From: Bacteroidaceae bacterium | GTDB taxonomy: Bacteria > Bacteroidota > Bacteroidia > Bacteroidales > Bacteroidaceae | Direction: 5' to 3' | DNA length: 64,000 bases | Assembly: GCA_017447625.1 (NCBI GenBank) | Contig: JAFSNB010000024.1 | Coordinates: 1-64,000 of the forward strand | In this document: piece after piece, positions 1-64,000 of the stretch | Layout of the letters: each line of letters begins with the position of its first letter | How positions within the stretch are numbered: the first letter of the stretch is position 1 | The notes under the pieces: model-generated | The model's database searches: none | Seen by the model: the letters and a program-made list of their open reading frames with translations, nothing else | Told to the model about the DNA's origin: nothing | Made by a program: the position numbers and the translations under genes

Positions 1-36
1 GCGAAACCGTTTCACGGCCGCCTTGAGCTCTCCTAG

Positions 37-228
37 GTGCTGCACTTGCAGTACCTCGTCAAGAAACCAACAGACCAGAAGTATGGCGTTGAAGAGCGTC
101 TTACTGCACTTCGCCTTGCCCGTGACAGCTACCAGTTCGCCGCGTGGGAAGTGTGGCATCCCGAAGATCCGAAACAGGAACTTCATTGGTGGCAGTATTG
201 TGTCACGCCTGATTTGCTGCTTTTCTGA
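37..228 (+). pseudogene. Possible 3' remnant of an unidentified gene
   Basis: The frame from a GTG at 37 stays open for 63 codons to TGA at 226-228. The product is rich in Trp, Glu and Arg, with a stretch AAWEVWHPEDP, and looks more protein-like than the overlapping frame from 23. The same frame is closed by a TAG at 34-36, with readable residues before it, so this may be the end of a gene broken by a stop or frameshift. I do not recognise the family. It could also be chance. Confidence 0.25.
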
Positions 229-560
229 CTGTCTCTTGTCGTGGAACATTGAATGTTGAACCATCGACTGATGTGATAAGTAAAAATTTTTCTCATTCAT
301 AAATGGAATATTAGTCAGCCTCTCTCCATCTCTCCTCTAAAGGGAAGAGAGTTCCCTTCCTTTTAGGGAGGAGTTGGGGTAGGCTTTTGGACTTTTCTGC
401 AGCAAAGGTAGTCAGTTATCAACAAACTCGTATGGATAGCGTACCAACAATGTTGGCACGAAAAAGTGAAAAATCAACTTCTGTTAAGAAAAGGAATAGA
501 ATAAATGCGACGCTGGTCTTCAGCTAACGGAATGTTACCAGCACAATAATCCGTAAAATT
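229..560. repeat. Intergenic stretch with a pyrimidine/purine-rich repeat (about 319-390)
   Basis: No convincing gene is present. At about 319-390 CTCTCC words are followed by AGGGAAGAGAG and then a TTTTAGGGAGGAGTTGGGG block. This matches in style the G/C-rich elements at 25913-25947, 34681-34722, 40660-40710 and 45318-45348. At 244-261 the words ACATTGAATGTTGAA resemble the 7-base TTGAACA/TTGACCA repeats found elsewhere in the window. Confidence 0.4.
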
Positions 561-592
561 TTTGACTGCGTCAAGAAAGTTTCATACTTTTG
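561..592 (+). promoter_or_regulatory. Bacteroidetes-type promoter (TTTG ... TACTTTTG)
   Basis: TTTG at 561-564 is followed 20 bases later by TACTTTTG at 585-592 and then CGGC. This is an excellent match to the Bacteroidetes -33/-7 promoter. The only reading frame just downstream is the 26-codon remnant at 613-693. Confidence 0.6.
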
Positions 593-612
593 CGGCAGAA
601 AAACTGCATATC

Positions 613-693
613 ATGACCACAACCATCAACATTTCTCTGAATGTGCCTTCTACCTATGGAATATTGATTCAAACTCTAACTTGTTGCATTTAA
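613..693 (+). pseudogene. 26-codon gene remnant behind an intact promoter
   Basis: ATG at 613 opens a frame encoding MTTTINISLNVPSTYG, then ten unrelated-looking residues and TAA at 691-693. The first 15 residues have the look of the N-terminus of small Bacteroidetes antitoxin-like proteins (an impression from memory, not a search). The frame then stops. A strong promoter lies 20 bases upstream. I infer the 5' end of a gene truncated by deletion. A genuine micropeptide is the alternative. Confidence 0.3.
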
Positions 694-937
694 ACTAATT
701 ATGGATGGAAAACGAAGGTGAAACCATTTTTTTACATTTATCGAATAATAATAGAAACTCGCAAGAACCCTTGCATCGCGATTCAGGAAGTCCATGAGGT
801 TTTGCCCCAAACCCTATAGGGTTTTAGTGAAAACCCTTCGGATAATAGAACAAAAGCTTATGAACGTTAGTTAATCATCTATTTTGTTCAATTGTTATAA
901 TTCTGTAAAAAATAATCGGTACATAGAAGAATATGTG
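694..937. repeat. Intergenic stretch with a CCCTATAGGG palindrome at 809-824
   Basis: No gene is seen. AAACCCTATAGGGTTT at 809-824 is a perfect 16-base palindrome, and another AAAACCC follows at about 829. The composition recalls the CAACCCTTTAGG words repeated at 46320-46353. It may be a short interspersed palindrome. Confidence 0.4.
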
Positions 938-945
938 TACCTTTG
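938..945 (+). promoter_or_regulatory. -7 element TACCTTTG of the DUF2147 gene
   Basis: TACCTTTG is followed by CGGCGG and lies 33 bases before the ATG at 979. It fits the Bacteroidetes TAnnTTTG consensus. It also shows that the TTG at 943 lies within the promoter and cannot be the start codon. Confidence 0.7.
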
Positions 946-978
946 CGGCGGAATAAACAAAGATATTCAATAGAAACT

Positions 979-1377
979 ATGAAGAAATTATTTTTGAGTT
1001 TAGTGCTGACGATTATGTCAGTAGCCGGATACGCACAGAGCGTTGTCGGCACGTGGGTGACAGAAGGTGGTGATTCTCAGGTGGAAATCTACCAGAGTGG
1101 TGACAACCTGAGCGGAAAGATTGTCTGGCTGAAGCAGGGCGACGACCAGCTCGATGTCCACAATCCTGACAAAAAGATGCAGAGCCGCAAATTAGTCGGC
1201 GTCAACATCCTTACCGGTCTTACGAAGAAGAAAGGGGAGAAGTGGGAAGGCGGAAAGATCTACAATCCTAAGAACGGCAAGACCTACAAGTGCTCAATCT
1301 GGCTCGAAGGCAACAAACTCAAGGTTCGCGGCTACGTGGCTATGTTCCACGAGACCCAGACTTGGACAAGGAAGTAA
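979..1377 (+). CDS. DUF2147 family secreted protein
   Basis: This 132-residue protein starts with a signal peptide (MKKLFLSLVLTIMSVAGYAQ). The mature part follows the DUF2147 pattern: a GTW opening, a DxxVEIYQ strand, GKIVWL, and GGKIYNPKNGKTYKCS near the end, a small lipocalin-like beta-barrel. Members are periplasmic or surface proteins of unknown function. An upstream TTG at 943 lies inside the -7 box, so the ATG at 979 is chosen. The gene appears monocistronic and converges on the GH3 gene, sharing the hairpin at 1371-1394. Confidence 0.85.
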   Translation: MKKLFLSLVLTIMSVAGYAQSVVGTWVTEGGDSQVEIYQSGDNLSGKIVWLKQGDDQLDVHNPDKKMQSRKLVGVNILTGLTKKKGEKWEGGKIYNPKNGKTYKCSIWLEGNKLKVRGYVAMFHETQTWTRK

Positions 1378-1394
1378 ACGTCGTTGTTTACTTC
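1371..1394. terminator. Short bidirectional hairpin holding both stop codons
   Basis: GAAGTAAAC (1371-1379) pairs perfectly with GTTTACTTC (1386-1394) around a six-base loop. The DUF2147 stop TAA (1375-1377) is in one arm, and the stop of the leftward GH3 gene (1388-1390) is in the other. No long T tract follows, so termination is inferred from the convergent layout. Confidence 0.5.
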
Positions 1395-4039
1395 ACGGTG
1401 AAGTCCAGCGCTTTCAGGTCCTGATCGCGTGACGAGGTGCCATAGAGAATATGATAGCGACCGGCTTTCGTGGCCAGTTCGTCAATGTTCGGATCGTAGT
1501 ATTCAAAGGCTTCGCCGTCAAGCGTGATTTCGGCTTTTTTTGTCTCGCCAGCCTTCAGAGTCAGTTTCTGGAATCCCTTCAAAGCCTTGAGGGGAGCTCC
1601 TGTGTCATTGAGGGCTTTTACATAGACCTGCACGGTCTCTGTTCCCTCGCGTTTGCCCGTATTCGTCACTGGCACAGTCAGCGTCACCTTGCCATTTTTC
1701 TTCATCGACTTGGCAGACAGCTTGCCCTTGCCTACGGCAAAAGTCGTATAGCTGAGGCCGTAGCCAAAAGCATACTGAGGCGTGCCCGTGAAATAGCGGT
1801 AGGTGCGGTTCTTCATTGAGTAATCAAGGAAGTCGGGCAGGTCGTCGTTCGAGCGGTAGAAGGTGACCGGCAGCTTGCCGCCCGGATTGTAGTCTCCGAA
1901 GAGCACCTCCGCCAGGGCTTTTGCGCCGCCCTGACCCGGATACCAGGCCTGAACAAGAGCGTTGTATTCACCCTCGACGCTGCCGAAAGCTATGGCTGAG
2001 CCGGAGCAGTTTACGAAGACTACGGGCTTGCCGGTCTTGTGCATCGCGTGAACGAGCATCTGCTGAACCTTTGGCAGTTCGATGTCCTGTTTGTCGCCGC
2101 CCTCGCCTTCCATACGTGCCGAGATGCCGCCTATTATGATTATGGCGTCGGCGGCTTTCACCTCGTTGGCGAGATCTGTGAAGTCAGCCAGCTTGCGCTC
2201 GCAGATATCGCCACGAAGCATAGCGAACTGGCCATTGCCGTGACGATATTCGATCACCACGTCGTAGCTCTTGCCAGCCTCCACGGGGAACGATTTATAT
2301 TCAACCCTGCGACGGCCGAATCCTCTGCGCCCGCCGCCTTTGTTCTCTTCCACAAGCTCGCCGTTTACCTTCAGCACATAGCCATTGTCGGTCGTGAGCG
2401 TATATTTCATTTCGCCTGTGAAAGTGGACAGGTATTGACCGCTAACTCGCACGGAGAGCGTGTCGCGATTGACGCCCTGAGCGAAGCCCCACGCACCGAA
2501 GGTGGAGAAGTTCAGCTCGTTGTAGAATTCAGTCTTCGCGGGTTCGCCTGCAAGCTCCTTGTTGTTAAAGAATTCCACTCTTACGCCCTTGCCGCCGTTG
2601 AAGTCTTGCAGGTGATGGATTGTGGCATATTCGTCGTTCAGCTCGCACGCTTTATTATATATAATCTTTGTTCCGGGCACGGCTGCCTTTATGCCACTGA
2701 GCAGAGAGTGCTGATGAGCCTTCGTCGGTGTGCCGCCATAGTTTCCGTTAAGCATTTCCACATCGTCTGCGTTCGGGCCGATGACGGCAATTGTTGTCAA
2801 GTTCTTTGGTAGCGGAAGAACCCTGTTTCCCCATTTACCATTGTTCACCTTTAATTTTTCATTGGACAGTAAAACTATAGATTCCTTGGCTGCATTTGTT
2901 GCCATTTCATCGTGATTTTCGCTGCTTATGTCCGATTCAGGGATATTTGCCCATGGCGACATCTCGGCAGGGTCGAACATGCCAAGCTCGAAGCGACCTG
3001 TTAAAGTCTTTCGCAGGTGTTCGTCAAGGTCGCTTTCCTTTATCAGTCCCTGTTTCAGGCCCTCGGCAAGATTCATGAACACCTTGCCGCACTCCAAATC
3101 TGTGCCGTTCAATACGGCATCTACGGAGGCCGCCAGTGGGCTTGTATGTGTCTCGTGCTGACCGCGGTTGAAGAAATTGTTTATGGCGTCGCAGTCGGTG
3201 ACTACAAGGCCGTCGTAGCCCCATTTGTTGCGCAGGATGTCAATGAGCAGGCGGTCGCTCGTGCAACAAGGCTTGCCCTCGAAACGCTGGTAGGCACACA
3301 TCACCTCGCGCACGTTGCCCTTCTTCACAAGGGCTTTGAACGCTGGCAGATAGGTTTCCCAGAGGTCGCGGTTAGTAGGCTCTACATTCATCGAGTGGCG
3401 CAGGGGCTCGGGACCGCTGTGCACGGCGTAGTGTTTGGCGCAGGCGTGTGTCTTGTAATACTTGTTTTTTGTCAGTTTGCCGTTTGCAGCCTCCTCGGTT
3501 CCCTGCATTCCCAGTACGGTCTGCACGCCCAGCACGGCATTCAGATATGGGTCTTCGCCGCATGTCTCCTGCCCTCGTCCCCATCGCGGATCGCGGAAGA
3601 TGTTCACATTCGGGCACCAGAAACTAAGCTCAGGGTTGCCGGGGTAATAGGTCACGCCCTGCGGCACATTGAAGATGTTGTGGTCGGAACGATTCCAGTT
3701 GGCGCGTGCCTCGTCGCTCACCTGCGAGAAGACGTCAAAAACCAGTTTGGCGTTGAACGCGGCCGCCATACCAATAGGTTGAGGATAAACGGTATAGCCC
3801 CCTTGGCGCACACCGTGGCAGGCCTCGCTCCACCAATTGTACGAGGGAATACCGAGCCTGTCCACAGAGGCTGATTTGTTCATCATCAGCCCCACCTTCT
3901 CGTCCGGCGTAAGCAGTGACAGCATGTTCTCCACCCGCTCCTTGATTGGGAGCGACGGATCCTGAAACGGGTGTTTTACTTGAGCTGCCAAGCTCACAGT
4001 CAGCGCTGCGGCTATAGCCAAAACCAGAATCTTCTTCAT
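1388..4039 (-). CDS. Glycoside hydrolase family 3 with PA14 insertion, probable beta-xylosidase/beta-glucosidase
   Basis: This 883-residue secreted enzyme has a signal peptide (residues 1-20). The N-terminal GH3 barrel spans about 25-370, the second GH3 domain about 385-770, and a C-terminal fibronectin III-like domain about 790-870. The substrate-binding pair K202-H203 and the nucleophile Asp282 in VVTDCDAI are visible. The TDCDAI form is typical of GH3 xylosidases. A PA14 domain at about 484-610 interrupts the second domain, as in many GH3 glucosidases and xylosidases, and carries a Gly/Arg-rich stretch (GGGRRGFGRRR, near 568-578). The probable role is releasing xylose or glucose from oligosaccharides in the periplasm or at the surface, alongside the GH10 xylanase in this window. 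Xylosidase versus glucosidase cannot be settled by eye. Confidence 0.9.
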   Translation of the reverse strand: MKKILVLAIAAALTVSLAAQVKHPFQDPSLPIKERVENMLSLLTPDEKVGLMMNKSASVDRLGIPSYNWWSEACHGVRQGGYTVYPQPIGMAAAFNAKLVFDVFSQVSDEARANWNRSDHNIFNVPQGVTYYPGNPELSFWCPNVNIFRDPRWGRGQETCGEDPYLNAVLGVQTVLGMQGTEEAANGKLTKNKYYKTHACAKHYAVHSGPEPLRHSMNVEPTNRDLWETYLPAFKALVKKGNVREVMCAYQRFEGKPCCTSDRLLIDILRNKWGYDGLVVTDCDAINNFFNRGQHETHTSPLAASVDAVLNGTDLECGKVFMNLAEGLKQGLIKESDLDEHLRKTLTGRFELGMFDPAEMSPWANIPESDISSENHDEMATNAAKESIVLLSNEKLKVNNGKWGNRVLPLPKNLTTIAVIGPNADDVEMLNGNYGGTPTKAHQHSLLSGIKAAVPGTKIIYNKACELNDEYATIHHLQDFNGGKGVRVEFFNNKELAGEPAKTEFYNELNFSTFGAWGFAQGVNRDTLSVRVSGQYLSTFTGEMKYTLTTDNGYVLKVNGELVEENKGGGRRGFGRRRVEYKSFPVEAGKSYDVVIEYRHGNGQFAMLRGDICERKLADFTDLANEVKAADAIIIIGGISARMEGEGGDKQDIELPKVQQMLVHAMHKTGKPVVFVNCSGSAIAFGSVEGEYNALVQAWYPGQGGAKALAEVLFGDYNPGGKLPVTFYRSNDDLPDFLDYSMKNRTYRYFTGTPQYAFGYGLSYTTFAVGKGKLSAKSMKKNGKVTLTVPVTNTGKREGTETVQVYVKALNDTGAPLKALKGFQKLTLKAGETKKAEITLDGEAFEYYDPNIDELATKAGRYHILYGTSSRDQDLKALDFTVK

Positions 4040-4069
4040 ATCAATCCTTTAGTTGCTTGTTTCCGGGTA

Positions 4070-4077
4070 CAAATTTA
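4070..4077 (-). promoter_or_regulatory. -7 element TAAATTTG of the GH3 gene
   Basis: On the minus strand TAAATTTG lies about 30 bases before the GH3 start at 4039 and fits TAnnTTTG. The surrounding region is AT-rich. The assignment is by consensus and position only. Confidence 0.45.
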
Positions 4078-4123
4078 CAAAAAAATCTCCGATACCACCA
4101 AATTTAACAATGATTTTAATTTA

Positions 4124-4151
4124 TTGACCATTGATCATTGACCATTGACCA
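4124..4151. repeat. Tandem 7-base repeat (TTGACCA/TTGATCA), four units
   Basis: The units TTGACCA, TTGATCA, TTGACCA, TTGACCA run head to tail and end in a T tract. The same 7-base word occurs in tandem inside coding regions at 24806-24836, 26974-27001 and 34763-34797. Confidence 0.85.
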
Positions 4152-4186
4152 TTTTTTTGCCTCGCAAATTGTCTTTTAAGATACAG

Positions 4187-4312
4187 ATGACAGAATCGGT
4201 GACAGAATCGGTGACAGAATCGGTGACAGAATCGGTGACAGAATCGGTGGCAGAATCGGTGACAAATGTGGTGGCAAATAATTTGGAGATTTACGGAAAC
4301 GCCGATAAATAG
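4187..4312 (+). repeat. 12-base tandem repeat forming a 41-codon open frame, (TESV)n
   Basis: The unit GACAGAATCGGT is repeated five times exactly from 4189, then once as GGCAGAATCGGT (to 4260), then a decayed unit. Because 12 is a multiple of three, the array is an open frame from ATG at 4187 to TAG at 4310-4312: Met, five TESV units, AESV, then a short non-repetitive tail ending GNADK. No ribosome-binding site or -7 box was found directly upstream. It may be a slippage-prone microsatellite, the tail of a lost gene with such a repeat, or a micropeptide. Confidence 0.5.
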
Positions 4313-4367
4313 GGCCAGAAGGCTGCTGAACCAGCATCAATTTTCAGGCCGCCCCTTAATTATTAAC

Positions 4368-4452
4368 GAACACGGATAGTACTGATGAATACGGATAATC
4401 CTTCGATAAGCTCAAGAATACTAAATCCATTCAATCCGTTCAATCCGTGTTC
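4368..4452. repeat. Inverted-repeat element bounded by GAACACGGAT / ATCCGTGTTC (copy 1)
   Basis: GAACACGGAT at 4368-4377 is matched by its exact reverse complement at 4443-4452. Just inside the right arm are direct repeats of ATCCATTCA and ATCCGTTCA. A second, longer copy with the same ends and the same internal repeats is at 45024-45194. It looks like a repetitive extragenic palindrome or a MITE-like element. No target-site duplication was evident by eye. Confidence 0.7.
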
Positions 4453-4609
4453 GAAATAACAACATTGCGCAACTTCCTTGGTTTCTAAAGTCCGTAGCGA
4501 TAAAAGTCTAACGGGATGTGGTGTTTATTAATGAAAATTGTTAGATGTCACTATTAATAGTAAGCGTAGCTTACAAAAATGAAGATAATTAATAATTTTT
4601 CTGAAATCC

Positions 4610-4642
4610 TTGCGCGTATGTAAAAAACTTTTGCTATCTTTG
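4610..4642 (+). promoter_or_regulatory. Promoter of the giant secreted-protein operon
   Basis: TTG at 4610-4612 and TATCTTTG at 4635-4642 (followed by CCCCC) match the Bacteroidetes promoter, with 22 bases between the elements. The 5' leader of about 75 bases before ATG 4723 is AT-rich and contains ATTCC/GGAAT words that could form a weak hairpin near 4658-4672. Confidence 0.6.
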
Positions 4643-4722
4643 CCCCCGAACTAGCTATTCCTATTACGGAATCCTACTAAAAGCTAACATTAAACACATA
4701 AAAACTATAAAAACTTAACAAC

Positions 4723-7700
4723 ATGAAACAACGCTTACTTACAGCAGCACTGCTGCTTGCGGCCACTCTCGCCGCGTGGGCACAGAACTGGACAGCTCCG
4801 GTGGATCCTGCCTCTGGTGTGGATCCCGTGAATGGCGGTATCTACTACATCAAGAATGTGGGATGCGGTCAGTACATTACCGGTGGCAATTCCTGGTCCA
4901 CACAAATTTCAGTATCAAGCGACGGATTGCCTTATATGCAATTAGTCGTGATATCCGCGAACAACGGATCTTACCGTCTTAAGTTGAACGGATCATTCAC
5001 CACCAATGGAAGTGGCGGTACAAGAACACTCACCAACACTTATCTCTTCCGTGACGGTGATCAGAGTGGTTTTATAGACCGTAACAATCAGGCTGAGTGG
5101 AGTTGGGTATTCGCTAAAGACAATAACGGATATTACCGTATACGGTCTTCTAACGAAAGCGGAAATTTTGGAAATGCAGCTAATGAGAATGCGTATGCCA
5201 AAGAACCAGGTCAGGCCGTTGTCTTTAACATGACAGAGGGTGCTGTTGAAAACGTGAAGTATATAGAGTGGGAGTTTATTCCTGTTGACTTGGAGGTTTC
5301 TGGAGAAGATCTCCAACTGTATGCAGCCCGCAAAACCCTTTATGACGAATATGTTGCATCGGTTCAAAGGGCCAACACTGTAGGAGCCGACATCAGCGAG
5401 GCTATTGCCAACGCTGAAACGGTCTATACCAACAGCAACGCTACCATCGCACAATTGGAGGCCGCAACCACTGCCTTCAAGGCTGCTGTGAACAGGGCTG
5501 TGTATGCGGCACAATTCACCGGCACACCAAGTAACCCGCAGGATGTGACAAGCCTTTGTCTTGTGAATCCCACGTTTGACAATGACATCAAAGGATGGAC
5601 AATTACCGTTGGCGGTCAGAACCTGCAGTGGCAACAGCGTACCGACGGAAATATAGACGCAGCCCAGAATTGGGTTCAGATAACCAACTTTATCGAGGCT
5701 TGGCGTCCTGCACCTAATGCTCTTGGTGACGGTACAATCTCACAGACCATCTATGGTCTCCCAGCCGGTACATATAAGTTGGAGTGCGACGCTATGGCCT
5801 GTTTGCAAGGCGGTGAGCCTAGTCCTGAGGAGGCAGTGGAAAATGCCTACATCTTCATCCAAGGCGAGAACAGCGAGATTCGTGAGCCGATTAAGTCTCC
5901 GAATTATCAGCCGAAGCATTGGAGCGTAGCCTTTAATAATCAAGACAGCGATTGGCTCACCTTCGGTCTGAAAGTGGAGAACACCACGGCAAACTGGATT
6001 TCTGCCGATAACTTCAAGATTACCTTCTATGGTCAGGAGATTCTGACTCCGGCAATGGTTGATCTGCAAGGTGTAATCGCAAATGCTAACAAGGCTGTTC
6101 TGTACAAGGGCCAGGAGAGCTTGAAGAGCGCGTTGCAAACCGCGATAAATGATGCTCAGACGGTTGCAGACTCTTTCGGATTGACTGAAGATGAGTATAA
6201 CGCTGCCAAAACATCCTTAGAGACGGCAATGGATGCATACAACGCTTCTGTTGTAAGCTATTCCAATTTAGGGCAGTTTATCAATGAGAAGCAGAACGCT
6301 TATACGACAATAGCGACCCAAGAGGCAGCAGAACCGCTGATTGCCAATCTCCAAACAATCTACAGCGAAGCTCAGTACAACACCGCACAGCTTCAGGAGG
6401 CAATGGCGAAATTCGACGCAGATATGCTGCGTGCCGCACTTGCTGCTCGTGAAAACACCGTATTCCAGAGCGACCTCACAGACTATCTGTCCAATATGTC
6501 GTTCGCAAACTCCATAGATCAGGAGCGCTATCCCAACACTTCTGCAGAGTGGCAGAACGAGACAGAAACCACAGCCTACTGTACAGCCTACACGACGGCC
6601 GAAGTCTGGAATCAGCCTAGGTTCAACATCTTCCGCGAGATTTCCAATATGCCAGCTGGAAAATATGTTATCACGGTACAGGGTGTCTATCGCGAGACCG
6701 CAAACGTGGATAACTATAATAACTATTTAAACGGCGACATTAGTGGTCAGGCCTTCTTCTATGCTAATGACCAAAAGGCTAATTTAGCTAATCTCGCCTC
6801 TTTTGCAGCTACTGACGCTAATAGCGGATGGGCAGATGTCGCAACTAACAACGAGGGCAATACTGTCTATGTTATAAATAACCAGTCCGCGGCAAACCTG
6901 CTCTTCAACGGTGAATATAAACCCGAGACGAAGCAAGCCACTCAGCTGAGGCTGACTGTAAACGTTGCCGAGGGAGAGACATTGCGATTCGGTATTAAAG
7001 GTGAGGAGCTGTTAGACAATGCTTGGGTGGTTTGGAGCGACTTCCGCATCTATGCAGCCGGCACAGACTCACCTGAGAATGTCACTCCGGAGACCTCCTT
7101 GTCTAATATTAATATAGTAGCAACGAAGGAGATTACTATAAAACAGCATCCTCGTACCGATTATAGCAGTAACACGGTGCTGGTTGACATCACAGACTAT
7201 GAGGCAAAGGTTGGTTACCCAATCGACTATGTCAAGAACAACCTCGCCGCTGCCCTCTTCTGTGGTACTTTCGTCTCATCCGAAAGCCAGATTAAGGGCG
7301 ATGTCCTCTCAAATACCCAGACAGCAAGTCAGCTGGGCTGGTGGCTGGGCGCTTGTCAGAACGAACTCAACGAAGAGACCGGAGAGGTCTTAATAACAAC
7401 TTGGGGTGAGACCTGCAAGTATTTTGCAGAAGCCTATTCAATCATTGAGAAGGATGAACAGCAGCCCGATGGCACAACCCAGAAGCACTATTACCTCTCC
7501 TGCAACATAGGCCAATATCCTAACGCCCTAACTGTTGGGCAGAGCTGCTATCACACAGCATACATTATCTTTGGCAACAAGGCTTACGCTGTGAAGTACA
7601 CTCTGAATATCACAGATCCCTCTACAACAAACTTCAATGAACTTGAAATAGTCGGCAATACATCCGTCACGATGGATCAGGGTCCTGGCTACGAGACTGG

Positions 7701-10700
7701 CGAATTCCATCTGGATGTAGATGCTATCGCAAGTCTGTTAGATTGTGATGTTAGTGAGCTGAAAGTTCAGTACTGGAAAGATTCAGAGTACACGCTGTTA
7801 ACAACAAACCGTTCTGCCAAGAACGATGGCGCTTGGCTGAATGCCGACGGAACTCTTGGAGCTTTTGAGAGTGCCCCCGTCTATGTTGAGAACCCCACCG
7901 CCAATGACTATTCTGTTTTCGCTTCCGGAAACTATGAGAATCTTGTAGAGGTAGGCCAGACATATCAGGTGGCGTTCTTCCTCACCAATAGCGAATTGAC
8001 CAAGGGCTATCGCGTGAATGTCAACATCAACATCGTTGAAAAGGACTATGCGAAGGCGTTGGCTTATATAAAGAATAGTGAAAGCTATCGCATCTATGCA
8101 ACTTTGTCTAATAGCAAGTATTATCTGACAACAAACGGAATCCTGACTGATAATAAGGAAGATGCATCTCTCTTCACCTTTACCTCAGTGGAAGCTAACG
8201 GAACTTTGTACAGGATTGGATGGGATCTCGGTTGCGCATTTACGAATCCGACCTTGACTAATGGCTCAAATGGAGACATCGTCAACAATGGCTATCTCAA
8301 TACAAATATTAATAACAACCGCAACGATTGGGAGCGTCAGGTCTTCTTCTATAACGATGAGGCCTTCGCAGTTCGCGCCACAAATGCCAACAGTGCAAAC
8401 TGGGGTGCAAGCACCTACTGGACAATCATAGATAATGGTACATTGCCCGAAGCCGGTTATTCTCTCGACGCAGCATACGTCTGGCATCTGGAGAAGGATG
8501 GCGAGAACGAGTACATTGACCGTGACGAAGCCGTTGCCGGAATCACCGGAGCAGAAGGCGGTCTGGATGTGACACAATGGATAGTCAACCCGACTCCGAC
8601 ATCAAGCTATGAAGGTTGGAATTGGTCTGCTACTACAACTTTCGACCCAGGAAATAACGTTGCAGAATACTGGCAACAGAGCGGAGCTTCATTCTCCCAG
8701 ACTATTCCTTATCTGCCCGCCGGTTATTACATTCTGACGGCTCAAGCCTTCACCCGCACAAATATGACGGCTTACCTCTCAATGACTGTTGGCGAAGAGG
8801 AGAATAAGGTGGAGCTGGCAACTGTGGCAAAAGCTGTCGTTGACAGCCGCGCTCAGGCTAACACTTGGTTCAACGAAGGAAATGGAATCAACGAAGTGCG
8901 CTTCCAGGTTCCCACCAGCGGCGAGGCTACAATTAAGTTGACTGCCGACAACACAACAAGTGACTATTGGCTTGTTTGGCGCGGCTTCACACTGCGCTAT
9001 GTCGGCATAGAGGGCTTTGACGCATTCGACCAGACGCTCTGTCCGGCTCTTCTTGCTGAAATCAGCCAGAAAGCAACCGATGCATCCGCACTCTTAGAGC
9101 AGAAAATGGACGCAGAGGTTAAGACAGCCCTCGAGGCATTGATTACCGATGCCGGAGACCTTGCCAACGAATCATATAACGTACTTGTTGCATTCAAGAA
9201 GGCTCTGCTTACAGGCATCCAGAATGCCAACAATAGCATTTCATATTATAAAACACTCGTGCCATATATCACAGAGGCAGAGGAAATCGTTGCTAAGCTC
9301 GATAAATTTGCCGCTGCCAAGGAGGCTGTCGCAGCCCACTTGAACGATATGACCACAGCCTACAACGGAGGCACGGTAACTACCGAGATGGTTGAAACCT
9401 GGATGGGTAAAGCTACGGCTCTCGCACGCGAGAATATGGACTGGACGAGTGTAGATGAAGGCACAGACATTTCCTTCCTGATTCAGAACCCGCACTTCAA
9501 GTTCGGACAATACGGTCCAAACGAGAGTTCAACGTATTACGGAAATGAGGAATCAACTCCAGGATGGACATTGAACAGCGGAGCTATCAAGGAACTGCGT
9601 GCGGCTACTCACAACATCGAGGCCTGGCACCAGATGTTTGACTTCAGCCAGACTCTGCCGAATATGCCGGCCGGCGTTTATGACTTGACACTACAGGGCT
9701 TCGTCCGCCACGACAACGCAGAGGATACAGACAAGACTTATCTCTATGCCGGCGTTTCAACACGTGCCATCATGCAGTGTACTGATCAGTGGAATACAGA
9801 GCCTATCTATTATGCTGGTGTCGAAATGTTGGGTGATGACCACTACGACGTGGAACATCAGCAGGAGGAAGGTCCTTCTCACTGGGTGGATAACGGTATG
9901 ACAGGCTCCTACTATTGGTTCCAGACCGTGAATCCCAATGCTGTAGAGCAGGGCGGCCAGGAAGGTGACTGCTATTATACGAACCACCTGAAAGTCGTTC
10001 TGGCTCAGGATGGCAACTTCACCATCGGCCTCCACTGTGACACCAACACCGACTGGGTCATATGGGATAACTTCCAGCTGAAGTATCTTGGCAATCCTGC
10101 CAGCATTTATACCGAAAGCATCTATGAGAAGCTGAACACTCTGAAAGATGACATTGATGCAAGCACTATGCCTACCGCAGCTACAAGCCAACAGCTCTAT
10201 TACGACATGAGCGAGGTGGCTGATGAAGCAATCGCAAGTGGCAAAGAAGAGAATTGCCTTCAGGCGATTGAAGCCCTTGACGCTGCCATTGCTACAGTGC
10301 AGACAACTAATGCTAAGGCAGAGGAACTCATCAGCAAGACTAATACAATAAGTGCAAGTGTTGCAGCCAAGCATAGTAGTGATCGCTCTGTTGATGTTGT
10401 AATAGATGAAGCCTATACATATATTAATAAGGTAAAGGTTTTCGCTGACGTAGCTGCTATTCAAACTCTTTGCGACAATTTGGATGCATCATTCGCTGCT
10501 TTTGAAGCTGCAGAATTCAATCCTGACGTAATCACGACCCTGATTTCTGAACTGCGCACTCGCCAAAATGAAAAAGTCCTCAACGAAGAGCTTTATCAGG
10601 AGATTGACGCAGCAGTAGCACAAGCACAGTATTTGTATGACAGCATGGGAGCACAGATATATGCACCTCAAAACGGAGAATCATATTATATCTATTGTGA

Positions 10701-13206
10701 CAATGATGAGCCACAGTGGTATTACAACAATGATGGCACGTTAGCAGTAAGCAATTCTGTGAATAAGAACGATGATGCGTATCTATGGACTTGTTCCTAT
10801 GATGGCAATTATTGGACATTCGGTAACAAAGCCGGTGGCTACTTAGGATTTAAGGAAATATCCACCTCTCCTGAGAGCTATATCATTGGAACGGAAGTTG
10901 GTTCTCAAATGGTTGTTCGCCAGGGATGTGTCACAATGTTTGCCGTGAATGCACAAGGTGTCGGTAAATACTTAGTGATGGGTAGCGATGGACACTTTGA
11001 CCAATCGTCAATTGCAGGTTATAATAAGGTAACTACCGACTACAGCTCTGACTTTGTGTTTGTTGCATCAAATTCACTGGTTGTTGCAACCAACAATAGC
11101 GATGCAAATCTGAAAGCTTGCATAGACAGTCTGACGACTCTTTGCACCAAGGCCGACGCATACCACGCCAGCGTGGAGGCTCAGCTTGAAGAACTGCCGG
11201 TAGGCAAGGATTTGACAGCCGTTCTGATGAACCCGTCTTACAATCTTGGTGAGACCGGTTGGGTTGCCGACAACATGAAGCAGCAGGGCGGTGCAACAAT
11301 GGGTTGCGTAATCACCAGCTCGTATGAGAGTGACGGCGTTACTCTCTCTACCTTCGCAGAAAGCTGGAATGGCGGCGGTCAGCCCGTACAGGATGCTTCA
11401 ATCCGCCAGACCACCCGCGTTGAGTTGCCCGAAGGCACTTACGCTCTCGATGCAGACATTATAACTCAGAGCGCTGACGCTTTAGTTCAAAATGTGTTTA
11501 TGTTCATCTTAGTTACAGACGAGCAGACACAGGAGACCACAATGGTCAAGCAGCCTATCCGTGTTAACGGCGGTCAGCCAGGACACAGCCAGATGGTATT
11601 CAATCACAAGGGCGGTAAGCTGACCTTCGGCGTTTGCTACGAAAATACCAACGCCACATGGGTCGGAATGGATAACTGGAAGCTCTCTGTATCCACCGCT
11701 CCCAATGCAACAGACATCGCTATCCTCGCTCAGGCATACGAGCAGATGAAGGGTACCCAGGGCGATGTGCTCGGATGGAATCTGGAAACTAACCCGACGG
11801 GCCTTGCCGGAGTTATTTACACCAATGGCCATGTGACAGCAATAGACCTCGCAGGCTATGGACTCGACGGACAGTTCCCGTCAGCTCTGCTTATGCTCCC
11901 GCAGATCGAAAAGATTGATTTGCATAACAACGGCCTACAGGGTAGTTTAGATGCTTCTTTGGCTGCCCTGGCTCAGATGGCAGGCACCCAGACCCCGACA
12001 TCAGTCTTGAAGAAACTGAACATCTCGGACAATGATCTCTCGGGCAACATAGGCCTTATCGGAGCCGTCTGTCCGCAACTGACTCAGCTCCTGGCCGCCG
12101 ATAATCACATCAGCGGACTTATGCCAGCATTGCCTGAAGGCATTGACCAGAGCGACTTCAGTAAATTCGACTTGCGTAACCAGACGGTCAGCGAGCCATT
12201 TACGTTCAATATGGCAGAGACAGACATGCAGGCATTCCTTGAAGCTACGCCGACGCTTGTCACCTACCCGTTGCTCCAGAAGCAGGCAGAACTTGTCTCA
12301 ATGGAACTCAGAACGCTTGAAGAAGACGAATTCGAAAAGTATAACTCCGCTCTCTTAAAACTGTCAACGGAAGGAGCCGTTATATCAGACTTAGATCATG
12401 AGTATCGCGGTCCTATTTCGGCACAGTTTGAGTTAACACTTACGGAAGGACCTGTACAAGGTTCAACCCTCATGTGCAACCTCTTGTTTGCTCCTGGCGA
12501 TGCCAACCTCTCCGGTGCCGTGAATGTGTTTGACCTCCAGACCGACATCAACTACATCTTCGGTGATGAAGTGGAGATGTTCAACTTCACAGCTGCCGAT
12601 CTGTATGTTGACCGCAACATCAACGTTCAGGACATCGTACTCCTCGTTGACACGATTATGAGTCAGGAGGAAGAGACTCCTGCTGGAGTGAAGAGCTTCG
12701 ATCCTACCCTCATTGCAGAGGAGGAAGAGACCGAGACAGACGCACAACTGTTCTGGCGTGGACACGAACTGGTGCTCAGTTCTAAGGTTCCCGTGGCTGC
12801 AGCCGACATCCGCCTCTCTGCTGACGATGTTGAATGGAATATTCCTGGTTTCAACATAACGGCAAAGCACGGCAGGGCAATTATCTACTCTCTCGGAGGC
12901 TCCGAACTGCCAGCTGGTGAAACCGTGATTGCTACATCTCGCGGCGGCAACTCCGTAATCAGTTCAGCTGTCCTTTCCAATCGTAAGGCTAAGCCCGTAA
13001 GCGTAGGTATCGCTGGTAAGAGTATTCCTACTGGAATTGCAGGTATCGATGCTTCTGGCCAGTGGCGCATCGCTACCGTCGGCGGCACCCTTGTCGCTCA
13101 GGGCAACGGCAATGCTCAAGCCGCAAGTGCAGCAGCCCGCCTGCAAAAGGGTATATACATTATTAATATAGAAGGAAAATCCTCTGTTAAGTTCTCAATT
13201 AAATAA
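4723..13206 (+). CDS. Giant secreted multidomain protein with ricin-like, galactose-binding-like, helical, LRR and dockerin-like modules
   Basis: About 2827 residues with a signal peptide (MKQRLLTAALLLAATLAAWAQ). Residues about 30-160 (GGIYYIKNVGCGQYITGG...) resemble a ricin/beta-trefoil-like module. At least five jelly-roll-like modules share a QT..LPAGxYxL signature near residues 338, 635, 1325, 1640 and 2226. They alternate with helical FIVAR-like stretches. Leucine-rich repeats follow at about 2340-2485. At about 2590-2648 is a dockerin-like pair of calcium loops: DANLSGAVNVFD, then DLYVDRNINVQD. The C-terminus (KGIYIINIEGKSSVKFSIK) resembles the short sorting-type tails of Bacteroidales secreted proteins. 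No catalytic motif was recognised, so an adhesive, carbohydrate-binding or scaffold role is inferred. It is the first gene of a three-gene operon, 18 bases before the cohesin-like protein gene. Confidence 0.75.
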   Translation: MKQRLLTAALLLAATLAAWAQNWTAPVDPASGVDPVNGGIYYIKNVGCGQYITGGNSWSTQISVSSDGLPYMQLVVISANNGSYRLKLNGSFTTNGSGGTRTLTNTYLFRDGDQSGFIDRNNQAEWSWVFAKDNNGYYRIRSSNESGNFGNAANENAYAKEPGQAVVFNMTEGAVENVKYIEWEFIPVDLEVSGEDLQLYAARKTLYDEYVASVQRANTVGADISEAIANAETVYTNSNATIAQLEAATTAFKAAVNRAVYAAQFTGTPSNPQDVTSLCLVNPTFDNDIKGWTITVGGQNLQWQQRTDGNIDAAQNWVQITNFIEAWRPAPNALGDGTISQTIYGLPAGTYKLECDAMACLQGGEPSPEEAVENAYIFIQGENSEIREPIKSPNYQPKHWSVAFNNQDSDWLTFGLKVENTTANWISADNFKITFYGQEILTPAMVDLQGVIANANKAVLYKGQESLKSALQTAINDAQTVADSFGLTEDEYNAAKTSLETAMDAYNASVVSYSNLGQFINEKQNAYTTIATQEAAEPLIANLQTIYSEAQYNTAQLQEAMAKFDADMLRAALAARENTVFQSDLTDYLSNMSFANSIDQERYPNTSAEWQNETETTAYCTAYTTAEVWNQPRFNIFREISNMPAGKYVITVQGVYRETANVDNYNNYLNGDISGQAFFYANDQKANLANLASFAATDANSGWADVATNNEGNTVYVINNQSAANLLFNGEYKPETKQATQLRLTVNVAEGETLRFGIKGEELLDNAWVVWSDFRIYAAGTDSPENVTPETSLSNINIVATKEITIKQHPRTDYSSNTVLVDITDYEAKVGYPIDYVKNNLAAALFCGTFVSSESQIKGDVLSNTQTASQLGWWLGACQNELNEETGEVLITTWGETCKYFAEAYSIIEKDEQQPDGTTQKHYYLSCNIGQYPNALTVGQSCYHTAYIIFGNKAYAVKYTLNITDPSTTNFNELEIVGNTSVTMDQGPGYETGEFHLDVDAIASLLDCDVSELKVQYWKDSEYTLLTTNRSAKNDGAWLNADGTLGAFESAPVYVENPTANDYSVFASGNYENLVEVGQTYQVAFFLTNSELTKGYRVNVNINIVEKDYAKALAYIKNSESYRIYATLSNSKYYLTTNGILTDNKEDASLFTFTSVEANGTLYRIGWDLGCAFTNPTLTNGSNGDIVNNGYLNTNINNNRNDWERQVFFYNDEAFAVRATNANSANWGASTYWTIIDNGTLPEAGYSLDAAYVWHLEKDGENEYIDRDEAVAGITGAEGGLDVTQWIVNPTPTSSYEGWNWSATTTFDPGNNVAEYWQQSGASFSQTIPYLPAGYYILTAQAFTRTNMTAYLSMTVGEEENKVELATVAKAVVDSRAQANTWFNEGNGINEVRFQVPTSGEATIKLTADNTTSDYWLVWRGFTLRYVGIEGFDAFDQTLCPALLAEISQKATDASALLEQKMDAEVKTALEALITDAGDLANESYNVLVAFKKALLTGIQNANNSISYYKTLVPYITEAEEIVAKLDKFAAAKEAVAAHLNDMTTAYNGGTVTTEMVETWMGKATALARENMDWTSVDEGTDISFLIQNPHFKFGQYGPNESSTYYGNEESTPGWTLNSGAIKELRAATHNIEAWHQMFDFSQTLPNMPAGVYDLTLQGFVRHDNAEDTDKTYLYAGVSTRAIMQCTDQWNTEPIYYAGVEMLGDDHYDVEHQQEEGPSHWVDNGMTGSYYWFQTVNPNAVEQGGQEGDCYYTNHLKVVLAQDGNFTIGLHCDTNTDWVIWDNFQLKYLGNPASIYTESIYEKLNTLKDDIDASTMPTAATSQQLYYDMSEVADEAIASGKEENCLQAIEALDAAIATVQTTNAKAEELISKTNTISASVAAKHSSDRSVDVVIDEAYTYINKVKVFADVAAIQTLCDNLDASFAAFEAAEFNPDVITTLISELRTRQNEKVLNEELYQEIDAAVAQAQYLYDSMGAQIYAPQNGESYYIYCDNDEPQWYYNNDGTLAVSNSVNKNDDAYLWTCSYDGNYWTFGNKAGGYLGFKEISTSPESYIIGTEVGSQMVVRQGCVTMFAVNAQGVGKYLVMGSDGHFDQSSIAGYNKVTTDYSSDFVFVASNSLVVATNNSDANLKACIDSLTTLCTKADAYHASVEAQLEELPVGKDLTAVLMNPSYNLGETGWVADNMKQQGGATMGCVITSSYESDGVTLSTFAESWNGGGQPVQDASIRQTTRVELPEGTYALDADIITQSADALVQNVFMFILVTDEQTQETTMVKQPIRVNGGQPGHSQMVFNHKGGKLTFGVCYENTNATWVGMDNWKLSVSTAPNATDIAILAQAYEQMKGTQGDVLGWNLETNPTGLAGVIYTNGHVTAIDLAGYGLDGQFPSALLMLPQIEKIDLHNNGLQGSLDASLAALAQMAGTQTPTSVLKKLNISDNDLSGNIGLIGAVCPQLTQLLAADNHISGLMPALPEGIDQSDFSKFDLRNQTVSEPFTFNMAETDMQAFLEATPTLVTYPLLQKQAELVSMELRTLEEDEFEKYNSALLKLSTEGAVISDLDHEYRGPISAQFELTLTEGPVQGSTLMCNLLFAPGDANLSGAVNVFDLQTDINYIFGDEVEMFNFTAADLYVDRNINVQDIVLLVDTIMSQEEETPAGVKSFDPTLIAEEEETETDAQLFWRGHELVLSSKVPVAAADIRLSADDVEWNIPGFNITAKHGRAIIYSLGGSELPAGETVIATSRGGNSVISSAVLSNRKAKPVSVGIAGKSIPTGIAGIDASGQWRIATVGGTLVAQGNGNAQAASAAARLQKGIYIINIEGKSSVKFSIK

Positions 13207-13224
13207 CCTCTGCCTGATTCGACT

Positions 13225-16200
13225 ATGAAAACGAAACATTATATTCTATATGCGGTGGCTCTGCTCATGAGCATTGGCCTCGCTCACGCACAGAACGTCA
13301 ATAAGCTCTATATCCCAGAGCTGACGGCTCTGCCCGGAACCAACATCACAGTTCCCGTCTATGTGGATAACACGGACGAGCTGGTAGCGGTGCAGTTTGA
13401 CCTCACCGTTCCCGAAGGTTCTACAATCAACACCCAGTCGGCACAGCTCGCAAGCCTGCGAGCCGCCGACCACAGTGTGACCTTCCGCGCCATGGGTAAC
13501 AACACCTACAAGGCGCTGGTCTATTCTCCAACCAACGCATCCCTTAAGGGAAGTGCCGGAACGTTGCTGACAGTGGAAATGAGCGTCTCCCAGTCTTACA
13601 CGGTAGGGCAGGAGGGGTTAAGCATCACTCCCAGCAACGTGGTCCTCTCCATGCGCGACGGCTCGAACGTGGTCAGTGAGGCCTCTGCCGCCCAACTCAC
13701 CATTATCAAGGGTCCGGACCTCATGGTCACCGGCATAACGACAGATGCCACCACCTATCGCCCGTTGGGCGAAATGACTATCCACTGGAACGTGGTTAAT
13801 AACGGTCAGAAGCCGACACAGGCCGGCTGGACCGAGGAAGTCTCCATCGTCAATGCCAAAGGTAAGGTGACGAAGATTGCCACAGCCTCTGCTGACGAGA
13901 CCCTCAACGTAGGCCAGGCTATAGCTCGCCAGACCACAATCGTCCTGCCCGAGATTCTCGAAATGGACGGAGAAGCTAACATTCAGGTTGAGGTCGTTCC
14001 TCTTCCCACCACCGGCGAGAACGAAGCCGACCGCGCTAACAACAAGGCTCAGTCCGAGCAGGCTATCACTCTGACGAAGTACCTGAAGATGGAAATGTCT
14101 TCACCCGTAACGGAGCCGTTCTATGATATCTATGGCAACCGTCTGCCGGTGAAGATAACACGCACGGGCGACAACACCGTAGCACAGATTTTCACCATCA
14201 CCCCGTCACGCTCAGACAGCCGTCTTAAAATCCCCTCGGAGGTCACGATTGCCGCTGGCCAGTCTGCCACGACATTCTATATCGACCTGACAGACAACAA
14301 CGTTCTCGACGATGAGTCATTGGTTACAATCACCGTTAGCGGCTATGGGTACGATGCCGTACAGAGCGACCTTGAGGTCATTGATAACGAGCACCCGACT
14401 ATTACCGTAACGACTTCTAACAACGACCTGCACGAGGGCGACACCTTTACGTTGACATTCACCGTGGATCGCGCACCCGAGAATAACCTTGTTATCACTG
14501 TAAGTGACGACAGCCGCGGACGCTTCAGCTATCCAACAACTCTCACGATTCCTGCCGGACAGACCTCTGCCACTCTCAACGTGACAGCTGTCAATGACAA
14601 CGAGCCTCAGCTCGCAGCTATTTATGAGTTCACGGCAACAGCTTCTGGCTACAACTCCGGAAAGGTTGTGGCAACGCTCGACGACGACGATATGCCAGAA
14701 CTGGAATTCACTCTGGAGCCCACATCCGTGAAGGAGGACGACGGCATAATCTGTGTTCACGCATACGTACGCCGTACAGGTAAGATCTCGAACGTCGTGA
14801 CTATCCGTCTTTCCGACGATTCTAACGGTCAGATCTACTACGACCGCACGCAATATGAGATGCCGAAGGGCGCAGAGGTGATAGACTTCTACCTCGGTGT
14901 CAATGACGATAATCTCGTGAACGGAGACCGCACGGTGAACATCACAGCTGCCGTCTGGGTTTCGTCCTGCTCATGTAACGCTTCCGGCGAAAGCGCAGGC
15001 CACAAGACCGCACAGCTGACGATTCTTGACAACGACGCTCCGGCACTTGGAATCAGTAGCTCCAACCAAACTGTCAAAGAGGGTGAGAGCGTCACCGTCA
15101 CCGTGTCCCGAAACGACCAGACAACAGCCGACTCACCTCTGACCATCAACGTCACCACTGATGACGATGCAGCTTTTGCCTCGTTCAATCACACAGTGGT
15201 TATCCCTGCCGGCAGTATGTCTGCAACGCTGACCCTTAGAGCTCAGAGCAACGATGTGCAGAACGACAGCCGTGGCATTAGCATCATGGCAAGCGCCGAA
15301 GGATACAGCACAGCTACCACATTCGTCAACATCACAGACCAGACTCTGCCGGATGCAACTGTAACGCTGAGCGCCAACCCGTCGGAGGTGATTATCGAGG
15401 GCGACTTCGTGTTCAATATCTCCGTAAGCAACCAGGGAGCTGCACCGCTACCTGCCGGAACGGCTGTGAACTTCAGCGCCTTCAACGTGACGAAGAGTTT
15501 CGTTACCTCTGTACCCATAGTTGTTGGAGGTCATGAGAACTTCAAAGTCACGGTGAAAGCTCCGTCTGTGTTGGGTTATGCCACCTGTTATGCCGCTGTG
15601 AACGGCGACAACAAGGTGACAGAACTGAACACCTACAACAACACCGCTTCTGTCCGTGTGCGCACACTGTCTCCATTCACCGCCACCGTTCAGCTTGACA
15701 AGGATGTCTATGAAACCGGTGAAAGTGTTCAGATCAGCGGAACCCTCAGCGGACAGATGATAGAGAACGCCGATGTCGAAGTCTATGTAATCAATGAGGG
15801 CGGACGCCAGGTATTCACAACCAAGGCAGATGCAGAGGGCCACTTCACCGCAAGCTACACTCCCTACACCGCTCAGATTGGTCACTTTAAGGTGGGTGCC
15901 CGCTTCCCGAACGACAGTAAGGAGGACGAGATGGCAGGCTTCGAGATTTATGGTCTGCGTCGCACGAACGCAAACTATCCTATCCTGCATGATTTGGTTG
16001 TTGCCGGTAATAAGGTCAGCGGCTCTGTGGAATTCTACAATCCCAGCACTCTGAGTCTCACTGGCGCAAAGGCAGAAGTGACATCCAAGCCGGAGAATCT
16101 GACCTTCAACGTCAAGATCAACGAGACTCTGGCTGGCAACAGTTACACCAGACTGACTTACGACTTCACCCCCGAACAGGCTTCACCGACCGACGATTGG

Positions 16201-19200
16201 GAGATTGTTTCAATCAAGCTGACCACCGCTCAGGGTGTTACTCAGGAATTCCCCGTCCGCTTCCATGCCGTGAACCCGAAGGCAGACCTCAGAGCTTCCA
16301 CAAGTGAGATTAAGAGCACCATGCTCAAAGGCGGTTACTTCGATTACACCGTAACATTCACCAACAGAGGTCAGGGCGAGACTGGAACAATTTCTCTGTC
16401 TCTTCCGAACTTTGTCACCAGTCCCACTGGAACAACGATAGCTTCTCTGAAGCAGAACGAGTCTGCCAGCGCAGTGCTGCGCTTCACGCCGACCGAGGAC
16501 ATGCAGCTCAACTCTCCGCAGACTGGTCTGATAGCGTTCAACTGCACCAACGGCGACGGCGGCCGAATCAGCTATAATATGACTCCGGTATCCGATGCAA
16601 AGGGTACGCTTATCGTCGATGTAACAGATGAATACACTTATCTGACTGAAGACGGAAAGCACGTGGGTAACGCCACTGTTGAGGTGCTGAATCCTGTGAC
16701 CAATGCAACTGTTGCTACTGGTAAAACCAACAGAAACGGCATCTGCACCTTCCAACTGAACGAAGGTTACTATAAGATTAATGTATATGAGGCTTCTCAT
16801 GAAAGCATTGAACCGCTTACCAAATTGGTAAGTCCGGGTACTGAGAACAAAGTGAATGTTAATCTTTCAATCAGCGCAATCAAGGTGTCTTTGTCAGTGA
16901 AGGAGATTGAAATCGAGGATGAATATCTCATCACGACCAACGTCTCTTATCAGGCTAACCTGCCTGTGCCGACAATAGTGCTCTCGATGCCTGAAATCGA
17001 TGCAGAGAATCTGCAGCCGGGACAGTCGCTCTTCTTCAACGCCACCCTCACCAACCACGGTTTGGTCAAGGCTATCAACACCACGCTGAGTATGCCTGAA
17101 GACCTGAAGAACTTCATCTTCGAGCCTCAGGAGCCAAGTACAGATATTGAGATTCCCGCTCAGTCAGCTGTCACTATTCCTATCAAGGTGACCCGCAAGG
17201 GTGCCGACGGTGGTGAGGTGAAGGCCTTCGGCCCGCGCCGTGCCGCTGACATCAACGGCGATCCCTGTATTGTCAAGCTCAACCTGATTTACTACTGGAA
17301 GTGCGGCACCGACACCAAGTTCAACCAGTACGAACGCACACTGCGTATCGGAGCTTGCAAGATTTCCTCAACTTCAGCTGAACTCCCGTCGAGCTTTATT
17401 CCGTCTTCTTCATCTGGTAGCACCTCTTACGGTGGTTACAGCGGTGGCGGTGGCGGAGGCTATATAAGCGGCCCCTCTACTGGAAGCAACAATGCAACCT
17501 ATGGAGCTACTCAGAACACAAGCATCGTCAGCGTAACTGAGGAAACTGGCTGCGAACCCTGCCAGGCCGCTTTCATGCAGAAGATGACCAAGTGCGTCGT
17601 GAAGCGTCTGCCTCTCATCAAGGAGGTTCTGGGCTTCGTTGACGACGTACAGTGCGCATACGACGTGATCAACTCTGGCAGTTGGTGCTGGGTAGAACGT
17701 CTGCCGATTATCAGCAAGTTCGTGGAATACCGCGACTTCTACAAGGAGTGCATATCTCCGCTCTTCATGACTTGCGGCGGCGCTATGCCTGAAGGCAACG
17801 GACTCTTCTCCAACCGCACTCCGGGTGACGAGGACAGTGATATGCCTGCTTACATCATCCGCTATCAGGATAAGACCGTAGCTGCCACTAACGCCATCGC
17901 TGCCGCTATGCAGCAGGCTGATGAGGTTCTGGGTGACACCCTCTGGCACAAATACAACACCAATGTAATGTCAGACGTGGCCTTGAATATCAAGGGCCTG
18001 CTCGATGGTACTCTCGATGAGGAAGGATTCCTGCAGGCACGTCCGGACAGCGTTGATAGGCAACTCTATACCAACCTGTCAGAACGTCTGCTCAACACAA
18101 TCAATGGGTCCGCAGATGAGAATGTCATCAATCTCGATAACGTAAAGGCTCTGGAGCAGTACATAGTTAATGCACAGAATCTTGCAGACGAAATCCATAC
18201 TCCTCGCATCGGCGACTTCTATCAGAAGGCTGAGGAGGAAGTGATGGAAGGTCTCGATAAGGCAACGAAGAATGTCTGCGCTACCATCAGCCTCGAGTTT
18301 GAACAGCAGCTCGTGCTCACACGTCAGGCTTTCCGCGGAACACTGACAGTGGTCAACGGTCACGAGACTACCGCCATGTCCGACATCAAGCTTCATCTTG
18401 AGGCTCGCAACACCACCACAGGTGACGTTGCAACTGACGACATGATGGCAATCAAGTTTGAGACTAAGGACACCTTCGGCGGTGAGAACAACTTCACCGG
18501 AGGATGGACGCTGGCAGCCGGTGCCACCGGACGTGCAACGGCTCTGTTCGTACCCAGTGATCTTGCAGCTCCCGAGGCTCCGACGAAGTATGCTTTCGGC
18601 GGTTATCTGACTTACCACGATCCGTTCTCAGACTCCGAGGTTACCCGTCAGCTGACTCCTGTCGTTCTGACCGTCCGTCCGACAGCCAAGCTCGAACTCA
18701 CCTACTTCCTGCAGCGCGACGTCTATGCAGACGATCCGATGACTGATATAGTCGAAGAGAGCGAGCCTGCTGAGTTTGCACTGCTCGTGAACAACGTAGG
18801 CTTTGGCGAGGCAACCCGCGTACTGATGCTCACACAGCAGCCTACGGTTGTTGAGAACGAGCGCGAGGTTGACTTTAAGATGTACTTCGAGAGCGGCTCA
18901 GTCAACGGTAAGACCGAGTCTCCCAAGCTGGAGAACGGTGCCCTGAGCAGCGACTTCGGCAATATTGCTCCTCACTCCACAGCCTACGCACAGTGGTGGC
19001 TGAAGAGCAACCTGCTCGGTAAGTTCGAAACATACGAAGTTACGGCAGAGCATATACAGAAGGAATACAGCAGTCTCATTGATATGGACAAGCTCTCAAT
19101 CCACGAACTCATTCACAGTGTCAAGTTGAACGACGACAACCGCGTCGGCTTCATCGTGAACGATGACGAAGACGAGGATGACAAGGCAGACCACATCTAC

Positions 19201-20673
19201 GTCTCCGACGGCAACATCTACGCTCTGAATATGGCAACAGCCAGCGCAAGCAAAGAGGATGAGAACAAGTATATCCTCACCGTCAACGCAGACGCTCCGG
19301 GTTGGGCTTACGGCGCAATCAAGGATCCGACCAATGGCAACTCTACAGTCAAGAGCGTCATCCGCCGCAGTGACGGAACATCAATCGATGTCCGCAACTT
19401 CTGGCAGACCAGCCGCACTATCAAGGACGGTCAGGACTGGATGCGTAACCCGCTCGTCCAATTCTCCGACTCTCTGAAGAGCACCTCTGAGACTTATGTG
19501 ATTACCTTCGAGCCCAAACCGACGGATCCGCTCACTGTTGCTAAGTTCGAGAATGTTCCTGAAAATCCTACTACAGAGCCCGTGGAGAAGGTAATCGTAC
19601 GCTTCAACAAGGAACTCTACCGTCTGGATGAGTCCTGCTTCCGTCTTACCAACCAGGGTAAGCTCGTGGAGAACTACACCGTGAACGAGGTCGGTCCTGC
19701 TGCCGTAGAGGTAGCTCTCGGCGAGGCTTCAAACAGCAACGGACTCTTCTCACTCACAGTTCTCACCTCGAGGATGATGGACAAGAATGGCTACTATGGC
19801 ACCAATGACCAGAAAGTCGATTGGGTTCAGGAACCGCAGCTGCCCACTGTATCCTTCAACAAGTCTGAGGTGGAGACCACCTTCGGCAAGGACTTTGAGA
19901 AGCCGCAACTGACCACGACCCTCACCTCAGAGCCAACCTACACGAGTAGCAACCCGCTCGTTGCTGAGGTGGATCCTGTCAGCGGTGACGTGACAATGAA
20001 GGCTGTAGGTACGGCCGACATTACAGCCACCCTGAAGTCTGAGCTGGCACATGCAGAGATTCCTGGCACCTACGCCCTGAATATCCTCCAGCCTGAGGGC
20101 TACAAAGAGTCTGGTGACGTAGAATTCGTTGAAGTAACGATACCAGATGGCTGCAATTCAATAACCTTCTGCTCGCCGTGGCCTCTTGACTTCAATAATA
20201 TGGCACAGACATTCAAAGCTTATATTATAACAGCTATCACCAATGACGATAAACTGCAATGTGAGGCTGTCACGGAAGCTCCTGGAGGTTCAGGTCTCGT
20301 CATTAAGGGTACGTCTGGCGCTACATACCAGATTCCTGTCAGAACCACAAACAAGACTCTTGAGGACAATGGCCTTATCGGTACCCTTGCTCCCACATAC
20401 GTAGTGGATAAGACCGAGGACGGTGTTCGCAACTACTATATGAGAGGTGACGTATTCGTTCCTATGCAGACTTCTGTTCTGCCTGCTGGACAGGCTTATC
20501 TCCCGGTTCGTTCCAACGCTACAAGCCTCTCTATCCAGTACTCTGATGACATCAATGGTCTCAACGCTGACGGTGAGGCTCCCGTATGGAATCGTCTTGA
20601 CGGAACCCGTACCACGAAGCCCGTACGCAACGGAGTCTATGTCCGCGAGGGTGAGAAGGTTCTTGTCAAATAA
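13225..20673 (+). CDS. Giant secreted protein: N-terminal cohesin-like domain, CARDB, Calx-beta repeats, Ig-like domain
   Basis: About 2482 residues with a signal peptide ending near LAHAQ. Residues about 24-160 resemble a cohesin domain (ITVPVYVDN, VAVQFDLTVPEG, LKGSAGTLLTV). A CARDB-like domain spans about 165-285. Several Calx-beta repeats at about 285-690 are recognised by DNEHPTITV, LDDDDMPELEF and LDNDAPALGI. Another CARDB-like domain follows. A Gly/Ser-rich linker (near 1405-1420) precedes a Cys-rich segment at about 1440-1520. A Big_2-like Ig domain lies at about 2207-2290. The tail GVYVREGEKVLVK matches its neighbours. Cohesin plus Calx-beta suggests a calcium-dependent surface scaffold or adhesin. 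It lies 18 bases after the dockerin-bearing gene and 12 bases before the next. Confidence 0.75.
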   Translation: MKTKHYILYAVALLMSIGLAHAQNVNKLYIPELTALPGTNITVPVYVDNTDELVAVQFDLTVPEGSTINTQSAQLASLRAADHSVTFRAMGNNTYKALVYSPTNASLKGSAGTLLTVEMSVSQSYTVGQEGLSITPSNVVLSMRDGSNVVSEASAAQLTIIKGPDLMVTGITTDATTYRPLGEMTIHWNVVNNGQKPTQAGWTEEVSIVNAKGKVTKIATASADETLNVGQAIARQTTIVLPEILEMDGEANIQVEVVPLPTTGENEADRANNKAQSEQAITLTKYLKMEMSSPVTEPFYDIYGNRLPVKITRTGDNTVAQIFTITPSRSDSRLKIPSEVTIAAGQSATTFYIDLTDNNVLDDESLVTITVSGYGYDAVQSDLEVIDNEHPTITVTTSNNDLHEGDTFTLTFTVDRAPENNLVITVSDDSRGRFSYPTTLTIPAGQTSATLNVTAVNDNEPQLAAIYEFTATASGYNSGKVVATLDDDDMPELEFTLEPTSVKEDDGIICVHAYVRRTGKISNVVTIRLSDDSNGQIYYDRTQYEMPKGAEVIDFYLGVNDDNLVNGDRTVNITAAVWVSSCSCNASGESAGHKTAQLTILDNDAPALGISSSNQTVKEGESVTVTVSRNDQTTADSPLTINVTTDDDAAFASFNHTVVIPAGSMSATLTLRAQSNDVQNDSRGISIMASAEGYSTATTFVNITDQTLPDATVTLSANPSEVIIEGDFVFNISVSNQGAAPLPAGTAVNFSAFNVTKSFVTSVPIVVGGHENFKVTVKAPSVLGYATCYAAVNGDNKVTELNTYNNTASVRVRTLSPFTATVQLDKDVYETGESVQISGTLSGQMIENADVEVYVINEGGRQVFTTKADAEGHFTASYTPYTAQIGHFKVGARFPNDSKEDEMAGFEIYGLRRTNANYPILHDLVVAGNKVSGSVEFYNPSTLSLTGAKAEVTSKPENLTFNVKINETLAGNSYTRLTYDFTPEQASPTDDWEIVSIKLTTAQGVTQEFPVRFHAVNPKADLRASTSEIKSTMLKGGYFDYTVTFTNRGQGETGTISLSLPNFVTSPTGTTIASLKQNESASAVLRFTPTEDMQLNSPQTGLIAFNCTNGDGGRISYNMTPVSDAKGTLIVDVTDEYTYLTEDGKHVGNATVEVLNPVTNATVATGKTNRNGICTFQLNEGYYKINVYEASHESIEPLTKLVSPGTENKVNVNLSISAIKVSLSVKEIEIEDEYLITTNVSYQANLPVPTIVLSMPEIDAENLQPGQSLFFNATLTNHGLVKAINTTLSMPEDLKNFIFEPQEPSTDIEIPAQSAVTIPIKVTRKGADGGEVKAFGPRRAADINGDPCIVKLNLIYYWKCGTDTKFNQYERTLRIGACKISSTSAELPSSFIPSSSSGSTSYGGYSGGGGGGYISGPSTGSNNATYGATQNTSIVSVTEETGCEPCQAAFMQKMTKCVVKRLPLIKEVLGFVDDVQCAYDVINSGSWCWVERLPIISKFVEYRDFYKECISPLFMTCGGAMPEGNGLFSNRTPGDEDSDMPAYIIRYQDKTVAATNAIAAAMQQADEVLGDTLWHKYNTNVMSDVALNIKGLLDGTLDEEGFLQARPDSVDRQLYTNLSERLLNTINGSADENVINLDNVKALEQYIVNAQNLADEIHTPRIGDFYQKAEEEVMEGLDKATKNVCATISLEFEQQLVLTRQAFRGTLTVVNGHETTAMSDIKLHLEARNTTTGDVATDDMMAIKFETKDTFGGENNFTGGWTLAAGATGRATALFVPSDLAAPEAPTKYAFGGYLTYHDPFSDSEVTRQLTPVVLTVRPTAKLELTYFLQRDVYADDPMTDIVEESEPAEFALLVNNVGFGEATRVLMLTQQPTVVENEREVDFKMYFESGSVNGKTESPKLENGALSSDFGNIAPHSTAYAQWWLKSNLLGKFETYEVTAEHIQKEYSSLIDMDKLSIHELIHSVKLNDDNRVGFIVNDDEDEDDKADHIYVSDGNIYALNMATASASKEDENKYILTVNADAPGWAYGAIKDPTNGNSTVKSVIRRSDGTSIDVRNFWQTSRTIKDGQDWMRNPLVQFSDSLKSTSETYVITFEPKPTDPLTVAKFENVPENPTTEPVEKVIVRFNKELYRLDESCFRLTNQGKLVENYTVNEVGPAAVEVALGEASNSNGLFSLTVLTSRMMDKNGYYGTNDQKVDWVQEPQLPTVSFNKSEVETTFGKDFEKPQLTTTLTSEPTYTSSNPLVAEVDPVSGDVTMKAVGTADITATLKSELAHAEIPGTYALNILQPEGYKESGDVEFVEVTIPDGCNSITFCSPWPLDFNNMAQTFKAYIITAITNDDKLQCEAVTEAPGGSGLVIKGTSGATYQIPVRTTNKTLEDNGLIGTLAPTYVVDKTEDGVRNYYMRGDVFVPMQTSVLPAGQAYLPVRSNATSLSIQYSDDINGLNADGEAPVWNRLDGTRTTKPVRNGVYVREGEKVLVK

Positions 20674-20685
20674 AAACCTACAAAT

Positions 20686-23600
20686 ATGAAAGCAATGCAT
20701 AAATCGCTTCATTTGTGGCTTATGTCCCTGCTGCTCCTTGCGGGCAGCGGGGCTTACGCCCAAGGCGAAGCGGAGACCGATCTGGCAGAGACACTGCTCA
20801 CGAACCCTTCATTTGAGGAAGACTATCCTTTGGAGGAGGCCACTGGCAGCGTCAGTGAAATGAATTATGTTACTGGTTGGGAATCTAATGAAGATGCTCT
20901 GTCAGGAACGACCTATCACGTCGGCGGTGTATTCGAGATTGGCGGTCCCTCTACCACTTTCCTTGCTCACACTAACGGACAGCCGCCTTCAACCAATCCC
21001 GATGGCGGTACAACTGGTCAGGTGCTCGGTTTCCTTGGCGGCTACGGCTCAGAAGTCTGGTACCAGCAGGTAATAACTCTTGCTCCAGGCAATTACCGTC
21101 TGGAAATTCCTGTCTATAACGCTACTGGCACTGCGGCGATAGCCAAGAACCAGATTGGCTTCATCGCAGACAACGGACAAGAGTTTTTTCAGAGCATTAC
21201 TCAATATCCTGTAGGCGTGTGGAGCAACGAGATTATCGAGTTCACCATCATGGAAACCACGACCGGACACATACGTCTGGGTTATACTGCAAACCAGGGG
21301 AACACAAGCCTTCAGAACCAGCCCCACCTCTTTGTCGATTACGTGCGTCTCTACGCTACGTCGCGCTACGTACCGGCACCTACGTTCAGCCAGAAGAACA
21401 ACCTCGTCACCATCTCCTGCACAGAGCAGACGGCTGTTATCCGATACACAATCGACGGCAGCCAGGCCACCATAGAGAATGGCGAAATCTATTCCGGGCC
21501 TTTCTCCGTACCTGACGGCACAATAATAAATGCAGTGGCTGTAAGCGGAGCTGACAAGAGTGAAATGAGCAGTTTCACCTTCCACTACCGCAAATACGAC
21601 CCACCTACACTCAGCATCGACGGAACCGCAACTGCTGAATATATCTCCGGACACTCATATTATCTGCTGAATGTAAATTCCGGACAGTTCCTCACCGCAG
21701 GCAACAACTACGGTACGCAGATGAGTATAACCAAGGATGGCTTCACCGACACTGCCAATCCTCCGTTGCTCATTGAGATCATGGATTCTGTTATTCAAGG
21801 CCCGACCATCGTAATGAATGGACAGACTCTGCGCGTGAACGGCACCTACACCGTAACCTACGGCAAGGGTTCTACGGCGCAGGTCTCCAACTCTTATCTT
21901 TTCCGCGACGGCGCCTACGGTTATGTTGATTGGAACAATCAGGAACAGACTCTGTGGATGCTCTTCCGCGATGGAGAATTCTATCGTCTGCAGAGTCATG
22001 AGGGCTATAGTGCAGACTATGCCACACAGTTTGTCGGCTGGGACGGGATGTACCAGAACACCGCCCTCAGTATGAATCTGAGTGCTGACGACCAATATAC
22101 CGAGTGGGCTCTCATCGAGTCACAGAACGTCAACTCTTCTTCCATCGCTCTCTACGATGCTCAGAAGACACTCTACGGTCTGCTCCTCACGGCCGATTCT
22201 CTCGGCATAGCCACAGAGAATTTTGGTGAGATATATAAAGATGAGAACTCAACTGTAGAGACACTCAATGAGGCTGCTACCCAGCTCCAGATGGCCGTTA
22301 ACCTGAACAACTACAACGGCCTGTGGGACAACGCTTCATTGGACAACCCGATTGATATCACCGCGACATTCGTCCAGAATGCCGACTTCGATCTCTCTGC
22401 TGAAGGATGGACGCTTGCAAACGGAGCCTCTTACCATAGCGCAGTTGACGTCTATACAAACAACGGCTCAACTCTCACCCGTCTCGGTTCAACCACAGAC
22501 GAGAGCGGAAACCCAGCCCGCCTCAATTACTTCGTTGAGTCTAATGGCACCGCAAGTATGAGCGTAAGCCAGCGCATCTCCATGTTGCCGCCGGGCCTCT
22601 ATCAGCTTCGTGTGAATGCTGTTGCCACAAACGGTGGAAAGGGTGCAAGCGGAGTGGAGATGTATGCTAACTACGCATCGCGTGTGGCAAATGTCACAGC
22701 CAGCGCAATCCGCAACCTCACCACAGCTGAGTCTCCGGAGAACTTCAACGTCTATTTCTTCCAGGAGCGCGACTTCGCTCCCGAGATTGGCGTGCGCGCA
22801 TCCAGCTCAGATGCCACGTGGATTGCAGCCGACCACTTCCGTCTCTTCTATCTCGGTACCGAGAACCCGGACTTCCGCTTCAACGCTACCTTCTGGGGAC
22901 AGGACAGCCTGAGTGTGGTCAGCACAGCTGCATTGCATGAAGGCGACGCAATTACTGTTCCCAACGCTCCCGATGTGGAGGGCTACACCTTCGTTGAGTG
23001 GGATCAGGAAATTCCTGCCACGATGCCTCCTTACGACCTCGACATCCGCGCTATCTACACTGTGAACCAGTACAAGATATCCTTCTTGGTTGACGGCGAC
23101 ACTATTGACAGCCAGATTTATGACTACGGCACCGTATATGCCGTTCCCGAAGTCACTGTACCTGCAGGCCACTCCTTCTCCGGATGGATTGGTATGCCAG
23201 CCACGGAGACGATGCCCGCCCGCGATGTCGTGGTAACGGCTTCGTTCATCAAAGGTGCCTACACCGTTTCCTATTATATAGATGGCGAATTGTACAAGGT
23301 TGTCGGTTACGAGAGTGGTGACTCTATTGCCGTTGAACCCGATGCCGTTCGCGAGGGCTATACCTTCAGCGGTTGGCCTAAACTGCCTGAGGTTATTGTA
23401 GATCAGAACTATGAAGTAAGCGGTTCCTTCACCGTAAACTACTACAAGCTCACTTTCGTCTGCCGCGGTGAGGTGGTTCGTGAAGACAGTATAGCCTATG
23501 GCACTCCTATTGTCGCTCCCAGTGTACAAGCCGGACTCACAGAGTACCACGCCGGTTGGAATCCAGCCCTACCCGCCACGATGCCAGCTGAGAACCTCGT

Positions 23601-24876
23601 TCTCGATGCCGTATTCCAGACACTCGATCCCACCCCGGAAGCCGAGGGCGTGTTCGTCACAGAAGGTAACCTACAGACTCTCCTTGCAGACTCTATAGCA
23701 GCCGGCACAGTTACGACCGAAGACCTCACTATTCGCGGTACAATTAACAACGAAGACATCAATTATCTTCAGACACTTCCGGTGAAACAGCTCGACCTCA
23801 CCGACTGCAACATCGTAACGACCATTGGTGGCGACAGCGTCTTGAACATTATTCCTCAGCAGCTGTTTGTCAATATGCCACAGCTTGAGGAGATTTCACT
23901 GCCCACTTCGACCGTGGGTGTGGAAGCCGGAGCGTTCGCCAATCTCTCGAACCTGCTTGTTATCGAATGGAACGGCACTGCTCCCGTCAGTGCTGAGGCT
24001 TTTGGTAGCGTGGATACATACGGCAACCTGCTTGTCTTCGCAGCCGAAGGCACTGATGTCACCTTCGCCGGTAACGTTATAGTCGGCAACACTGCCCAGT
24101 CCATAACCCTGCGCGACGGAGCCCCGTTCCGCAACCCGCGTCCGTTCCAGACTGAGACTATTAGCTTCACCAAGTCGTTTGTCAAATCCACAGCGCCCGG
24201 CGTGGCTGGTGGATGGGAGACCATCGTTCTGCCGTTTGACGTGAAGCGTATCGAGCGCACGGAAGACCACACTCAGCTGAAACCCTTTGGCGGTGAGGCA
24301 GGTCCTTACCTCTATTTTTGGCTTGCCCAGATGGACCAGCAGATCGGCTTCGTAAGCGCTGACAGCATCCGAGCTAATGTTCCTTACATTATCTCTATGC
24401 CGAATAGCGACTACTATACGCCAACCTTCAACATCTCCGGTGACATAACCTTCTCTGCCGAGCAGGTGACTGTAAGGCCAACAACAGAGGCTCAGCGTGT
24501 AGAAGGAAGTGCAGCCACCTTCGTACCTTCATACGAGGGACAGGCAGCAGCTCATGATGTGTTCGTGCTAAACAACGACTCTTACAATGCTGCGAATGTT
24601 GACTACCTGCCGGGTGCCATCTTCGTCCGCTCCAGCCGTGATGCTAATCCGTTCGAGGCATTCCTCTCAAGCGAAGGCCACGGTGTGAAGGGTCAGTTTA
24701 TCACATTTGCTGAAGCCAACGCCATTATGGCTGTGACCTCAGATCAGTTGATGAATGGGCGGACAAATGCCAATGGATCGATATATGACCTCAGCGGCCG
24801 CAAAATGGTCAATGGTAAATGTTCAATGTTCAATGGAGTTTACATCCAGAATGGTAAGAAAATAGTAGTTAGATAA
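20686..24876 (+). CDS. Large secreted protein with galactose-binding-like, chitobiase C-terminal-like, ricin-like and InlB-type repeats
   Basis: About 1396 residues with a signal peptide (residues 1-26, ending AYAQ). Recognisable parts: a jelly-roll module opening LLTNPSFEEDYP; a chitobiase/hexosaminidase C-terminal-like segment (VIRYTIDGSQ..., about 240-305); a ricin-like module (YYLLNVNSGQFLTAG, about 320-475) resembling the N-terminus of the first operon gene; another QRISMLPPGLYQL module near 630; four InlB B-type repeats (EGYTFVEW, GHSFSGW, EGYTFSGW, TEYHAGW) at about 735-985; and BspA-like leucine-rich segments. The tail YDLSGRKM...GVYIQNGKKIVVR contains a 7-base repeat insertion coding MVNGKCSMFNG. 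It is the last gene of the operon and is followed by a strong hairpin. A carbohydrate-binding surface role is inferred. Confidence 0.75.
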   Translation: MKAMHKSLHLWLMSLLLLAGSGAYAQGEAETDLAETLLTNPSFEEDYPLEEATGSVSEMNYVTGWESNEDALSGTTYHVGGVFEIGGPSTTFLAHTNGQPPSTNPDGGTTGQVLGFLGGYGSEVWYQQVITLAPGNYRLEIPVYNATGTAAIAKNQIGFIADNGQEFFQSITQYPVGVWSNEIIEFTIMETTTGHIRLGYTANQGNTSLQNQPHLFVDYVRLYATSRYVPAPTFSQKNNLVTISCTEQTAVIRYTIDGSQATIENGEIYSGPFSVPDGTIINAVAVSGADKSEMSSFTFHYRKYDPPTLSIDGTATAEYISGHSYYLLNVNSGQFLTAGNNYGTQMSITKDGFTDTANPPLLIEIMDSVIQGPTIVMNGQTLRVNGTYTVTYGKGSTAQVSNSYLFRDGAYGYVDWNNQEQTLWMLFRDGEFYRLQSHEGYSADYATQFVGWDGMYQNTALSMNLSADDQYTEWALIESQNVNSSSIALYDAQKTLYGLLLTADSLGIATENFGEIYKDENSTVETLNEAATQLQMAVNLNNYNGLWDNASLDNPIDITATFVQNADFDLSAEGWTLANGASYHSAVDVYTNNGSTLTRLGSTTDESGNPARLNYFVESNGTASMSVSQRISMLPPGLYQLRVNAVATNGGKGASGVEMYANYASRVANVTASAIRNLTTAESPENFNVYFFQERDFAPEIGVRASSSDATWIAADHFRLFYLGTENPDFRFNATFWGQDSLSVVSTAALHEGDAITVPNAPDVEGYTFVEWDQEIPATMPPYDLDIRAIYTVNQYKISFLVDGDTIDSQIYDYGTVYAVPEVTVPAGHSFSGWIGMPATETMPARDVVVTASFIKGAYTVSYYIDGELYKVVGYESGDSIAVEPDAVREGYTFSGWPKLPEVIVDQNYEVSGSFTVNYYKLTFVCRGEVVREDSIAYGTPIVAPSVQAGLTEYHAGWNPALPATMPAENLVLDAVFQTLDPTPEAEGVFVTEGNLQTLLADSIAAGTVTTEDLTIRGTINNEDINYLQTLPVKQLDLTDCNIVTTIGGDSVLNIIPQQLFVNMPQLEEISLPTSTVGVEAGAFANLSNLLVIEWNGTAPVSAEAFGSVDTYGNLLVFAAEGTDVTFAGNVIVGNTAQSITLRDGAPFRNPRPFQTETISFTKSFVKSTAPGVAGGWETIVLPFDVKRIERTEDHTQLKPFGGEAGPYLYFWLAQMDQQIGFVSADSIRANVPYIISMPNSDYYTPTFNISGDITFSAEQVTVRPTTEAQRVEGSAATFVPSYEGQAAAHDVFVLNNDSYNAANVDYLPGAIFVRSSRDANPFEAFLSSEGHGVKGQFITFAEANAIMAVTSDQLMNGRTNANGSIYDLSGRKMVNGKCSMFNGVYIQNGKKIVVR
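24806..24836. repeat. 7-base TGGTCAA/TGTTCAA tandem inside the C-terminal tail of the preceding gene
   Basis: Four head-to-tail 7-base words (two near TGGTCAA, two TGTTCAA) sit between the DLSGRK and GVYIQNGKK motifs of the sorting-like tail. They code in frame for NGKCSMFNG. This is the opposite-strand reading of the TTGACCA/TTGAACA family at 4124, 26974 and 34763. Confidence 0.8.
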
Positions 24877-24886
24877 AATCTCTTTT

Positions 24887-24921
24887 ACCTCCGCTGCCAA
24901 AACTGGCAGCGGAGGTGCTTT
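24887..24921 (+). terminator. Terminator of the giant-protein operon
   Basis: ACCTCCGCTGCC (24887-24898) pairs perfectly with GGCAGCGGAGGT (24905-24916) around AAAACT, followed by GCTTT. The 12-base-pair stem comes ten bases after the last stop codon. Confidence 0.85.
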
Positions 24922-24994
24922 AAGGACTTCCTAAACTCTTAAACTCTTAAACTTCTTACCCCCTTTTACTTTTTAATTTTTCCTTTTTACTTTA

Positions 24995-25939
24995 ATGAAG
25001 TCTTTCCTCCTTCGCTTGTCTCTCTTCCTTCTCCCAATCGCAATGCTTGCGGTTGCGGGTGAAGTTTATGTCTGCTCTTTACCGAATAGCTATAGGCTTA
25101 AGGGTGAGTGGATGCGCCAGAATGCCGACAGCGTGGAAGTCCTTATTCTCGGCAACTCGCACGCTTACTATGGCATAAGACCGCAGGACATGCAGGGGGT
25201 GGCGTTCAACCTCAGCAACGTCTCACAGGTGGCTTCATACGATTATGCCTTGCTGCTAAAATATACTCCAATGCCGCGTCTGAAACATATAATCCTCGCC
25301 TGCGATAACTCCTATCTGTTTGACCAGCCGTTGGAGCAGACTGAGCCGTATCGCTGTGCTTATTATACAATCTATATGGGTGTCGGACCACACAGCCGCT
25401 GGGGATTGTATGGATTGGAAATTCTTCAGTTCAAAGGCTTCCTGAAGAAGATAAAAGCGTACAAGGAAGGAGTATATGCCATGTGCGATTCGATGGGGTG
25501 GGGCAGTGACTACAAATCTTCACTCAGCACCTTTGACGAAAGCGACACGACTGTGGTGAATATGGTCTTGGAAAAACATACTTGTAAGGACTGGCTCAGC
25601 TACGAGGCTAATGCCAGACAGGTGGAACAGATTGCCCGCTTCTGTAAGCAGCAAGGCATCCGTCTTACGGTCGTTCAGACCCCTGTCTGCAAAACGTACA
25701 ATGAGGGCATTCCTGAGCGGCAGCGTCAGGCTATAAGCCAACTGATGAATAACCTGAAAAGCACATACGGTACCACCGTCTTGGACTATTCCGAAGATTC
25801 CCGTTTCTCAGGCACGGATTTCTTTGATGCAGACCACCTCTCAGATGTTGGGGCTGAGAAATTCACAAAAATCCTGTGCCAAGAAAGCCCGACGTTACGC
25901 CGAGCCGCTAACCCTACATCCCCCGCCGGGGGATTATAG
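24995..25939 (+). CDS. SGNH/GDSL-like exported protein of unknown substrate
   Basis: 314 residues with an N-terminal hydrophobic anchor or signal (MKSFLLRLSLFLLPIAMLAVAG). LILGNSHAYYGI near residues 50-60 supplies an SGNH-type serine (GNSH), and FFDADHLSDVGAEKF near 275-290 supplies the Asp-x-x-His-like pair. Such proteins include O-acetyltransferase and acylhydrolase partners acting on surface polysaccharides. The fold call is moderate and the substrate unknown. The last codons (NPTSPAGGL) and the stop TAG lie in a CCCCCGCCGGGGG repeat element, so the original C-terminus may have been replaced. It converges with the acetylesterase gene, only eight bases away. Confidence 0.6.
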   Translation: MKSFLLRLSLFLLPIAMLAVAGEVYVCSLPNSYRLKGEWMRQNADSVEVLILGNSHAYYGIRPQDMQGVAFNLSNVSQVASYDYALLLKYTPMPRLKHIILACDNSYLFDQPLEQTEPYRCAYYTIYMGVGPHSRWGLYGLEILQFKGFLKKIKAYKEGVYAMCDSMGWGSDYKSSLSTFDESDTTVVNMVLEKHTCKDWLSYEANARQVEQIARFCKQQGIRLTVVQTPVCKTYNEGIPERQRQAISQLMNNLKSTYGTTVLDYSEDSRFSGTDFFDADHLSDVGAEKFTKILCQESPTLRRAANPTSPAGGL

Positions 25940-25947
25940 GGGGCTCC
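25913..25947. repeat. G/C-rich hairpin repeat (CCCCCGCCGGGGG) supplying a stop codon
   Basis: CCCCCGCCGGGGG at 25920-25932 followed by ATTATAGGGGGCTCC straddles the end of the SGNH-like gene. The TAG stop at 25937-25939 is part of it. Similar G/C-rich elements are at about 319-390, 34681-34722, 40660-40710 and 45318-45348. Confidence 0.6.
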
Positions 25948-27663
25948 TTATTTTCCGGAATTCAAAAGATATTTCGCCAGAGGACAGTCGGAGGCGCGGA
26001 GGCCTTTGGCTATGCTTTCGGCATTGAGTTGAGCACCCTTCAGACTGGTGTGCGTGTGGTCGTGATTGTAATATGCTTTTGCGGCTTCCTGTCCAATACT
26101 GTCGAGAGCGTCCGCGGATATGTTGTGCAGGTCTATGAATGTCACGCCTGTATCCTTTACGACATCCCGATACCAGCGGCCGTAGGAATCGTTGCGTCGC
26201 TCAATTTTGCCGTCTGGCCACTCGTTGCGCGGGGTTAGGCTGACAAGTATGGGCACTGCGCCCTTCTCGCGGCAGTCGTCTATCATCTTGCGCAGATAGA
26301 AACCGAAGCTATAGACTACTTCGTTGTAAGCCTCCTTGTCCGTGACGACACGACTGACAACGCTGGAATCCTCTGAGCAGGCAATTACTCCTCGGTGCTT
26401 GCCGCGACCCAGCTCACCGATGTCGTTATGTCCGAACTGGATAGTAACGAAATCGCCCGGGCGCAGAGCGTTATATACCTTCTCCCAGCGTTTTTCCTTC
26501 AAGTAAGTGCGGGTGCTGCGACCTGCTTGAGCGCAGTTAACCAGAGTGATGCGTGAGGAGTCGAAGATGCGGCTGGCCTGAGAGCCCCAGCCCCACATAC
26601 CAGTACTGTCCTTATCCTCGTTCTTCACGGTGCTGTCGCCGCAGATGAAGAGCACGGGCTTGCCCTCTTCGCGCTTCACTTGCTGCGTGGGCGGCGTGAG
26701 GTTCTGCATCATATCCTGCAGAGGCTTCAGCTCAGGATGGGTTGATGCCATTAGCCCCTCGGCTGCGGAGCGGGCGTTGAGCTGAGCGCCGAAAGCCGAA
26801 GTGTGGATGTTGTCGAGATAGAAGTGGTAGTTGAGTTTCCACGAGGACATCTCATCATATTTGGCGGCAGAGATCTCGTTGAGGTCTATGAACGGTACGT
26901 CCAACTCCTTTGCCACCACTTTTGCCCAAAGACCGAAATTCTGGTTCACGCGAACGGGCTGCCAGGCAGACCATTGACCATTGACCATTGACCATTGACC
27001 ATTGGTTGTTGGCTGTTGGCTATTTACTGCACGCTTCCTTGGTGTCAGACTCATCAGAATCGGGTGTGCGCCCAGAGCGCGTGTCTCACGGATGAAGCGG
27101 CGCATATATTCGCCGTAGCTATAGACCGTCTCCTGCTTGCCCTTGTTTGGGCCTTCTTTCAGGGTTACGACCATCGAGTCAGTGGCCGATGTGCCGCGAA
27201 TGGTGGCGCGGCAGCGACCGCTGTCAAACGGGCCGTTGTCGTTGTGTCCCAATTCGATTATGACGTAGTCGCCCGGGCGGATACCTTTCTTCACATCGGG
27301 CCAGAGCTGGCGGTAGAAGGTTCGTGATGAGGTGCCGCCGAGAGCTTGGTTCTCAACGGTGATGCGTGCCTCGTCGAAGTACTGGCCGGCAAAGAATCCC
27401 CAGCCCCACTGTCCGTTGTCGCCATTGCCTTTAGTGCCTGTACGCATCGTGGAGTTGCCAACGAGGAAGAGGACGGGATTCGTGCCGCGGCGACTGCTGC
27501 CGGCCACGGGGCGTGCCGTCTTGACTTTCTCCAGACTGTCCAGCGTGAGGTCAACGACCTGATTTTCGTCCTCCATGGGACGGAACTTCTTTACTTGAGC
27601 CTGTACAGCGAGAGTAGCTGTTGCGGCGAAAAGCCATACAAGGCAACGAAAATATCTTATCAT
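25948..27663 (-). CDS. Tandem two-domain SGNH acetylesterase (CE12/rhamnogalacturonan acetylesterase-like)
   Basis: 571 residues with a signal peptide (about 1-22) and two consecutive CE12-like domains. Domain 1 (about 63-310) has GNST (Ser71) in block I, LGHND in block III, and DNIHTS (Asp284, His287). Domain 2 (about 335-560) has the standard GDST (Ser344), FGHND, and DHTHTS near its end. Such enzymes remove acetyl groups from pectin or xylan side positions outside the cytoplasm. Domain 1 has Asn for the usual Asp before the catalytic Ser, a conservative change. Residues about 213-232 of domain 1 are a low-complexity in-frame insertion (NSQQPTTNGQWSMVNGQWS) encoded by the 7-base TTGACCA repeat, placed before the AWQPVRVN segment. 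No promoter box was clear upstream. Confidence 0.85.
   Translation of the reverse strand: MIRYFRCLVWLFAATATLAVQAQVKKFRPMEDENQVVDLTLDSLEKVKTARPVAGSSRRGTNPVLFLVGNSTMRTGTKGNGDNGQWGWGFFAGQYFDEARITVENQALGGTSSRTFYRQLWPDVKKGIRPGDYVIIELGHNDNGPFDSGRCRATIRGTSATDSMVVTLKEGPNKGKQETVYSYGEYMRRFIRETRALGAHPILMSLTPRKRAVNSQQPTTNGQWSMVNGQWSAWQPVRVNQNFGLWAKVVAKELDVPFIDLNEISAAKYDEMSSWKLNYHFYLDNIHTSAFGAQLNARSAAEGLMASTHPELKPLQDMMQNLTPPTQQVKREEGKPVLFICGDSTVKNEDKDSTGMWGWGSQASRIFDSSRITLVNCAQAGRSTRTYLKEKRWEKVYNALRPGDFVTIQFGHNDIGELGRGKHRGVIACSEDSSVVSRVVTDKEAYNEVVYSFGFYLRKMIDDCREKGAVPILVSLTPRNEWPDGKIERRNDSYGRWYRDVVKDTGVTFIDLHNISADALDSIGQEAAKAYYNHDHTHTSLKGAQLNAESIAKGLRASDCPLAKYLLNSGK
26974..27001. repeat. Tandem TTGACCA x4 inserted in the acetylesterase coding region
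   Basis: Four exact 7-base units TTGACCA are flanked by TTGGTTGTTGGCTGTTGGC words. On the minus strand they encode NGQWSMVNGQWS within esterase domain 1. The unit is not a multiple of three, so any net change in copy number not divisible by three would break the gene. Confidence 0.85.
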
Positions 27664-27777
27664 TTATCTGCAGATAATGCGGCCTTTTCTTAGGCGTTAT
27701 TACGTTATTCCGTTATATCGTTATATCGTCGGGCCGCTAAATCGTTAAATCGTAAATAGTCAAATCGTAAAATAAAA
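27664..27777. repeat. Intergenic AT-rich word repeats (CGTTATATCGTTATATCG, AAATCGTAAATAGTCAAATCG)
   Basis: Between the acetylesterase and der genes lie a 14-base palindrome TTATCTGCAGATAA (27664-27677), then ATTACGTTATTCCGTTATATCG words, then AAATCGTTAAATCGTAAATAGTCAAATCGTAAAAT words. The same vocabulary recurs at 45225-45255, 50490-50600 and 54095-54200. Confidence 0.7.
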
Positions 27778-29085
27778 TTATTTTTGTCGGATGAAGATGT
27801 TTATTGGAGTGCCGGAGAAGTCCCAGCGCTCGCGTATCTGGTTTTCGAGGAAGCGGCGATACGGCTCCTTGATATACTGCGGCAGATTGGCATAGAAGAC
27901 AAATGTCGGTACGCGCGTGTCGGGCACCTGCGAGCAGTACTTAATCTTAATGTACTTGCCTTTGATCGATGGGGGCGGGTAGGCCTCGATGAGCGGCAAC
28001 ATCTCCTCGTTCAGACGCTTGGTCCCGACGCGTGCGCGACGGTGTTCGCTCACCGCGTTTGCAGCCTCCAGAACCTTGAATATGCGCTGTTTGGTGAGTG
28101 CGGATGAGAAGATGATATCGAAATCGGTGAAGGGAGCCATTCGCTGGCGTATTGTGTCTTCGAAATACTGGATTGCCTTGGTGCTCTTGTCCTCTGCCAA
28201 ATCCCATTTGTTCACCACAACTACCATTCCTTTCTGGTTGCGCTGGATAAGTTGGAAGATGTTGATGTCCTGAGCCTCGATGCCGCGAGTGGCATCAATC
28301 ATCAGTACGCAGACATCGCTGTTCTCGATGGCTCTGATGCTGCGCATCACGCTGTAGAACTCCAGATCCTCGCTCACTTTGCTCTTCTTACGGATACCTG
28401 CGGTATCTACCAGAAGGAAATCGAAGCCGAACTTCTGATAGCGTGTGTAGATGCTGTCGCGTGTGGTTCCGGCGATGTCGGTAACGATGTGGCGCTCTTC
28501 GCCGATAAAGGCGTTGATGAGGCTGCTCTTGCCTGCGTTCGGGCGGCCCACGATGGCGATGCGCGGCAGTTCCAGAGCTTCGATGTCGCCGCTTTCTTCC
28601 GGCATCTTCTCTACGATGAGGTCGAGCAGTTCGCCCGTTCCTGAGCCTGTGATAGCGCTTATGCACATCGGGTCGCCGAGACCAAGTGCATAGAATTCAG
28701 CCGAATAGAACTGTTGCGTGCTGTTATCCGTTTTGTTGCAGACCAGGATTACGGGTTTTGTGGCGCGGCGCAGAATATTTGCCACGGCTGCGTCAAGGTC
28801 GGTTATGCCGCTATTGACATCCACGAGGAAGAGAATGATATCAGCCTCCTCGGTGGCGATGGCCACCTGCTTGCGAATCTGCTCTTCGAAGATGTCGTCG
28901 CTGCCTTCCACCCATCCGCCTGTATCTACCACGGAGAACTCGCGGCCAATCCATTCGCATTTGCCGTACTGACGGTCACGTGTGGTGCCTGCCTCGTCGG
29001 AGACGATGGCGTGGCGCGTCTGTGTGAGACGGTTGAAGAGGGTTGACTTGCCCACATTTGGGCGTCCTACGATGGCTACTAGCAT
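27778..29085 (-). CDS. der: Ribosome biogenesis GTPase Der (EngA)
   Basis: 435 residues from the Met of [14 protein letters not shown]. Two G domains are visible: GRPNVGKS ... DTGG ... NKTD, then GRPNAGKS ... DTAG ... NKWD. The C-terminal KH-like domain (about 350-435) closes the protein, as usual for Der. The enzyme hydrolyses GTP and assists 50S subunit maturation. An upstream ATG at 29115 would add [10 protein letters not shown], but those codons are AATTCATAATT repeat DNA, so 29085 is chosen. It is the last gene of the leftward cluster DUF177-rpmF-fabH-era-der. Confidence 0.95.
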
Positions 29086-29099
29086 AATTATCTCAATTC

Positions 29100-29231
29100 T
29101 TAATTCATAATTCACAATTCATAATCAGACCTGCGGGCGGAGTACTTCAATTCACATTGCATAATTCACAATTCATAATCAGACTATATGCCAATGCGAC
29201 GTGCAACACATTATGAATTAAAAATTATGAA
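29100..29231. repeat. Intergenic AATTCATAATTC words with a 25-base direct repeat
   Basis: The segment between era and der is built of AATTCATA/AATTCACA words. A 25-base stretch containing ATTCACAATTCATAATCAGAC-type sequence occurs identically at 29106-29130 and 29160-29184, and inverted TTATGAATTA words follow at 29211-29240. The region could fold into an AT-rich structure in the mRNA between the two GTPase genes. Confidence 0.8.
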
Positions 29232-30119
29232 TTATGAATTAATGTCATATCCAAACTGCCGCATGGCGCGGTCGCTGCTGCGCCAGTCCTTATCTACCTT
29301 GACGAAGGTGGAGAGGTATATCTTCTTGCCGAAGAAACGCTCCAGGTCGCGGCGGGCCTCGGTGGAGACTCGCTTTAGAGCTACGCCCTGGTGACCAATT
29401 ACGATACCTTTCTGGCTCTCGCGCTCCACGTAGATTACGGCGCTGATGCGGATGAGCTCGTCGCTCTCCTTGAACTCCTCCACGGAAACCTCTACAGAGT
29501 AGGGAATCTCCTTTGTGTAATAGAGCAGGATCTTCTCACGAATAATCTCGGAGACGAAGAAACGTGCGGGCTTGTCCGTAAGCTGGTCCTTGTCGAAGAA
29601 CGGGGGCGATTCGGGCAGAAGCTCGCGGATGCGGCGCAGCACATAGTCCGCGTTGAATTTGTGCAGGGCGGAGATGGGAATCACCTCTGCATCGGGCAAC
29701 ACCACGCTCCACTCCTCTACCTTGGCGGTGAGAGTGGCCTGGTCGGTGAGGTCTATCTTGTTGATAAGCACCAGCACAGGCACGCTCATCTTCTGCACCT
29801 TAGCCAGAAAGTCCGCGTTCTTGTCCGGAGTCTCAACGGTGTCGGTGACATAGAGCAGCACGTCGGCATCCTGCAGAGCGCTCTCTGAGAATTGCAGCAT
29901 CTGCTCCTGCAGCTTGTAGTTGGGCTTCAGCACGCCCGGGGTGTCTGAAAATACAATCTGGGAGTCTTCTGTGTTCACGATTCCCATGATGCGGTGGCGC
30001 GTGGTTTGAGCCTTGAAGGTGGCGATGGATATTCGCTCACCCACAAGGAGATTCATCAGGGTTGATTTCCCGACGTTCGGGTTCCCGACGATGTTTACGA
30101 AACCGGATTTATGCGCCAT
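29232..30119 (-). CDS. era: GTPase Era
   Basis: 295 residues, the usual length. The N-terminal G domain has GNPNVGKS, the DTPG switch (SDTPGVLKP) and NKID. The C-terminal KH domain includes the GHQG-type loop ([31 protein letters not shown]). Era binds the 3' end of 16S rRNA and helps 30S assembly. Its start overlaps the end of fabH by 11 bases, indicating translational coupling. The last codons run into the AATTCATAATT repeat (GYDINS then stop). Confidence 0.95.
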
Positions 30120-31107
30120 CGTATCCCCATTTCATGTATGCTGCTCCCCAGGTGAAGCCGGCACCGAAGGCCGTGAATATGAGGTTGTCTCCTTTGCGCA
30201 GCTGCTTCTCGTACTCCCACAGAGCCAGAGGCAGGGTTGCGCTGGAGGTGTTGCCGTAATGCTGGATATTAATCATAACCTTCTCCATAGGCATATCGAG
30301 ACGCTTGGCTACAGCGTCGATTATGCGCACGTTGGCCTGATGCGGAATAACCCAGTCGATATTGTCCTTGTTCAGGTTGTTGCGCTCGGCAATGCGGCCT
30401 ACGGCATCGCTCATGTTCGTTACGGCGAACTTGAACACGGTGCGGCCCTCCTGATGCAGGAGATGCAGTTTGTGTTCCAGCGCAAAGCTGGATACCGGAG
30501 AGGCCGAACCGCCTGACTTGATGCAGAGGAAGGGCAGTCCTGCACCGTCTGTACGCAGGTAGCTGTCTCTCCATCCCAGATCCTCAGTGGTCGGTTCCAC
30601 GAGCGTCGCTCCGGCTCCGTCGCCGAAGATGGGGCATGTCTGGCGGTCGGTGTAGTCGATGATGCTTGACATCTTATCGGCTCCGACAATCACGATTTTC
30701 TTATATCGTCCGCTCTCAATCATGCATGCGGCCTGATCCATAGCGAAAAGCCATCCGGAGCAGGCGGCCGAGAGTTCAAATGCGTGTGCGTTTGTCATTC
30801 CGCATTTGCCCAGAATGATGCTGGCAGTCGAGGGAATCTGGTAGTCAGGTGTCGATGTGGAGCAAATCACGGCATCCACTGTCAGCGGATCCGTATTTGT
30901 CTTCTCCAAGAGTTGCTTCACGGCTTTGCGAGCCATATAGCTTGTTCCGAGTCCCTCTTCGTTGAGGAGGCGGCGTTCCTTGACGCCTATGCGAGCCATA
31001 ATCCATTCGTCGCTGGTGTCGATCATGTGCGATAGCTGCTCGTTGTCAAGCACATACTCGGGTACATATCCCCCGACCCCTGTAATTATGGCGTGTATCT
31101 TTTCCAT
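30109..31107 (-). CDS. fabH: Beta-ketoacyl-ACP synthase III (FabH)
   Basis: 332 residues, full length. The catalytic triad is visible as Cys116 ([10 protein letters not shown]), His256 (VIPHQANVR) and Asn286 (HYGNTSS). The opening [17 protein letters not shown] and the [14 protein letters not shown] segment are typical. FabH condenses acetyl-CoA (or a branched primer) with malonyl-ACP to start fatty acid synthesis in the cytoplasm. It lies downstream of rpmF, separated by a hairpin (31134-31162), and overlaps era by 11 bases. The linkage of rpmF and fabH is widely conserved in bacteria. Confidence 0.95.
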
Positions 31108-31133
31108 AATCGGTTGGTAAGGTTAATACTGAA

Positions 31134-31162
31134 AAGAGTGAAGAGCCGGGCTCTTCACTCTT
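31134..31162 (-). terminator. Hairpin between rpmF and fabH (attenuator or RNA processing signal)
   Basis: AAGAGTGAAGAG (31134-31145) pairs perfectly with CTCTTCACTCTT (31151-31162) around CCGGG. Read leftwards it is followed by a short T run. It could act as a partial terminator that gives more rpmF than fabH transcript. Confidence 0.65.
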
Positions 31163-31178
31163 CCTTTTTCTAAGATCT

Positions 31179-31361
31179 TTATGCCTCGGCCTTCTCGATG
31201 GCTATCTTACCTCTGTAATATCCGCATGCGGGGCAAACAGTGTGGTAGATGTGAAACTCGCCGCAGTTGGGGCATTTAGCCAGTGTAGGAGCTACAGCCT
31301 TGTCATGTGTACGACGCTTAAGCGTACGTGTCTTTGATTGTCTTCTTTTAGGATGTGCCAT
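31179..31361 (-). CDS. rpmF: 50S ribosomal protein L32
   Basis: 60 residues beginning MAHPKRRQSKTRT, the L32 signature. Four zinc-ligand cysteines are present as CPNC (near residue 30) and CPAC (near 44). It is the zinc-binding (C+) form of L32, a small protein of the large ribosomal subunit. It follows the DUF177 gene by 47 bases and precedes fabH. Confidence 0.97.
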   Translation of the reverse strand: MAHPKRRQSKTRTLKRRTHDKAVAPTLAKCPNCGEFHIYHTVCPACGYYRGKIAIEKAEA

Positions 31362-31408
31362 GATGTTTGTTTATTTTAATGTTTATATATTATTCTTTTA
31401 ACTTAATG

Positions 31409-31912
31409 TCAATTATCAACTGTCAACTCTCTCAGCTTCTCCCATCGCGGGTCGCCAGTGCTCGAGGCTGTGTGTTCGTTGAGCAGAGCCGTCATCGCGC
31501 TGTCACACTGTCCCTCGGGATGTGTGTGGCTGATGGGGATAGCCAGAGCGATGCACTCGTAGATGTTCCAGGCGAAGTCCAGAGTGTTCATGTCGGCGGG
31601 GATAGTGATTATCTGTCCGTCGTCGCAGAACTCGTCTCCCTCCTGCACTTTCAGGTCCATATCCCCGCTGACATCCTGCTGCATGGGCTCCAGACAGCGG
31701 TCGCAGGGGATAGTCACCTGCCCCTCAATGTGCAGACTGACTTCGTAGCTGGCGGTCTTCTTCTGTATTCGCAGGGTTACGTCCACCAGCCCGTCGCTCA
31801 CCAAGTCTTGATCCAAAGTCTCGAAAAACGGTTTGCCTACCTGCCATTCAAGCGTCACGGCATCCGCTCCCAAGTCCAACAGATTGACGTTATAGGAAGC
31901 TACTTTGCTCAT
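31409..31912 (-). CDS. DUF177 (YceD-type) protein upstream of rpmF
   Basis: 167 residues from MSKVASYNVN. The motif CDRCLEPM near the middle and its position directly before rpmF identify the DUF177/YceD family, implicated in 23S rRNA metabolism in other bacteria. A TTG four codons upstream (31924) lies in the promoter box and is rejected. The transcript leader would be only a few bases (see 31922-31929). The C-terminus TVDN and stop codon are formed by the GTTGATAATTGACA repeat that also ends the GH2 gene at 34581. Confidence 0.85.
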   Translation of the reverse strand: MSKVASYNVNLLDLGADAVTLEWQVGKPFFETLDQDLVSDGLVDVTLRIQKKTASYEVSLHIEGQVTIPCDRCLEPMQQDVSGDMDLKVQEGDEFCDDGQIITIPADMNTLDFAWNIYECIALAIPISHTHPEGQCDSAMTALLNEHTASSTGDPRWEKLRELTVDN

Positions 31913-31921
31913 ACTGGGCGG

Positions 31922-31929
31922 CAAAGGTA
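31922..31929 (-). promoter_or_regulatory. -7 element TACCTTTG for the DUF177-rpmF-fabH-era-der cluster
   Basis: TACCTTTG on the minus strand is followed by CCGCCCAGT and then the ATG at 31912. Transcription expected a few bases after the box would leave a leader under about 10 bases, so the first gene may be almost leaderless. Confidence 0.7.
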
Positions 31930-32026
31930 CGACAAATTATTAAAATGAAGAAATGAAAAGGGAAAAATTAGAACGGAAAAATGAAAAATTAACAATTATC
32001 AATTCTCAATTATCAATTAATTAGCT

Positions 32027-32034
32027 TATCTTTG
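32027..32034 (+). promoter_or_regulatory. -7 element TATCTTTG of the GH2 gene at 32068
   Basis: TATCTTTG followed by CGCC lies 33 bases before ATG 32068. The upstream spacer (31950-32020) consists of AATGAAAAATTAACAATTATCAATT words, so the -33 region lies in repeat-like DNA. Confidence 0.7.
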
Positions 32035-32067
32035 CGCCCAGATAATCGATAACAAAGAAAAAAGCAA

Positions 32068-34581
32068 ATGAAACGCACCCTTTTCACACTATTGGCTGTA
32101 GCAGCCTCCGCAGCGCTGTTCGCACACGACCGTACGGAAACCGTACTCACAGACGGTTGGCAGTTCTCTCACGACAAACAGACGTGGACAGAAGTCTCTG
32201 TGCCGCACGACTGGGCCATCAGCGGCCCCTTTGACAAGAAGTGGGATTTGCAGCGCGTGGCCATAGTGCAGAACGGCGAGCAGGAAGCCACCGAGAAGAG
32301 CGGCCGCTCGGGCGCGCTGCCTTGGATTGGCGAGGGCTTCTACAAGCGGGTGTTTCAGATTCCCCAGGGTTTCAGCGGCCACGCAGAGCTGCTCTTCGAC
32401 GGCGCTATGGCGGAGCCAACGGTCTTTGTCAACGGGCAGAGGGCTGGCGGCTGGGCCTACGGTTACAACGCCTTCCGCATCGACATCACCAAACTGGTAC
32501 ATGCTGGCGACAACCAGCTGGAAGTGGCCTTGCGGAATATGGAGGAGAGTTCGCGCTGGTATCCCGGTGCAGGAATCTACCGTCCAGTGAAACTTATCCT
32601 TACGGACAAGACTTATATCGACGACTGGAGTCTCTGCGTGCGCGCGACAGACATTAATAAGAACGGCGTTCTAACGGTTGAGGTAGATGGCAAGGTCGTG
32701 AATGTGCCACCGAAGACAGAGCCCAAAGTGCAGACAATGGCCAAAGTTGCCATGACGACACCCGATGGTGAAATCGTCAACAGTGATGACTTACGCTTGG
32801 CAGACGACGGTACGTTCCACACACGTTTCTTTTTCAAGAATCCCAAGCTATGGTCTCCGGAGACACCTTATCTATATACAGTCACGGCAACGGTGAACCG
32901 CGTGAACGGTAACGGGTCCGAGAATGTATATGACGGACAGTCGTACGAACGGCTCGACAGCAAAACTATAAAGACGGGTCTGCGCACCGTGCGTGTCTCG
33001 CGCGAACATGGCTTCCAGCTAAACGGCCAGACGCGCAAGCTCAAGGGCGTCTGCCTGCACCACGACCTCGGGCCCTTGGGCGCCGCCGTGAACAAGGCAG
33101 CCCTTATCCGCCAGATAAAGATTATGAAAGAGATGGGCTGCGACGCCATACGCACGGCGCACAATATGCCCTCGCAGATGCAGATGGACATCTGCGATTC
33201 ACTTGGCATAATGGTTATGGCAGAGAGTTTCGACATGTGGATTTATCCCAAGTGCAAGAACGGTTACGCACGTTTCTTCCGCGAGTGGGCCGACCGTGAC
33301 ATCACCAACCTGGTGCTGGCCAACCGCAACCACCCGAGCATTGTAATGTGGAGCATAGGCAACGAAATTCCCGAGCAGTGGAGCGAGGAGGGCCGCCAGA
33401 TAGCCATCCGTCTGCAGGGCCTCTGCCACTCGCTTGACCCCACGCGTCCAGTCACCCAAGGCTGCGACCGCGTCGATAACGCGTTGGCCAGCGGCTTCGC
33501 ACAGGCTATGGACGTGCCCGGCCTGAACTACCGTCTGAAAAAATACCAGAAGGCATACGAGACGCTGACCCACGGCTTCCTGCTGGGTTCAGAGACCGCC
33601 TCCACAGTCTCGTCGCGCGGCACATATTATTTCCCCGTGACGCCAACGAACCATGGCGTTCACCCCGACGGGCAGTGCTCTGGCTATGACGTGGAGTGGT
33701 GCTCGTGGTCGAATCTACCCGACGACGACTGGGTGTGGCAGGACGATTATCCCTGGGTTATAGGCGAGTTCGTGTGGACTGGCTTCGACTATCTTGGCGA
33801 GCCCACGCCCTACGATGAGTACTGGCCTTCGCGCTCGTCCTATTTCGGCATCTGCGACCTCGCAGGCCTGCCCAAAGACCGGTATTTCCTCTACCGCTCT
33901 CACTGGAACAAAGCTTCACATACAATACACCTGCTCCCTCACTGGTCGTGGGGACAGAGCAAGAAGGATCAGGGCAACCGCATCGGTGAGGTCACACCCG
34001 TCTATTGCTACACCGACTACCCCAGCGCAGAGCTCTTCGTGAACGGAAAGAGTCAGGGGAAGATAAGTAAAAATGAAAAATTAAAAGGGAAAAGTGACGA
34101 GTCTTCTCGGCTGGACCGCTACCGCCTGCGCTGGAACAACGTTCGTTACGAGCCGGGAGAACTGAAGGTGGTGGTTTATGACGAGCAGGGTCAGAAGGCT
34201 GGCGAGAAGACAATCAATACGCCCGGCAAACCCTCCCGTCTGCAGCTCGACGCTTGGACTCAGCAGGGTGGTGGGCATCTCTACGCCGACGGGCAGGACA
34301 TGGCATTCGTCACCGTCTCCCTGACCGACAAACGCGGCACACTTATCCCCGATGCCGCCGACCAACTGACATTTGATGTCACCGGCTCAGGCCGTTTCGA
34401 AGCCGTCTGCAACGGCGACGCCACCAGTCTCGAGTCCTTCACCCAACCCACAATGAAACTGTTTCGCGGTCAGCTCGTCGTTGCAGTCCGCAGCGGCAAA
34501 CAGCCCGGCACCCTCACTCTGAAAGTCACCGACAAAACCCGCAAACTCACCCAAACAATCAAGTTGAGTGTTGATAATTGA
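32068..34581 (+). CDS. Glycoside hydrolase family 2, probable beta-galactosidase
   Basis: 837 residues with a signal peptide (MKRTLFTLLAVAASAALFAHD). The sugar-binding jelly roll (about 25-190), Ig-like domain (about 195-300) and TIM barrel (about 310-600) follow GH2 order. The acid/base is Glu433 in WSIGNEIPEQW, and the nucleophile is Glu567 in VIGEFVWTGFDYLGEP. A GH2 C-terminal Ig-like region and a further domain complete it. Substrate is most likely beta-galactosides, with other beta-glycosides possible. Residues about 669-681 (KNEKLKGKSDESS) are encoded by an AAAATGAAAAATTAAAAGGG word identical in style to nearby intergenic DNA, so an in-frame insertion in a surface loop is inferred. The stop codon lies in the GTTGATAATTGACA repeat. 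Confidence 0.9.
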   Translation: MKRTLFTLLAVAASAALFAHDRTETVLTDGWQFSHDKQTWTEVSVPHDWAISGPFDKKWDLQRVAIVQNGEQEATEKSGRSGALPWIGEGFYKRVFQIPQGFSGHAELLFDGAMAEPTVFVNGQRAGGWAYGYNAFRIDITKLVHAGDNQLEVALRNMEESSRWYPGAGIYRPVKLILTDKTYIDDWSLCVRATDINKNGVLTVEVDGKVVNVPPKTEPKVQTMAKVAMTTPDGEIVNSDDLRLADDGTFHTRFFFKNPKLWSPETPYLYTVTATVNRVNGNGSENVYDGQSYERLDSKTIKTGLRTVRVSREHGFQLNGQTRKLKGVCLHHDLGPLGAAVNKAALIRQIKIMKEMGCDAIRTAHNMPSQMQMDICDSLGIMVMAESFDMWIYPKCKNGYARFFREWADRDITNLVLANRNHPSIVMWSIGNEIPEQWSEEGRQIAIRLQGLCHSLDPTRPVTQGCDRVDNALASGFAQAMDVPGLNYRLKKYQKAYETLTHGFLLGSETASTVSSRGTYYFPVTPTNHGVHPDGQCSGYDVEWCSWSNLPDDDWVWQDDYPWVIGEFVWTGFDYLGEPTPYDEYWPSRSSYFGICDLAGLPKDRYFLYRSHWNKASHTIHLLPHWSWGQSKKDQGNRIGEVTPVYCYTDYPSAELFVNGKSQGKISKNEKLKGKSDESSRLDRYRLRWNNVRYEPGELKVVVYDEQGQKAGEKTINTPGKPSRLQLDAWTQQGGGHLYADGQDMAFVTVSLTDKRGTLIPDAADQLTFDVTGSGRFEAVCNGDATSLESFTQPTMKLFRGQLVVAVRSGKQPGTLTLKVTDKTRKLTQTIKLSVDN

Positions 34582-34610
34582 CAGTTGAAAATTGACAGTT
34601 GAGGCCCAGC
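34570..34610. repeat. GTTGATAATTGACA / AATTGACAGTTGA words at the end of the GH2 gene
   Basis: GTTGATAATTGACA (34570-34583) includes the GH2 stop codon and is followed by AATTGACAGTTGA repeated. The same 14 bases in reverse orientation form the end of the DUF177 gene at 31407-31420. Confidence 0.8.
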
Positions 34611-34636
34611 GTTATAACGAAATCACGCGCGAAATC

Positions 34637-37600
34637 CTACTTCACCAGAACCTTCTTGCCATTGACAATGTATACTCCGGCTCTCCCCTCCCTAACAGGG
34701 GAGGGGCTGGGGGAGAGGCTCCTTCTTCCGCTCAAGTCATACACCGCGCCAGCCTCATTATACATTGAACATTTATCATTGAACATTGACCATTGGGTAG
34801 GACTTTCTATGCCAGTTGTTACCTCGTTTATTGGGAAGAACTCCTTAACGCCTGCACCGTTAGCGGGGGTGTAGTAAGCTTCGAAGGGACGGACGGGACG
34901 TAGGCTGCGCACGAATACCGAACCGGCAGGATACACAGTTTGGTTCGGTGCCGTGTAAGTGCTGTCGTTCAGCACATAGATCTCGTTATAGGTGCTGTCT
35001 GTATCGTTAATATGCGACCAGCATGGAGTCAGGGCAAAGGCGGCGCACTCCGTCTTCTCGTTGCTAGTAGGCTGCACCGTGACGTTTGTGGCCGAGAAAG
35101 TCACGCTTCCCGTGATATTCCCCGATCCGTACTCCGTGCTGTTCGGCATCGCAAGGATATACGGTTTGTTCGCCTCGATACTCGTGGCCGCCGTGAAGCC
35201 CGTCTCCGGATTCACTTCAGCCAGCCAAAACTTGCTGTAACCTACAGCGTTCGCTCCGAACGGCACAATCTCGACGCTGTCGCAACTGATGCTCTGCACA
35301 TCAAACGGCAACACCAGCGACTCCCATCCGCTTGCCACACCCCTCTGCGTCTCCTTCGAGAAGTTATGCGTATAGGATATATGTTGTGCGGTGAACGGCT
35401 CTGGAATGTACAGCGGCTGATTATCGACAAGCACAACCTCCTCGGCCTGACCGCCACGGATAATGTTCCAACCGTCCACCTCAAAATAACCGTATGCTTT
35501 ATCAGCAACATATAGAAGCCTGTTCTGCTCAGATTCTTGTGCAGCGCAGAATAATTGTGTCAGCGCATTATTGTGTGAAACGTCCAGAGTGGTCAACTGA
35601 TTGGAAGTGCAGTCCAGTAATGTCAGTGAAGTGTTTTGCGAAACGTCTAAAGCTGTCAGTTGATTGGCCATGCATTGCAGCCATGTTAATGCGTTATTAT
35701 GTGAAACGTCCAGAGTCGTTAGCTGATTGGCGTAACACTCAAGTTCTGACAGCGCAGTGTTTTTTGACACATCCAGAGCCGTAAGCTTGTTTACTCTGCA
35801 TCTCAAGTATATCAGTGCAGTGTTCTTCGATACATCCAATTCAGTCAACTGGTTGCTCCCACATTCCAATAATGTCAAAGCTGTGAAGAACTCTATGCCT
35901 TTCAGGCTCTGAATTTCCTTCCCGTTTACATTGATTTCTGTGACAGCTGCAATTTCCTCTTCTGTCAGAACTCCGTCTGAGCCATACTCCTGCTGCAACA
36001 GCCAGTTGCGTAAATTCTCGTCTGGGAAGCTTTCCTCGTTTATGGTTACTTCTCCTCCTGGCTCGCTTCCAGCATATTCACGCCATTCATCGCTATCAGT
36101 ATCATAATAAAGCACAGTCCAGCCTTTTGCCTTTGCGGCTTCCACCTGCAAGGTTGTTATTTCGTTTTGTTCGTTTTCGTTAGGACTGATAACGTAGAAC
36201 AAACCTTTCTCTTCGCCGCTAATTGAGGGCAGGCTTTCCACCAGCGCATTCATTGCCTCATCCTGAATCTGGTTATTATAACAATCCAGATCGGTCAATA
36301 ACGTACATGCGGAAACATCCAAAGTGGTTAGCTGATTTTTGTAACAAGTCAGCACTGTCAGTGAAGAGTTTTTTGAAACATTCAGCGTCGTCAGCTGATT
36401 TCTGTAGCAGCTCAGACGTTCCAATAGCGTGTTTTGTGAGACATTTAGAGTCGTTAATTGATTATCTGTACAGTTTAGCGAAGTCAGTGCAGTGTTTTGT
36501 GAAACGTCCAGTTCAGTCAACTGATTGTATTCGCAAGCTAGCGAAGTCAGTGCAGTGTTTTGTGAAACGTCCAATGCCGTAAGAGTATTATGTCCACATG
36601 AAAGAATTTTTAGGTTAGTGTTATTTGACACGTTCAAATTAGTTAACTGATTGATACCACAGTTTAACTCTGTCAGTGCCACATTCATGGATACGTCTAA
36701 TACAGTAAGCTGATTTATTGCACATCCAAGATTTGTCAGGTTAGTGTTATTTGACACGTCCAAATCAGTCAATAAGTTGTTAGCACAGCGCAAATCTGTC
36801 AATGCCGTGTTTTTCGAAACGTCGAGCGTTGTTAACTGGTTTGAGTTACATGATAGCCCAGTTAGATTTGAATTCTTTGAAACATCCAGTGTCGTCAGTT
36901 GATTGTTATCGCAGAATAGACCACCAAGCGCAGTATTTTTAGATACGTCAATAGTTATCAAATTATTATAGCTACAGCTCACATCCCACAGTTCTGTATT
37001 ATTAGATAAGTTTAACTCTGTTAGCTGATTCCTTTCACAATACAGCCTCTCTAGTGCCGTAAAATATTCAATTCCATTCAGACTTTGAATACCCAAATTA
37101 TAAACAGAGATTGTTTTAACAGCTGCAATCTCCTCCGCCGTCAGTATGCAGTCCGAACCGTACTCCTGTTCCATTAACCAGTTGCGGAAAATCTCGTCCG
37201 GAAAGTTCGTCTCGTTAATAGCAAATATGGTACTGTCATTGGGCAGTTCTGCTTCATTGAGAAAGGATAGTTTATTATTGATATCATCGGCATACCAGAA
37301 GCCGATGTTTCTGCCAACTGACAACGCGCCCCATGGGTTGAAGCTTGACCCAGTCTGTCCCTTACGGGCAATCCCGAACGAGCCGTCCTCGTTGGTAAGC
37401 AAGGAGAACTCGGTGGCTTCGCTATCGGAGGTCACAGTGCAGCAGAAATCGTTATCTAAAGTATCTTTCACTCCAATATAATGTCCACTGTTGCTCCTCA
37501 GTTTGAAACTTTCGGAGTTGCCTATGAGTGCCCACATAGTCTTAAGCGTGTCAGTCGTTACGAGCAGGTCGCCCAAATAGTCACCTTCGGAAATATAAAT

Positions 37601-37738
37601 TAAGCCTCTTTTGAACTTCAGAACATAAAAGGTGCCATCCTCAGACGAATCAGAAAAATAATTCTGGGCATAAGCCGCAAACGGCATAAGGAGAAGTATT
37701 GCAAGAACAATTGTGCGTAGGAGCTCGTTTGCTTTCAT
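34637..37738 (-). CDS. Secreted leucine-rich-repeat protein with two LRR arrays
   Basis: 1033 residues with a signal peptide (ending AYAQ). After an N-terminal beta-rich domain (about 25-165), two arrays of 21-residue LRRs follow the pattern LxCxxNQLTxLDVSxNTAL, 12 full units then 5. Each is preceded by a cap of near-identical form (NFPDEIFRNWLMEQEYGSD and SFPDENLRNWLLQQEYGSD). The C-terminal region resembles the ends of the other giant proteins (YILAMPNS, GSVFVRSLRPVRPFEAY). The tail YDLSGRR...GVYIVNGKKVLVK is split by SLSPSPSPVREGRA from a G/C-rich repeat, and by NGKCSM-like codons from the 7-base repeat. Likely a surface adhesion protein. The 63-base DNA repeats are homogenised, suggesting recombination. 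Confidence 0.85.
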   Translation of the reverse strand: MKANELLRTIVLAILLLMPFAAYAQNYFSDSSEDGTFYVLKFKRGLIYISEGDYLGDLLVTTDTLKTMWALIGNSESFKLRSNSGHYIGVKDTLDNDFCCTVTSDSEATEFSLLTNEDGSFGIARKGQTGSSFNPWGALSVGRNIGFWYADDINNKLSFLNEAELPNDSTIFAINETNFPDEIFRNWLMEQEYGSDCILTAEEIAAVKTISVYNLGIQSLNGIEYFTALERLYCERNQLTELNLSNNTELWDVSCSYNNLITIDVSKNTALGGLFCDNNQLTTLDVSKNSNLTGLSCNSNQLTTLDVSKNTALTDLRCANNLLTDLDVSNNTNLTNLGCAINQLTVLDVSMNVALTELNCGINQLTNLNVSNNTNLKILSCGHNTLTALDVSQNTALTSLACEYNQLTELDVSQNTALTSLNCTDNQLTTLNVSQNTLLERLSCYRNQLTTLNVSKNSSLTVLTCYKNQLTTLDVSACTLLTDLDCYNNQIQDEAMNALVESLPSISGEEKGLFYVISPNENEQNEITTLQVEAAKAKGWTVLYYDTDSDEWREYAGSEPGGEVTINEESFPDENLRNWLLQQEYGSDGVLTEEEIAAVTEINVNGKEIQSLKGIEFFTALTLLECGSNQLTELDVSKNTALIYLRCRVNKLTALDVSKNTALSELECYANQLTTLDVSHNNALTWLQCMANQLTALDVSQNTSLTLLDCTSNQLTTLDVSHNNALTQLFCAAQESEQNRLLYVADKAYGYFEVDGWNIIRGGQAEEVVLVDNQPLYIPEPFTAQHISYTHNFSKETQRGVASGWESLVLPFDVQSISCDSVEIVPFGANAVGYSKFWLAEVNPETGFTAATSIEANKPYILAMPNSTEYGSGNITGSVTFSATNVTVQPTSNEKTECAAFALTPCWSHINDTDSTYNEIYVLNDSTYTAPNQTVYPAGSVFVRSLRPVRPFEAYYTPANGAGVKEFFPINEVTTGIESPTQWSMFNDKCSMYNEAGAVYDLSGRRSLSPSPSPVREGRAGVYIVNGKKVLVK
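34681..34722. repeat. G/C-rich hairpin repeat inside a coding tail (SPSPSPVREG on the minus strand)
   Basis: CTCCCCTCCC and GGGGAGGGG words flank TAACA, followed by CTGGGGGAGAGGCTCC. On the minus strand it encodes LSPSPSPVREGRAG in the C-terminal tail of the LRR protein. Frames of the SPSPxxEG type from such repeats are familiar in Bacteroidetes annotations (from memory). Confidence 0.65.
34763..34797. repeat. 7-base tandem words (TTGAACA, TTTATCA, TTGAACA, TTGACCA) in a coding tail
   Basis: Four consecutive 7-base words of the TTGACCA family lie in the LRR protein gene. On the minus strand they code QWSMFNDKCSMYN, just before its DLSGRR motif. The placement is equivalent to the copy in the gene ending at 24876. 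Confidence 0.8.
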
Positions 37739-38119
37739 ATAAAGGTTTTGTTTTAATTGAGATAAAGAAGAATTGATGGTTTTATTTCGGAGAGGGTAGT
37801 GTTCTTGTTTTTTATGGAAGCACGGGGCAAAGGTACGATTAAGTTTGCGAAATGCAAAAGAAAACTCAGAAAAATAAAGTTCGTAACTGATGGCGCCGAT
37901 GCAAACGGAACAAACCGAAACGTCCGACAGCGTATCCGCAGTGATTACATCCTTTTGGCTGTTACTTTTTTTGTGCCACTAATGTACATATATTAATTAT
38001 ATAGGGAACAACAGCAGGTGTATTTTTATTAAATAGTAGCAAAAATAGTTCATATTGTCTCATTTTTATGTCCAAAACTTGTAGCGTATGACGATTTGTC
38101 TTATCTTTGCCACGAAATT
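37739..38119. promoter_or_regulatory. Divergent promoter region; -7 box TACCTTTG (minus) at 37828-37835
   Basis: This 381-base gap separates the leftward LRR gene and the rightward GH2 gene. TACCTTTG on the minus strand at 37828-37835 lies about 90 bases before the LRR start. The plus-strand box is at 38102-38109. The open frame at 37799-37996 has no supporting signals and is not called. No other structure was seen. Confidence 0.6.
38102..38109 (+). promoter_or_regulatory. -7 element TATCTTTG of the GH2 operon
   Basis: TATCTTTG followed by CCACG lies 10 bases before the ATG at 38120. The leader would be a handful of bases. A TTG at 38096 lies upstream of the box and is therefore not a usable start. 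Confidence 0.65.
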
Positions 38120-41100
38120 ATGTGCAATCAAACTTATAAATTCAAACCATCATCCGTAAGTCGGAAGTTATTCATCGCCTTGTTGCTTGTGCTCGTTGCT
38201 GGCATACAGACCGTAGATGGCGTGGAGCGTAAAAAACTCAATTTCAACGCTGAATGGCTGTTGTATGTAGGCGATGAGCCTGAAGCCACCAAGGTTTCCT
38301 TCATAGACAGCCAGTGGAAACAGGTGACTCTACCATATGCCTTCAATGGTGACGAGGCTTTCCGTAAGGATATTGTCGATCTGACAGATACCATCTGTTG
38401 GTATCGCAAGCATTTCAGGTTGACCAAAGAAGATTTGCTGGGCAAAGTGTTCATAGAGTTTGAGGGTGTTCGCCAAGGGGCAGACTTCTACCTAAACGGC
38501 CATCATCTGGGTTTCAGCGAGAACGGAGTCATGGCCTGCGGTTTCGATTTGACTCCATATATCAAGGAGGGAGAGAACGTACTGTCTGTGCGTTGCGACA
38601 ATAGTTGGACGTACCGCTCACGTGAGTTTAACAGTCGTTATCAGTGGAACGACCGAAACTTCAATGCCAACTATGGTGGCATACCCAAGAACGTCTATCT
38701 GCACATCACTGGCAAGCTCTACCAGACTCTGCCCCTTTATTCGAATCTTGGCACGACGGGCACGTATGTCTATGCCACTGATTTTGACATAGCTAAACGC
38801 TATGCGACCATTCATGCCGAGTCAGAGGTGAGAAACGAGAGCACGAAGGCACGTACATTCCATATGGAAATGCTTGTGCGCGACCCGGAAGGCAAAATGA
38901 AAATCTTCACTATGTCTGCTCCTGTCACTTTGCAACCTGGGGAAACTCGCATCCTATGGACTGCCAACACAGCCCACGACCTTCATTTCTGGTCGTGGGG
39001 CTATGGCTATCTCTACACCGTAGAGACCTCACTTGTGGAAAATGATGTGGAGATTGATAAGGTCATCACCCGTACCGGTTTCCGCAAGACCCGTTTCGGC
39101 GAAGGGAGAATCTGTCTCAACGACCGTGTCTTGATGGTTCATGGCTACGCGCAGCGCACCTCCAACGAATGGCCTGGAGTGGGACTGTCCGTTCCTGCTT
39201 GGCTCAGCGATTACTCCAATGGTCTGATGGTGGAGTCAGGTGCCAATATGGTACGTTGGATGCACGTCACACCGTGGAAACAGGACATCGAGTCGTGCGA
39301 CCGCGTTGGTCTGCCGCAGGCGATGCCCGCAGGCGATGCCGAAAAAGACGTTGAGGGTCCACGTTGGGAGCAACGCAAGGCTCTGATGCGCGATGCCATC
39401 ATCTACAACCGCAACAATCCCTCCATACTTTTCTATGAGAGCGGCAACGAGAGCATCAGCCGCGAGCATATGCTAGAGATGAAGTCCATCCGCGATCAAT
39501 ACGACCCGCATGGCGGCCGCGCCATAGGCAGTCGTGAGATGCTCGACATTGACGAAGCAGAATATGGTGGTGAGATGCTTTACATCAACAAGTCAAAGAA
39601 GCACCCTATGTGGGCGATGGAATATTGTCGCGACGAGGGCCTGCGCAAGTACTGGGACGAATGGAGCTATCCCTGCCATCGAGAGGGCGACGGCCCGCTC
39701 TATCGCGGCAAGCCTGCCACTGAGTACAACCACAATATGGATCAGTTTGCCATTGAGATGGTGCGTCGCTGGTACGACTATTGGCGTGAGCGTCCCGGTA
39801 CCGGTACTCGAGTTTCCAGCGGCGGGGTGAAGATCGTCTTCTCTGACACCAATACCCATCATCGTGGTGAGTCCAACTATCGCACCAGCGGTGTGGTTGA
39901 CGCTATGCGCATTCCCAAGGATGCTTTCTTTGCCCATCAGGTGATGTGGAACGGGTGGGTCGAGCCTGAGACCCCGATGACCTATATTATCGGACATTGG
40001 AATTATGAAACGTCTGTTGCCAAGCCTGTCTATGTGGTTTCAACAGCCGACGAGGTGGAACTGTTTCTGAATGGACGGTCGTTGGGTAAAGGCAAACAAA
40101 GTTATCGTTATCTCTTCACTTTTGAGAATGTTCCTTTTGAACCAGGAATCCTTGAAGCCGTTGCTTCCGACGGTGGCCGATACAAACTGGAGACAGCTGG
40201 TGAGCCTTATCGGTTGAAACTTACGGCAATCGAGAATCCCGAAGGCACAAAGGCTGACGCAGCAGATATGGTGCTTTTCCAAGTTGAGGTCGTGGATAAA
40301 CAGGAACGTCGCTGTCCGCTGGACGACCGCATGGTGACTTTTGATCTTCAAGGCGAGGCCACGTGGATCGGAGGAATTGCTACTCGCAATAACAAGCAAC
40401 TACAGCGCCCCGATGAGAATCGTCCGGCCGGACTCCTCGATGCCGCCGCAACAAAGAACGTCTCAGACAATTATGTCGGTGCTATGTCATTGCCAGTGGA
40501 GTGCGGCGTGAACCGCGTCCTTGTTCGCACCACTGCAAAAGCCGGCAAAATCCGCCTCACAGCCGTTGCAGAAGGAGTGAAGCGTGCTAGTATTGTCGTG
40601 AAGAGTAAAAAGAAAAAAGAAAACGATAATAGTCAATTATTAATTATCAAAGGAAAATTAAATAGGGGAGAGACCCCACTCACCCCTTCCTATATAGAGC
40701 AAGGAAGAAGCATTGAGATAGCCTCTGCCCGAGCCGGCTTTGACAGCGAACACGCCGCCCGCAGTTTCGACGACAACGAACTCTCAGAGTGGAAGAACGA
40801 TGGACGGCTTTCATCGGCTTGGATTACCTATCAACTCAGGGAAAAGACCGTAGTGGATGACATTAGTCTAAAGCTTACCGGTTGGCGTTTGCGCAGTTAC
40901 CCACTTGAGATCTTTGCAGGCGATACGCTCATATGGAGCGGTGAGACTGAGCGCAGTTTGGGCTACGTTCATCTCATACCCGCAATACGGGTGAAAACAG
41001 ATGAAATCACCATCCGATTGAAAGGAGCCGGTAAGGATGAGGATGCCTTTGGCGGTATTGTAGAGGTGACAGAACCCGCAGCAGGCGAGCTTGATCTCTT

Positions 41101-41227
41101 CAAAGCCGAAAACGGCGAGAAGACCAAGAACGAACTGCGCATCGTAGAAATAGAATTCATCTCCAACGACTCGCAAACTCATTTACACTCAACCTCACTC
41201 TTTACTCCATGGGCAGGACAAAACTAA
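38120..41227 (+). CDS. Glycoside hydrolase family 2 enzyme with C-terminal discoidin-like domain
   Basis: 1035 residues from MCNQTYKF, with a signal or anchor segment (KLFIALLLVLVAG). The GH2 sugar-binding, Ig-like and TIM-barrel domains are in order. The acid/base is Glu444 in FYESGNESIS. The nucleophile is probably the Glu of WAMEYCRDEG. After the GH2 core come Ig-like domains (about 640-830) and a discoidin/F5-8-like domain (about 870-995, WITYQLREKTVVDDISLKL). The linker SKKKKENDNSQLLIIKGKLNRGETPLTPSY is low complexity and derives from AATTATTAATTATCAAAGG words plus a GGGGAGAGACCCC element, another repeat insertion. A beta-galactosidase or related exo-activity is inferred. It is first in an operon with GH10-CE1 (30-base gap) and the phosphoesterase. 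Confidence 0.85.
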   Translation: MCNQTYKFKPSSVSRKLFIALLLVLVAGIQTVDGVERKKLNFNAEWLLYVGDEPEATKVSFIDSQWKQVTLPYAFNGDEAFRKDIVDLTDTICWYRKHFRLTKEDLLGKVFIEFEGVRQGADFYLNGHHLGFSENGVMACGFDLTPYIKEGENVLSVRCDNSWTYRSREFNSRYQWNDRNFNANYGGIPKNVYLHITGKLYQTLPLYSNLGTTGTYVYATDFDIAKRYATIHAESEVRNESTKARTFHMEMLVRDPEGKMKIFTMSAPVTLQPGETRILWTANTAHDLHFWSWGYGYLYTVETSLVENDVEIDKVITRTGFRKTRFGEGRICLNDRVLMVHGYAQRTSNEWPGVGLSVPAWLSDYSNGLMVESGANMVRWMHVTPWKQDIESCDRVGLPQAMPAGDAEKDVEGPRWEQRKALMRDAIIYNRNNPSILFYESGNESISREHMLEMKSIRDQYDPHGGRAIGSREMLDIDEAEYGGEMLYINKSKKHPMWAMEYCRDEGLRKYWDEWSYPCHREGDGPLYRGKPATEYNHNMDQFAIEMVRRWYDYWRERPGTGTRVSSGGVKIVFSDTNTHHRGESNYRTSGVVDAMRIPKDAFFAHQVMWNGWVEPETPMTYIIGHWNYETSVAKPVYVVSTADEVELFLNGRSLGKGKQSYRYLFTFENVPFEPGILEAVASDGGRYKLETAGEPYRLKLTAIENPEGTKADAADMVLFQVEVVDKQERRCPLDDRMVTFDLQGEATWIGGIATRNNKQLQRPDENRPAGLLDAAATKNVSDNYVGAMSLPVECGVNRVLVRTTAKAGKIRLTAVAEGVKRASIVVKSKKKKENDNSQLLIIKGKLNRGETPLTPSYIEQGRSIEIASARAGFDSEHAARSFDDNELSEWKNDGRLSSAWITYQLREKTVVDDISLKLTGWRLRSYPLEIFAGDTLIWSGETERSLGYVHLIPAIRVKTDEITIRLKGAGKDEDAFGGIVEVTEPAAGELDLFKAENGEKTKNELRIVEIEFISNDSQTHLHSTSLFTPWAGQN
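40660..40710. repeat. Repeat element inside the GH2 linker (GGGGAGAGACCCC type)
   Basis: GGGGAGAGACCCCACTCACCCC followed by TTCC and an AAGGAAG complement lies in the coding region between the Ig-like and discoidin-like parts. It encodes RGETPLTPSY. Composition and palindromy match the other G/C-rich elements of the window. Confidence 0.5.
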
Positions 41228-43450
<2,223 letters not shown>

Positions 43451-43455
43451 TGAAG

Positions 43456-44550
43456 ATGAATCTGTGGTTCTTGCTTATACTGGCAATTCCGCTGTTGGGC
43501 GTAGCGTATGTCAGCTGGCACGTGTGGGTACTGCTGCCGCTGGCAAACATGTGGAAAGCCACGATAATAGCGGCGGGCGTAGTCTGCTTCTTCATGCTTT
43601 TCCTCGATCTGAGCGGAACGCTGGACAAGCTGCCTCTGCCTCTCGCCCGAGTATTGTATGAGATAGGTACCTCTTCGATAATCGTATTGCTCTATGTGGT
43701 GATGGCGTTCCTCGTCCTCGATGCGGGACGCCTTCTCCACCTTGTGCCGCGCAGCTGGCTCTTCCAGAACGGGGTCACGGCGGCAGCCCTCTGCGGCCTA
43801 CTCTTCACCCTGTTCCTCTGCGCGCATATTCATTATAAGAACAAGGTGCGCGTGCCGCTCGAGTTGGAGACATCGAAGCCGCTCTCTAAGGACTACACTC
43901 TGGTGATGGCCAGCGACCTGCATCTGGGCTACCACAACACCCGCCGCGAGCTGGCCCGCTGGATAGACCTCATAAATGTCGAAAAGCCCGACCTCGTCCT
44001 CATAGCCGGAGACATAATCGACCTAAGCGTCCACCCCCTGCTTCAGGAAGATATGGCCGCCGAGTTCCGCCGCCTGCAGGCTCCCGTTTACGCCTGTCTG
44101 GGCAATCATGAGTACTACAGCGGCGAACCGCGCGCTCACCAGTTCTACCTCGATGCCGGAATACATCTGTTGCGGGACTCATGTGCTGTGGTCGGCGACT
44201 TCTGCATAATTGGCCGTGACGACCGCACGAACTTACGGCGCACGCCTCTGCCGCAGCTTTTACAACAGGCCGACCGCAAGAAATACACCATCCTGCTCGA
44301 CCACCAGCCTTACCATCTGGAGCAGGCCGAACGCGCAGGCATAGACCTGCAGCTGAGCGGCCACACTCACGAGGGGCAGGTCTGGCCCGCCTCATGGATC
44401 ACCCACTCGCTCTACGAATGTGCGTGGGGCTCCCACCGGCGCGGCAACACCCGTTACTACGTCTCTTCGGGTCTCGGCATCTGGGGCGGTAAGTTCCGCA
44501 TCGGCACCCAGTCGGAATACGTGGTGGGGAAGGTGAGAGGTATAAATTAA
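43456..44550 (+). CDS. Membrane-anchored metallophosphoesterase
   Basis: 364 residues from ATG 43456. A GTG at 43450 overlapping the upstream stop is the alternative start. Four hydrophobic helices occupy about residues 1-130. The calcineurin-like domain then shows SDLHLGY, AGDIID, LGNHEYY and SGHTHEGQ, the metal-ligand motifs of YkuE/YaeI-type phosphoesterases. Members hydrolyse phosphoesters, in some cases lipid A or UDP-sugar related, but the substrate is unknown here. Placement after the xylanase suggests co-transcription rather than a shared pathway. Confidence 0.85.
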   Translation: MNLWFLLILAIPLLGVAYVSWHVWVLLPLANMWKATIIAAGVVCFFMLFLDLSGTLDKLPLPLARVLYEIGTSSIIVLLYVVMAFLVLDAGRLLHLVPRSWLFQNGVTAAALCGLLFTLFLCAHIHYKNKVRVPLELETSKPLSKDYTLVMASDLHLGYHNTRRELARWIDLINVEKPDLVLIAGDIIDLSVHPLLQEDMAAEFRRLQAPVYACLGNHEYYSGEPRAHQFYLDAGIHLLRDSCAVVGDFCIIGRDDRTNLRRTPLPQLLQQADRKKYTILLDHQPYHLEQAERAGIDLQLSGHTHEGQVWPASWITHSLYECAWGSHRRGNTRYYVSSGLGIWGGKFRIGTQSEYVVGKVRGIN

Positions 44551-44572
44551 CTCAACTTTCGCAAGTTGAGTT
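44549..44572 (+). terminator. Perfect hairpin AACTCAACTT-TCGC-AAGTTGAGTT
   Basis: Ten bases pair perfectly around TCGC, starting within the phosphoesterase stop codon. It lacks a T tract. It could be a terminator or one of the short interspersed palindromes of this genome, since AGTTGAG words recur at 44712-44722. Confidence 0.6.
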
Positions 44573-44726
44573 GAAAGGAATAGAAAGGAATGGAAATGAA
44601 ATTAAAAGGAATAGAAAGGGCGATACTCACGAGCAATGACATTTGTCCCTTTAACTTCCAAGCGGTCAAAGACCGCGATAACTTCTCTTAAACCTCCCTT
44701 TAACTTCTATAAAAGTTGAGCCAAAA
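44573..44726. repeat. Intergenic GGAATAGAAAGG words and a GCGGTCAAAGACCGC palindrome
   Basis: 44577-44620 repeats GAAAGGAATAGAAAGGAATGG words. A 21-base stretch at 44581-44601 is identical to the start region of the gene at 58534. GCGGTC-AAA-GACCGC near 44665-44680 forms a short perfect hairpin. CTTTAACTTC words lead up to the next gene. Confidence 0.7.
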
Positions 44727-45002
44727 ATGTACTTCACAGGCATAACAATAGCCATAATGACCTTTCTCACGATAGGCATCTGGCACCCAATCGTCATCAA
44801 GACGGAATACTATTTCGGCACCCGCCCCTGGATCATCTATCTGATTGTGGGTCTCGGGTGCTGCGTGGCGGCTCTCTTCGTCGCCAACATCTATCTCTCG
44901 TCGTTCCTCGGCGTCTTCGGAGCCTCCGCCCTCTGGGGCATCGGCGAGCTCTTCGAACAGAAGAAGCGTGTAGAGAGAGGTTGGTTCCCCAAAAGAAAAT
45001 AG
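44727..45002 (+). CDS. DUF4491 family small membrane protein
   Basis: 91 residues beginning MYFTGITIAIMTFLTIGIWHPIVIKTEYYFG, with three hydrophobic segments (about 1-20, 35-55 and 58-75) and a basic C-terminus (KKRVERGWFPKRK). This pattern matches the DUF4491 family of Bacteroidetes inner-membrane proteins with no assigned function. It stands alone between repeat-rich gaps. The upstream words end AAAGTTGAGCCAAAA just before the ATG. Confidence 0.85.
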   Translation: MYFTGITIAIMTFLTIGIWHPIVIKTEYYFGTRPWIIYLIVGLGCCVAALFVANIYLSSFLGVFGASALWGIGELFEQKKRVERGWFPKRK

Positions 45003-45023
45003 CCCACTACTGACATATTAAAC

Positions 45024-45194
45024 GAACACGGATAACACAGATGCACACGGATTTATCCTTCAACATTAATTGCCATTAATTAACCCGTTAATTTATCATT
45101 AATGGATAATTATATGGACAAATTTATGGTAATTATATGTGAAAATTCCAAGCATCGCGCCAGCAAATCCGTTCAATCCGTTCAATCCGTGTTC
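45024..45194. repeat. Inverted-repeat element GAACACGGAT ... ATCCGTGTTC (copy 2)
   Basis: GAACACGGAT at 45024-45033 has its exact reverse complement at 45185-45194. The right end carries three tandem ATCCGTTCA-like words. The interior (45060-45150) is AT-rich and consists of TTAATTxCCATTAATT words. The ends match the element at 4368-4452, while the interior is different and longer. Confidence 0.75.
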
Positions 45195-45264
45195 AAAAAT
45201 AAACATCGCGCCAGCCCATAAATTGTAAATTGTAAATAGTCAAATCGTAAAATTAGATAAACTC

Positions 45265-46260
45265 TTGAAACAGTCTCTCAACTCTCAATCCTCAACTCTC
45301 AACTCTCACCAATCAACTCCCCCCTCCGGGGGGACACGGGGGGCCTGGATTGGTCCTTTGGTGCTGGCTGTTGCCGTTGTGTCGATGGTCTGGCCTGCAT
45401 CGTTCCTGTGGATAAATACCAAAGCCATCAACCCCATGTTGGGTGTGATTATGTTTGGGATGGGCTTGACCCTTTCGCCGAAAGACTTCCGCGTGGTCCT
45501 CTCCCGACCGAAGGACATACTCATCGGTTGCCTGGCTCAGTTCACCGTTATGCCGCTGTTGGCGTGGTTGCTCACGTGGGCGTTTTCGCTGCCTCGTGAA
45601 CTGGCCCTGGGTGTTATCCTCGTAGGCTGCTGCCCCGGCGGCACGGCCTCAAACGTCATCACTTATCTGGCCAAGGGCGACCTGGCCCTATCGGTCGGGA
45701 TGACAGCCACTTCGACCCTGCTTGCCCCCGTCCTCACCCCGTTGTTGGTGTGGTTTATGGCTGGAACTATGGTTAATGTGGATACCGTCGGGATGCTCCT
45801 GAGCATATTCTATGTGGTCATAGCCCCGATTATAGCAGGCCTATTTTGTCAGCATTTCCTGCCTCGTATTACCAAGAAAGTCACACCCTACCTGCCTGCC
45901 TTCTCGTCGTTTGCCATCGCTTTCACGGTGGGAATCGTTGTCTCGCACAACGCTGACCGCCTGATGCTTGGCGGCTTCGTCGTAGTCCTCGTCGTCATGC
46001 TACACAACCTGCTCGGTCTCGCCATCGGCTTCCTTCTGGGTCGTCTCCTCCGACTGCCGAAACCCAAGTGCGTGGCCGTCAGCATCGAAGTCGGTATGCA
46101 GAACAGCGGCCTCGCCTCCTCCCTTGCCGTAATGCATTTCGCGGCCTATCCCCTTGCCACTATCCCCGGCGCCATCTTCAGCGTCTGGCACAATATCAGC
46201 GGTGCCCTTGCCGCCCGCCTGTTCTCTGCCTCGCCATCACCTTCGGAGAATAATCCGTGA
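45265..46260 (+). CDS. Bile acid:sodium symporter (SBF/BASS) family transporter with repeat-derived N-terminus
   Basis: The frame from TTG 45265 gives 331 residues. From about residue 30 it follows the BASS family: GVIMFGMGLTL, VILVGCCPGGTASNVITYLAKGDLALSV, and the EVGMQNSGLASSLA motif, with about nine or ten membrane helices. Substrates could be bile acids, other organic anions or keto acids. The first 28 codons (SLNSQSSTLNSHQSTPPSGGTRG) are CAACTCTC words plus a CCCCCCTCCGGGGGG element. No ATG occurs until codon 41, inside the first helix. The true start may be TTG 45265, a GTG near 45361, or the original start may be lost. The C-terminus SASPSPSENNP is also low complexity. Confidence 0.8.
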   Translation: MKQSLNSQSSTLNSHQSTPPSGGTRGAWIGPLVLAVAVVSMVWPASFLWINTKAINPMLGVIMFGMGLTLSPKDFRVVLSRPKDILIGCLAQFTVMPLLAWLLTWAFSLPRELALGVILVGCCPGGTASNVITYLAKGDLALSVGMTATSTLLAPVLTPLLVWFMAGTMVNVDTVGMLLSIFYVVIAPIIAGLFCQHFLPRITKKVTPYLPAFSSFAIAFTVGIVVSHNADRLMLGGFVVVLVVMLHNLLGLAIGFLLGRLLRLPKPKCVAVSIEVGMQNSGLASSLAVMHFAAYPLATIPGAIFSVWHNISGALAARLFSASPSPSENNP

Positions 46261-46756
46261 AGCACTCATCCGAAAAATATAAAGCAGAATTATTATAAAG
46301 CAGAATTATATTCTTAACACAACCCTTTAGGGCAAATGACACAACCCTTTAGGCCACGGGATAAAATCCTTCAGACCAAGGATGACAATTGTTTTGTTGC
46401 TGAAGGGAAAAATAATTCTTGGCGTGAAACCTTTAATTCCTGGCCTGGTTTTAATAATCCTCGGCGTGGATTATTAAATTCTTTGCTTGGATTTATAATT
46501 CAATTCTTCATAAATCCTCATCTCTCTCCTCTCTCAATCACGCTGCAAAGATACAACATTATTCTGAAATTTGCAAATATTTCCCTTTCAAACACAAAGA
46601 ATGCCTTTCAACGATGAGGCTTAAAGGCTTCTAACTTAAGCGGACGCTTCTTCTATATGTCTAATCTACTATCTGTTTCTTGAGTTCAATAAATGGTTAA
46701 GGGTTTATTATTGTTCGTTGTCTTATATGAGAAGTGTTATTCCTCATGTCAAGTTT
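46261..46756. repeat. Intergenic region with CAACCCTTTAGG direct repeats and an AATAATCC inverted repeat
   Basis: CAACCCTTTAGG occurs at 46320-46331 and 46342-46353. TTAATAATCC (46451-46460) and GGATTATTAA (46468-46477) form a perfect ten-base inverted repeat with a seven-base loop. Related TTCCTGGCCTGG / TTCTTTGCTTGG words surround it. The 93-codon frame at 46336-46617 runs through these repeats and is not credible. Nothing gene-like was seen. Confidence 0.6.
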
Positions 46757-47017
46757 TCAGGCAGCCTGCAAACTTCTTCCTTGAGAATAAAGGTACTCCG
46801 GAGCAAATTCAGCACCGTTATACCATTCCAAAGTCCAATGGTTCAAACCAAACTGAATGAAATTGTCCAAATCCTTCAGAGGTTCATGTATTTTCTTGGT
46901 CAGTAATGGCAAAAAATCTACGATACGTTCTTCACCATTGCTAAACGTCAGTTTCATGGTGTGGCCAGCGATGTAGTCCACATCAATGATTCTTATAAGG
47001 TCTATATCGTTCATCAT
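46757..47017 (-). CDS. DUF2442 domain protein
   Basis: 86 residues beginning MMNDIDLIRIIDVDYIAGHTMKLTFSNGEERIVDF and ending with a FAPEYLY segment, the DUF2442 pattern. These small proteins often accompany DUF4160 proteins and have been suggested to be toxin-antitoxin-like or regulatory. Function is not established. The start overlaps the stop of the DUF4160 gene by four bases (ATGA), showing translational coupling. Confidence 0.85.
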   Translation of the reverse strand: MMNDIDLIRIIDVDYIAGHTMKLTFSNGEERIVDFLPLLTKKIHEPLKDLDNFIQFGLNHWTLEWYNGAEFAPEYLYSQGRSLQAA

Positions 47018-47272
47018 TTTCTTAGAGGTTTAATTCTGACTGCTTCTTCTCCGTTTTGGAGGCGTTCCCAATTAGCTTTAAGTTCAGCCTTGTGGCTATC
47101 CATCCAAGTGAAGACTAATTTTAACTCTTTGCTTGGCATGTTTCCTTTTACAATGCCATGATCAATAGTAATAATTGCATCATAATCTCCATATCGTATA
47201 TGAAAATGTGGCGGGTTATGGTCATCGGCAAACATTGCTATGATAATACCGCAGAATCTACATTTCAGCCAT
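47014..47272 (-). pseudogene. DUF4160 gene with a frameshift just after its start codon
   Basis: From about 47263 leftwards the frame encodes CRFCGIIIAMFADDHNPPHFHIRYGDY and the rest of a DUF4160 domain. The normal start would be ATG at 47270-47272 coding M-A-E, but that frame hits TAG at 47258-47260 after four codons. Joining M-A-E to CRFCGIII needs two more bases (or one fewer) near 47261-47263. Family members usually start M-x-E/K-I-x-R-F-x-G-I-I. A -7 box (47301-47308) about 30 bases upstream confirms this ATG as the expected start. Alternatives are initiation at a non-AUG codon in the open upstream frame, a sequencing error, or phase variation. It overlaps the DUF2442 gene. Confidence 0.65.
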
Positions 47273-47300
47273 TTATATTTCGGTTTAATGGAGTGTGCTG

Positions 47301-47308
47301 CAAAAGTA
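47301..47308 (-). promoter_or_regulatory. -7 element TACTTTTG of the DUF4160-DUF2442 pair
   Basis: TACTTTTG on the minus strand is followed by CAGC and precedes the expected ATG (47272) by 28 bases. It also excludes starts further upstream in the open frame that extends to 47364. Confidence 0.65.
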
Positions 47309-47374
47309 TGAATTAGTCGTAAGATGGCAAAGAAAAAACGAAGTTTTTTGTCGTTAAGGCACAAAAATGCATCT

Positions 47375-49867
47375 CTATTTCAGTTCGGGCCAGCCGTCGG
47401 AGGTCCAGGTGATGGGGCGCTGAATGAGAAAGGCGGCGCCGTTGCGGGTGGCGCTGTAACCGTGGCAGATGAAGATGTCCTCGCCGTCGATGTTGTAGGC
47501 AGCGCAGTGGCCAGTGGCTTCCCACTCCTGCTTGTCGCCTTCTAAGAAGAGGGTGCCGCCGCCTAATGACATGTCACGGCCGATGCGGTCGAGATAGGGG
47601 CCTTCGATGTTCTTGCTGCGACCTACGGCAACGCGGTAGTTTGACTTGGCTCCGCGACAACAGTAGTCCCACGAGACAAAGAGATAGTAATAGCCGCCGT
47701 GTTTGAAGATGAAGGGGGCCTCGATTGCGTTTTTGCCTGCGAACTTGGATGTGGGGTTCGGCTCGGAGGGCTCGTGGCCGGGAGAATAGCGGCGGGCGAT
47801 GGTGCGGGGCTTGGCGCCGCGTGCAACGTGCATCGTGGAGTCAAGTCTGATGAGTTGAATTCCGTCCCAGAACGAGCCCCAAGTCATCCACGGTGTGTCG
47901 GTGGCATCGTCTATGACGAAGTTAGGGTCGATGGCGTTCCAGTTGTCGCGTTTCTCGCGTGAGGCGATTATGCAGCCCTCGTCCTTCCAGATGCCTGAGC
48001 GGAGGGAACGTGTAGAGAGCAAGCCTATAGCGGAGCCGTTCTTGCCGAAGGTGGAACAACTGTATGCCAGCCACCAACGGCCGTGCCAGCGGATGACATC
48101 GGGTGCCCAGACGTGGCTGTTGAAACCGGGTACGGAGTCGGTGGTCCATCCGGGAATAACGCTCATCAAGGGCTGTGGCAGAACAGTCCACGAGCGGCGG
48201 TCCTTCGAAGTCATCTGCTGTATTCCCATCCCTGTGGAATAAATATAATATGTGTCTCCATCCTTAGCCATTACGGGGTCGTGGACCATAGGTGTCTCGG
48301 TGGTGAAAGCCTCTCGCTGCGGACGACGCGGTCTCTTAGGCAGGGTGACAGGGAACAGAGGGCTGTCGGTGTGGTCCTCGTAGATCTTCTGTACGAGGAG
48401 GTTGACGGTGTCGGGGTACTGTGCCGCGAGGTCGTTGTCTTCGTGTGGGTCGGCGGCGAGGTTATAGAGGGCGCATTGGCCTCGACGTACCACGAGTTTC
48501 CAGTTGCCGCGCCTCACACCGAGCATATCCGTCTCGTGAAACTCCCAGTAGAGGTGGTCGTGCTGAGGCTGAACCCCTTTGCCCGTGAGGGTGGGGAGAA
48601 TGCTGATGCCGTCGAAGCCATTGATTATTGATGGGTTTTGACGGTAGAAGCGGAGGGGAACGGTGCTGAGGTTCGGGCGCTTGACATTCATGTTATCTAT
48701 TCCGGCGATGTCGCAGAATGTGGGCAAGAGGTCGTAGAAGGCGAAAGGCTGGTCGCTCTCGCTGCCGGCGCTAATGTGTCCGGGCCAGCGCACGATGAAC
48801 GGTATGCGGATGCCACCCTCGTGTGTGCTGCGCTTGAGTCCGCGGAACTTGCCGTCGTGATTGAAGTAGTCTGGGTCTGCGCCTCCCTCTTCGTGTGGGC
48901 CGTTGTCGCTAGTGAAGATAAGCACGGTGTTCTGGGCCAGTCCGCGTTCTTCAAGCAGTTGCATAATCTCTCCGACCTGCGCGTCGAGGCGTGTAATCAT
49001 CGCAGCAAACTGCGCGTGGGCCTCAGGAGTCGGGTTGTAGCGCGAGGGGTTGTCTCCGCGATAGGTGCGCTCCGGGAGCAGTTTGCCGCGAAAGGCCTGC
49101 AGCAGCGAGTCGTCCGGTTGCCGCAGTTCAGCGTGGGGTAGGGTATAGGTGAAGATTCCGAAGAAAGGCTTTCCCTGCTCCTGCTGTCTGAGCCACTCCA
49201 GAGCCCGCTGGTGGATTAGGTCGGCGCTGTACTGGCGGCGGTTGTTGTAGTCATCGCCGAACATCGCGTGCTGAATGTTCTGCTCCAGCACCTCGCGGAC
49301 TACGCCTTTGTCGCCCCGCGAGCGACTGTAGCGGTTGAGGAAGTTCGGGAAATAGAGGTGCGCCTGGAACTGGCAGATGTAGCCGTAGAACTCATCTACG
49401 CCGCGCTTGTCGGGAGTAGAGATGCTGCCCTCATATCCGCCTGCCCACTTGCCGAACATTCCAGTGCGGTAGCCGGCAGCCTTGAATATCTCCGGAAGAA
49501 TTACATGGGCGGTGTCGTAAGGCTCCTGACCCACAACGGCGTAATCCACGTTCTGCCCGTATTCCACGCGTCCGCTCCAATATTCCTTGTTGCCGCGCAC
49601 GTGGGTGTGGCCCGAGTGCTGACCTGTCATAAAGCAGGCGCGCGAGGGGGCAGAGACCGGACTTCCGGCATAGGCGGATGTCATGCGCATACCCTGCTGG
49701 GCGAGACGGTCGATGTTGGGCGTGCGGAAATGCTGCTGCCCATAGCATGAGAGGTCGCCGTAGCCCATGTCGTCACACATTATATATAATATGTTAGGCC
49801 GTTGCTGCTGTGCCATCGCGGATGACACGGTGAGGAATGTTGAAAGAAGAGACTTATAATAATTCAT
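47375..49867 (-). CDS. Sulfatase fused to a GH43 glycosidase
   Basis: 830 residues with a signal peptide (about 1-20). The N-terminal sulfatase domain (about 22-510) has metal ligands Asp32-Asp33 in IMCDDMGYGD and the S-x-P-S-R motif SAPSR (Ser72). This is the serine form that needs an anaerobic sulfatase-maturing enzyme to make formylglycine. From about residue 520 a GH43 five-bladed propeller begins with VHDPVMAKDGDTYYIYSTG and continues through VWAPDV, AIDPNF and AIEAPF, as in endo-arabinanases and arabinofuranosidases. One polypeptide could thus desulfate and cleave arabinose-containing glycans in the periplasm or at the surface. The start codon sits in AATTCATAATT repeat words. Confidence 0.88.
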   Translation of the reverse strand: MNYYKSLLSTFLTVSSAMAQQQRPNILYIMCDDMGYGDLSCYGQQHFRTPNIDRLAQQGMRMTSAYAGSPVSAPSRACFMTGQHSGHTHVRGNKEYWSGRVEYGQNVDYAVVGQEPYDTAHVILPEIFKAAGYRTGMFGKWAGGYEGSISTPDKRGVDEFYGYICQFQAHLYFPNFLNRYSRSRGDKGVVREVLEQNIQHAMFGDDYNNRRQYSADLIHQRALEWLRQQEQGKPFFGIFTYTLPHAELRQPDDSLLQAFRGKLLPERTYRGDNPSRYNPTPEAHAQFAAMITRLDAQVGEIMQLLEERGLAQNTVLIFTSDNGPHEEGGADPDYFNHDGKFRGLKRSTHEGGIRIPFIVRWPGHISAGSESDQPFAFYDLLPTFCDIAGIDNMNVKRPNLSTVPLRFYRQNPSIINGFDGISILPTLTGKGVQPQHDHLYWEFHETDMLGVRRGNWKLVVRRGQCALYNLAADPHEDNDLAAQYPDTVNLLVQKIYEDHTDSPLFPVTLPKRPRRPQREAFTTETPMVHDPVMAKDGDTYYIYSTGMGIQQMTSKDRRSWTVLPQPLMSVIPGWTTDSVPGFNSHVWAPDVIRWHGRWWLAYSCSTFGKNGSAIGLLSTRSLRSGIWKDEGCIIASREKRDNWNAIDPNFVIDDATDTPWMTWGSFWDGIQLIRLDSTMHVARGAKPRTIARRYSPGHEPSEPNPTSKFAGKNAIEAPFIFKHGGYYYLFVSWDYCCRGAKSNYRVAVGRSKNIEGPYLDRIGRDMSLGGGTLFLEGDKQEWEATGHCAAYNIDGEDIFICHGYSATRNGAAFLIQRPITWTSDGWPELK

Positions 49868-50019
49868 AATTCAGAATGCATAATTCATAATTGGGGGTTC
49901 AGCGCTGCAAAAATAGGAAAAAGAATCGTTATGGGAATAAAAAAATGCAAGTTTCCACATTCTTTTATGTTATTTGGACTAAAATGCGTACTTTTGCACC
50001 CAAATTCAAACAAATCCCT
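49868..50019. promoter_or_regulatory. Divergent promoters: TATTTTTG (minus, 49908-49915) and TACTTTTG (plus, 49989-49996)
   Basis: The minus-strand box TATTTTTG followed by CAGC serves the sulfatase-GH43 gene. The plus-strand box TACTTTTG followed by CACC lies 23 bases before the greA ATG at 50020. AATTCATAATTC words fill 49861-49892. Confidence 0.65.
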
Positions 50020-50484
50020 ATGGAATATATGTCACAAGAGGGCTACGACAAGCTCGTAGCCGAACTTCTTGAGTTGGAAAGAGTGGAGCTGCCTCGCGTC
50101 AAGGACGCTATAGCTGAGGCACGCGACAAGGGCGACCTGAGTGAGAATTTCGAATACCACGCCGCCAAGCGCGAGCAGGCGCGACTGTTGGGGCGCATAC
50201 GCTTCAAGCAGCGGGTGCTGGAATTTGCCCGCGTCATTGACACGTCCAAATTGAACAGTGACGGCGTAGGACTGCTCTCGAAGGTGGAAATGACGAATCT
50301 GGCCAACAACATGAAGATGACTTATACGATTGTCAGCCCGCACGAGGCCAATCTGCGCGAGGGCAAGATCTCTATCAAATCGCCAATTGGGCAGGCTCTG
50401 CTGAACAAGAAGGTCGGCGATATAGTGGAAGTGCAGGTGCCGGCGGGTGTGCAGCGGCTGCGCATAGAGTCAATAGAACTATAG
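50020..50484 (+). CDS. greA: Transcription elongation factor GreA
   Basis: 154 residues from MEYMSQEGYDKL. The N-terminal coiled coil (about 1-75) carries ARDKGDLSENFEYHAAKREQ, the conserved tip motif. The C-terminal FKBP-like domain ends with VQVPAGVQRLRIESIEL. GreA rescues backtracked RNA polymerase by stimulating transcript cleavage. Upstream in-frame codons to 49891 cross the promoter box at 49989-49996, so 50020 is the start. Confidence 0.95.
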   Translation: MEYMSQEGYDKLVAELLELERVELPRVKDAIAEARDKGDLSENFEYHAAKREQARLLGRIRFKQRVLEFARVIDTSKLNSDGVGLLSKVEMTNLANNMKMTYTIVSPHEANLREGKISIKSPIGQALLNKKVGDIVEVQVPAGVQRLRIESIEL

Positions 50485-50679
50485 TTAATTTACGATTTTA
50501 CGATTTACGATTTGACGATTTTGCGGCCCTTATCATCGGTGTTATTACGTTATACCGTTATTACGTCGGGTAGCTTTAATCATTAAACATTAAATCTTAA
50601 ACTTTAAACTAAATTATACGATAAGTAGGAATTATTGATGTTTTATAGCATAATTTTTGGCTATTTCGTATATCCGCTA
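50485..50679. repeat. Intergenic ATTTACGATTTTACGA and TTATTACGTTATACC words
   Basis: After greA come ATTTACGATTTTACGATTTACGATTTGACG words (50488-50520), then TTATTACGTTATACCGTTATTACG (50540-50565), then TTAAACATTAAATCTTAAACTTTAAAC (50580-50612). These are the same vocabulary as at 27700-27778 and 54095-54200. No gene is present. TTTTTGG near 50654-50660 may be the -33 region of the next promoter. Confidence 0.7.
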
Positions 50680-50687
50680 TACTTTTG
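50680..50687 (+). promoter_or_regulatory. -7 element TACTTTTG of the outer-membrane barrel gene
   Basis: TACTTTTG followed by CAGCGG lies about 100 bases before ATG 50788, giving a fairly long leader. No riboswitch-like structure was recognised in the leader. Confidence 0.7.
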
Positions 50688-50787
50688 CAGCGGTTTTCAA
50701 CAAGACCACAACGGGAGAATCCGAAAACCCATAAAAGAGTAGGAGTACAGAAGAACGTGATTAACTTCTCTAAAAAAGACACGAATT

Positions 50788-51300
50788 ATGAAAAAGATTA
50801 TTCTTATGGCTGCTATGGCAGTCGCAACAATGACCGCAAACGCACAGGTTTGGATGGGCGGTAGGCTCGGTTACGATTTCGACAAGAACAATGGTTTCAA
50901 GACCAACACCATCAATGTTGCTCCTGAAGTAGGTTTCACTCTGAGCGACAACTGGGATATCGCCGTTGCTCTTAACTACGCTTGCGAATTCGGTGACGCT
51001 CCCACTGAAAACCGCTTTGCCATCAATCCTTATGCTCGTTACACCTTTGTGAAGTTCGACATGGTATCCTTCTTCCTTGATGGTGGCTTCAATGTAGGTG
51101 CAACTAAGGTATCTGGTCAGGATGCAGCCACCACTTGGGGTATAGGCATTCGTCCGGGTCTTGCTGTCAAGCTTAGCGACAAGGTAAGTCTTGTTAGCCA
51201 CCTCGGTAACCTGGGCTACCAGCACAGCAAGAACCACAACCAGTTCGGTATCGGTGTTGACAACAATATGATCGACTTCGGTATGTATTTCTCCTTCTAA
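50788..51300 (+). CDS. Small outer-membrane beta-barrel protein
   Basis: 170 residues with a signal peptide (MKKIILMAAMAVATMTANAQ). The rest alternates polar and hydrophobic residues in about eight strands (WMGGRLGYDF, INVAPEVGFTL, WDIAVALNYACEF, and so on) and ends in Phe (DFGMYFSF), the usual signature of an outer-membrane barrel of the OmpA-N/OmpX type. The function is unknown. It is monocistronic, with its own promoter and a strong terminator. Confidence 0.8.
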   Translation: MKKIILMAAMAVATMTANAQVWMGGRLGYDFDKNNGFKTNTINVAPEVGFTLSDNWDIAVALNYACEFGDAPTENRFAINPYARYTFVKFDMVSFFLDGGFNVGATKVSGQDAATTWGIGIRPGLAVKLSDKVSLVSHLGNLGYQHSKNHNQFGIGVDNNMIDFGMYFSF

Positions 51301-51352
51301 ACTGAGGAATAAAACATAAAGCAAACATATTTATTTCACGTTCTACACAGGT

Positions 51353-51393
51353 CGCGCTCCCGGATTTCGGGGGCGCGGCTTCTTTTTTCTTTG
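51353..51393 (+). terminator. Rho-independent terminator after the barrel gene
   Basis: CGCGCTCCCG (51353-51362) pairs with CGGGGGCGCG (51368-51377), with one G-T wobble, around GATTT, followed by GCTTCTTTTTTCTTTG. The T-rich tail makes this the clearest terminator in the window. Confidence 0.9.
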
Positions 51394-51468
51394 TGTTCCC
51401 TTTATTTTTTCTCTTTTACTTTTCTATCAATTTTTCCCTTTTAATTTTTCCTTTTTAATTATTAATTG

Positions 51469-51476
51469 TACTTTTG
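51469..51476 (+). promoter_or_regulatory. -7 element TACTTTTG of the mtnN-luxS operon
   Basis: TACTTTTG followed by CGGC lies 31 bases before ATG 51508. The spacer upstream (51405-51465) is composed of TTTTTCCCTTTTAATTTTTCC words. Confidence 0.7.
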
Positions 51477-51507
51477 CGGCATAAAACACGAAAAGAAGAG
51501 AAAACAG

Positions 51508-52215
51508 ATGAAAATAGGTGTTCTTTCTGCAATGACAAAGGAGCATGAGCAACTGACTCACCTGCTCGCAGATGCCCATGTGGAGACCGACGGAAGAATG
51601 ACGTTCACTGTTGGCACACTCGGGCCTAACACACTGATTATGATGCAATGCGGCATCGGAAAAGTGAATGCAGCCGTAGGTACTACGACTCTGATTCGCC
51701 GCTACGCCCCGGATGCCATAATCTCCACCGGCTGCGCTGGAGGAATCCAGGAGGGGCAGAATGTTATGGATGTGGTGATAAGCACGTATGCCGCTTACCA
51801 CGACGTGACGATTCCTGGCTGCGAGCACGGGCAGATTCAGGGTCTGCCGGCCCGCTTCAAGGCCGACGGGCAGTTGTTGGACATTGCCGTGCAAAGTGCG
51901 CAGAAAGCGCATCGCGGACTGATTGTCAGTGGCGACCAGTTCATTAGCGACAAGAAACAGCTCGAACCCATCAAGGTGGCCTTCCCCGAGGCTGTGGCTG
52001 TGGATATGGAGAGCGCCGCCATTGCTCAGACGTGTTTCCTGTTGCAGGTTCCGTTCATTAGTTTCCGCATTCTCAGCGACACGCCCGGTGCCGACGAACA
52101 TCTGCAGCAGTACTTAAACTTCTGGGACAAGATGGCTGAAGAGTCGTTCAAGACTACTCACAGCTTCCTTGCAGCCCTGCCCGAACGTTTCGCTCTGCTG
52201 CCTTTTGACGAATAA
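51508..52215 (+). CDS. mtnN: 5'-methylthioadenosine/S-adenosylhomocysteine nucleosidase
   Basis: 235 residues from MKIGVLSAMTKEHEQL. The family motifs ISTGCAGGI, SGDQFI and VDMESAAIAQ (catalytic acid region) are all present. The cytoplasmic enzyme splits S-adenosylhomocysteine into adenine and S-ribosylhomocysteine, and methylthioadenosine similarly. It is followed 17 bases later by luxS, which uses its product, so the pair forms the activated methyl cycle/AI-2 route. An upstream TTG-type start at 51466 overlaps the promoter and is rejected. Confidence 0.95.
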   Translation: MKIGVLSAMTKEHEQLTHLLADAHVETDGRMTFTVGTLGPNTLIMMQCGIGKVNAAVGTTTLIRRYAPDAIISTGCAGGIQEGQNVMDVVISTYAAYHDVTIPGCEHGQIQGLPARFKADGQLLDIAVQSAQKAHRGLIVSGDQFISDKKQLEPIKVAFPEAVAVDMESAAIAQTCFLLQVPFISFRILSDTPGADEHLQQYLNFWDKMAEESFKTTHSFLAALPERFALLPFDE

Positions 52216-52232
52216 GCCCCTTGTAATTGGTT

Positions 52233-52727
52233 ATGGAAGTAATTCAGAGTTTTACCATCGACCACACACGCCTGAAGCCGGGCATTTATGTGTCGAGACA
52301 AGACCGGGGGTTCACAACATTTGACCTTCGCATCACGGAACCCAACAAGGAACCGGCTGTTGCGCCTGCAGCCATGCATAGCATAGAACATCTTATGGCA
52401 ACATGGTTCCGCAATTCAGCGGCAAAAGACGATGTTGTTTATGTAGGGCCGATGGGCTGTCTGACGGGGATGTATATCGTGATGACGGGAACCTATTCCG
52501 TAGAGGATATGCGTGCGCTCACTATCGAATGTCTGGAGTGGGTGCTCACTCAGACAGAAGTGCCTGCTACCACGCCCGAGACATGCGGCAACTACCTGCT
52601 GCACGACCTGCCTATGTGCAAGTGGGAGTGTCAACGCTATCTGAACCGCCTGAAGAACGATTTCCACAGCGAATACAACAAACTTCAGATTACGCTGGAT
52701 GACGGAAAGGTCTTTGCCGACGCATAA
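52233..52727 (+). CDS. luxS: S-ribosylhomocysteine lyase LuxS
   Basis: 164 residues from MEVIQSF. The metal site is visible as H49-S-I-E-H53 and Cys118 (ETCGNYLLHD). The catalytic Cys76 is in GPMGCLTGMY. LuxS converts S-ribosylhomocysteine to homocysteine and DPD, the AI-2 precursor. The in-frame TTG two codons upstream is less likely as start. It sits 17 bases after mtnN and 15 before the symporter gene, so the three are probably co-transcribed. Confidence 0.97.
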   Translation: MEVIQSFTIDHTRLKPGIYVSRQDRGFTTFDLRITEPNKEPAVAPAAMHSIEHLMATWFRNSAAKDDVVYVGPMGCLTGMYIVMTGTYSVEDMRALTIECLEWVLTQTEVPATTPETCGNYLLHDLPMCKWECQRYLNRLKNDFHSEYNKLQITLDDGKVFADA

Positions 52728-52742
52728 AAAGGAGATTTGCCG

Positions 52743-54080
52743 ATGAATGATATAATTGCAGCGATTGCTTCTTTCCTGTGGGGGTGGCCGATGATCATTT
52801 TGCTTCTCGGCACTCACATATACCTCACCATCCGACTGCGTTTCCCCCAGCGCCGCATCTTCCATGCTATCCGCCTGTCCGTAACACGCGACAAGGACTC
52901 CGAGGGTGACGTGAGCCAGTTCGGAGCCTTGGCTACATCGCTGGCGGCAACCATCGGCACGGGCAATATCATCGGAGTGGCTACGGCTGTGGCTTTGGGC
53001 GGCCCAGGAGCTGTGCTTTGGTGCTGGCTTACAGGCGTTTTCGGTATAGCTACGAAATATGCCGAGGGACTGTTGGCCGTGAAATACCGCGTCCGCACAA
53101 GCAACGGAAAGATGCTTGGAGGCCCGATGTACGCGCTCGAACGCGGACTGGGCTGGAAGTGGGCAGCCGTGCTCTTCTGTGTGCTGACTGCCGTAGCTGC
53201 TCTCGGCATCGGAAACACCGTGCAGAGCAACGCCATAGCCCTGCTCTGTCAGGAGACTTACGATATCCCCGCCCTGTGGTCGGGAGCCGTGATTACCGCT
53301 TTGGCGGCGCTAGTCATCCTGTTCGGCGTCAAGGGAATAGCCCGCTTCTGTACTGCTTTCGTACCTCTGATGGCTTTGCTTTATGTGGCCGGATGCATTT
53401 ACATTCTCTTTGTCAACGGCGCATACGTCTGGGAGGCCCTCTGCCTCATCTGCCGCAGCGCGTTCACACCTGCAGCGGCGGGCGGCGGTTTCGCCGGAAC
53501 AACAATCATAATGACAGCCCGTTACGGCATAGCCCGAGGCCTCTTCTCCAACGAGAGCGGAATGGGTTCTGCCCCCATCGTGGCAGCTGCCGCAAAGACC
53601 AGCAACCCCGTTCGTCAGGCTCTGGTCTCCTCCACGGGGACCTTCTGGGATACGGTTGTAATCTGTGCCTTGACGGGGCTGGTACTCGTAAGCAGCATAA
53701 TAGCTTATCCCGACATCAGCTACGAGAACGGCGGCGCTCTGACAAAAGCCGCTTTCGAGAAGATTCCGGCTGTGGGTGCGCCTCTGCTCACCTTTGGCAT
53801 TATCACCTTCGCTTTCAGCACGATTCTCGGCTGGAGCTACTACGGCGAGCGTGCCGTAGAATATCTCAGCGGCAAGCGATTCCTCATAGTCTATCGCATT
53901 ATCTTCATTGCAGCCATCTTCATCGGAGCCGTGATGCAGCTGTCGCTCGTATGGAACCTCGCCGATCTGCTTAACGCTCTGATGGCAATTCCCAACCTCG
54001 TCTCGCTTATTGCCCTGACGGGAGTCATCGTTGCAGAAACTCGATCCTCAGAAGAATTTAATTCAATTCATAATTCATAA
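52743..54080 (+). CDS. Alanine/glycine:cation symporter family transporter (AGCS)
   Basis: 445 residues from MNDIIAAIASFLWGWPMIILLLGTHIYL. About ten membrane helices are present. Family motifs include FGALATSLAATIGTGNIIGVATAV near residue 60, GGPMYALERGLG, and NESGMGSAPIVAAAAKT. These proteins import alanine or glycine with sodium or protons. The last residues (EEFNSIHNS) and stop codon come from AATTCAATTCATAATTC repeat words. Its place after luxS suggests coordinated amino acid uptake with methionine recycling, which is an inference only. Confidence 0.92.
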   Translation: MNDIIAAIASFLWGWPMIILLLGTHIYLTIRLRFPQRRIFHAIRLSVTRDKDSEGDVSQFGALATSLAATIGTGNIIGVATAVALGGPGAVLWCWLTGVFGIATKYAEGLLAVKYRVRTSNGKMLGGPMYALERGLGWKWAAVLFCVLTAVAALGIGNTVQSNAIALLCQETYDIPALWSGAVITALAALVILFGVKGIARFCTAFVPLMALLYVAGCIYILFVNGAYVWEALCLICRSAFTPAAAGGGFAGTTIIMTARYGIARGLFSNESGMGSAPIVAAAAKTSNPVRQALVSSTGTFWDTVVICALTGLVLVSSIIAYPDISYENGGALTKAAFEKIPAVGAPLLTFGIITFAFSTILGWSYYGERAVEYLSGKRFLIVYRIIFIAAIFIGAVMQLSLVWNLADLLNALMAIPNLVSLIALTGVIVAETRSSEEFNSIHNS

Positions 54081-54202
54081 TGCATAATTCAAGCGGCCCG
54101 ACGTAATTCCTGAATAACCGAATAATCGAAAAGCCGCTAAATCTTAAAATCGTAAATCGTCAAATCTTAAAATCGTAAATCGTCAAATCTTAAATTAATA
54201 AG
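54081..54202. repeat. Intergenic satellite of AAATCGTAAATCGTCAAATC words
   Basis: After AATTCATAATGCATAATTC come AATTCCTGAATAACCGAATAATCG, then AAATCTTAAAATCGTAAATCG with GTCAAATC, repeated nearly exactly (about 54137-54163 and 54165-54195). No gene signals are present. The next gene starts immediately after. Confidence 0.8.
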
Positions 54203-54451
54203 GTGTTAGTTTGTCCTTTCCATTGGTTAACAGGCTTGAACTGCCCCTTCTGCGGCGCGCAGCGAATGGTGATAGCTTTGCTTCACGGGAATATCGCGGA
54301 GGCATTCTGGTTGAATCCTGCACTTATGATTGGAGCGCCTATACTGGGAGCTTGGTGGCTTTGGAAACGGGAAATAACATCGCAGACGGCTCTCGTGATA
54401 CTAATAATTTCACTAATTTGGGGAATAATTCGCAACCTGCTGCAACTTTAA
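54203..54451 (+). CDS. DUF2752 family membrane protein
   Basis: 82 residues from a GTG start (VLVCPFHWLTGLNCPFCGAQRM). The CPFxWLTGxxCPxCGxxR signature and two following hydrophobic helices (about 35-52 and 60-78) define DUF2752, small inner-membrane proteins of unknown function in Bacteroidetes and others. Family members often have a longer N-terminal helix before the Cys motif. Here the repeat DNA ends just before the start, so the 5' end may be shortened. Confidence 0.8.
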   Translation: MLVCPFHWLTGLNCPFCGAQRMVIALLHGNIAEAFWLNPALMIGAPILGAWWLWKREITSQTALVILIISLIWGIIRNLLQL

Positions 54452-54513
54452 CCCCTCTAATTACGTCAATAATATGTAATCAATAAACTATAATCATTAA
54501 CTATCAATCAATC

Positions 54514-55203
54514 ATGAAAAGTTTTGAAATTGGGGATATTATCTCCCGCGCTTGGGACCTCTCAGTAAAGCACTGGCCCATCTTCGTACTCATCGTGTTG
54601 ATCTCAAGTTGTTTCGGCAGTTTGGGCGTCAATTATGACAAAACCATTTTTACCGGAGTAGGCCAAAATCCTGATCCTCAGGTTATGGCAGAGGCTCTGA
54701 AAGAATCCATCACTGTGAGCCCGCTGCTTATCGTGTCCATTCTCCTGTCTCTCTATCTGGGTTTTATCACGGCCCGTATGCTCCGCAGCGCCATCGAGAC
54801 CGGCAAGCCTTACGAGTCAATGGGCGATGCCTTCAAGATTGACCTCAACCAGTTCGCTGTCTATTTCGCAGTAGATGTATGCTTTGGTCTGGCAGTAGGC
54901 TTCGGCACCTGCCTTTGCATTATCCCCGGTATTTTCCTGGCAGTCCGCTGGATGTTCGCTCCGTATATTGCTGCTACTGAGGATGTGTCATTTGTAGAGG
55001 CCTTCAGGCGCTCTTGGCAGGCAACAAGCGGCAACTTCTGGATGCTCCTTCTTCTGGGCATCGTGGTCTTCTTCATCGAGATCGCAGGTCTGTTGCTCTG
55101 CTGCGTCGGTTACCTCTTCACAGCCGTTATCGCTTACTTCGCCCTGATGCTTACCTACCTCGAGCTGAAGGATAACATCCAACTCTACAACACTCAGCCG
55201 TAA
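54514..55203 (+). CDS. Multi-pass membrane protein, possibly glycerophosphodiesterase membrane-domain/DUF975-like
   Basis: 229 residues with about six hydrophobic segments. The order is: a short cytoplasmic start (FEIGDIISRAWDLSVKHWPIF), a helix, a periplasmic loop (about 42-70), helices at about 70-90 and 110-140 with a CxIIPGIFLAVRWMFAPYIAATE motif, then helices at about 165-215. The IPGIFLxVRW...APxxxxxE pattern is typical of GPDPase membrane-domain and DUF975-like proteins, often next to DUF2752 genes. The function is unknown. It is followed by a strong hairpin at 55260-55292. Confidence 0.7.
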   Translation: MKSFEIGDIISRAWDLSVKHWPIFVLIVLISSCFGSLGVNYDKTIFTGVGQNPDPQVMAEALKESITVSPLLIVSILLSLYLGFITARMLRSAIETGKPYESMGDAFKIDLNQFAVYFAVDVCFGLAVGFGTCLCIIPGIFLAVRWMFAPYIAATEDVSFVEAFRRSWQATSGNFWMLLLLGIVVFFIEIAGLLLCCVGYLFTAVIAYFALMLTYLELKDNIQLYNTQP

Positions 55204-55259
55204 CGACAAATTATCTGTAGTTAAGAAGTTAAAGAAGTTATAGAAGTTAAAGAAGAATT

Positions 55260-55292
55260 CACCCCGCCATCTTCCTGAAAGGTGGCGGGGTG
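55260..55292. terminator. Bidirectional terminator between convergent genes
   Basis: CACCCCGCCA (55260-55269) pairs perfectly with TGGCGGGGTG (55283-55292), followed by TTTCTTT on the plus strand and by ATTCTTC on the minus. It separates the membrane protein gene from the leftward DUF3667 gene. AGTTAAAGAAGTT words precede it. Confidence 0.85.
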
Positions 55293-55307
55293 TTTCTTTA
55301 AATCGAC

Positions 55308-56210
55308 TTATGCGGCGAAGTCATTCAGTTCGTTTTGCCACATCGCAATTATCAATATGGCGAGGGCCACTATTACAACGAACAGGATGAGGAGTATTAA
55401 GAATGTCAAAAACAGATACAGGAACAGGCGCCTACGGGAGTAGCCTGTAAACTGCCTCATTGCCACAAAGACCATCACCACAGCAATCAACCTGAATGTG
55501 CCGCCAAACGTAAGCACATCTCCAATCAGGCGAATTATCGTGTAGCTGCTTGAGATAAAGACCAGAGCCACCATGTGCTCCGAGAGCCTGAGGTCGGGGA
55601 TTGCGGGGCAGCGGCGGAAGAAGATGTATAGCGGCAGGGAGACGAGCATAAGCAGCATCAGCGAGAAGAGCGCCGGATTATAGTTTTCCAAAGCCTCCAC
55701 CACCTTGAGGGTGTGAAGAATATAATACGCCGTCTTGCTATGGACTTCCTTTCCGTCTTTAGTAACTGTAATCCAATCCTTGTCGGATTTTTCGGCCACT
55801 TCGGTTTGTGCCTCTTGCTGTTGTTTGTCAACATTCAGCTTTACGCCTTCGTCAATCAACAGAGACAAGGCGGCCACGACGAAGAACAGCTGGAAGGGAG
55901 GGAAGTAGGACGACTGGCGCCCGCTAACGTAATCGCGGATTAAGAATCCGGGACGGAACATAAGGTCGCGGACTGTTACGAAGAAACCGCGGTTGCCCAG
56001 CCCCCAGTTGTTCAAAAAGAGTTGGAAGGCTGTCTTGAACGAAAAACGCCCTACACGTGCCGACTGTCCGCAGCGTGGACAGTAGTTACCGCAGAACTCC
56101 GTGTCGCAGGATTTGCACACGTGCTGTTGTTCGTCGTTCGGTGCCACCTTGTGCGGCGTATGCTGCCAGATGCGGTAGGCACGCAACCAGACCTTAAACT
56201 TATGCTTCAT
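55308..56210 (-). CDS. DUF3667 membrane protein with N-terminal zinc ribbon
   Basis: 300 residues. CKSCDTEFCGNYCPRCGQSA near residues 33-52 is the zinc-ribbon start typical of DUF3667. The conserved GRFSFKTAFQLFLNN, RGFFVTVRDLMFRPGFLIRDYVSGRQSSYFPPFQ stretch follows, then membrane helices at about 105-120, 180-200, 215-235, 238-255 and 265-292. These are Bacteroidetes proteins of unknown function, perhaps binding metals or lipids at the inner membrane. The gene appears to be transcribed separately from the GH43 gene upstream, since repeat words (AAGTTAAAGGGAAG) separate them. Confidence 0.85.
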   Translation of the reverse strand: MKHKFKVWLRAYRIWQHTPHKVAPNDEQQHVCKSCDTEFCGNYCPRCGQSARVGRFSFKTAFQLFLNNWGLGNRGFFVTVRDLMFRPGFLIRDYVSGRQSSYFPPFQLFFVVAALSLLIDEGVKLNVDKQQQEAQTEVAEKSDKDWITVTKDGKEVHSKTAYYILHTLKVVEALENYNPALFSLMLLMLVSLPLYIFFRRCPAIPDLRLSEHMVALVFISSSYTIIRLIGDVLTFGGTFRLIAVVMVFVAMRQFTGYSRRRLFLYLFLTFLILLILFVVIVALAILIIAMWQNELNDFAA

Positions 56211-56294
56211 CTTTTTTTGATAGAAAATGAAGTTAAAGGGAAGTTAAAGGACGAAAGCCCTACCCCCAAAACTTGTCAACTTCCGAAACTTCAA

Positions 56295-58364
56295 TTAGTT
56301 TATCATGAAGACCTTCTGCTTGCCCTTGTAGGTGCAGCGTACAGTAGCGCGGCCGTCCACGATGGGTGAAACCTCAACCGTAACGGCGGGGTCTGAGGCT
56401 GTGGCCTTCAGCTTGGAGCTGCTGCTCAACGGAGCATAAACCTGATAGCGAGTGGCATCCGTGTAGCCGTTTGTGTTGTTGCTGTGAATGGGCGTTGCGG
56501 GCAGTTGCAGGCGCTTGCCGTCGGCGGTGATTGTCACCTCGGGAACAACGGGAGCCTGCCACATCTGTCCGGCCTTGGCGAAACCTACGCCGTGCAGGTC
56601 GCAGAGACCAACGGGACGCTGAGGCTGCTGACGGCGGCCAAATTGCGGACGGCTCTGCTGTTCGGGTTGTTTTACCTCGGGGCCTTCAACAACGAGATAG
56701 ATGGCGTGCTTGCCAGTCAACCCGTCCACGTCCGGGACATTTACCTTGAAGGTCTGCGGACGTTTCTGAGCGTCTGCAGGCACATCTACCACAGCAATCT
56801 CCTTGCCGTTCCACACATTATTCTTATATGGAGCATCGAGCATCACGTGAATCTTGAAAGCGCCCTGTCCGCTCGGAGTGAGGTTCAGACACAACTGTGT
56901 GCCGTTGCCTGCGCGGGTTCCCTCGAAGGCGGGAACGCCTTTGGTCGAGGTCTGCAGGCCACCGAAGCCGAAATATTTGAAACCGACGATTACTCCGTTC
57001 TGCAACCCGGCCAGATCCATGTGGTCGTTCCACACGTCGTGGTTATCCTGAAGCAGTTCGTTGCTGCCCTTGCCCGTCATCCAGCAGGCGATACCTGCGG
57101 AATAATAGCGGTAGGGGGGCAGGCCGAATATCTGGAAGCCTTCGCTTGTAACCTCTGCACCCATGTATTCGTGTCCGTCGGAGGCTTTGGCTGTCCACTC
57201 GTTGTTCTTTGTGAAGGGGTCGTAGGCCACGATACGCACCTTACCGCCTTTGGCCACGGGCTTCTTGTCCCACTCAATCTTCACGGGAGCGACCATAGCC
57301 TGACGGGCGTTGGCAAAGCCGCGCGGGGGGCGATGGTAGAAGACGTACCACTGACCATTGATCTCCTGCAGAGAGCCGTGGGTGTTGTGGGCTGCGTTGG
57401 AAGTGGTCAGATGTGTGCCGTCCTCGTTGGGAACAACACCGCGTGAATCCACGAGACAGCCGCCTGCGCGCCAGGGGCCAAGGGGAGAATCGCCGTAGGC
57501 GTAGCGGAGAGTGGAGTTGGAGAAGCCGAGCCCGTATTCAGCACCGCTGAAGCCAGAGAAAACCATCACGTACTTGTTACCCACCTGACGGATGCTGCTG
57601 GCCTCGAAGAAGTTGAAGTCCAGCGGGTTCTGACCCTTCATAAGGGCTGTGTATTGAGTGCCTTCGGGTTCGCGCAGTTTGCCGTCGGGAGTGCTGGCAG
57701 GGATAAACGGGTCTATAAGCTTCGTTCCGGGACGCACGGCGTACATGTTATCGGGGTCAAGCTCGTAGGCTGTTGAGTGCTGAAAACCGTAGAAGACGTA
57801 TGCGCGGTAGCCGCGTGCGTAGTCGGGGTCTTTCTTGTTGGTGATGGTCTCCACAAACACCGAGGGGTCAAAGTCGATAAGTGAACCCTCGACACAAGCG
57901 CGGCCGTCGGGAGTCAGGTTCACGGGTGTGAAGGGGCCGTTCGGGCGGTCGCCCTTGCAGACCATTGCCACGCGGCGCCATCCGCGGCTGTGGGGATACA
58001 GCCAATAGGTCTTTTTGCCTGTGGTCTTGTCCTTTATCTCTACCAAATCCGGTGCGAACATAGTGTCCCAGCGCCCGTCCACGAAATAGGAGAAGATGGG
58101 GCCTTCGTCGCGCCACTGCGTCAGATTCTCCACGGGAGCCGACCACATTCGCACGTCGTTACCGCAGTACTCGCTGTAGTGAGTGTCGTGTGAACCGATT
58201 ATGTAAGCACGCAGCTTCCCTGGATTATCGGGGTCTTCAAACACGCGCGGCTCGCCGTCGGGCAGATGCTCCCAAAGGGGCAGATAGGGGTTCTGGGCAA
58301 ACAGCGTCGATGGGCTGAATGTAAACAGCATTAATGTGAAGAGAAAAAGAACAGAATGTTTCAT
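56295..58364 (-). CDS. Glycoside hydrolase family 43 enzyme with C-terminal CBM6-like domain
   Basis: 689 residues with a signal peptide (ending LFAQ). The GH43 propeller (about 25-390) has FEDPDNPGKLRAYIIGSHD near the start, with Asp of EDPD the probable base, then APDLVEI, and a later catalytic region FEASSIRQVGNKYVMVFSG containing the probable general acid Glu. A CBM6-like jelly roll (about 415-560, ending HAIYLVVEG) and a terminal Ig-like segment follow. A linker with QQSRPQFGRRQQPQRP at about 570-590 is low complexity. The enzyme probably removes arabinose or xylose from arabinoxylan or related glycans. The exact specificity cannot be read. Confidence 0.85.
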   Translation of the reverse strand: MKHSVLFLFTLMLFTFSPSTLFAQNPYLPLWEHLPDGEPRVFEDPDNPGKLRAYIIGSHDTHYSEYCGNDVRMWSAPVENLTQWRDEGPIFSYFVDGRWDTMFAPDLVEIKDKTTGKKTYWLYPHSRGWRRVAMVCKGDRPNGPFTPVNLTPDGRACVEGSLIDFDPSVFVETITNKKDPDYARGYRAYVFYGFQHSTAYELDPDNMYAVRPGTKLIDPFIPASTPDGKLREPEGTQYTALMKGQNPLDFNFFEASSIRQVGNKYVMVFSGFSGAEYGLGFSNSTLRYAYGDSPLGPWRAGGCLVDSRGVVPNEDGTHLTTSNAAHNTHGSLQEINGQWYVFYHRPPRGFANARQAMVAPVKIEWDKKPVAKGGKVRIVAYDPFTKNNEWTAKASDGHEYMGAEVTSEGFQIFGLPPYRYYSAGIACWMTGKGSNELLQDNHDVWNDHMDLAGLQNGVIVGFKYFGFGGLQTSTKGVPAFEGTRAGNGTQLCLNLTPSGQGAFKIHVMLDAPYKNNVWNGKEIAVVDVPADAQKRPQTFKVNVPDVDGLTGKHAIYLVVEGPEVKQPEQQSRPQFGRRQQPQRPVGLCDLHGVGFAKAGQMWQAPVVPEVTITADGKRLQLPATPIHSNNTNGYTDATRYQVYAPLSSSSKLKATASDPAVTVEVSPIVDGRATVRCTYKGKQKVFMIN

Positions 58365-58403
58365 TTCTTGTCTGTATTTTAGTTAATTGATTGTTTCGTG
58401 CTG

Positions 58404-58411
58404 CAAAAATA
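58404..58411 (-). promoter_or_regulatory. -7 element TATTTTTG of the GH43 gene
   Basis: TATTTTTG on the minus strand followed by CAGCACG lies 40 bases before the start at 58364. It is identical in form to the box of the sulfatase-GH43 gene at 49908-49915 (both TATTTTTGCAGC), so both may respond to the same sigma factor. Confidence 0.6.
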
Positions 58412-58533
58412 GGCAGAATCCGCCGAACTACCAAACAAAAGACCCGCTTAAATGTAGAAAAACTGCTTAAAAACTTGCCAGAGTGGAGAATTGTTTGTTA
58501 TTTTGCGAACCTATTAAAAAGGAGTAGAAAGGA

Positions 58534-59532
58534 ATGGAAATGAAACTCACTAAACTGATATTGTGTGCTGTTGCTCTTGCTGGCCTGACGGCAACGGCTG
58601 AGGTGCAGAGCGGATATACGGTGGCGAAGGACGGCGATTTGTTCGACTATTGTGTGAACAACTCGTCGAACAGCTATAAGACCTTTGACAAGTCGCTGTC
58701 TCTGCCCGTCGGTGTGACGGCCAGCGTAAGGACTTCGCGCTACTCCGAGTGGACGGGAGCTTTGGCCGGGAAAGGCACTCTGAACATCTATGCCGGCGGC
58801 GAGCGATGCTACATCGGCACGAAGGACAGCAAGGGAGCAACCTATCCCGACTGGTCCAGGATGACGGGCAGCGTGCATCTGTATCCCTACAAGGAGGTGG
58901 TCAGCTCGTGCGGCTTCTACGGACTGCTGTTGCAAAGCAACACCTTCGTTCCCGACAACGAGGCTCAGTCCAGACCCAATACGCTCTTCTCGAACAAGAC
59001 CCTCGTGATGCACTCCGGCTCAACGCTGGCGGCTGAATCGGGTGCGCGTGGATTCAAGATTGGCGAGCTGCAGATGGAGGCTGGGTCTGAGATTATCGGC
59101 TATTACAAAAAGAGCAGCTCCAACTCGTATTATGTGGTTGGCGGACTGAATACCGACGGTCTCCTCGCCGGCCGCATATATGCCAAGGAAAGCGGCAACA
59201 AGGTCGGCCTCATAAAAGAAGGGTCGGGGACTTACACCTTAACAGGCAACGACAACTGTCCGACAATGATGCTTTGGGGTATTTCCGACAACCACTCGTG
59301 GCGTGAGAACAAACCGCTGTTGTACGATGCCAGCTGTCAGCCCAAACAGGCCTACTACTATGTTCACGCACAACTGCGCAAAGCAGCTCAGAAAGCAACG
59401 CCTGTCTTGCTGCCAAGCGCAGATCCTGATGCCGAAGGACCGCTCTACAACCTGCAGGGACAGAAGGTTCATCCGGGCTATCGCGGAATCGCCGTCAGCC
59501 GAGGGAGAAAAGTGGCTATAACGAAACTTTAA
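58534..59532 (+). CDS. Chimeric secreted protein: beta-rich N-terminal part joined to the end of a GH10 domain
   Basis: 332 residues (ATG 58534, or ATG 58540 two codons later) with a signal peptide (LTKLILCAVALAGLTATAE). Residues about 25-235 are beta-rich with autotransporter-like phrases (GKGTLNIYAGG, GSGTYTLTGND). At about 244-285 the sequence becomes MMLWGISDNHSWRENKPLLYDASCQPK, the characteristic last strands and helix of a GH10 xylanase barrel. Both catalytic glutamates are absent. The end (LYNLQGQKVHPGYRGIAVSRGRK) is the short sorting-like tail. I infer that an internal deletion of a GH10 gene with an inserted domain left this fusion. A binding-only protein is also possible. Its ribosome-binding region is a 21-base repeat shared with 44581-44601. 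Confidence 0.6.
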   Translation: MEMKLTKLILCAVALAGLTATAEVQSGYTVAKDGDLFDYCVNNSSNSYKTFDKSLSLPVGVTASVRTSRYSEWTGALAGKGTLNIYAGGERCYIGTKDSKGATYPDWSRMTGSVHLYPYKEVVSSCGFYGLLLQSNTFVPDNEAQSRPNTLFSNKTLVMHSGSTLAAESGARGFKIGELQMEAGSEIIGYYKKSSSNSYYVVGGLNTDGLLAGRIYAKESGNKVGLIKEGSGTYTLTGNDNCPTMMLWGISDNHSWRENKPLLYDASCQPKQAYYYVHAQLRKAAQKATPVLLPSADPDAEGPLYNLQGQKVHPGYRGIAVSRGRKVAITKL

Positions 59533-59538
59533 ACCACA

Positions 59539-60546
59539 ATGAAAAAAGCATTCTTATTTATGGCTGCCGCCATCGTGATTGGCGCAGTAATCTATTTGTG
59601 GCAGTATGCTGGCGAAAGTCCAAGCGGGCAGAAGGTGTTTGTGCCGCAGGCTCCAGATTACGCAGACCCGACTATGTGGATCACAGCCGACGGCGACTCG
59701 TTGGGCAACGGAGCCGATGTGTTCTACGTCGTCTCGACTTGGGAGGAGGATTATGACACCATCATAACCCGAGAGTCCGCAACTCCGGACACCCTCAAAT
59801 GCCATTATGCAGATGTCTGGAGACCCGGGCACCGCGAGCGTATGGCACGGGAAATCAACCGCGTAGCTGCCTATATGTCACCGGGCAACCGCTTCTATTC
59901 GCCCTACTACCGTCATGCTACGATAGAGACGTTTATGACGAATAGCGATGATAGTATCAGACAACGTACACGCCTGTCTATGAGTGATGTATGCGCTGCT
60001 TTCGACTGTTTCCAGGCGCAGCGTGACCAGAGCCGTCCGCTCATCATAGCGGGATTCAGTCAGGGCGGACTGGCTGTGGTGGAATTGCTCAAACATATCA
60101 GCGACGAGACCTACAGCCAAATGGCTGCTGCCTACGTCCTTGGCTACAAAGTGACACCTGAGGACACCTTGCAGACAAAGCATATCAAAACCGCTCAGGG
60201 CGAGACGGACACCGGCGTAACCATCTGTTACAACACGGTGAAGGACGTGAAGTATATCCAGCCCGTAATCGCAGCCTCATGCATTGCCATCAACCCCGTC
60301 AACTGGCGTACCGATGCCACTCCCGCCACCTTGCACGACTCCATCACCGTAACCCTCTCGCCCGAACATCACGTCCTCGTCGTCAGCGGTTACAGCGGTT
60401 CCGAATACCGCCCATACAAGAACTTCCTCAACGTCGGCGACATCCACAGCTGCGAGCCTTGGCTCTACAGCGACTGCCTCCAACGAAATATCAACGTGAG
60501 GGCAAAAGAGTGGTCTAAAAAAGCACCCAAGTCCGTGATTAAGTAA
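59539..60546 (+). CDS. DUF3089 family alpha/beta-hydrolase-like protein
   Basis: 335 residues with an N-terminal hydrophobic anchor (about 4-24). The sequence shows DVFYVVSTW, YSPYYRH, and the nucleophile-type GFSQGG near residue 175, matching DUF3089, an alpha/beta-hydrolase family of unknown substrate. The late His (HHVLVVSGYSG or NVGDIHSCEPW) probably completes the triad. It starts six bases after the chimeric GH10-tail gene and is probably co-transcribed. It ends at a convergent terminator. Confidence 0.85.
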   Translation: MKKAFLFMAAAIVIGAVIYLWQYAGESPSGQKVFVPQAPDYADPTMWITADGDSLGNGADVFYVVSTWEEDYDTIITRESATPDTLKCHYADVWRPGHRERMAREINRVAAYMSPGNRFYSPYYRHATIETFMTNSDDSIRQRTRLSMSDVCAAFDCFQAQRDQSRPLIIAGFSQGGLAVVELLKHISDETYSQMAAAYVLGYKVTPEDTLQTKHIKTAQGETDTGVTICYNTVKDVKYIQPVIAASCIAINPVNWRTDATPATLHDSITVTLSPEHHVLVVSGYSGSEYRPYKNFLNVGDIHSCEPWLYSDCLQRNINVRAKEWSKKAPKSVIK

Positions 60547-60584
60547 AGAAAGAAGAGGGAACCTTTCGGAACCCTCTTCTTTCT
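60547..60584. terminator. Bidirectional terminator between DUF3089 and the metalloprotease gene
   Basis: AGAAAGAAGAGGG (60547-60559) pairs perfectly with CCCTCTTCTTTCT (60572-60584), with a loop containing ACCTTTCGGA. It fills the 40-base gap between the two converging genes. Confidence 0.85.
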
Positions 60585-60586
60585 GA

Positions 60587-63500
60587 TTATTTAATTAGAA
60601 CCTTCTTACCTCTGACTATATACAAGCCCTTGGGCAGACCCTTGAGGTCGGTGCCTTGACGAATAAGGCGTCCGTTGAGGTCATATATGGCGTCATTCTC
60701 AACACTCTCCGTTCCTGCCAGATCGTTTCCTTGCAGTTCGTCTATGTCATTGACAAACTCCTTGGTCAGAGAACCGTAGAAATACAGGCGGAAGTTGTCG
60801 CAGATGGTCCAGTAACCGTCGTTCGTCACCGTTCCGCGAATACCAATCTTCAGCGATGCATTCTTCTTGGAGGTAGCAGCCCAGACTTCGTTGTCGTAGT
60901 ACTTCTTCCGGAAGTAGGCGGCTGCTGAGGCCATTGTGTTGGGGATAAACACTGCGGGCGAGCCCACCTGCACGTCGTCGTCATGCACCTTGCGGTTCTG
61001 TGCGCCCTCACCTATATGCTGGATCTTCTGTGTCTTGTTACCGGCATAGAGGACGGCGTTGACCTGATTCGAACCGCGTGCATAGGCATTGTAGGCCGCA
61101 TCATATTGACCTGGGCGCTGGAAGGCCTGAGCCATAAGCTTGAAGTTACCCTTTGGCAAACCTGTTACCGTCTGGTTGAAGTCGAATATACGCTGGAAGA
61201 ATTCACAGCACGACTCTGCGTATGCGGGGTCTCCGTTCCATCCATCTGAAGAACTGATGGCGGCGTTCTTGACCATGAAAGTGAGGTCAAACGGCTTTGT
61301 GATGTCAGACGGCGACACGCTACTCAGGAACTCCACACCGCAGGCGCGGGCATCGTCCAGCAGTCCGTTCACCTCAGTTGCCGTAGTGGCAGTTCTGGCA
61401 CCAGACTCCAATGCGGCTATCTGATCTGCCATAGTGTCGTCTGCTCCCTCGACATCTTCAGTATGCGGCACACGCTTCAGTTTCTTCAGCTGATTGATAT
61501 AGGCCAGCAGCTCATCCTTGGCGGCATCCACCGTGCCCGATTCAAATTCGTCAAGCTGATCTGCGGTAAGGAATACCCATCGCTGCTGCGATGCACGATC
61601 ATATAGGTCAAGCGATGCCGAGGTCACGTTGCCGTACGTCGAAGCGGTCATGGTAGAGGGAGTATTGCTCTGCTCCGGGTGTATAATCCAGTAGCCGCGC
61701 AGTTTCATGTCACCAATCTCCAGGTCGTTGCGTCCGCGTATCAGGTGGAACTTATCTGCGGCTGAGGGGTTGGTTCTCAGGGCGGTCTTAAACCCGTTGG
61801 AATAACTTATTAGGTGCTTGGTGGCGGCGTTGCAGAATGTGTAGTACTGCGTCTTCGCGTCGAAGCTTACATACCACGCCGTGCTGTCGTTCTCACTTAC
61901 CTCTTCGCTTCCCATCGTCTTCCACGTCAGCTTACCGCTGTGGCCCTCGGTGAGGAATGAGTCGTAGAGGCCGTGTTCTGCGCTCTCGCACTTGATATAG
62001 TACTTCTTCTGGTCATCCTGCTCGAATACGTATGCCGGCAGACAGAAGCCGCCGCTCCAATAGTTGACGGGTACGAGACCGTCCTCACACATAGCCTGAT
62101 TGATAAGCGAGTTGCCGATATAGACAATCTGCGTATCGTTCCAGTTCTGAGGCCCAGCCCAGTTGCCGGCTTCAAGGTGTGAGCCGTTGAAGGCATATTT
62201 ATTGAGCCAATTGTTATCCTGCGAGTAGGCGCCGTCTAAGGTGCGGAAACCCCAATGAGCCCCATCGTAGGCGGCTGTGATGACCAAATCCTCGCGGTTC
62301 TCCCAGAAACGCAGTACGGCGTTGGCGCGCTCGCCGGCCCAGTCGCCGTTGACAGAAGTGCGCAGGAAGGACTCGTTCCATCCGCCCCACACGTCAATAG
62401 TGCCGCCTCCGATGCCGTGGTTCATCTCGTGCATCATCGTACCAGTGCGTTGTCCGGTGTTTGGTCCGATGCGCATATTGCCCCCATATCCGCAGTCGGC
62501 GGTAGGAGTACCGGAACTATAGTTAGCTGTCACGTGGAAGCCACGGATGCTGGTGTAGTTGCTCCAATACCAGCAAACCTCACTCAGGGCGTTGGTGTTC
62601 TTGTTGTTGTGGAAATCTCCTCCGTCGTTATTGTAGTAGGTGTAGCTCACATCTCCCATGGGCAGCGTGGAGATTTTGATTACATCTCCATAGCCCACGG
62701 CATAGCTCTTCGTCATCGCGTAGGCACGTATGTAATATACAGTAGCAGGCTCCATGTCCATCACATAGATTTCGCCGTTCTGCGAGAGGTAGTTCGTGGT
62801 GCGGTTGTCCAGCACGGTGGGATTGGGTTCGGTGCTCCAGCAGAAGCCCTTCTCCTTGATCTGTGAGGAGCTGATACCGCTCACGCTCATTCGTCCGAAA
62901 GCGGCAATGGCTCCTCGGGCGTAGCGCGGGTCGGTAGTCACCTTGGGCACGGTGCCTGTGGCGTTGGCCAGCTGATAGACGAAGGTAGCGCTCTCCAGAG
63001 CCATAATCTTCGCAGACATGTCGTCGTTCTGTGCCGTATCGCTGTTATAGAGAGTCTGTGAACCGTCTATAACCCCTTGGAATATGGCGCGGTCGTTGCC
63101 CCTGCCAGTGGCACATATAGCTGTTGCATCCTCGATGGCTTTCAGCAGAGCCTTATATGCGTCTATTGAAGACTGGGCATCTTCGGTGGCTTTGCGCAAA
63201 GCGGCTGCGGTGGTGGCCATGTCGCTACCAGAAACGGCCTTGGCCGCTGCAATGGCACCCTGCAACTGACTGAGCACCTCGGCGTTCATCTTCTCGCTGA
63301 GCAGAGCTTCAGCAGCCTCGATGCGTGCTGTCATCTCTCCCTGCTCACCCTCGGCATCCGCGCCGAGATATTCCAGCCGGAAGTTGTCGCAAGCTAGCCA
63401 GTTGCCCTTTGCCCCCTCGGCCACGAATCCAATCACGGCATCGCCGGTGACCACAGTGAACGTGACGCTGTATTCAGCGCGCCTGCCTACAGCTGTACGC

Positions 63501-64000
63501 TGGTTGTCGGCCACGATCCACGCGCCCGTCTTCGTAGTGTTGGGAGAGTCTTCCTGTATGTTCTGGCCTGCAACCGTCAGACGATAACGTCCACAGGGCA
63601 GACCCTTCACAGTCTGGGTGACGCTCCCGTCGCCTACGAGTCCGCCGCGTCCAGTCCAGCGCTCTACGTATGTGGAGCCTTCTTTCAGCGCGAATGAGTC
63701 GTTGCCCTGCAACTGCATCCCACTCTGCGTCCAGCCGTTCCATCCGTCCTCGAAGCTCGCGTTCACGATCTTCGATGTCATGTCGTAAGGCAGCTGCTCG
63801 CTGGCATTTGCCAAACGATAGGCTTCCTCCGCCTCTTTCACGGCTTTGGCCTGAGTAATCATCGCGTCGGAGGTGGCATTCGTCTGAGCCAGCACTGCCT
63901 CGGCCTGCTTCAGAGCATTATCAAAGGCCGCAACCCCAACTCCGGAAGCGTCTCCATACAGTTCACGCGCTGCATTTACGATGTCTGTCAGAGCTGCGCG
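60587..64000 (-). CDS. Large secreted putative zinc metalloprotease, 5' end beyond the right edge
   Basis: The frame is open to the window edge, so over 1130 residues are present and the start is missing. Parts in order: helical FIVAR-like segment; jelly roll (TQTVKGLPCGRYRLTVAG, near 63600); helical segment; fibronectin-like domain (GFCWSTEPNPTV..., near 62850-62690); a putative protease domain with MHEMNHGIGGG near 62430, an HExxH site with a Glu 15 residues on (GGWNE); a beta-trefoil-like region; helices; a second jelly roll (NQTVTGLPKGNFKL, near 61150). The tail is YDLNGRL...GLYIVRGKKVLIK. The HExxH-(x)14-E spacing fits gluzincin/M60-like peptidases acting on glycoproteins, but the family is not certain. 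Modules are shared with the giant operon at 4723-24876. Confidence 0.7.
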   Translation of the reverse strand, partial: RAALTDIVNAARELYGDASGVGVAAFDNALKQAEAVLAQTNATSDAMITQAKAVKEAEEAYRLANASEQLPYDMTSKIVNASFEDGWNGWTQSGMQLQGNDSFALKEGSTYVERWTGRGGLVGDGSVTQTVKGLPCGRYRLTVAGQNIQEDSPNTTKTGAWIVADNQRTAVGRRAEYSVTFTVVTGDAVIGFVAEGAKGNWLACDNFRLEYLGADAEGEQGEMTARIEAAEALLSEKMNAEVLSQLQGAIAAAKAVSGSDMATTAAALRKATEDAQSSIDAYKALLKAIEDATAICATGRGNDRAIFQGVIDGSQTLYNSDTAQNDDMSAKIMALESATFVYQLANATGTVPKVTTDPRYARGAIAAFGRMSVSGISSSQIKEKGFCWSTEPNPTVLDNRTTNYLSQNGEIYVMDMEPATVYYIRAYAMTKSYAVGYGDVIKISTLPMGDVSYTYYNNDGGDFHNNKNTNALSEVCWYWSNYTSIRGFHVTANYSSGTPTADCGYGGNMRIGPNTGQRTGTMMHEMNHGIGGGTIDVWGGWNESFLRTSVNGDWAGERANAVLRFWENREDLVITAAYDGAHWGFRTLDGAYSQDNNWLNKYAFNGSHLEAGNWAGPQNWNDTQIVYIGNSLINQAMCEDGLVPVNYWSGGFCLPAYVFEQDDQKKYYIKCESAEHGLYDSFLTEGHSGKLTWKTMGSEEVSENDSTAWYVSFDAKTQYYTFCNAATKHLISYSNGFKTALRTNPSAADKFHLIRGRNDLEIGDMKLRGYWIIHPEQSNTPSTMTASTYGNVTSASLDLYDRASQQRWVFLTADQLDEFESGTVDAAKDELLAYINQLKKLKRVPHTEDVEGADDTMADQIAALESGARTATTATEVNGLLDDARACGVEFLSSVSPSDITKPFDLTFMVKNAAISSSDGWNGDPAYAESCCEFFQRIFDFNQTVTGLPKGNFKLMAQAFQRPGQYDAAYNAYARGSNQVNAVLYAGNKTQKIQHIGEGAQNRKVHDDDVQVGSPAVFIPNTMASAAAYFRKKYYDNEVWAATSKKNASLKIGIRGTVTNDGYWTICDNFRLYFYGSLTKEFVNDIDELQGNDLAGTESVENDAIYDLNGRLIRQGTDLKGLPKGLYIVRGKKVLIK

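What the first reader, a model, noticed from the sequence alone, without database searches (positions are those of the whole stretch)
12490..13720. Dockerin-like and cohesin-like domains at the abutting ends of two giant secreted-protein genes
The first giant protein has two calcium-loop segments of dockerin form (DANLSGAVNVFD and DLYVDRNINVQD, residues about 2590-2648). The next gene, 18 bases on, begins right after its signal peptide with a cohesin-like domain (VAVQFDLTVPEG, LKGSAGTLLTV). Cohesin-dockerin pairs hold cellulosomes together in Firmicutes, while paired use in Bacteroidales is little described. The two co-transcribed proteins may bind each other at the surface, giving a cellulosome-like or adhesive scaffold. 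Domain likeness is read by eye; the interaction is inference.
Basis: partly seen in the sequence, partly recalled or inferred. Interest (0 to 1): 0.75.

Follow-up and report, generated by a model that had tools for sequence, protein, structure and literature searches.

The report
Dockerin–cohesin hook linking neighbouring surface proteins
Two giant exported proteins made by neighbouring genes of a gut bacterium end and begin with matching halves of a known protein clip, and related bacteria keep those halves together across the same gene junction, so the two proteins probably snap together into one long surface structure.

Summary
P0001 carries a dockerin (isolated domain 25.2 bits, Pfam cut-off 22.9). 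P0002, 18 bp downstream, starts after its signal peptide with a divergent cohesin (19.5 bits, below the 24.1 cut-off; 24 of 30 aligned orthologous domains match Cohesin at E up to 0.05). Profiles of both rank cohesins and dockerins first among solved structures.

I fetched 80 P0002-type loci with a stalk stretch holding neither domain. Of 70 testable, 58 of 58 with an N-terminal cohesin have a dockerin near the end of the upstream gene; 0 of 12 others do (strictly 0 of 10, two being frame-broken). On a tree both features change together four times, two on well-supported branches. Dockerin and cohesin distances correlate at 0.79, partly through linkage. Some relatives form chains (dock | coh…dock | coh); in 12 of 12 two-link loci similarity recovers the gene-order pairing.

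Best reading: P0001 docks onto the cohesin tip of the P0002 stalk. Binding is inferred; structure prediction was off. Not a cellulosome here: two dockerins over the cut-off in a 73%-complete genome. New variant of a known kind.

The parts
4723..13206 (+). P0001, 2827 aa exported protein (first gene; signal peptide read by eye): DUF4859 and unassigned modules, then a C-terminal block LRR - dockerin - reduced cohesin-like module - tail
11719..12177 (+). leucine-rich repeats of P0001 (residues 2333-2485)
   Evidence: PDB sequence matches to plant LRR receptor kinases, best 4.7e-9; LRR_4 matches 32 of 34 first-gene proteins, window included, at E up to 0.01
12493..12657 (+). dockerin of P0001 (residues about 2591-2645)
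   Evidence: Pfam Dockerin_1 25.2 bits as an isolated domain, 24 bits in the genome scan, 16.3 bits within the full protein; top PDB profile matches are dockerins
12499..12534 (+). first calcium-type loop DANLSGAVNVFD
   Evidence: direct reading; alignment A9
12598..12633 (+). second calcium-type loop DLYVDRNINVQD; position 3 is Y, not N/D
   Evidence: direct reading; alignment A9
12769..13029 (+). post-dockerin module, a shortened cohesin-like domain in the same chain as the dockerin
   Evidence: hhalign against the cohesin alignment: probability 93.7, E 2e-7; Pfam Cohesin listed for 0 of 30 members
13057..13191 (+). C-terminal tail of P0001, weakly like a type IX secretion sorting domain
   Evidence: TIGR04183 15 bits, E 0.018, below the cut-off of 23
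13207..13224 (+). 18-bp intergenic gap
13225..20673 (+). P0002, 2482 aa exported stalk protein (second gene; signal peptide read by eye): cohesin, then DUF5006 and CARDB (over their cut-offs) and weaker MG2-, LapA-, Big_2-like matches, C-terminal tail read by eye
13300..13704 (+). N-terminal cohesin of P0002 (residues about 26-160)
   Evidence: Pfam Cohesin 19.5 bits, E 0.0012, below the cut-off; 24 of 30 orthologue-alignment members match at E up to 0.05; profile hits cohesins in the PDB
18277..19242 (+). conserved stalk region of P0002, used as bait for related loci (contains neither cohesin nor dockerin)
20686..24876 (+). P0003, 1396 aa exported protein, third gene 12 bp downstream; no cohesin or dockerin matched; sister locus L089 has a 1396-aa neighbour in the same place

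Best explanation
The two genes encode two halves of one surface structure. P0002 is a long stalk with a cohesin at its N-terminal tip. P0001 is a large head protein (LRR plus unassigned modules) with a dockerin near its C-terminus. After export, the dockerin of P0001 binds the cohesin of P0002, presumably with calcium, so the head is displayed on the stalk. The junction pair is inherited together. In some relatives the principle repeats: a protein ending in a dockerin is often followed by a gene that starts with a cohesin, giving short chains whose order would match gene order. Shown: dockerin and cohesin homology, conserved junction, joint change, correlated evolution, tandem links. Inferred: binding, calcium dependence, surface location, which end is anchored, the ligand of P0001.
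For: Dockerin over the Pfam cut-off as a domain and in the genome scan. Cohesin supported through orthologues and PDB profile hits. With a bait that lacks both domains, 58 of 58 N-cohesin stalks have an upstream dockerin and 0 of 12 others do (Fisher 9e-14, not corrected for kinship). Without the two frame-broken rows, the joint state changes four times on the stalk tree, in agreement in 69 of 69 rows. Outside the bait pair, 8 of 13 neighbours of C-terminal-dockerin genes start with a cohesin against 2 of 129 others. Dock-cohesin distance correlation 0.79, against 0.46 for the cohesin with its own distal stalk; partial correlation 0.39, the highest in the matrix, against 0.15 for the cohesin with the part in between. 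12 of 12 two-link loci recover the gene-order pairing.
Against: No binding or structural evidence: structure prediction was off. The window cohesin is below the Pfam cut-off and alone finds no cohesin in the PDB up to E=10. Correlations fall along the DNA, so linkage explains much of them, and the excess of dock-cohesin over cohesin-next-module is not distinguishable from zero (-0.01 to 0.09). Column-level coupling gave no readable interface. Only two independent changes lie on well-supported branches once the frame-broken rows are dropped (three with them), too few for significance. Eight stalks have an internal cohesin-like domain and no upstream dockerin. Five of 13 non-bait C-terminal-dockerin genes are not followed by an N-terminal cohesin. 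Dockerin loop 2 lacks the usual residue at position 3. A cohesin-like module follows the dockerin in its own chain.
Confidence: 0.68

Rival explanations
1. Cis pairing: the dockerin packs on the shortened cohesin-like module that follows it in the same protein, or on that module of another P0001 copy, giving an internal cap or a P0001 polymer. The P0002 cohesin serves something else.
For: The post-dockerin module is cohesin-related. Dockerin and post-dockerin distances correlate at 0.73. The genome's other over-cut-off dockerin also sits just before a cohesin in one chain, on a GH31 protein.
Against: It does not explain why the upstream dockerin is present exactly when the next gene starts with a cohesin. 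The module appears shortened: the alignment begins at cohesin profile position 23. Dock-cohesin correlation is higher (0.79) and highest in partial correlation. Dockerins at the very end of chain proteins have no following module (L076 second gene, L079 second gene).
Confidence: 0.16
2. Linked cargo without direct binding: dockerin and cohesin are ancient folds in a conserved operon, kept together only by co-transcription and block transfer.
For: Correlation decays along the DNA from pre-dockerin to distal stalk; pre-dockerin, post-dockerin and next-module segments also correlate with the cohesin (0.71-0.75). Few independent changes on the tree.
Against: The same rule at other gene pairs and recovered pairing in two-link loci are less expected from linkage alone, although position classes conserved by descent could produce the latter.
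Confidence: 0.13
3. A cellulosome: P0002 is a scaffoldin that collects many dockerin-bearing enzymes.
For: Relatives have multi-cohesin proteins (L079 three, L088 eight and five) and some have many dockerin matches. The own genome has a GH31 protein with a dockerin.
Against: P0002 has one cohesin; no catalytic family among the Pfam hits of P0001; two over-cut-off dockerins in the 73%-complete genome.
Confidence: 0.03

Closest known systems
Cohesin-dockerin pairs of Firmicutes cellulosomes (Pfam PF00963/PF00404; solved chains such as 5n5p, 5nrk/5nrm, 4uyp)
   Same: Same two domain families by profile search. In some relatives one protein carries a cohesin at its start and a dockerin at its end.
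   Different: Here one cohesin and one dockerin sit at the junction of two adjacent genes of a Bacteroidales-type genome; no catalytic Pfam family in the dockerin protein; second calcium loop altered.
Non-cellulosomal cohesin- and dockerin-like modules (Peer et al. 2009; seen only as cited in passages of PMC4300822 and PMC6030884; the paper is not held)
   Same: Cohesins and dockerins outside cellulosomes; PMC4300822 passages mention dockerins with leucine-rich modules.
   Different: A conserved dockerin-to-cohesin gene junction was not seen described in the listings.
Ruminococcus adaptor and anchoring scaffoldins (PMC7480376 passages list cohesin-dockerin scaffoldins; the rest recalled)
   Same: Links that carry both a cohesin and a dockerin and can be joined into larger assemblies.
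   Different: In the relatives here gene order tracks link order; anchoring would be by an outer-membrane or type IX route, which is inference.

Membership tests
Dockerin (PF00404) | Pfam score over the curated cut-off | tested here: met
   25.2 against 22.9 bits as an isolated domain; 24 bits in the genome scan; but 16.3 bits within the full-length protein
Dockerin (PF00404) | two duplicated calcium loops with D/N-type ligands at positions 1, 3, 5, 9, 12 (pattern recalled) | tested here: inconclusive
   loop 1 fits with S at position 5; loop 2 has Y at position 3, as W, Y or H does in many of the 29 aligned rows
Cohesin (PF00963) | Pfam score over the curated cut-off for the window sequence | tested here: not met
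   19.5 against 24.1 bits, 18.4 in the genome scan, not listed for the full protein
Cohesin (PF00963) | homology to cohesins through orthologues | tested here: met
   24 of 30 aligned members match PF00963 at E up to 0.05, best 2e-9; the profile finds 5n5p at 2.3e-8 and 2xdh at 0.0016
Cohesin (PF00963) | jelly-roll fold with a dockerin-binding face | not testable with these tools
   structure prediction switched off
Cohesin-dockerin pair | calcium-dependent high-affinity binding of the two modules | not testable with these tools
   only comparative evidence
Cellulosome | scaffoldin with several cohesins collecting several dockerin-bearing enzymes | tested here: not met
   one cohesin in P0002, two over-cut-off dockerins in a 73%-complete genome, no catalytic family among the Pfam hits of P0001
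Type IX secretion cargo | C-terminal sorting domain over the cut-off and a T9SS in the genome | tested here: inconclusive
   TIGR04183 15 bits against 23 for P0001; SprA_N search of the genome found nothing, but no control rang

The most novel reading that the evidence does not exclude
Gut Bacteroidales build surface fibres by a gene-order code: an exported protein ends in a dockerin that fits the cohesin starting the next gene's product, so an operon read from first to last gene specifies a daisy chain from head to stalk to anchor, with a distinct asymmetric dockerin class (DLQ ... INVQD) for the head-stalk link.
Probability: 0.43. Interest if true: 0.85.

Novelty: new variant of a known kind. 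Interest (0 to 1): 0.7.

Why it matters
[quoted passage not shown] A conserved dockerin-cohesin junction in dozens of gut Bacteroidales assemblies, with an operon of the same kind in a record titled Xylanibacter rodentium strain PROD (L122), would show that this group uses the clip to assemble giant surface proteins from separate genes. It gives a direct, cheap binding test and a possible source of new orthogonal cohesin-dockerin pairs.

Tried and rejected
Cellulosome reading: rejected for this locus. Column-level coupling: about 41 effective sequences, not interpretable as an interface. Single-sequence PDB search of the window cohesin up to E=10: mostly antibody chains, no cohesin. P0002 against the PDB up to E=0.05: nothing. 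T9SS check by SprA_N: no hit, but no control rang, so it says nothing. The tail regex is crude and carries no weight.

Rows dropped or partial: of the 80 stalk loci (153 matched, the best 80 were returned), 10 could not be tested (6 stalks open at the 5' end, 3 without cohesin and without an upstream gene, 1 with cohesin but no upstream gene). Alignments took part of the 58 junction loci: A6 33, A7 29, A8 29, A9 28 of 58, plus the window. A5 left out L103 and L168, and the first-gene row of L106.
Full report
What is there. The window is contig C13, 1-64000, of a 2.56-Mb, 73%-complete genome. Related loci with names are assemblies titled Bacteroidaceae, Prevotellaceae, Prevotella, Muribaculaceae and other Bacteroidales, many from rumen or other gut samples by title; the closest is L089, 78% identical in the stalk. 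Three exported giants lie head to tail on the + strand: P0001 (4723-13206), P0002 (13225-20673) and P0003 (20686-24876), with 18 and 12 bp between them. Signal peptides were read by eye.

Dockerin. Residues about 2591-2645 of P0001 match Dockerin_1 below the cut-off when the whole protein is scanned (16.3 bits) but above it as an isolated domain (25.2 bits) and in the genome scan (24 bits). A profile of 29 dockerins of this gene (window and 28 of the 58 junction loci) finds dockerins first in the PDB (5nrm_B 6.7e-5, 4fl4_A 1.1e-4); 24 of the 29 match Dockerin_1 at E up to 0.05. The class is asymmetric: loop 1 is usually followed by LQ, and loop 2 often carries W, Y or H at position 3 and ends INVQD.

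Cohesin. P0002 residues 26-160 match Cohesin only weakly (19.5 bits, cut-off 24.1). Of 30 orthologous domains (window and 29 of the 58), 24 match Cohesin at E up to 0.05 (best 2e-9). Their profile finds 5n5p_A (2.3e-8, only a partial stretch), 2xdh_A (0.0016) and 4uyp_A (0.0049), then weaker chains. Related proteins elsewhere pass the cut-off clearly (L079, 1.9e-17). Alone, the window sequence finds no cohesin in the PDB.

Genome context. Over-cut-off dockerins: two in the genome search. Cohesin matches up to E=10: three places. Each of the two dockerins is beside one of them: in this window across the gene junction, on C33 within one protein with GH31 domains.

Is the junction conserved? I searched the genome collection with a stretch of the P0002 stalk that contains neither domain; 153 places matched and 80 loci were returned. 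With local profiles built and applied, 70 have a complete stalk start and a same-strand gene ending within 250 bp upstream (or overlapping slightly). Of these, 58 of 58 with an N-terminal cohesin have a dockerin in the last 400 residues of the upstream gene; 0 of 12 others do. Two of the 12 (L112, L138) look frame-broken. Eight of the 12 have a cohesin-like domain further in; in the four that I read (L109, L114, L133, L159) it lies behind InlB-like repeats (by eye) and the upstream protein shows no dockerin. On a stalk tree the joint state changes six times, or four without the two broken rows; three, or two, of these are forced by well-supported branches. The two traits agree in 71 of 71 rows (69 of 69), but so few independent changes cannot reach significance. 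The stalk occurs in 24 of 139 genomes of the genus, own genome included.

Chains. Some relatives repeat the rule: L076 dock | coh...dock | Ig-coh-dock | coh; L073 dock | coh...dock | coh; L079, L080, L081 and L083 dock | coh-coh-coh-dock | coh; L122, L127, L128, L135, L158 and L163 have two links each. L082 lacks a cohesin in its third gene, and L084 has three cohesins but no second dockerin. Leaving the bait pair aside, 8 of 13 neighbours of a C-terminal-dockerin gene start with a cohesin, against 2 of 129 other neighbours; 5 of 13 do not follow the rule.

Co-evolution. For 59 pairs (58 and the window) dockerin and cohesin distances correlate at 0.79; the cohesin correlates with its own distal stalk at 0.46, the dockerin with that stalk at 0.41. 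Other segments show a gradient along the DNA (cohesin with the post-dockerin part 0.71, pre-dockerin part 0.75, next module 0.75), so linkage contributes much. In the partial matrix dock-cohesin is the strongest link (0.39, next cohesin-next module and next-next2 at 0.37), while the part lying between them has 0.15 with the cohesin. In 70% subsamples the excess of dock-cohesin over post-cohesin (0.02 to 0.13) and over dock-post (0.01 to 0.13) stays above zero; the excess over cohesin-next does not (-0.01 to 0.09). In 12 of 12 loci with two links, similarity to the other loci's pairs prefers the gene-order pairing to the swap. Position classes conserved by descent would give the same result, and near-copies are included. 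Column-level coupling was not interpretable.

The third actor. The segment after the dockerin is a shortened cohesin relative (hhalign 93.7%, E 2e-7), although Pfam Cohesin is listed for 0 of 30 members. A cis interaction is therefore a serious rival.

What P0001 may do. In 34 first-gene proteins (window and 33 of the 58) the conserved columns lie in a C-terminal block LRR - dockerin - module - tail, while the rest varies. The P0001 LRR matches plant receptor kinases (4.7e-9). No catalytic family is among its Pfam hits. In L079 the first gene is a subtilase, so the head can be an enzyme elsewhere.

Literature (passages unless said otherwise). PMC5831590: cellulosomal components not identified, consistent with other Bacteroidetes. 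PMC6071333: cohesins in certain Bacteroidetes, dockerins abundant in some Bacteroidetes bins. PMC10266427: dockerins in Bacteroidales single-cell genomes, cohesin in a Christensenellales one. PMC8810776: no cellulosome, by cohesin and dockerin domains with cellulases, in the capybara gut. PMC6118326: cellulosomes reported mainly in Ruminococcaceae. PMC7480376: a Ruminococcus cellulosome. PMC4300822 and PMC6030884 cite cohesins and dockerins outside cellulosomes; the cited Peer et al. 2009 is not held. PMC12484212, PMC12871809 and PMC4189754 gave nothing on this junction in the passages seen. The listings of searches showed no title or abstract start that describes this gene junction; the library is open-access only, listings were partial, and most listed papers were not opened.

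Conclusion. The most likely mechanism is direct docking of P0001 on P0002. That step, calcium dependence and surface location remain inference.

Noticed in passing
L069 2458-6414 (own genome, contig C33): A protein with GH31, fn3, F5/8, dockerin and, about 20 residues on, cohesin matches in one chain. Open frames of similar length with the same dockerin-cohesin order occur in G018 contig C40 and G054 contig C39.
   Followed up: partly
L088 6477-17741 (genome G075, same order): Adjacent proteins with eight and five cohesins by the local profile, InlB-type repeats and a Por secretion tail, in a genome with 38 dockerin matches: a candidate Bacteroidales scaffoldin system.
   Followed up: partly
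L079 3443-11153: A subtilase with a dockerin is followed by a three-cohesin-plus-dockerin protein and a single-cohesin protein; similar cohesin/dockerin layouts in L080, L081 and L083, and the first two genes in L082.
   Followed up: partly
L109, L111, L114, L121, L133, L136, L159, L093: Stalk variants with an internal cohesin-like domain and no dockerin in the upstream gene (four of the eight read); the partner, if any, is unknown.
   Followed up: partly
G024: 27 dockerin matches but no Pfam Cohesin match at E up to 1e-3, although cohesin-like places appear.
   Followed up: no
L122 1-10460: Dock | coh...dock | coh genes in a record titled Xylanibacter rodentium strain PROD, the one locus of the 80 whose title names a strain.
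   Followed up: partly
L096 and L134: Stalk genes in assemblies titled Erysipelotrichaceae and Roseburia; perhaps binning errors rather than transfers (L096 is identical in the stalk to L097, titled Paraprevotella).
   Followed up: no
window 11719-12177: The P0001 LRR is closest, among solved chains, to plant receptor kinases.
   Followed up: no
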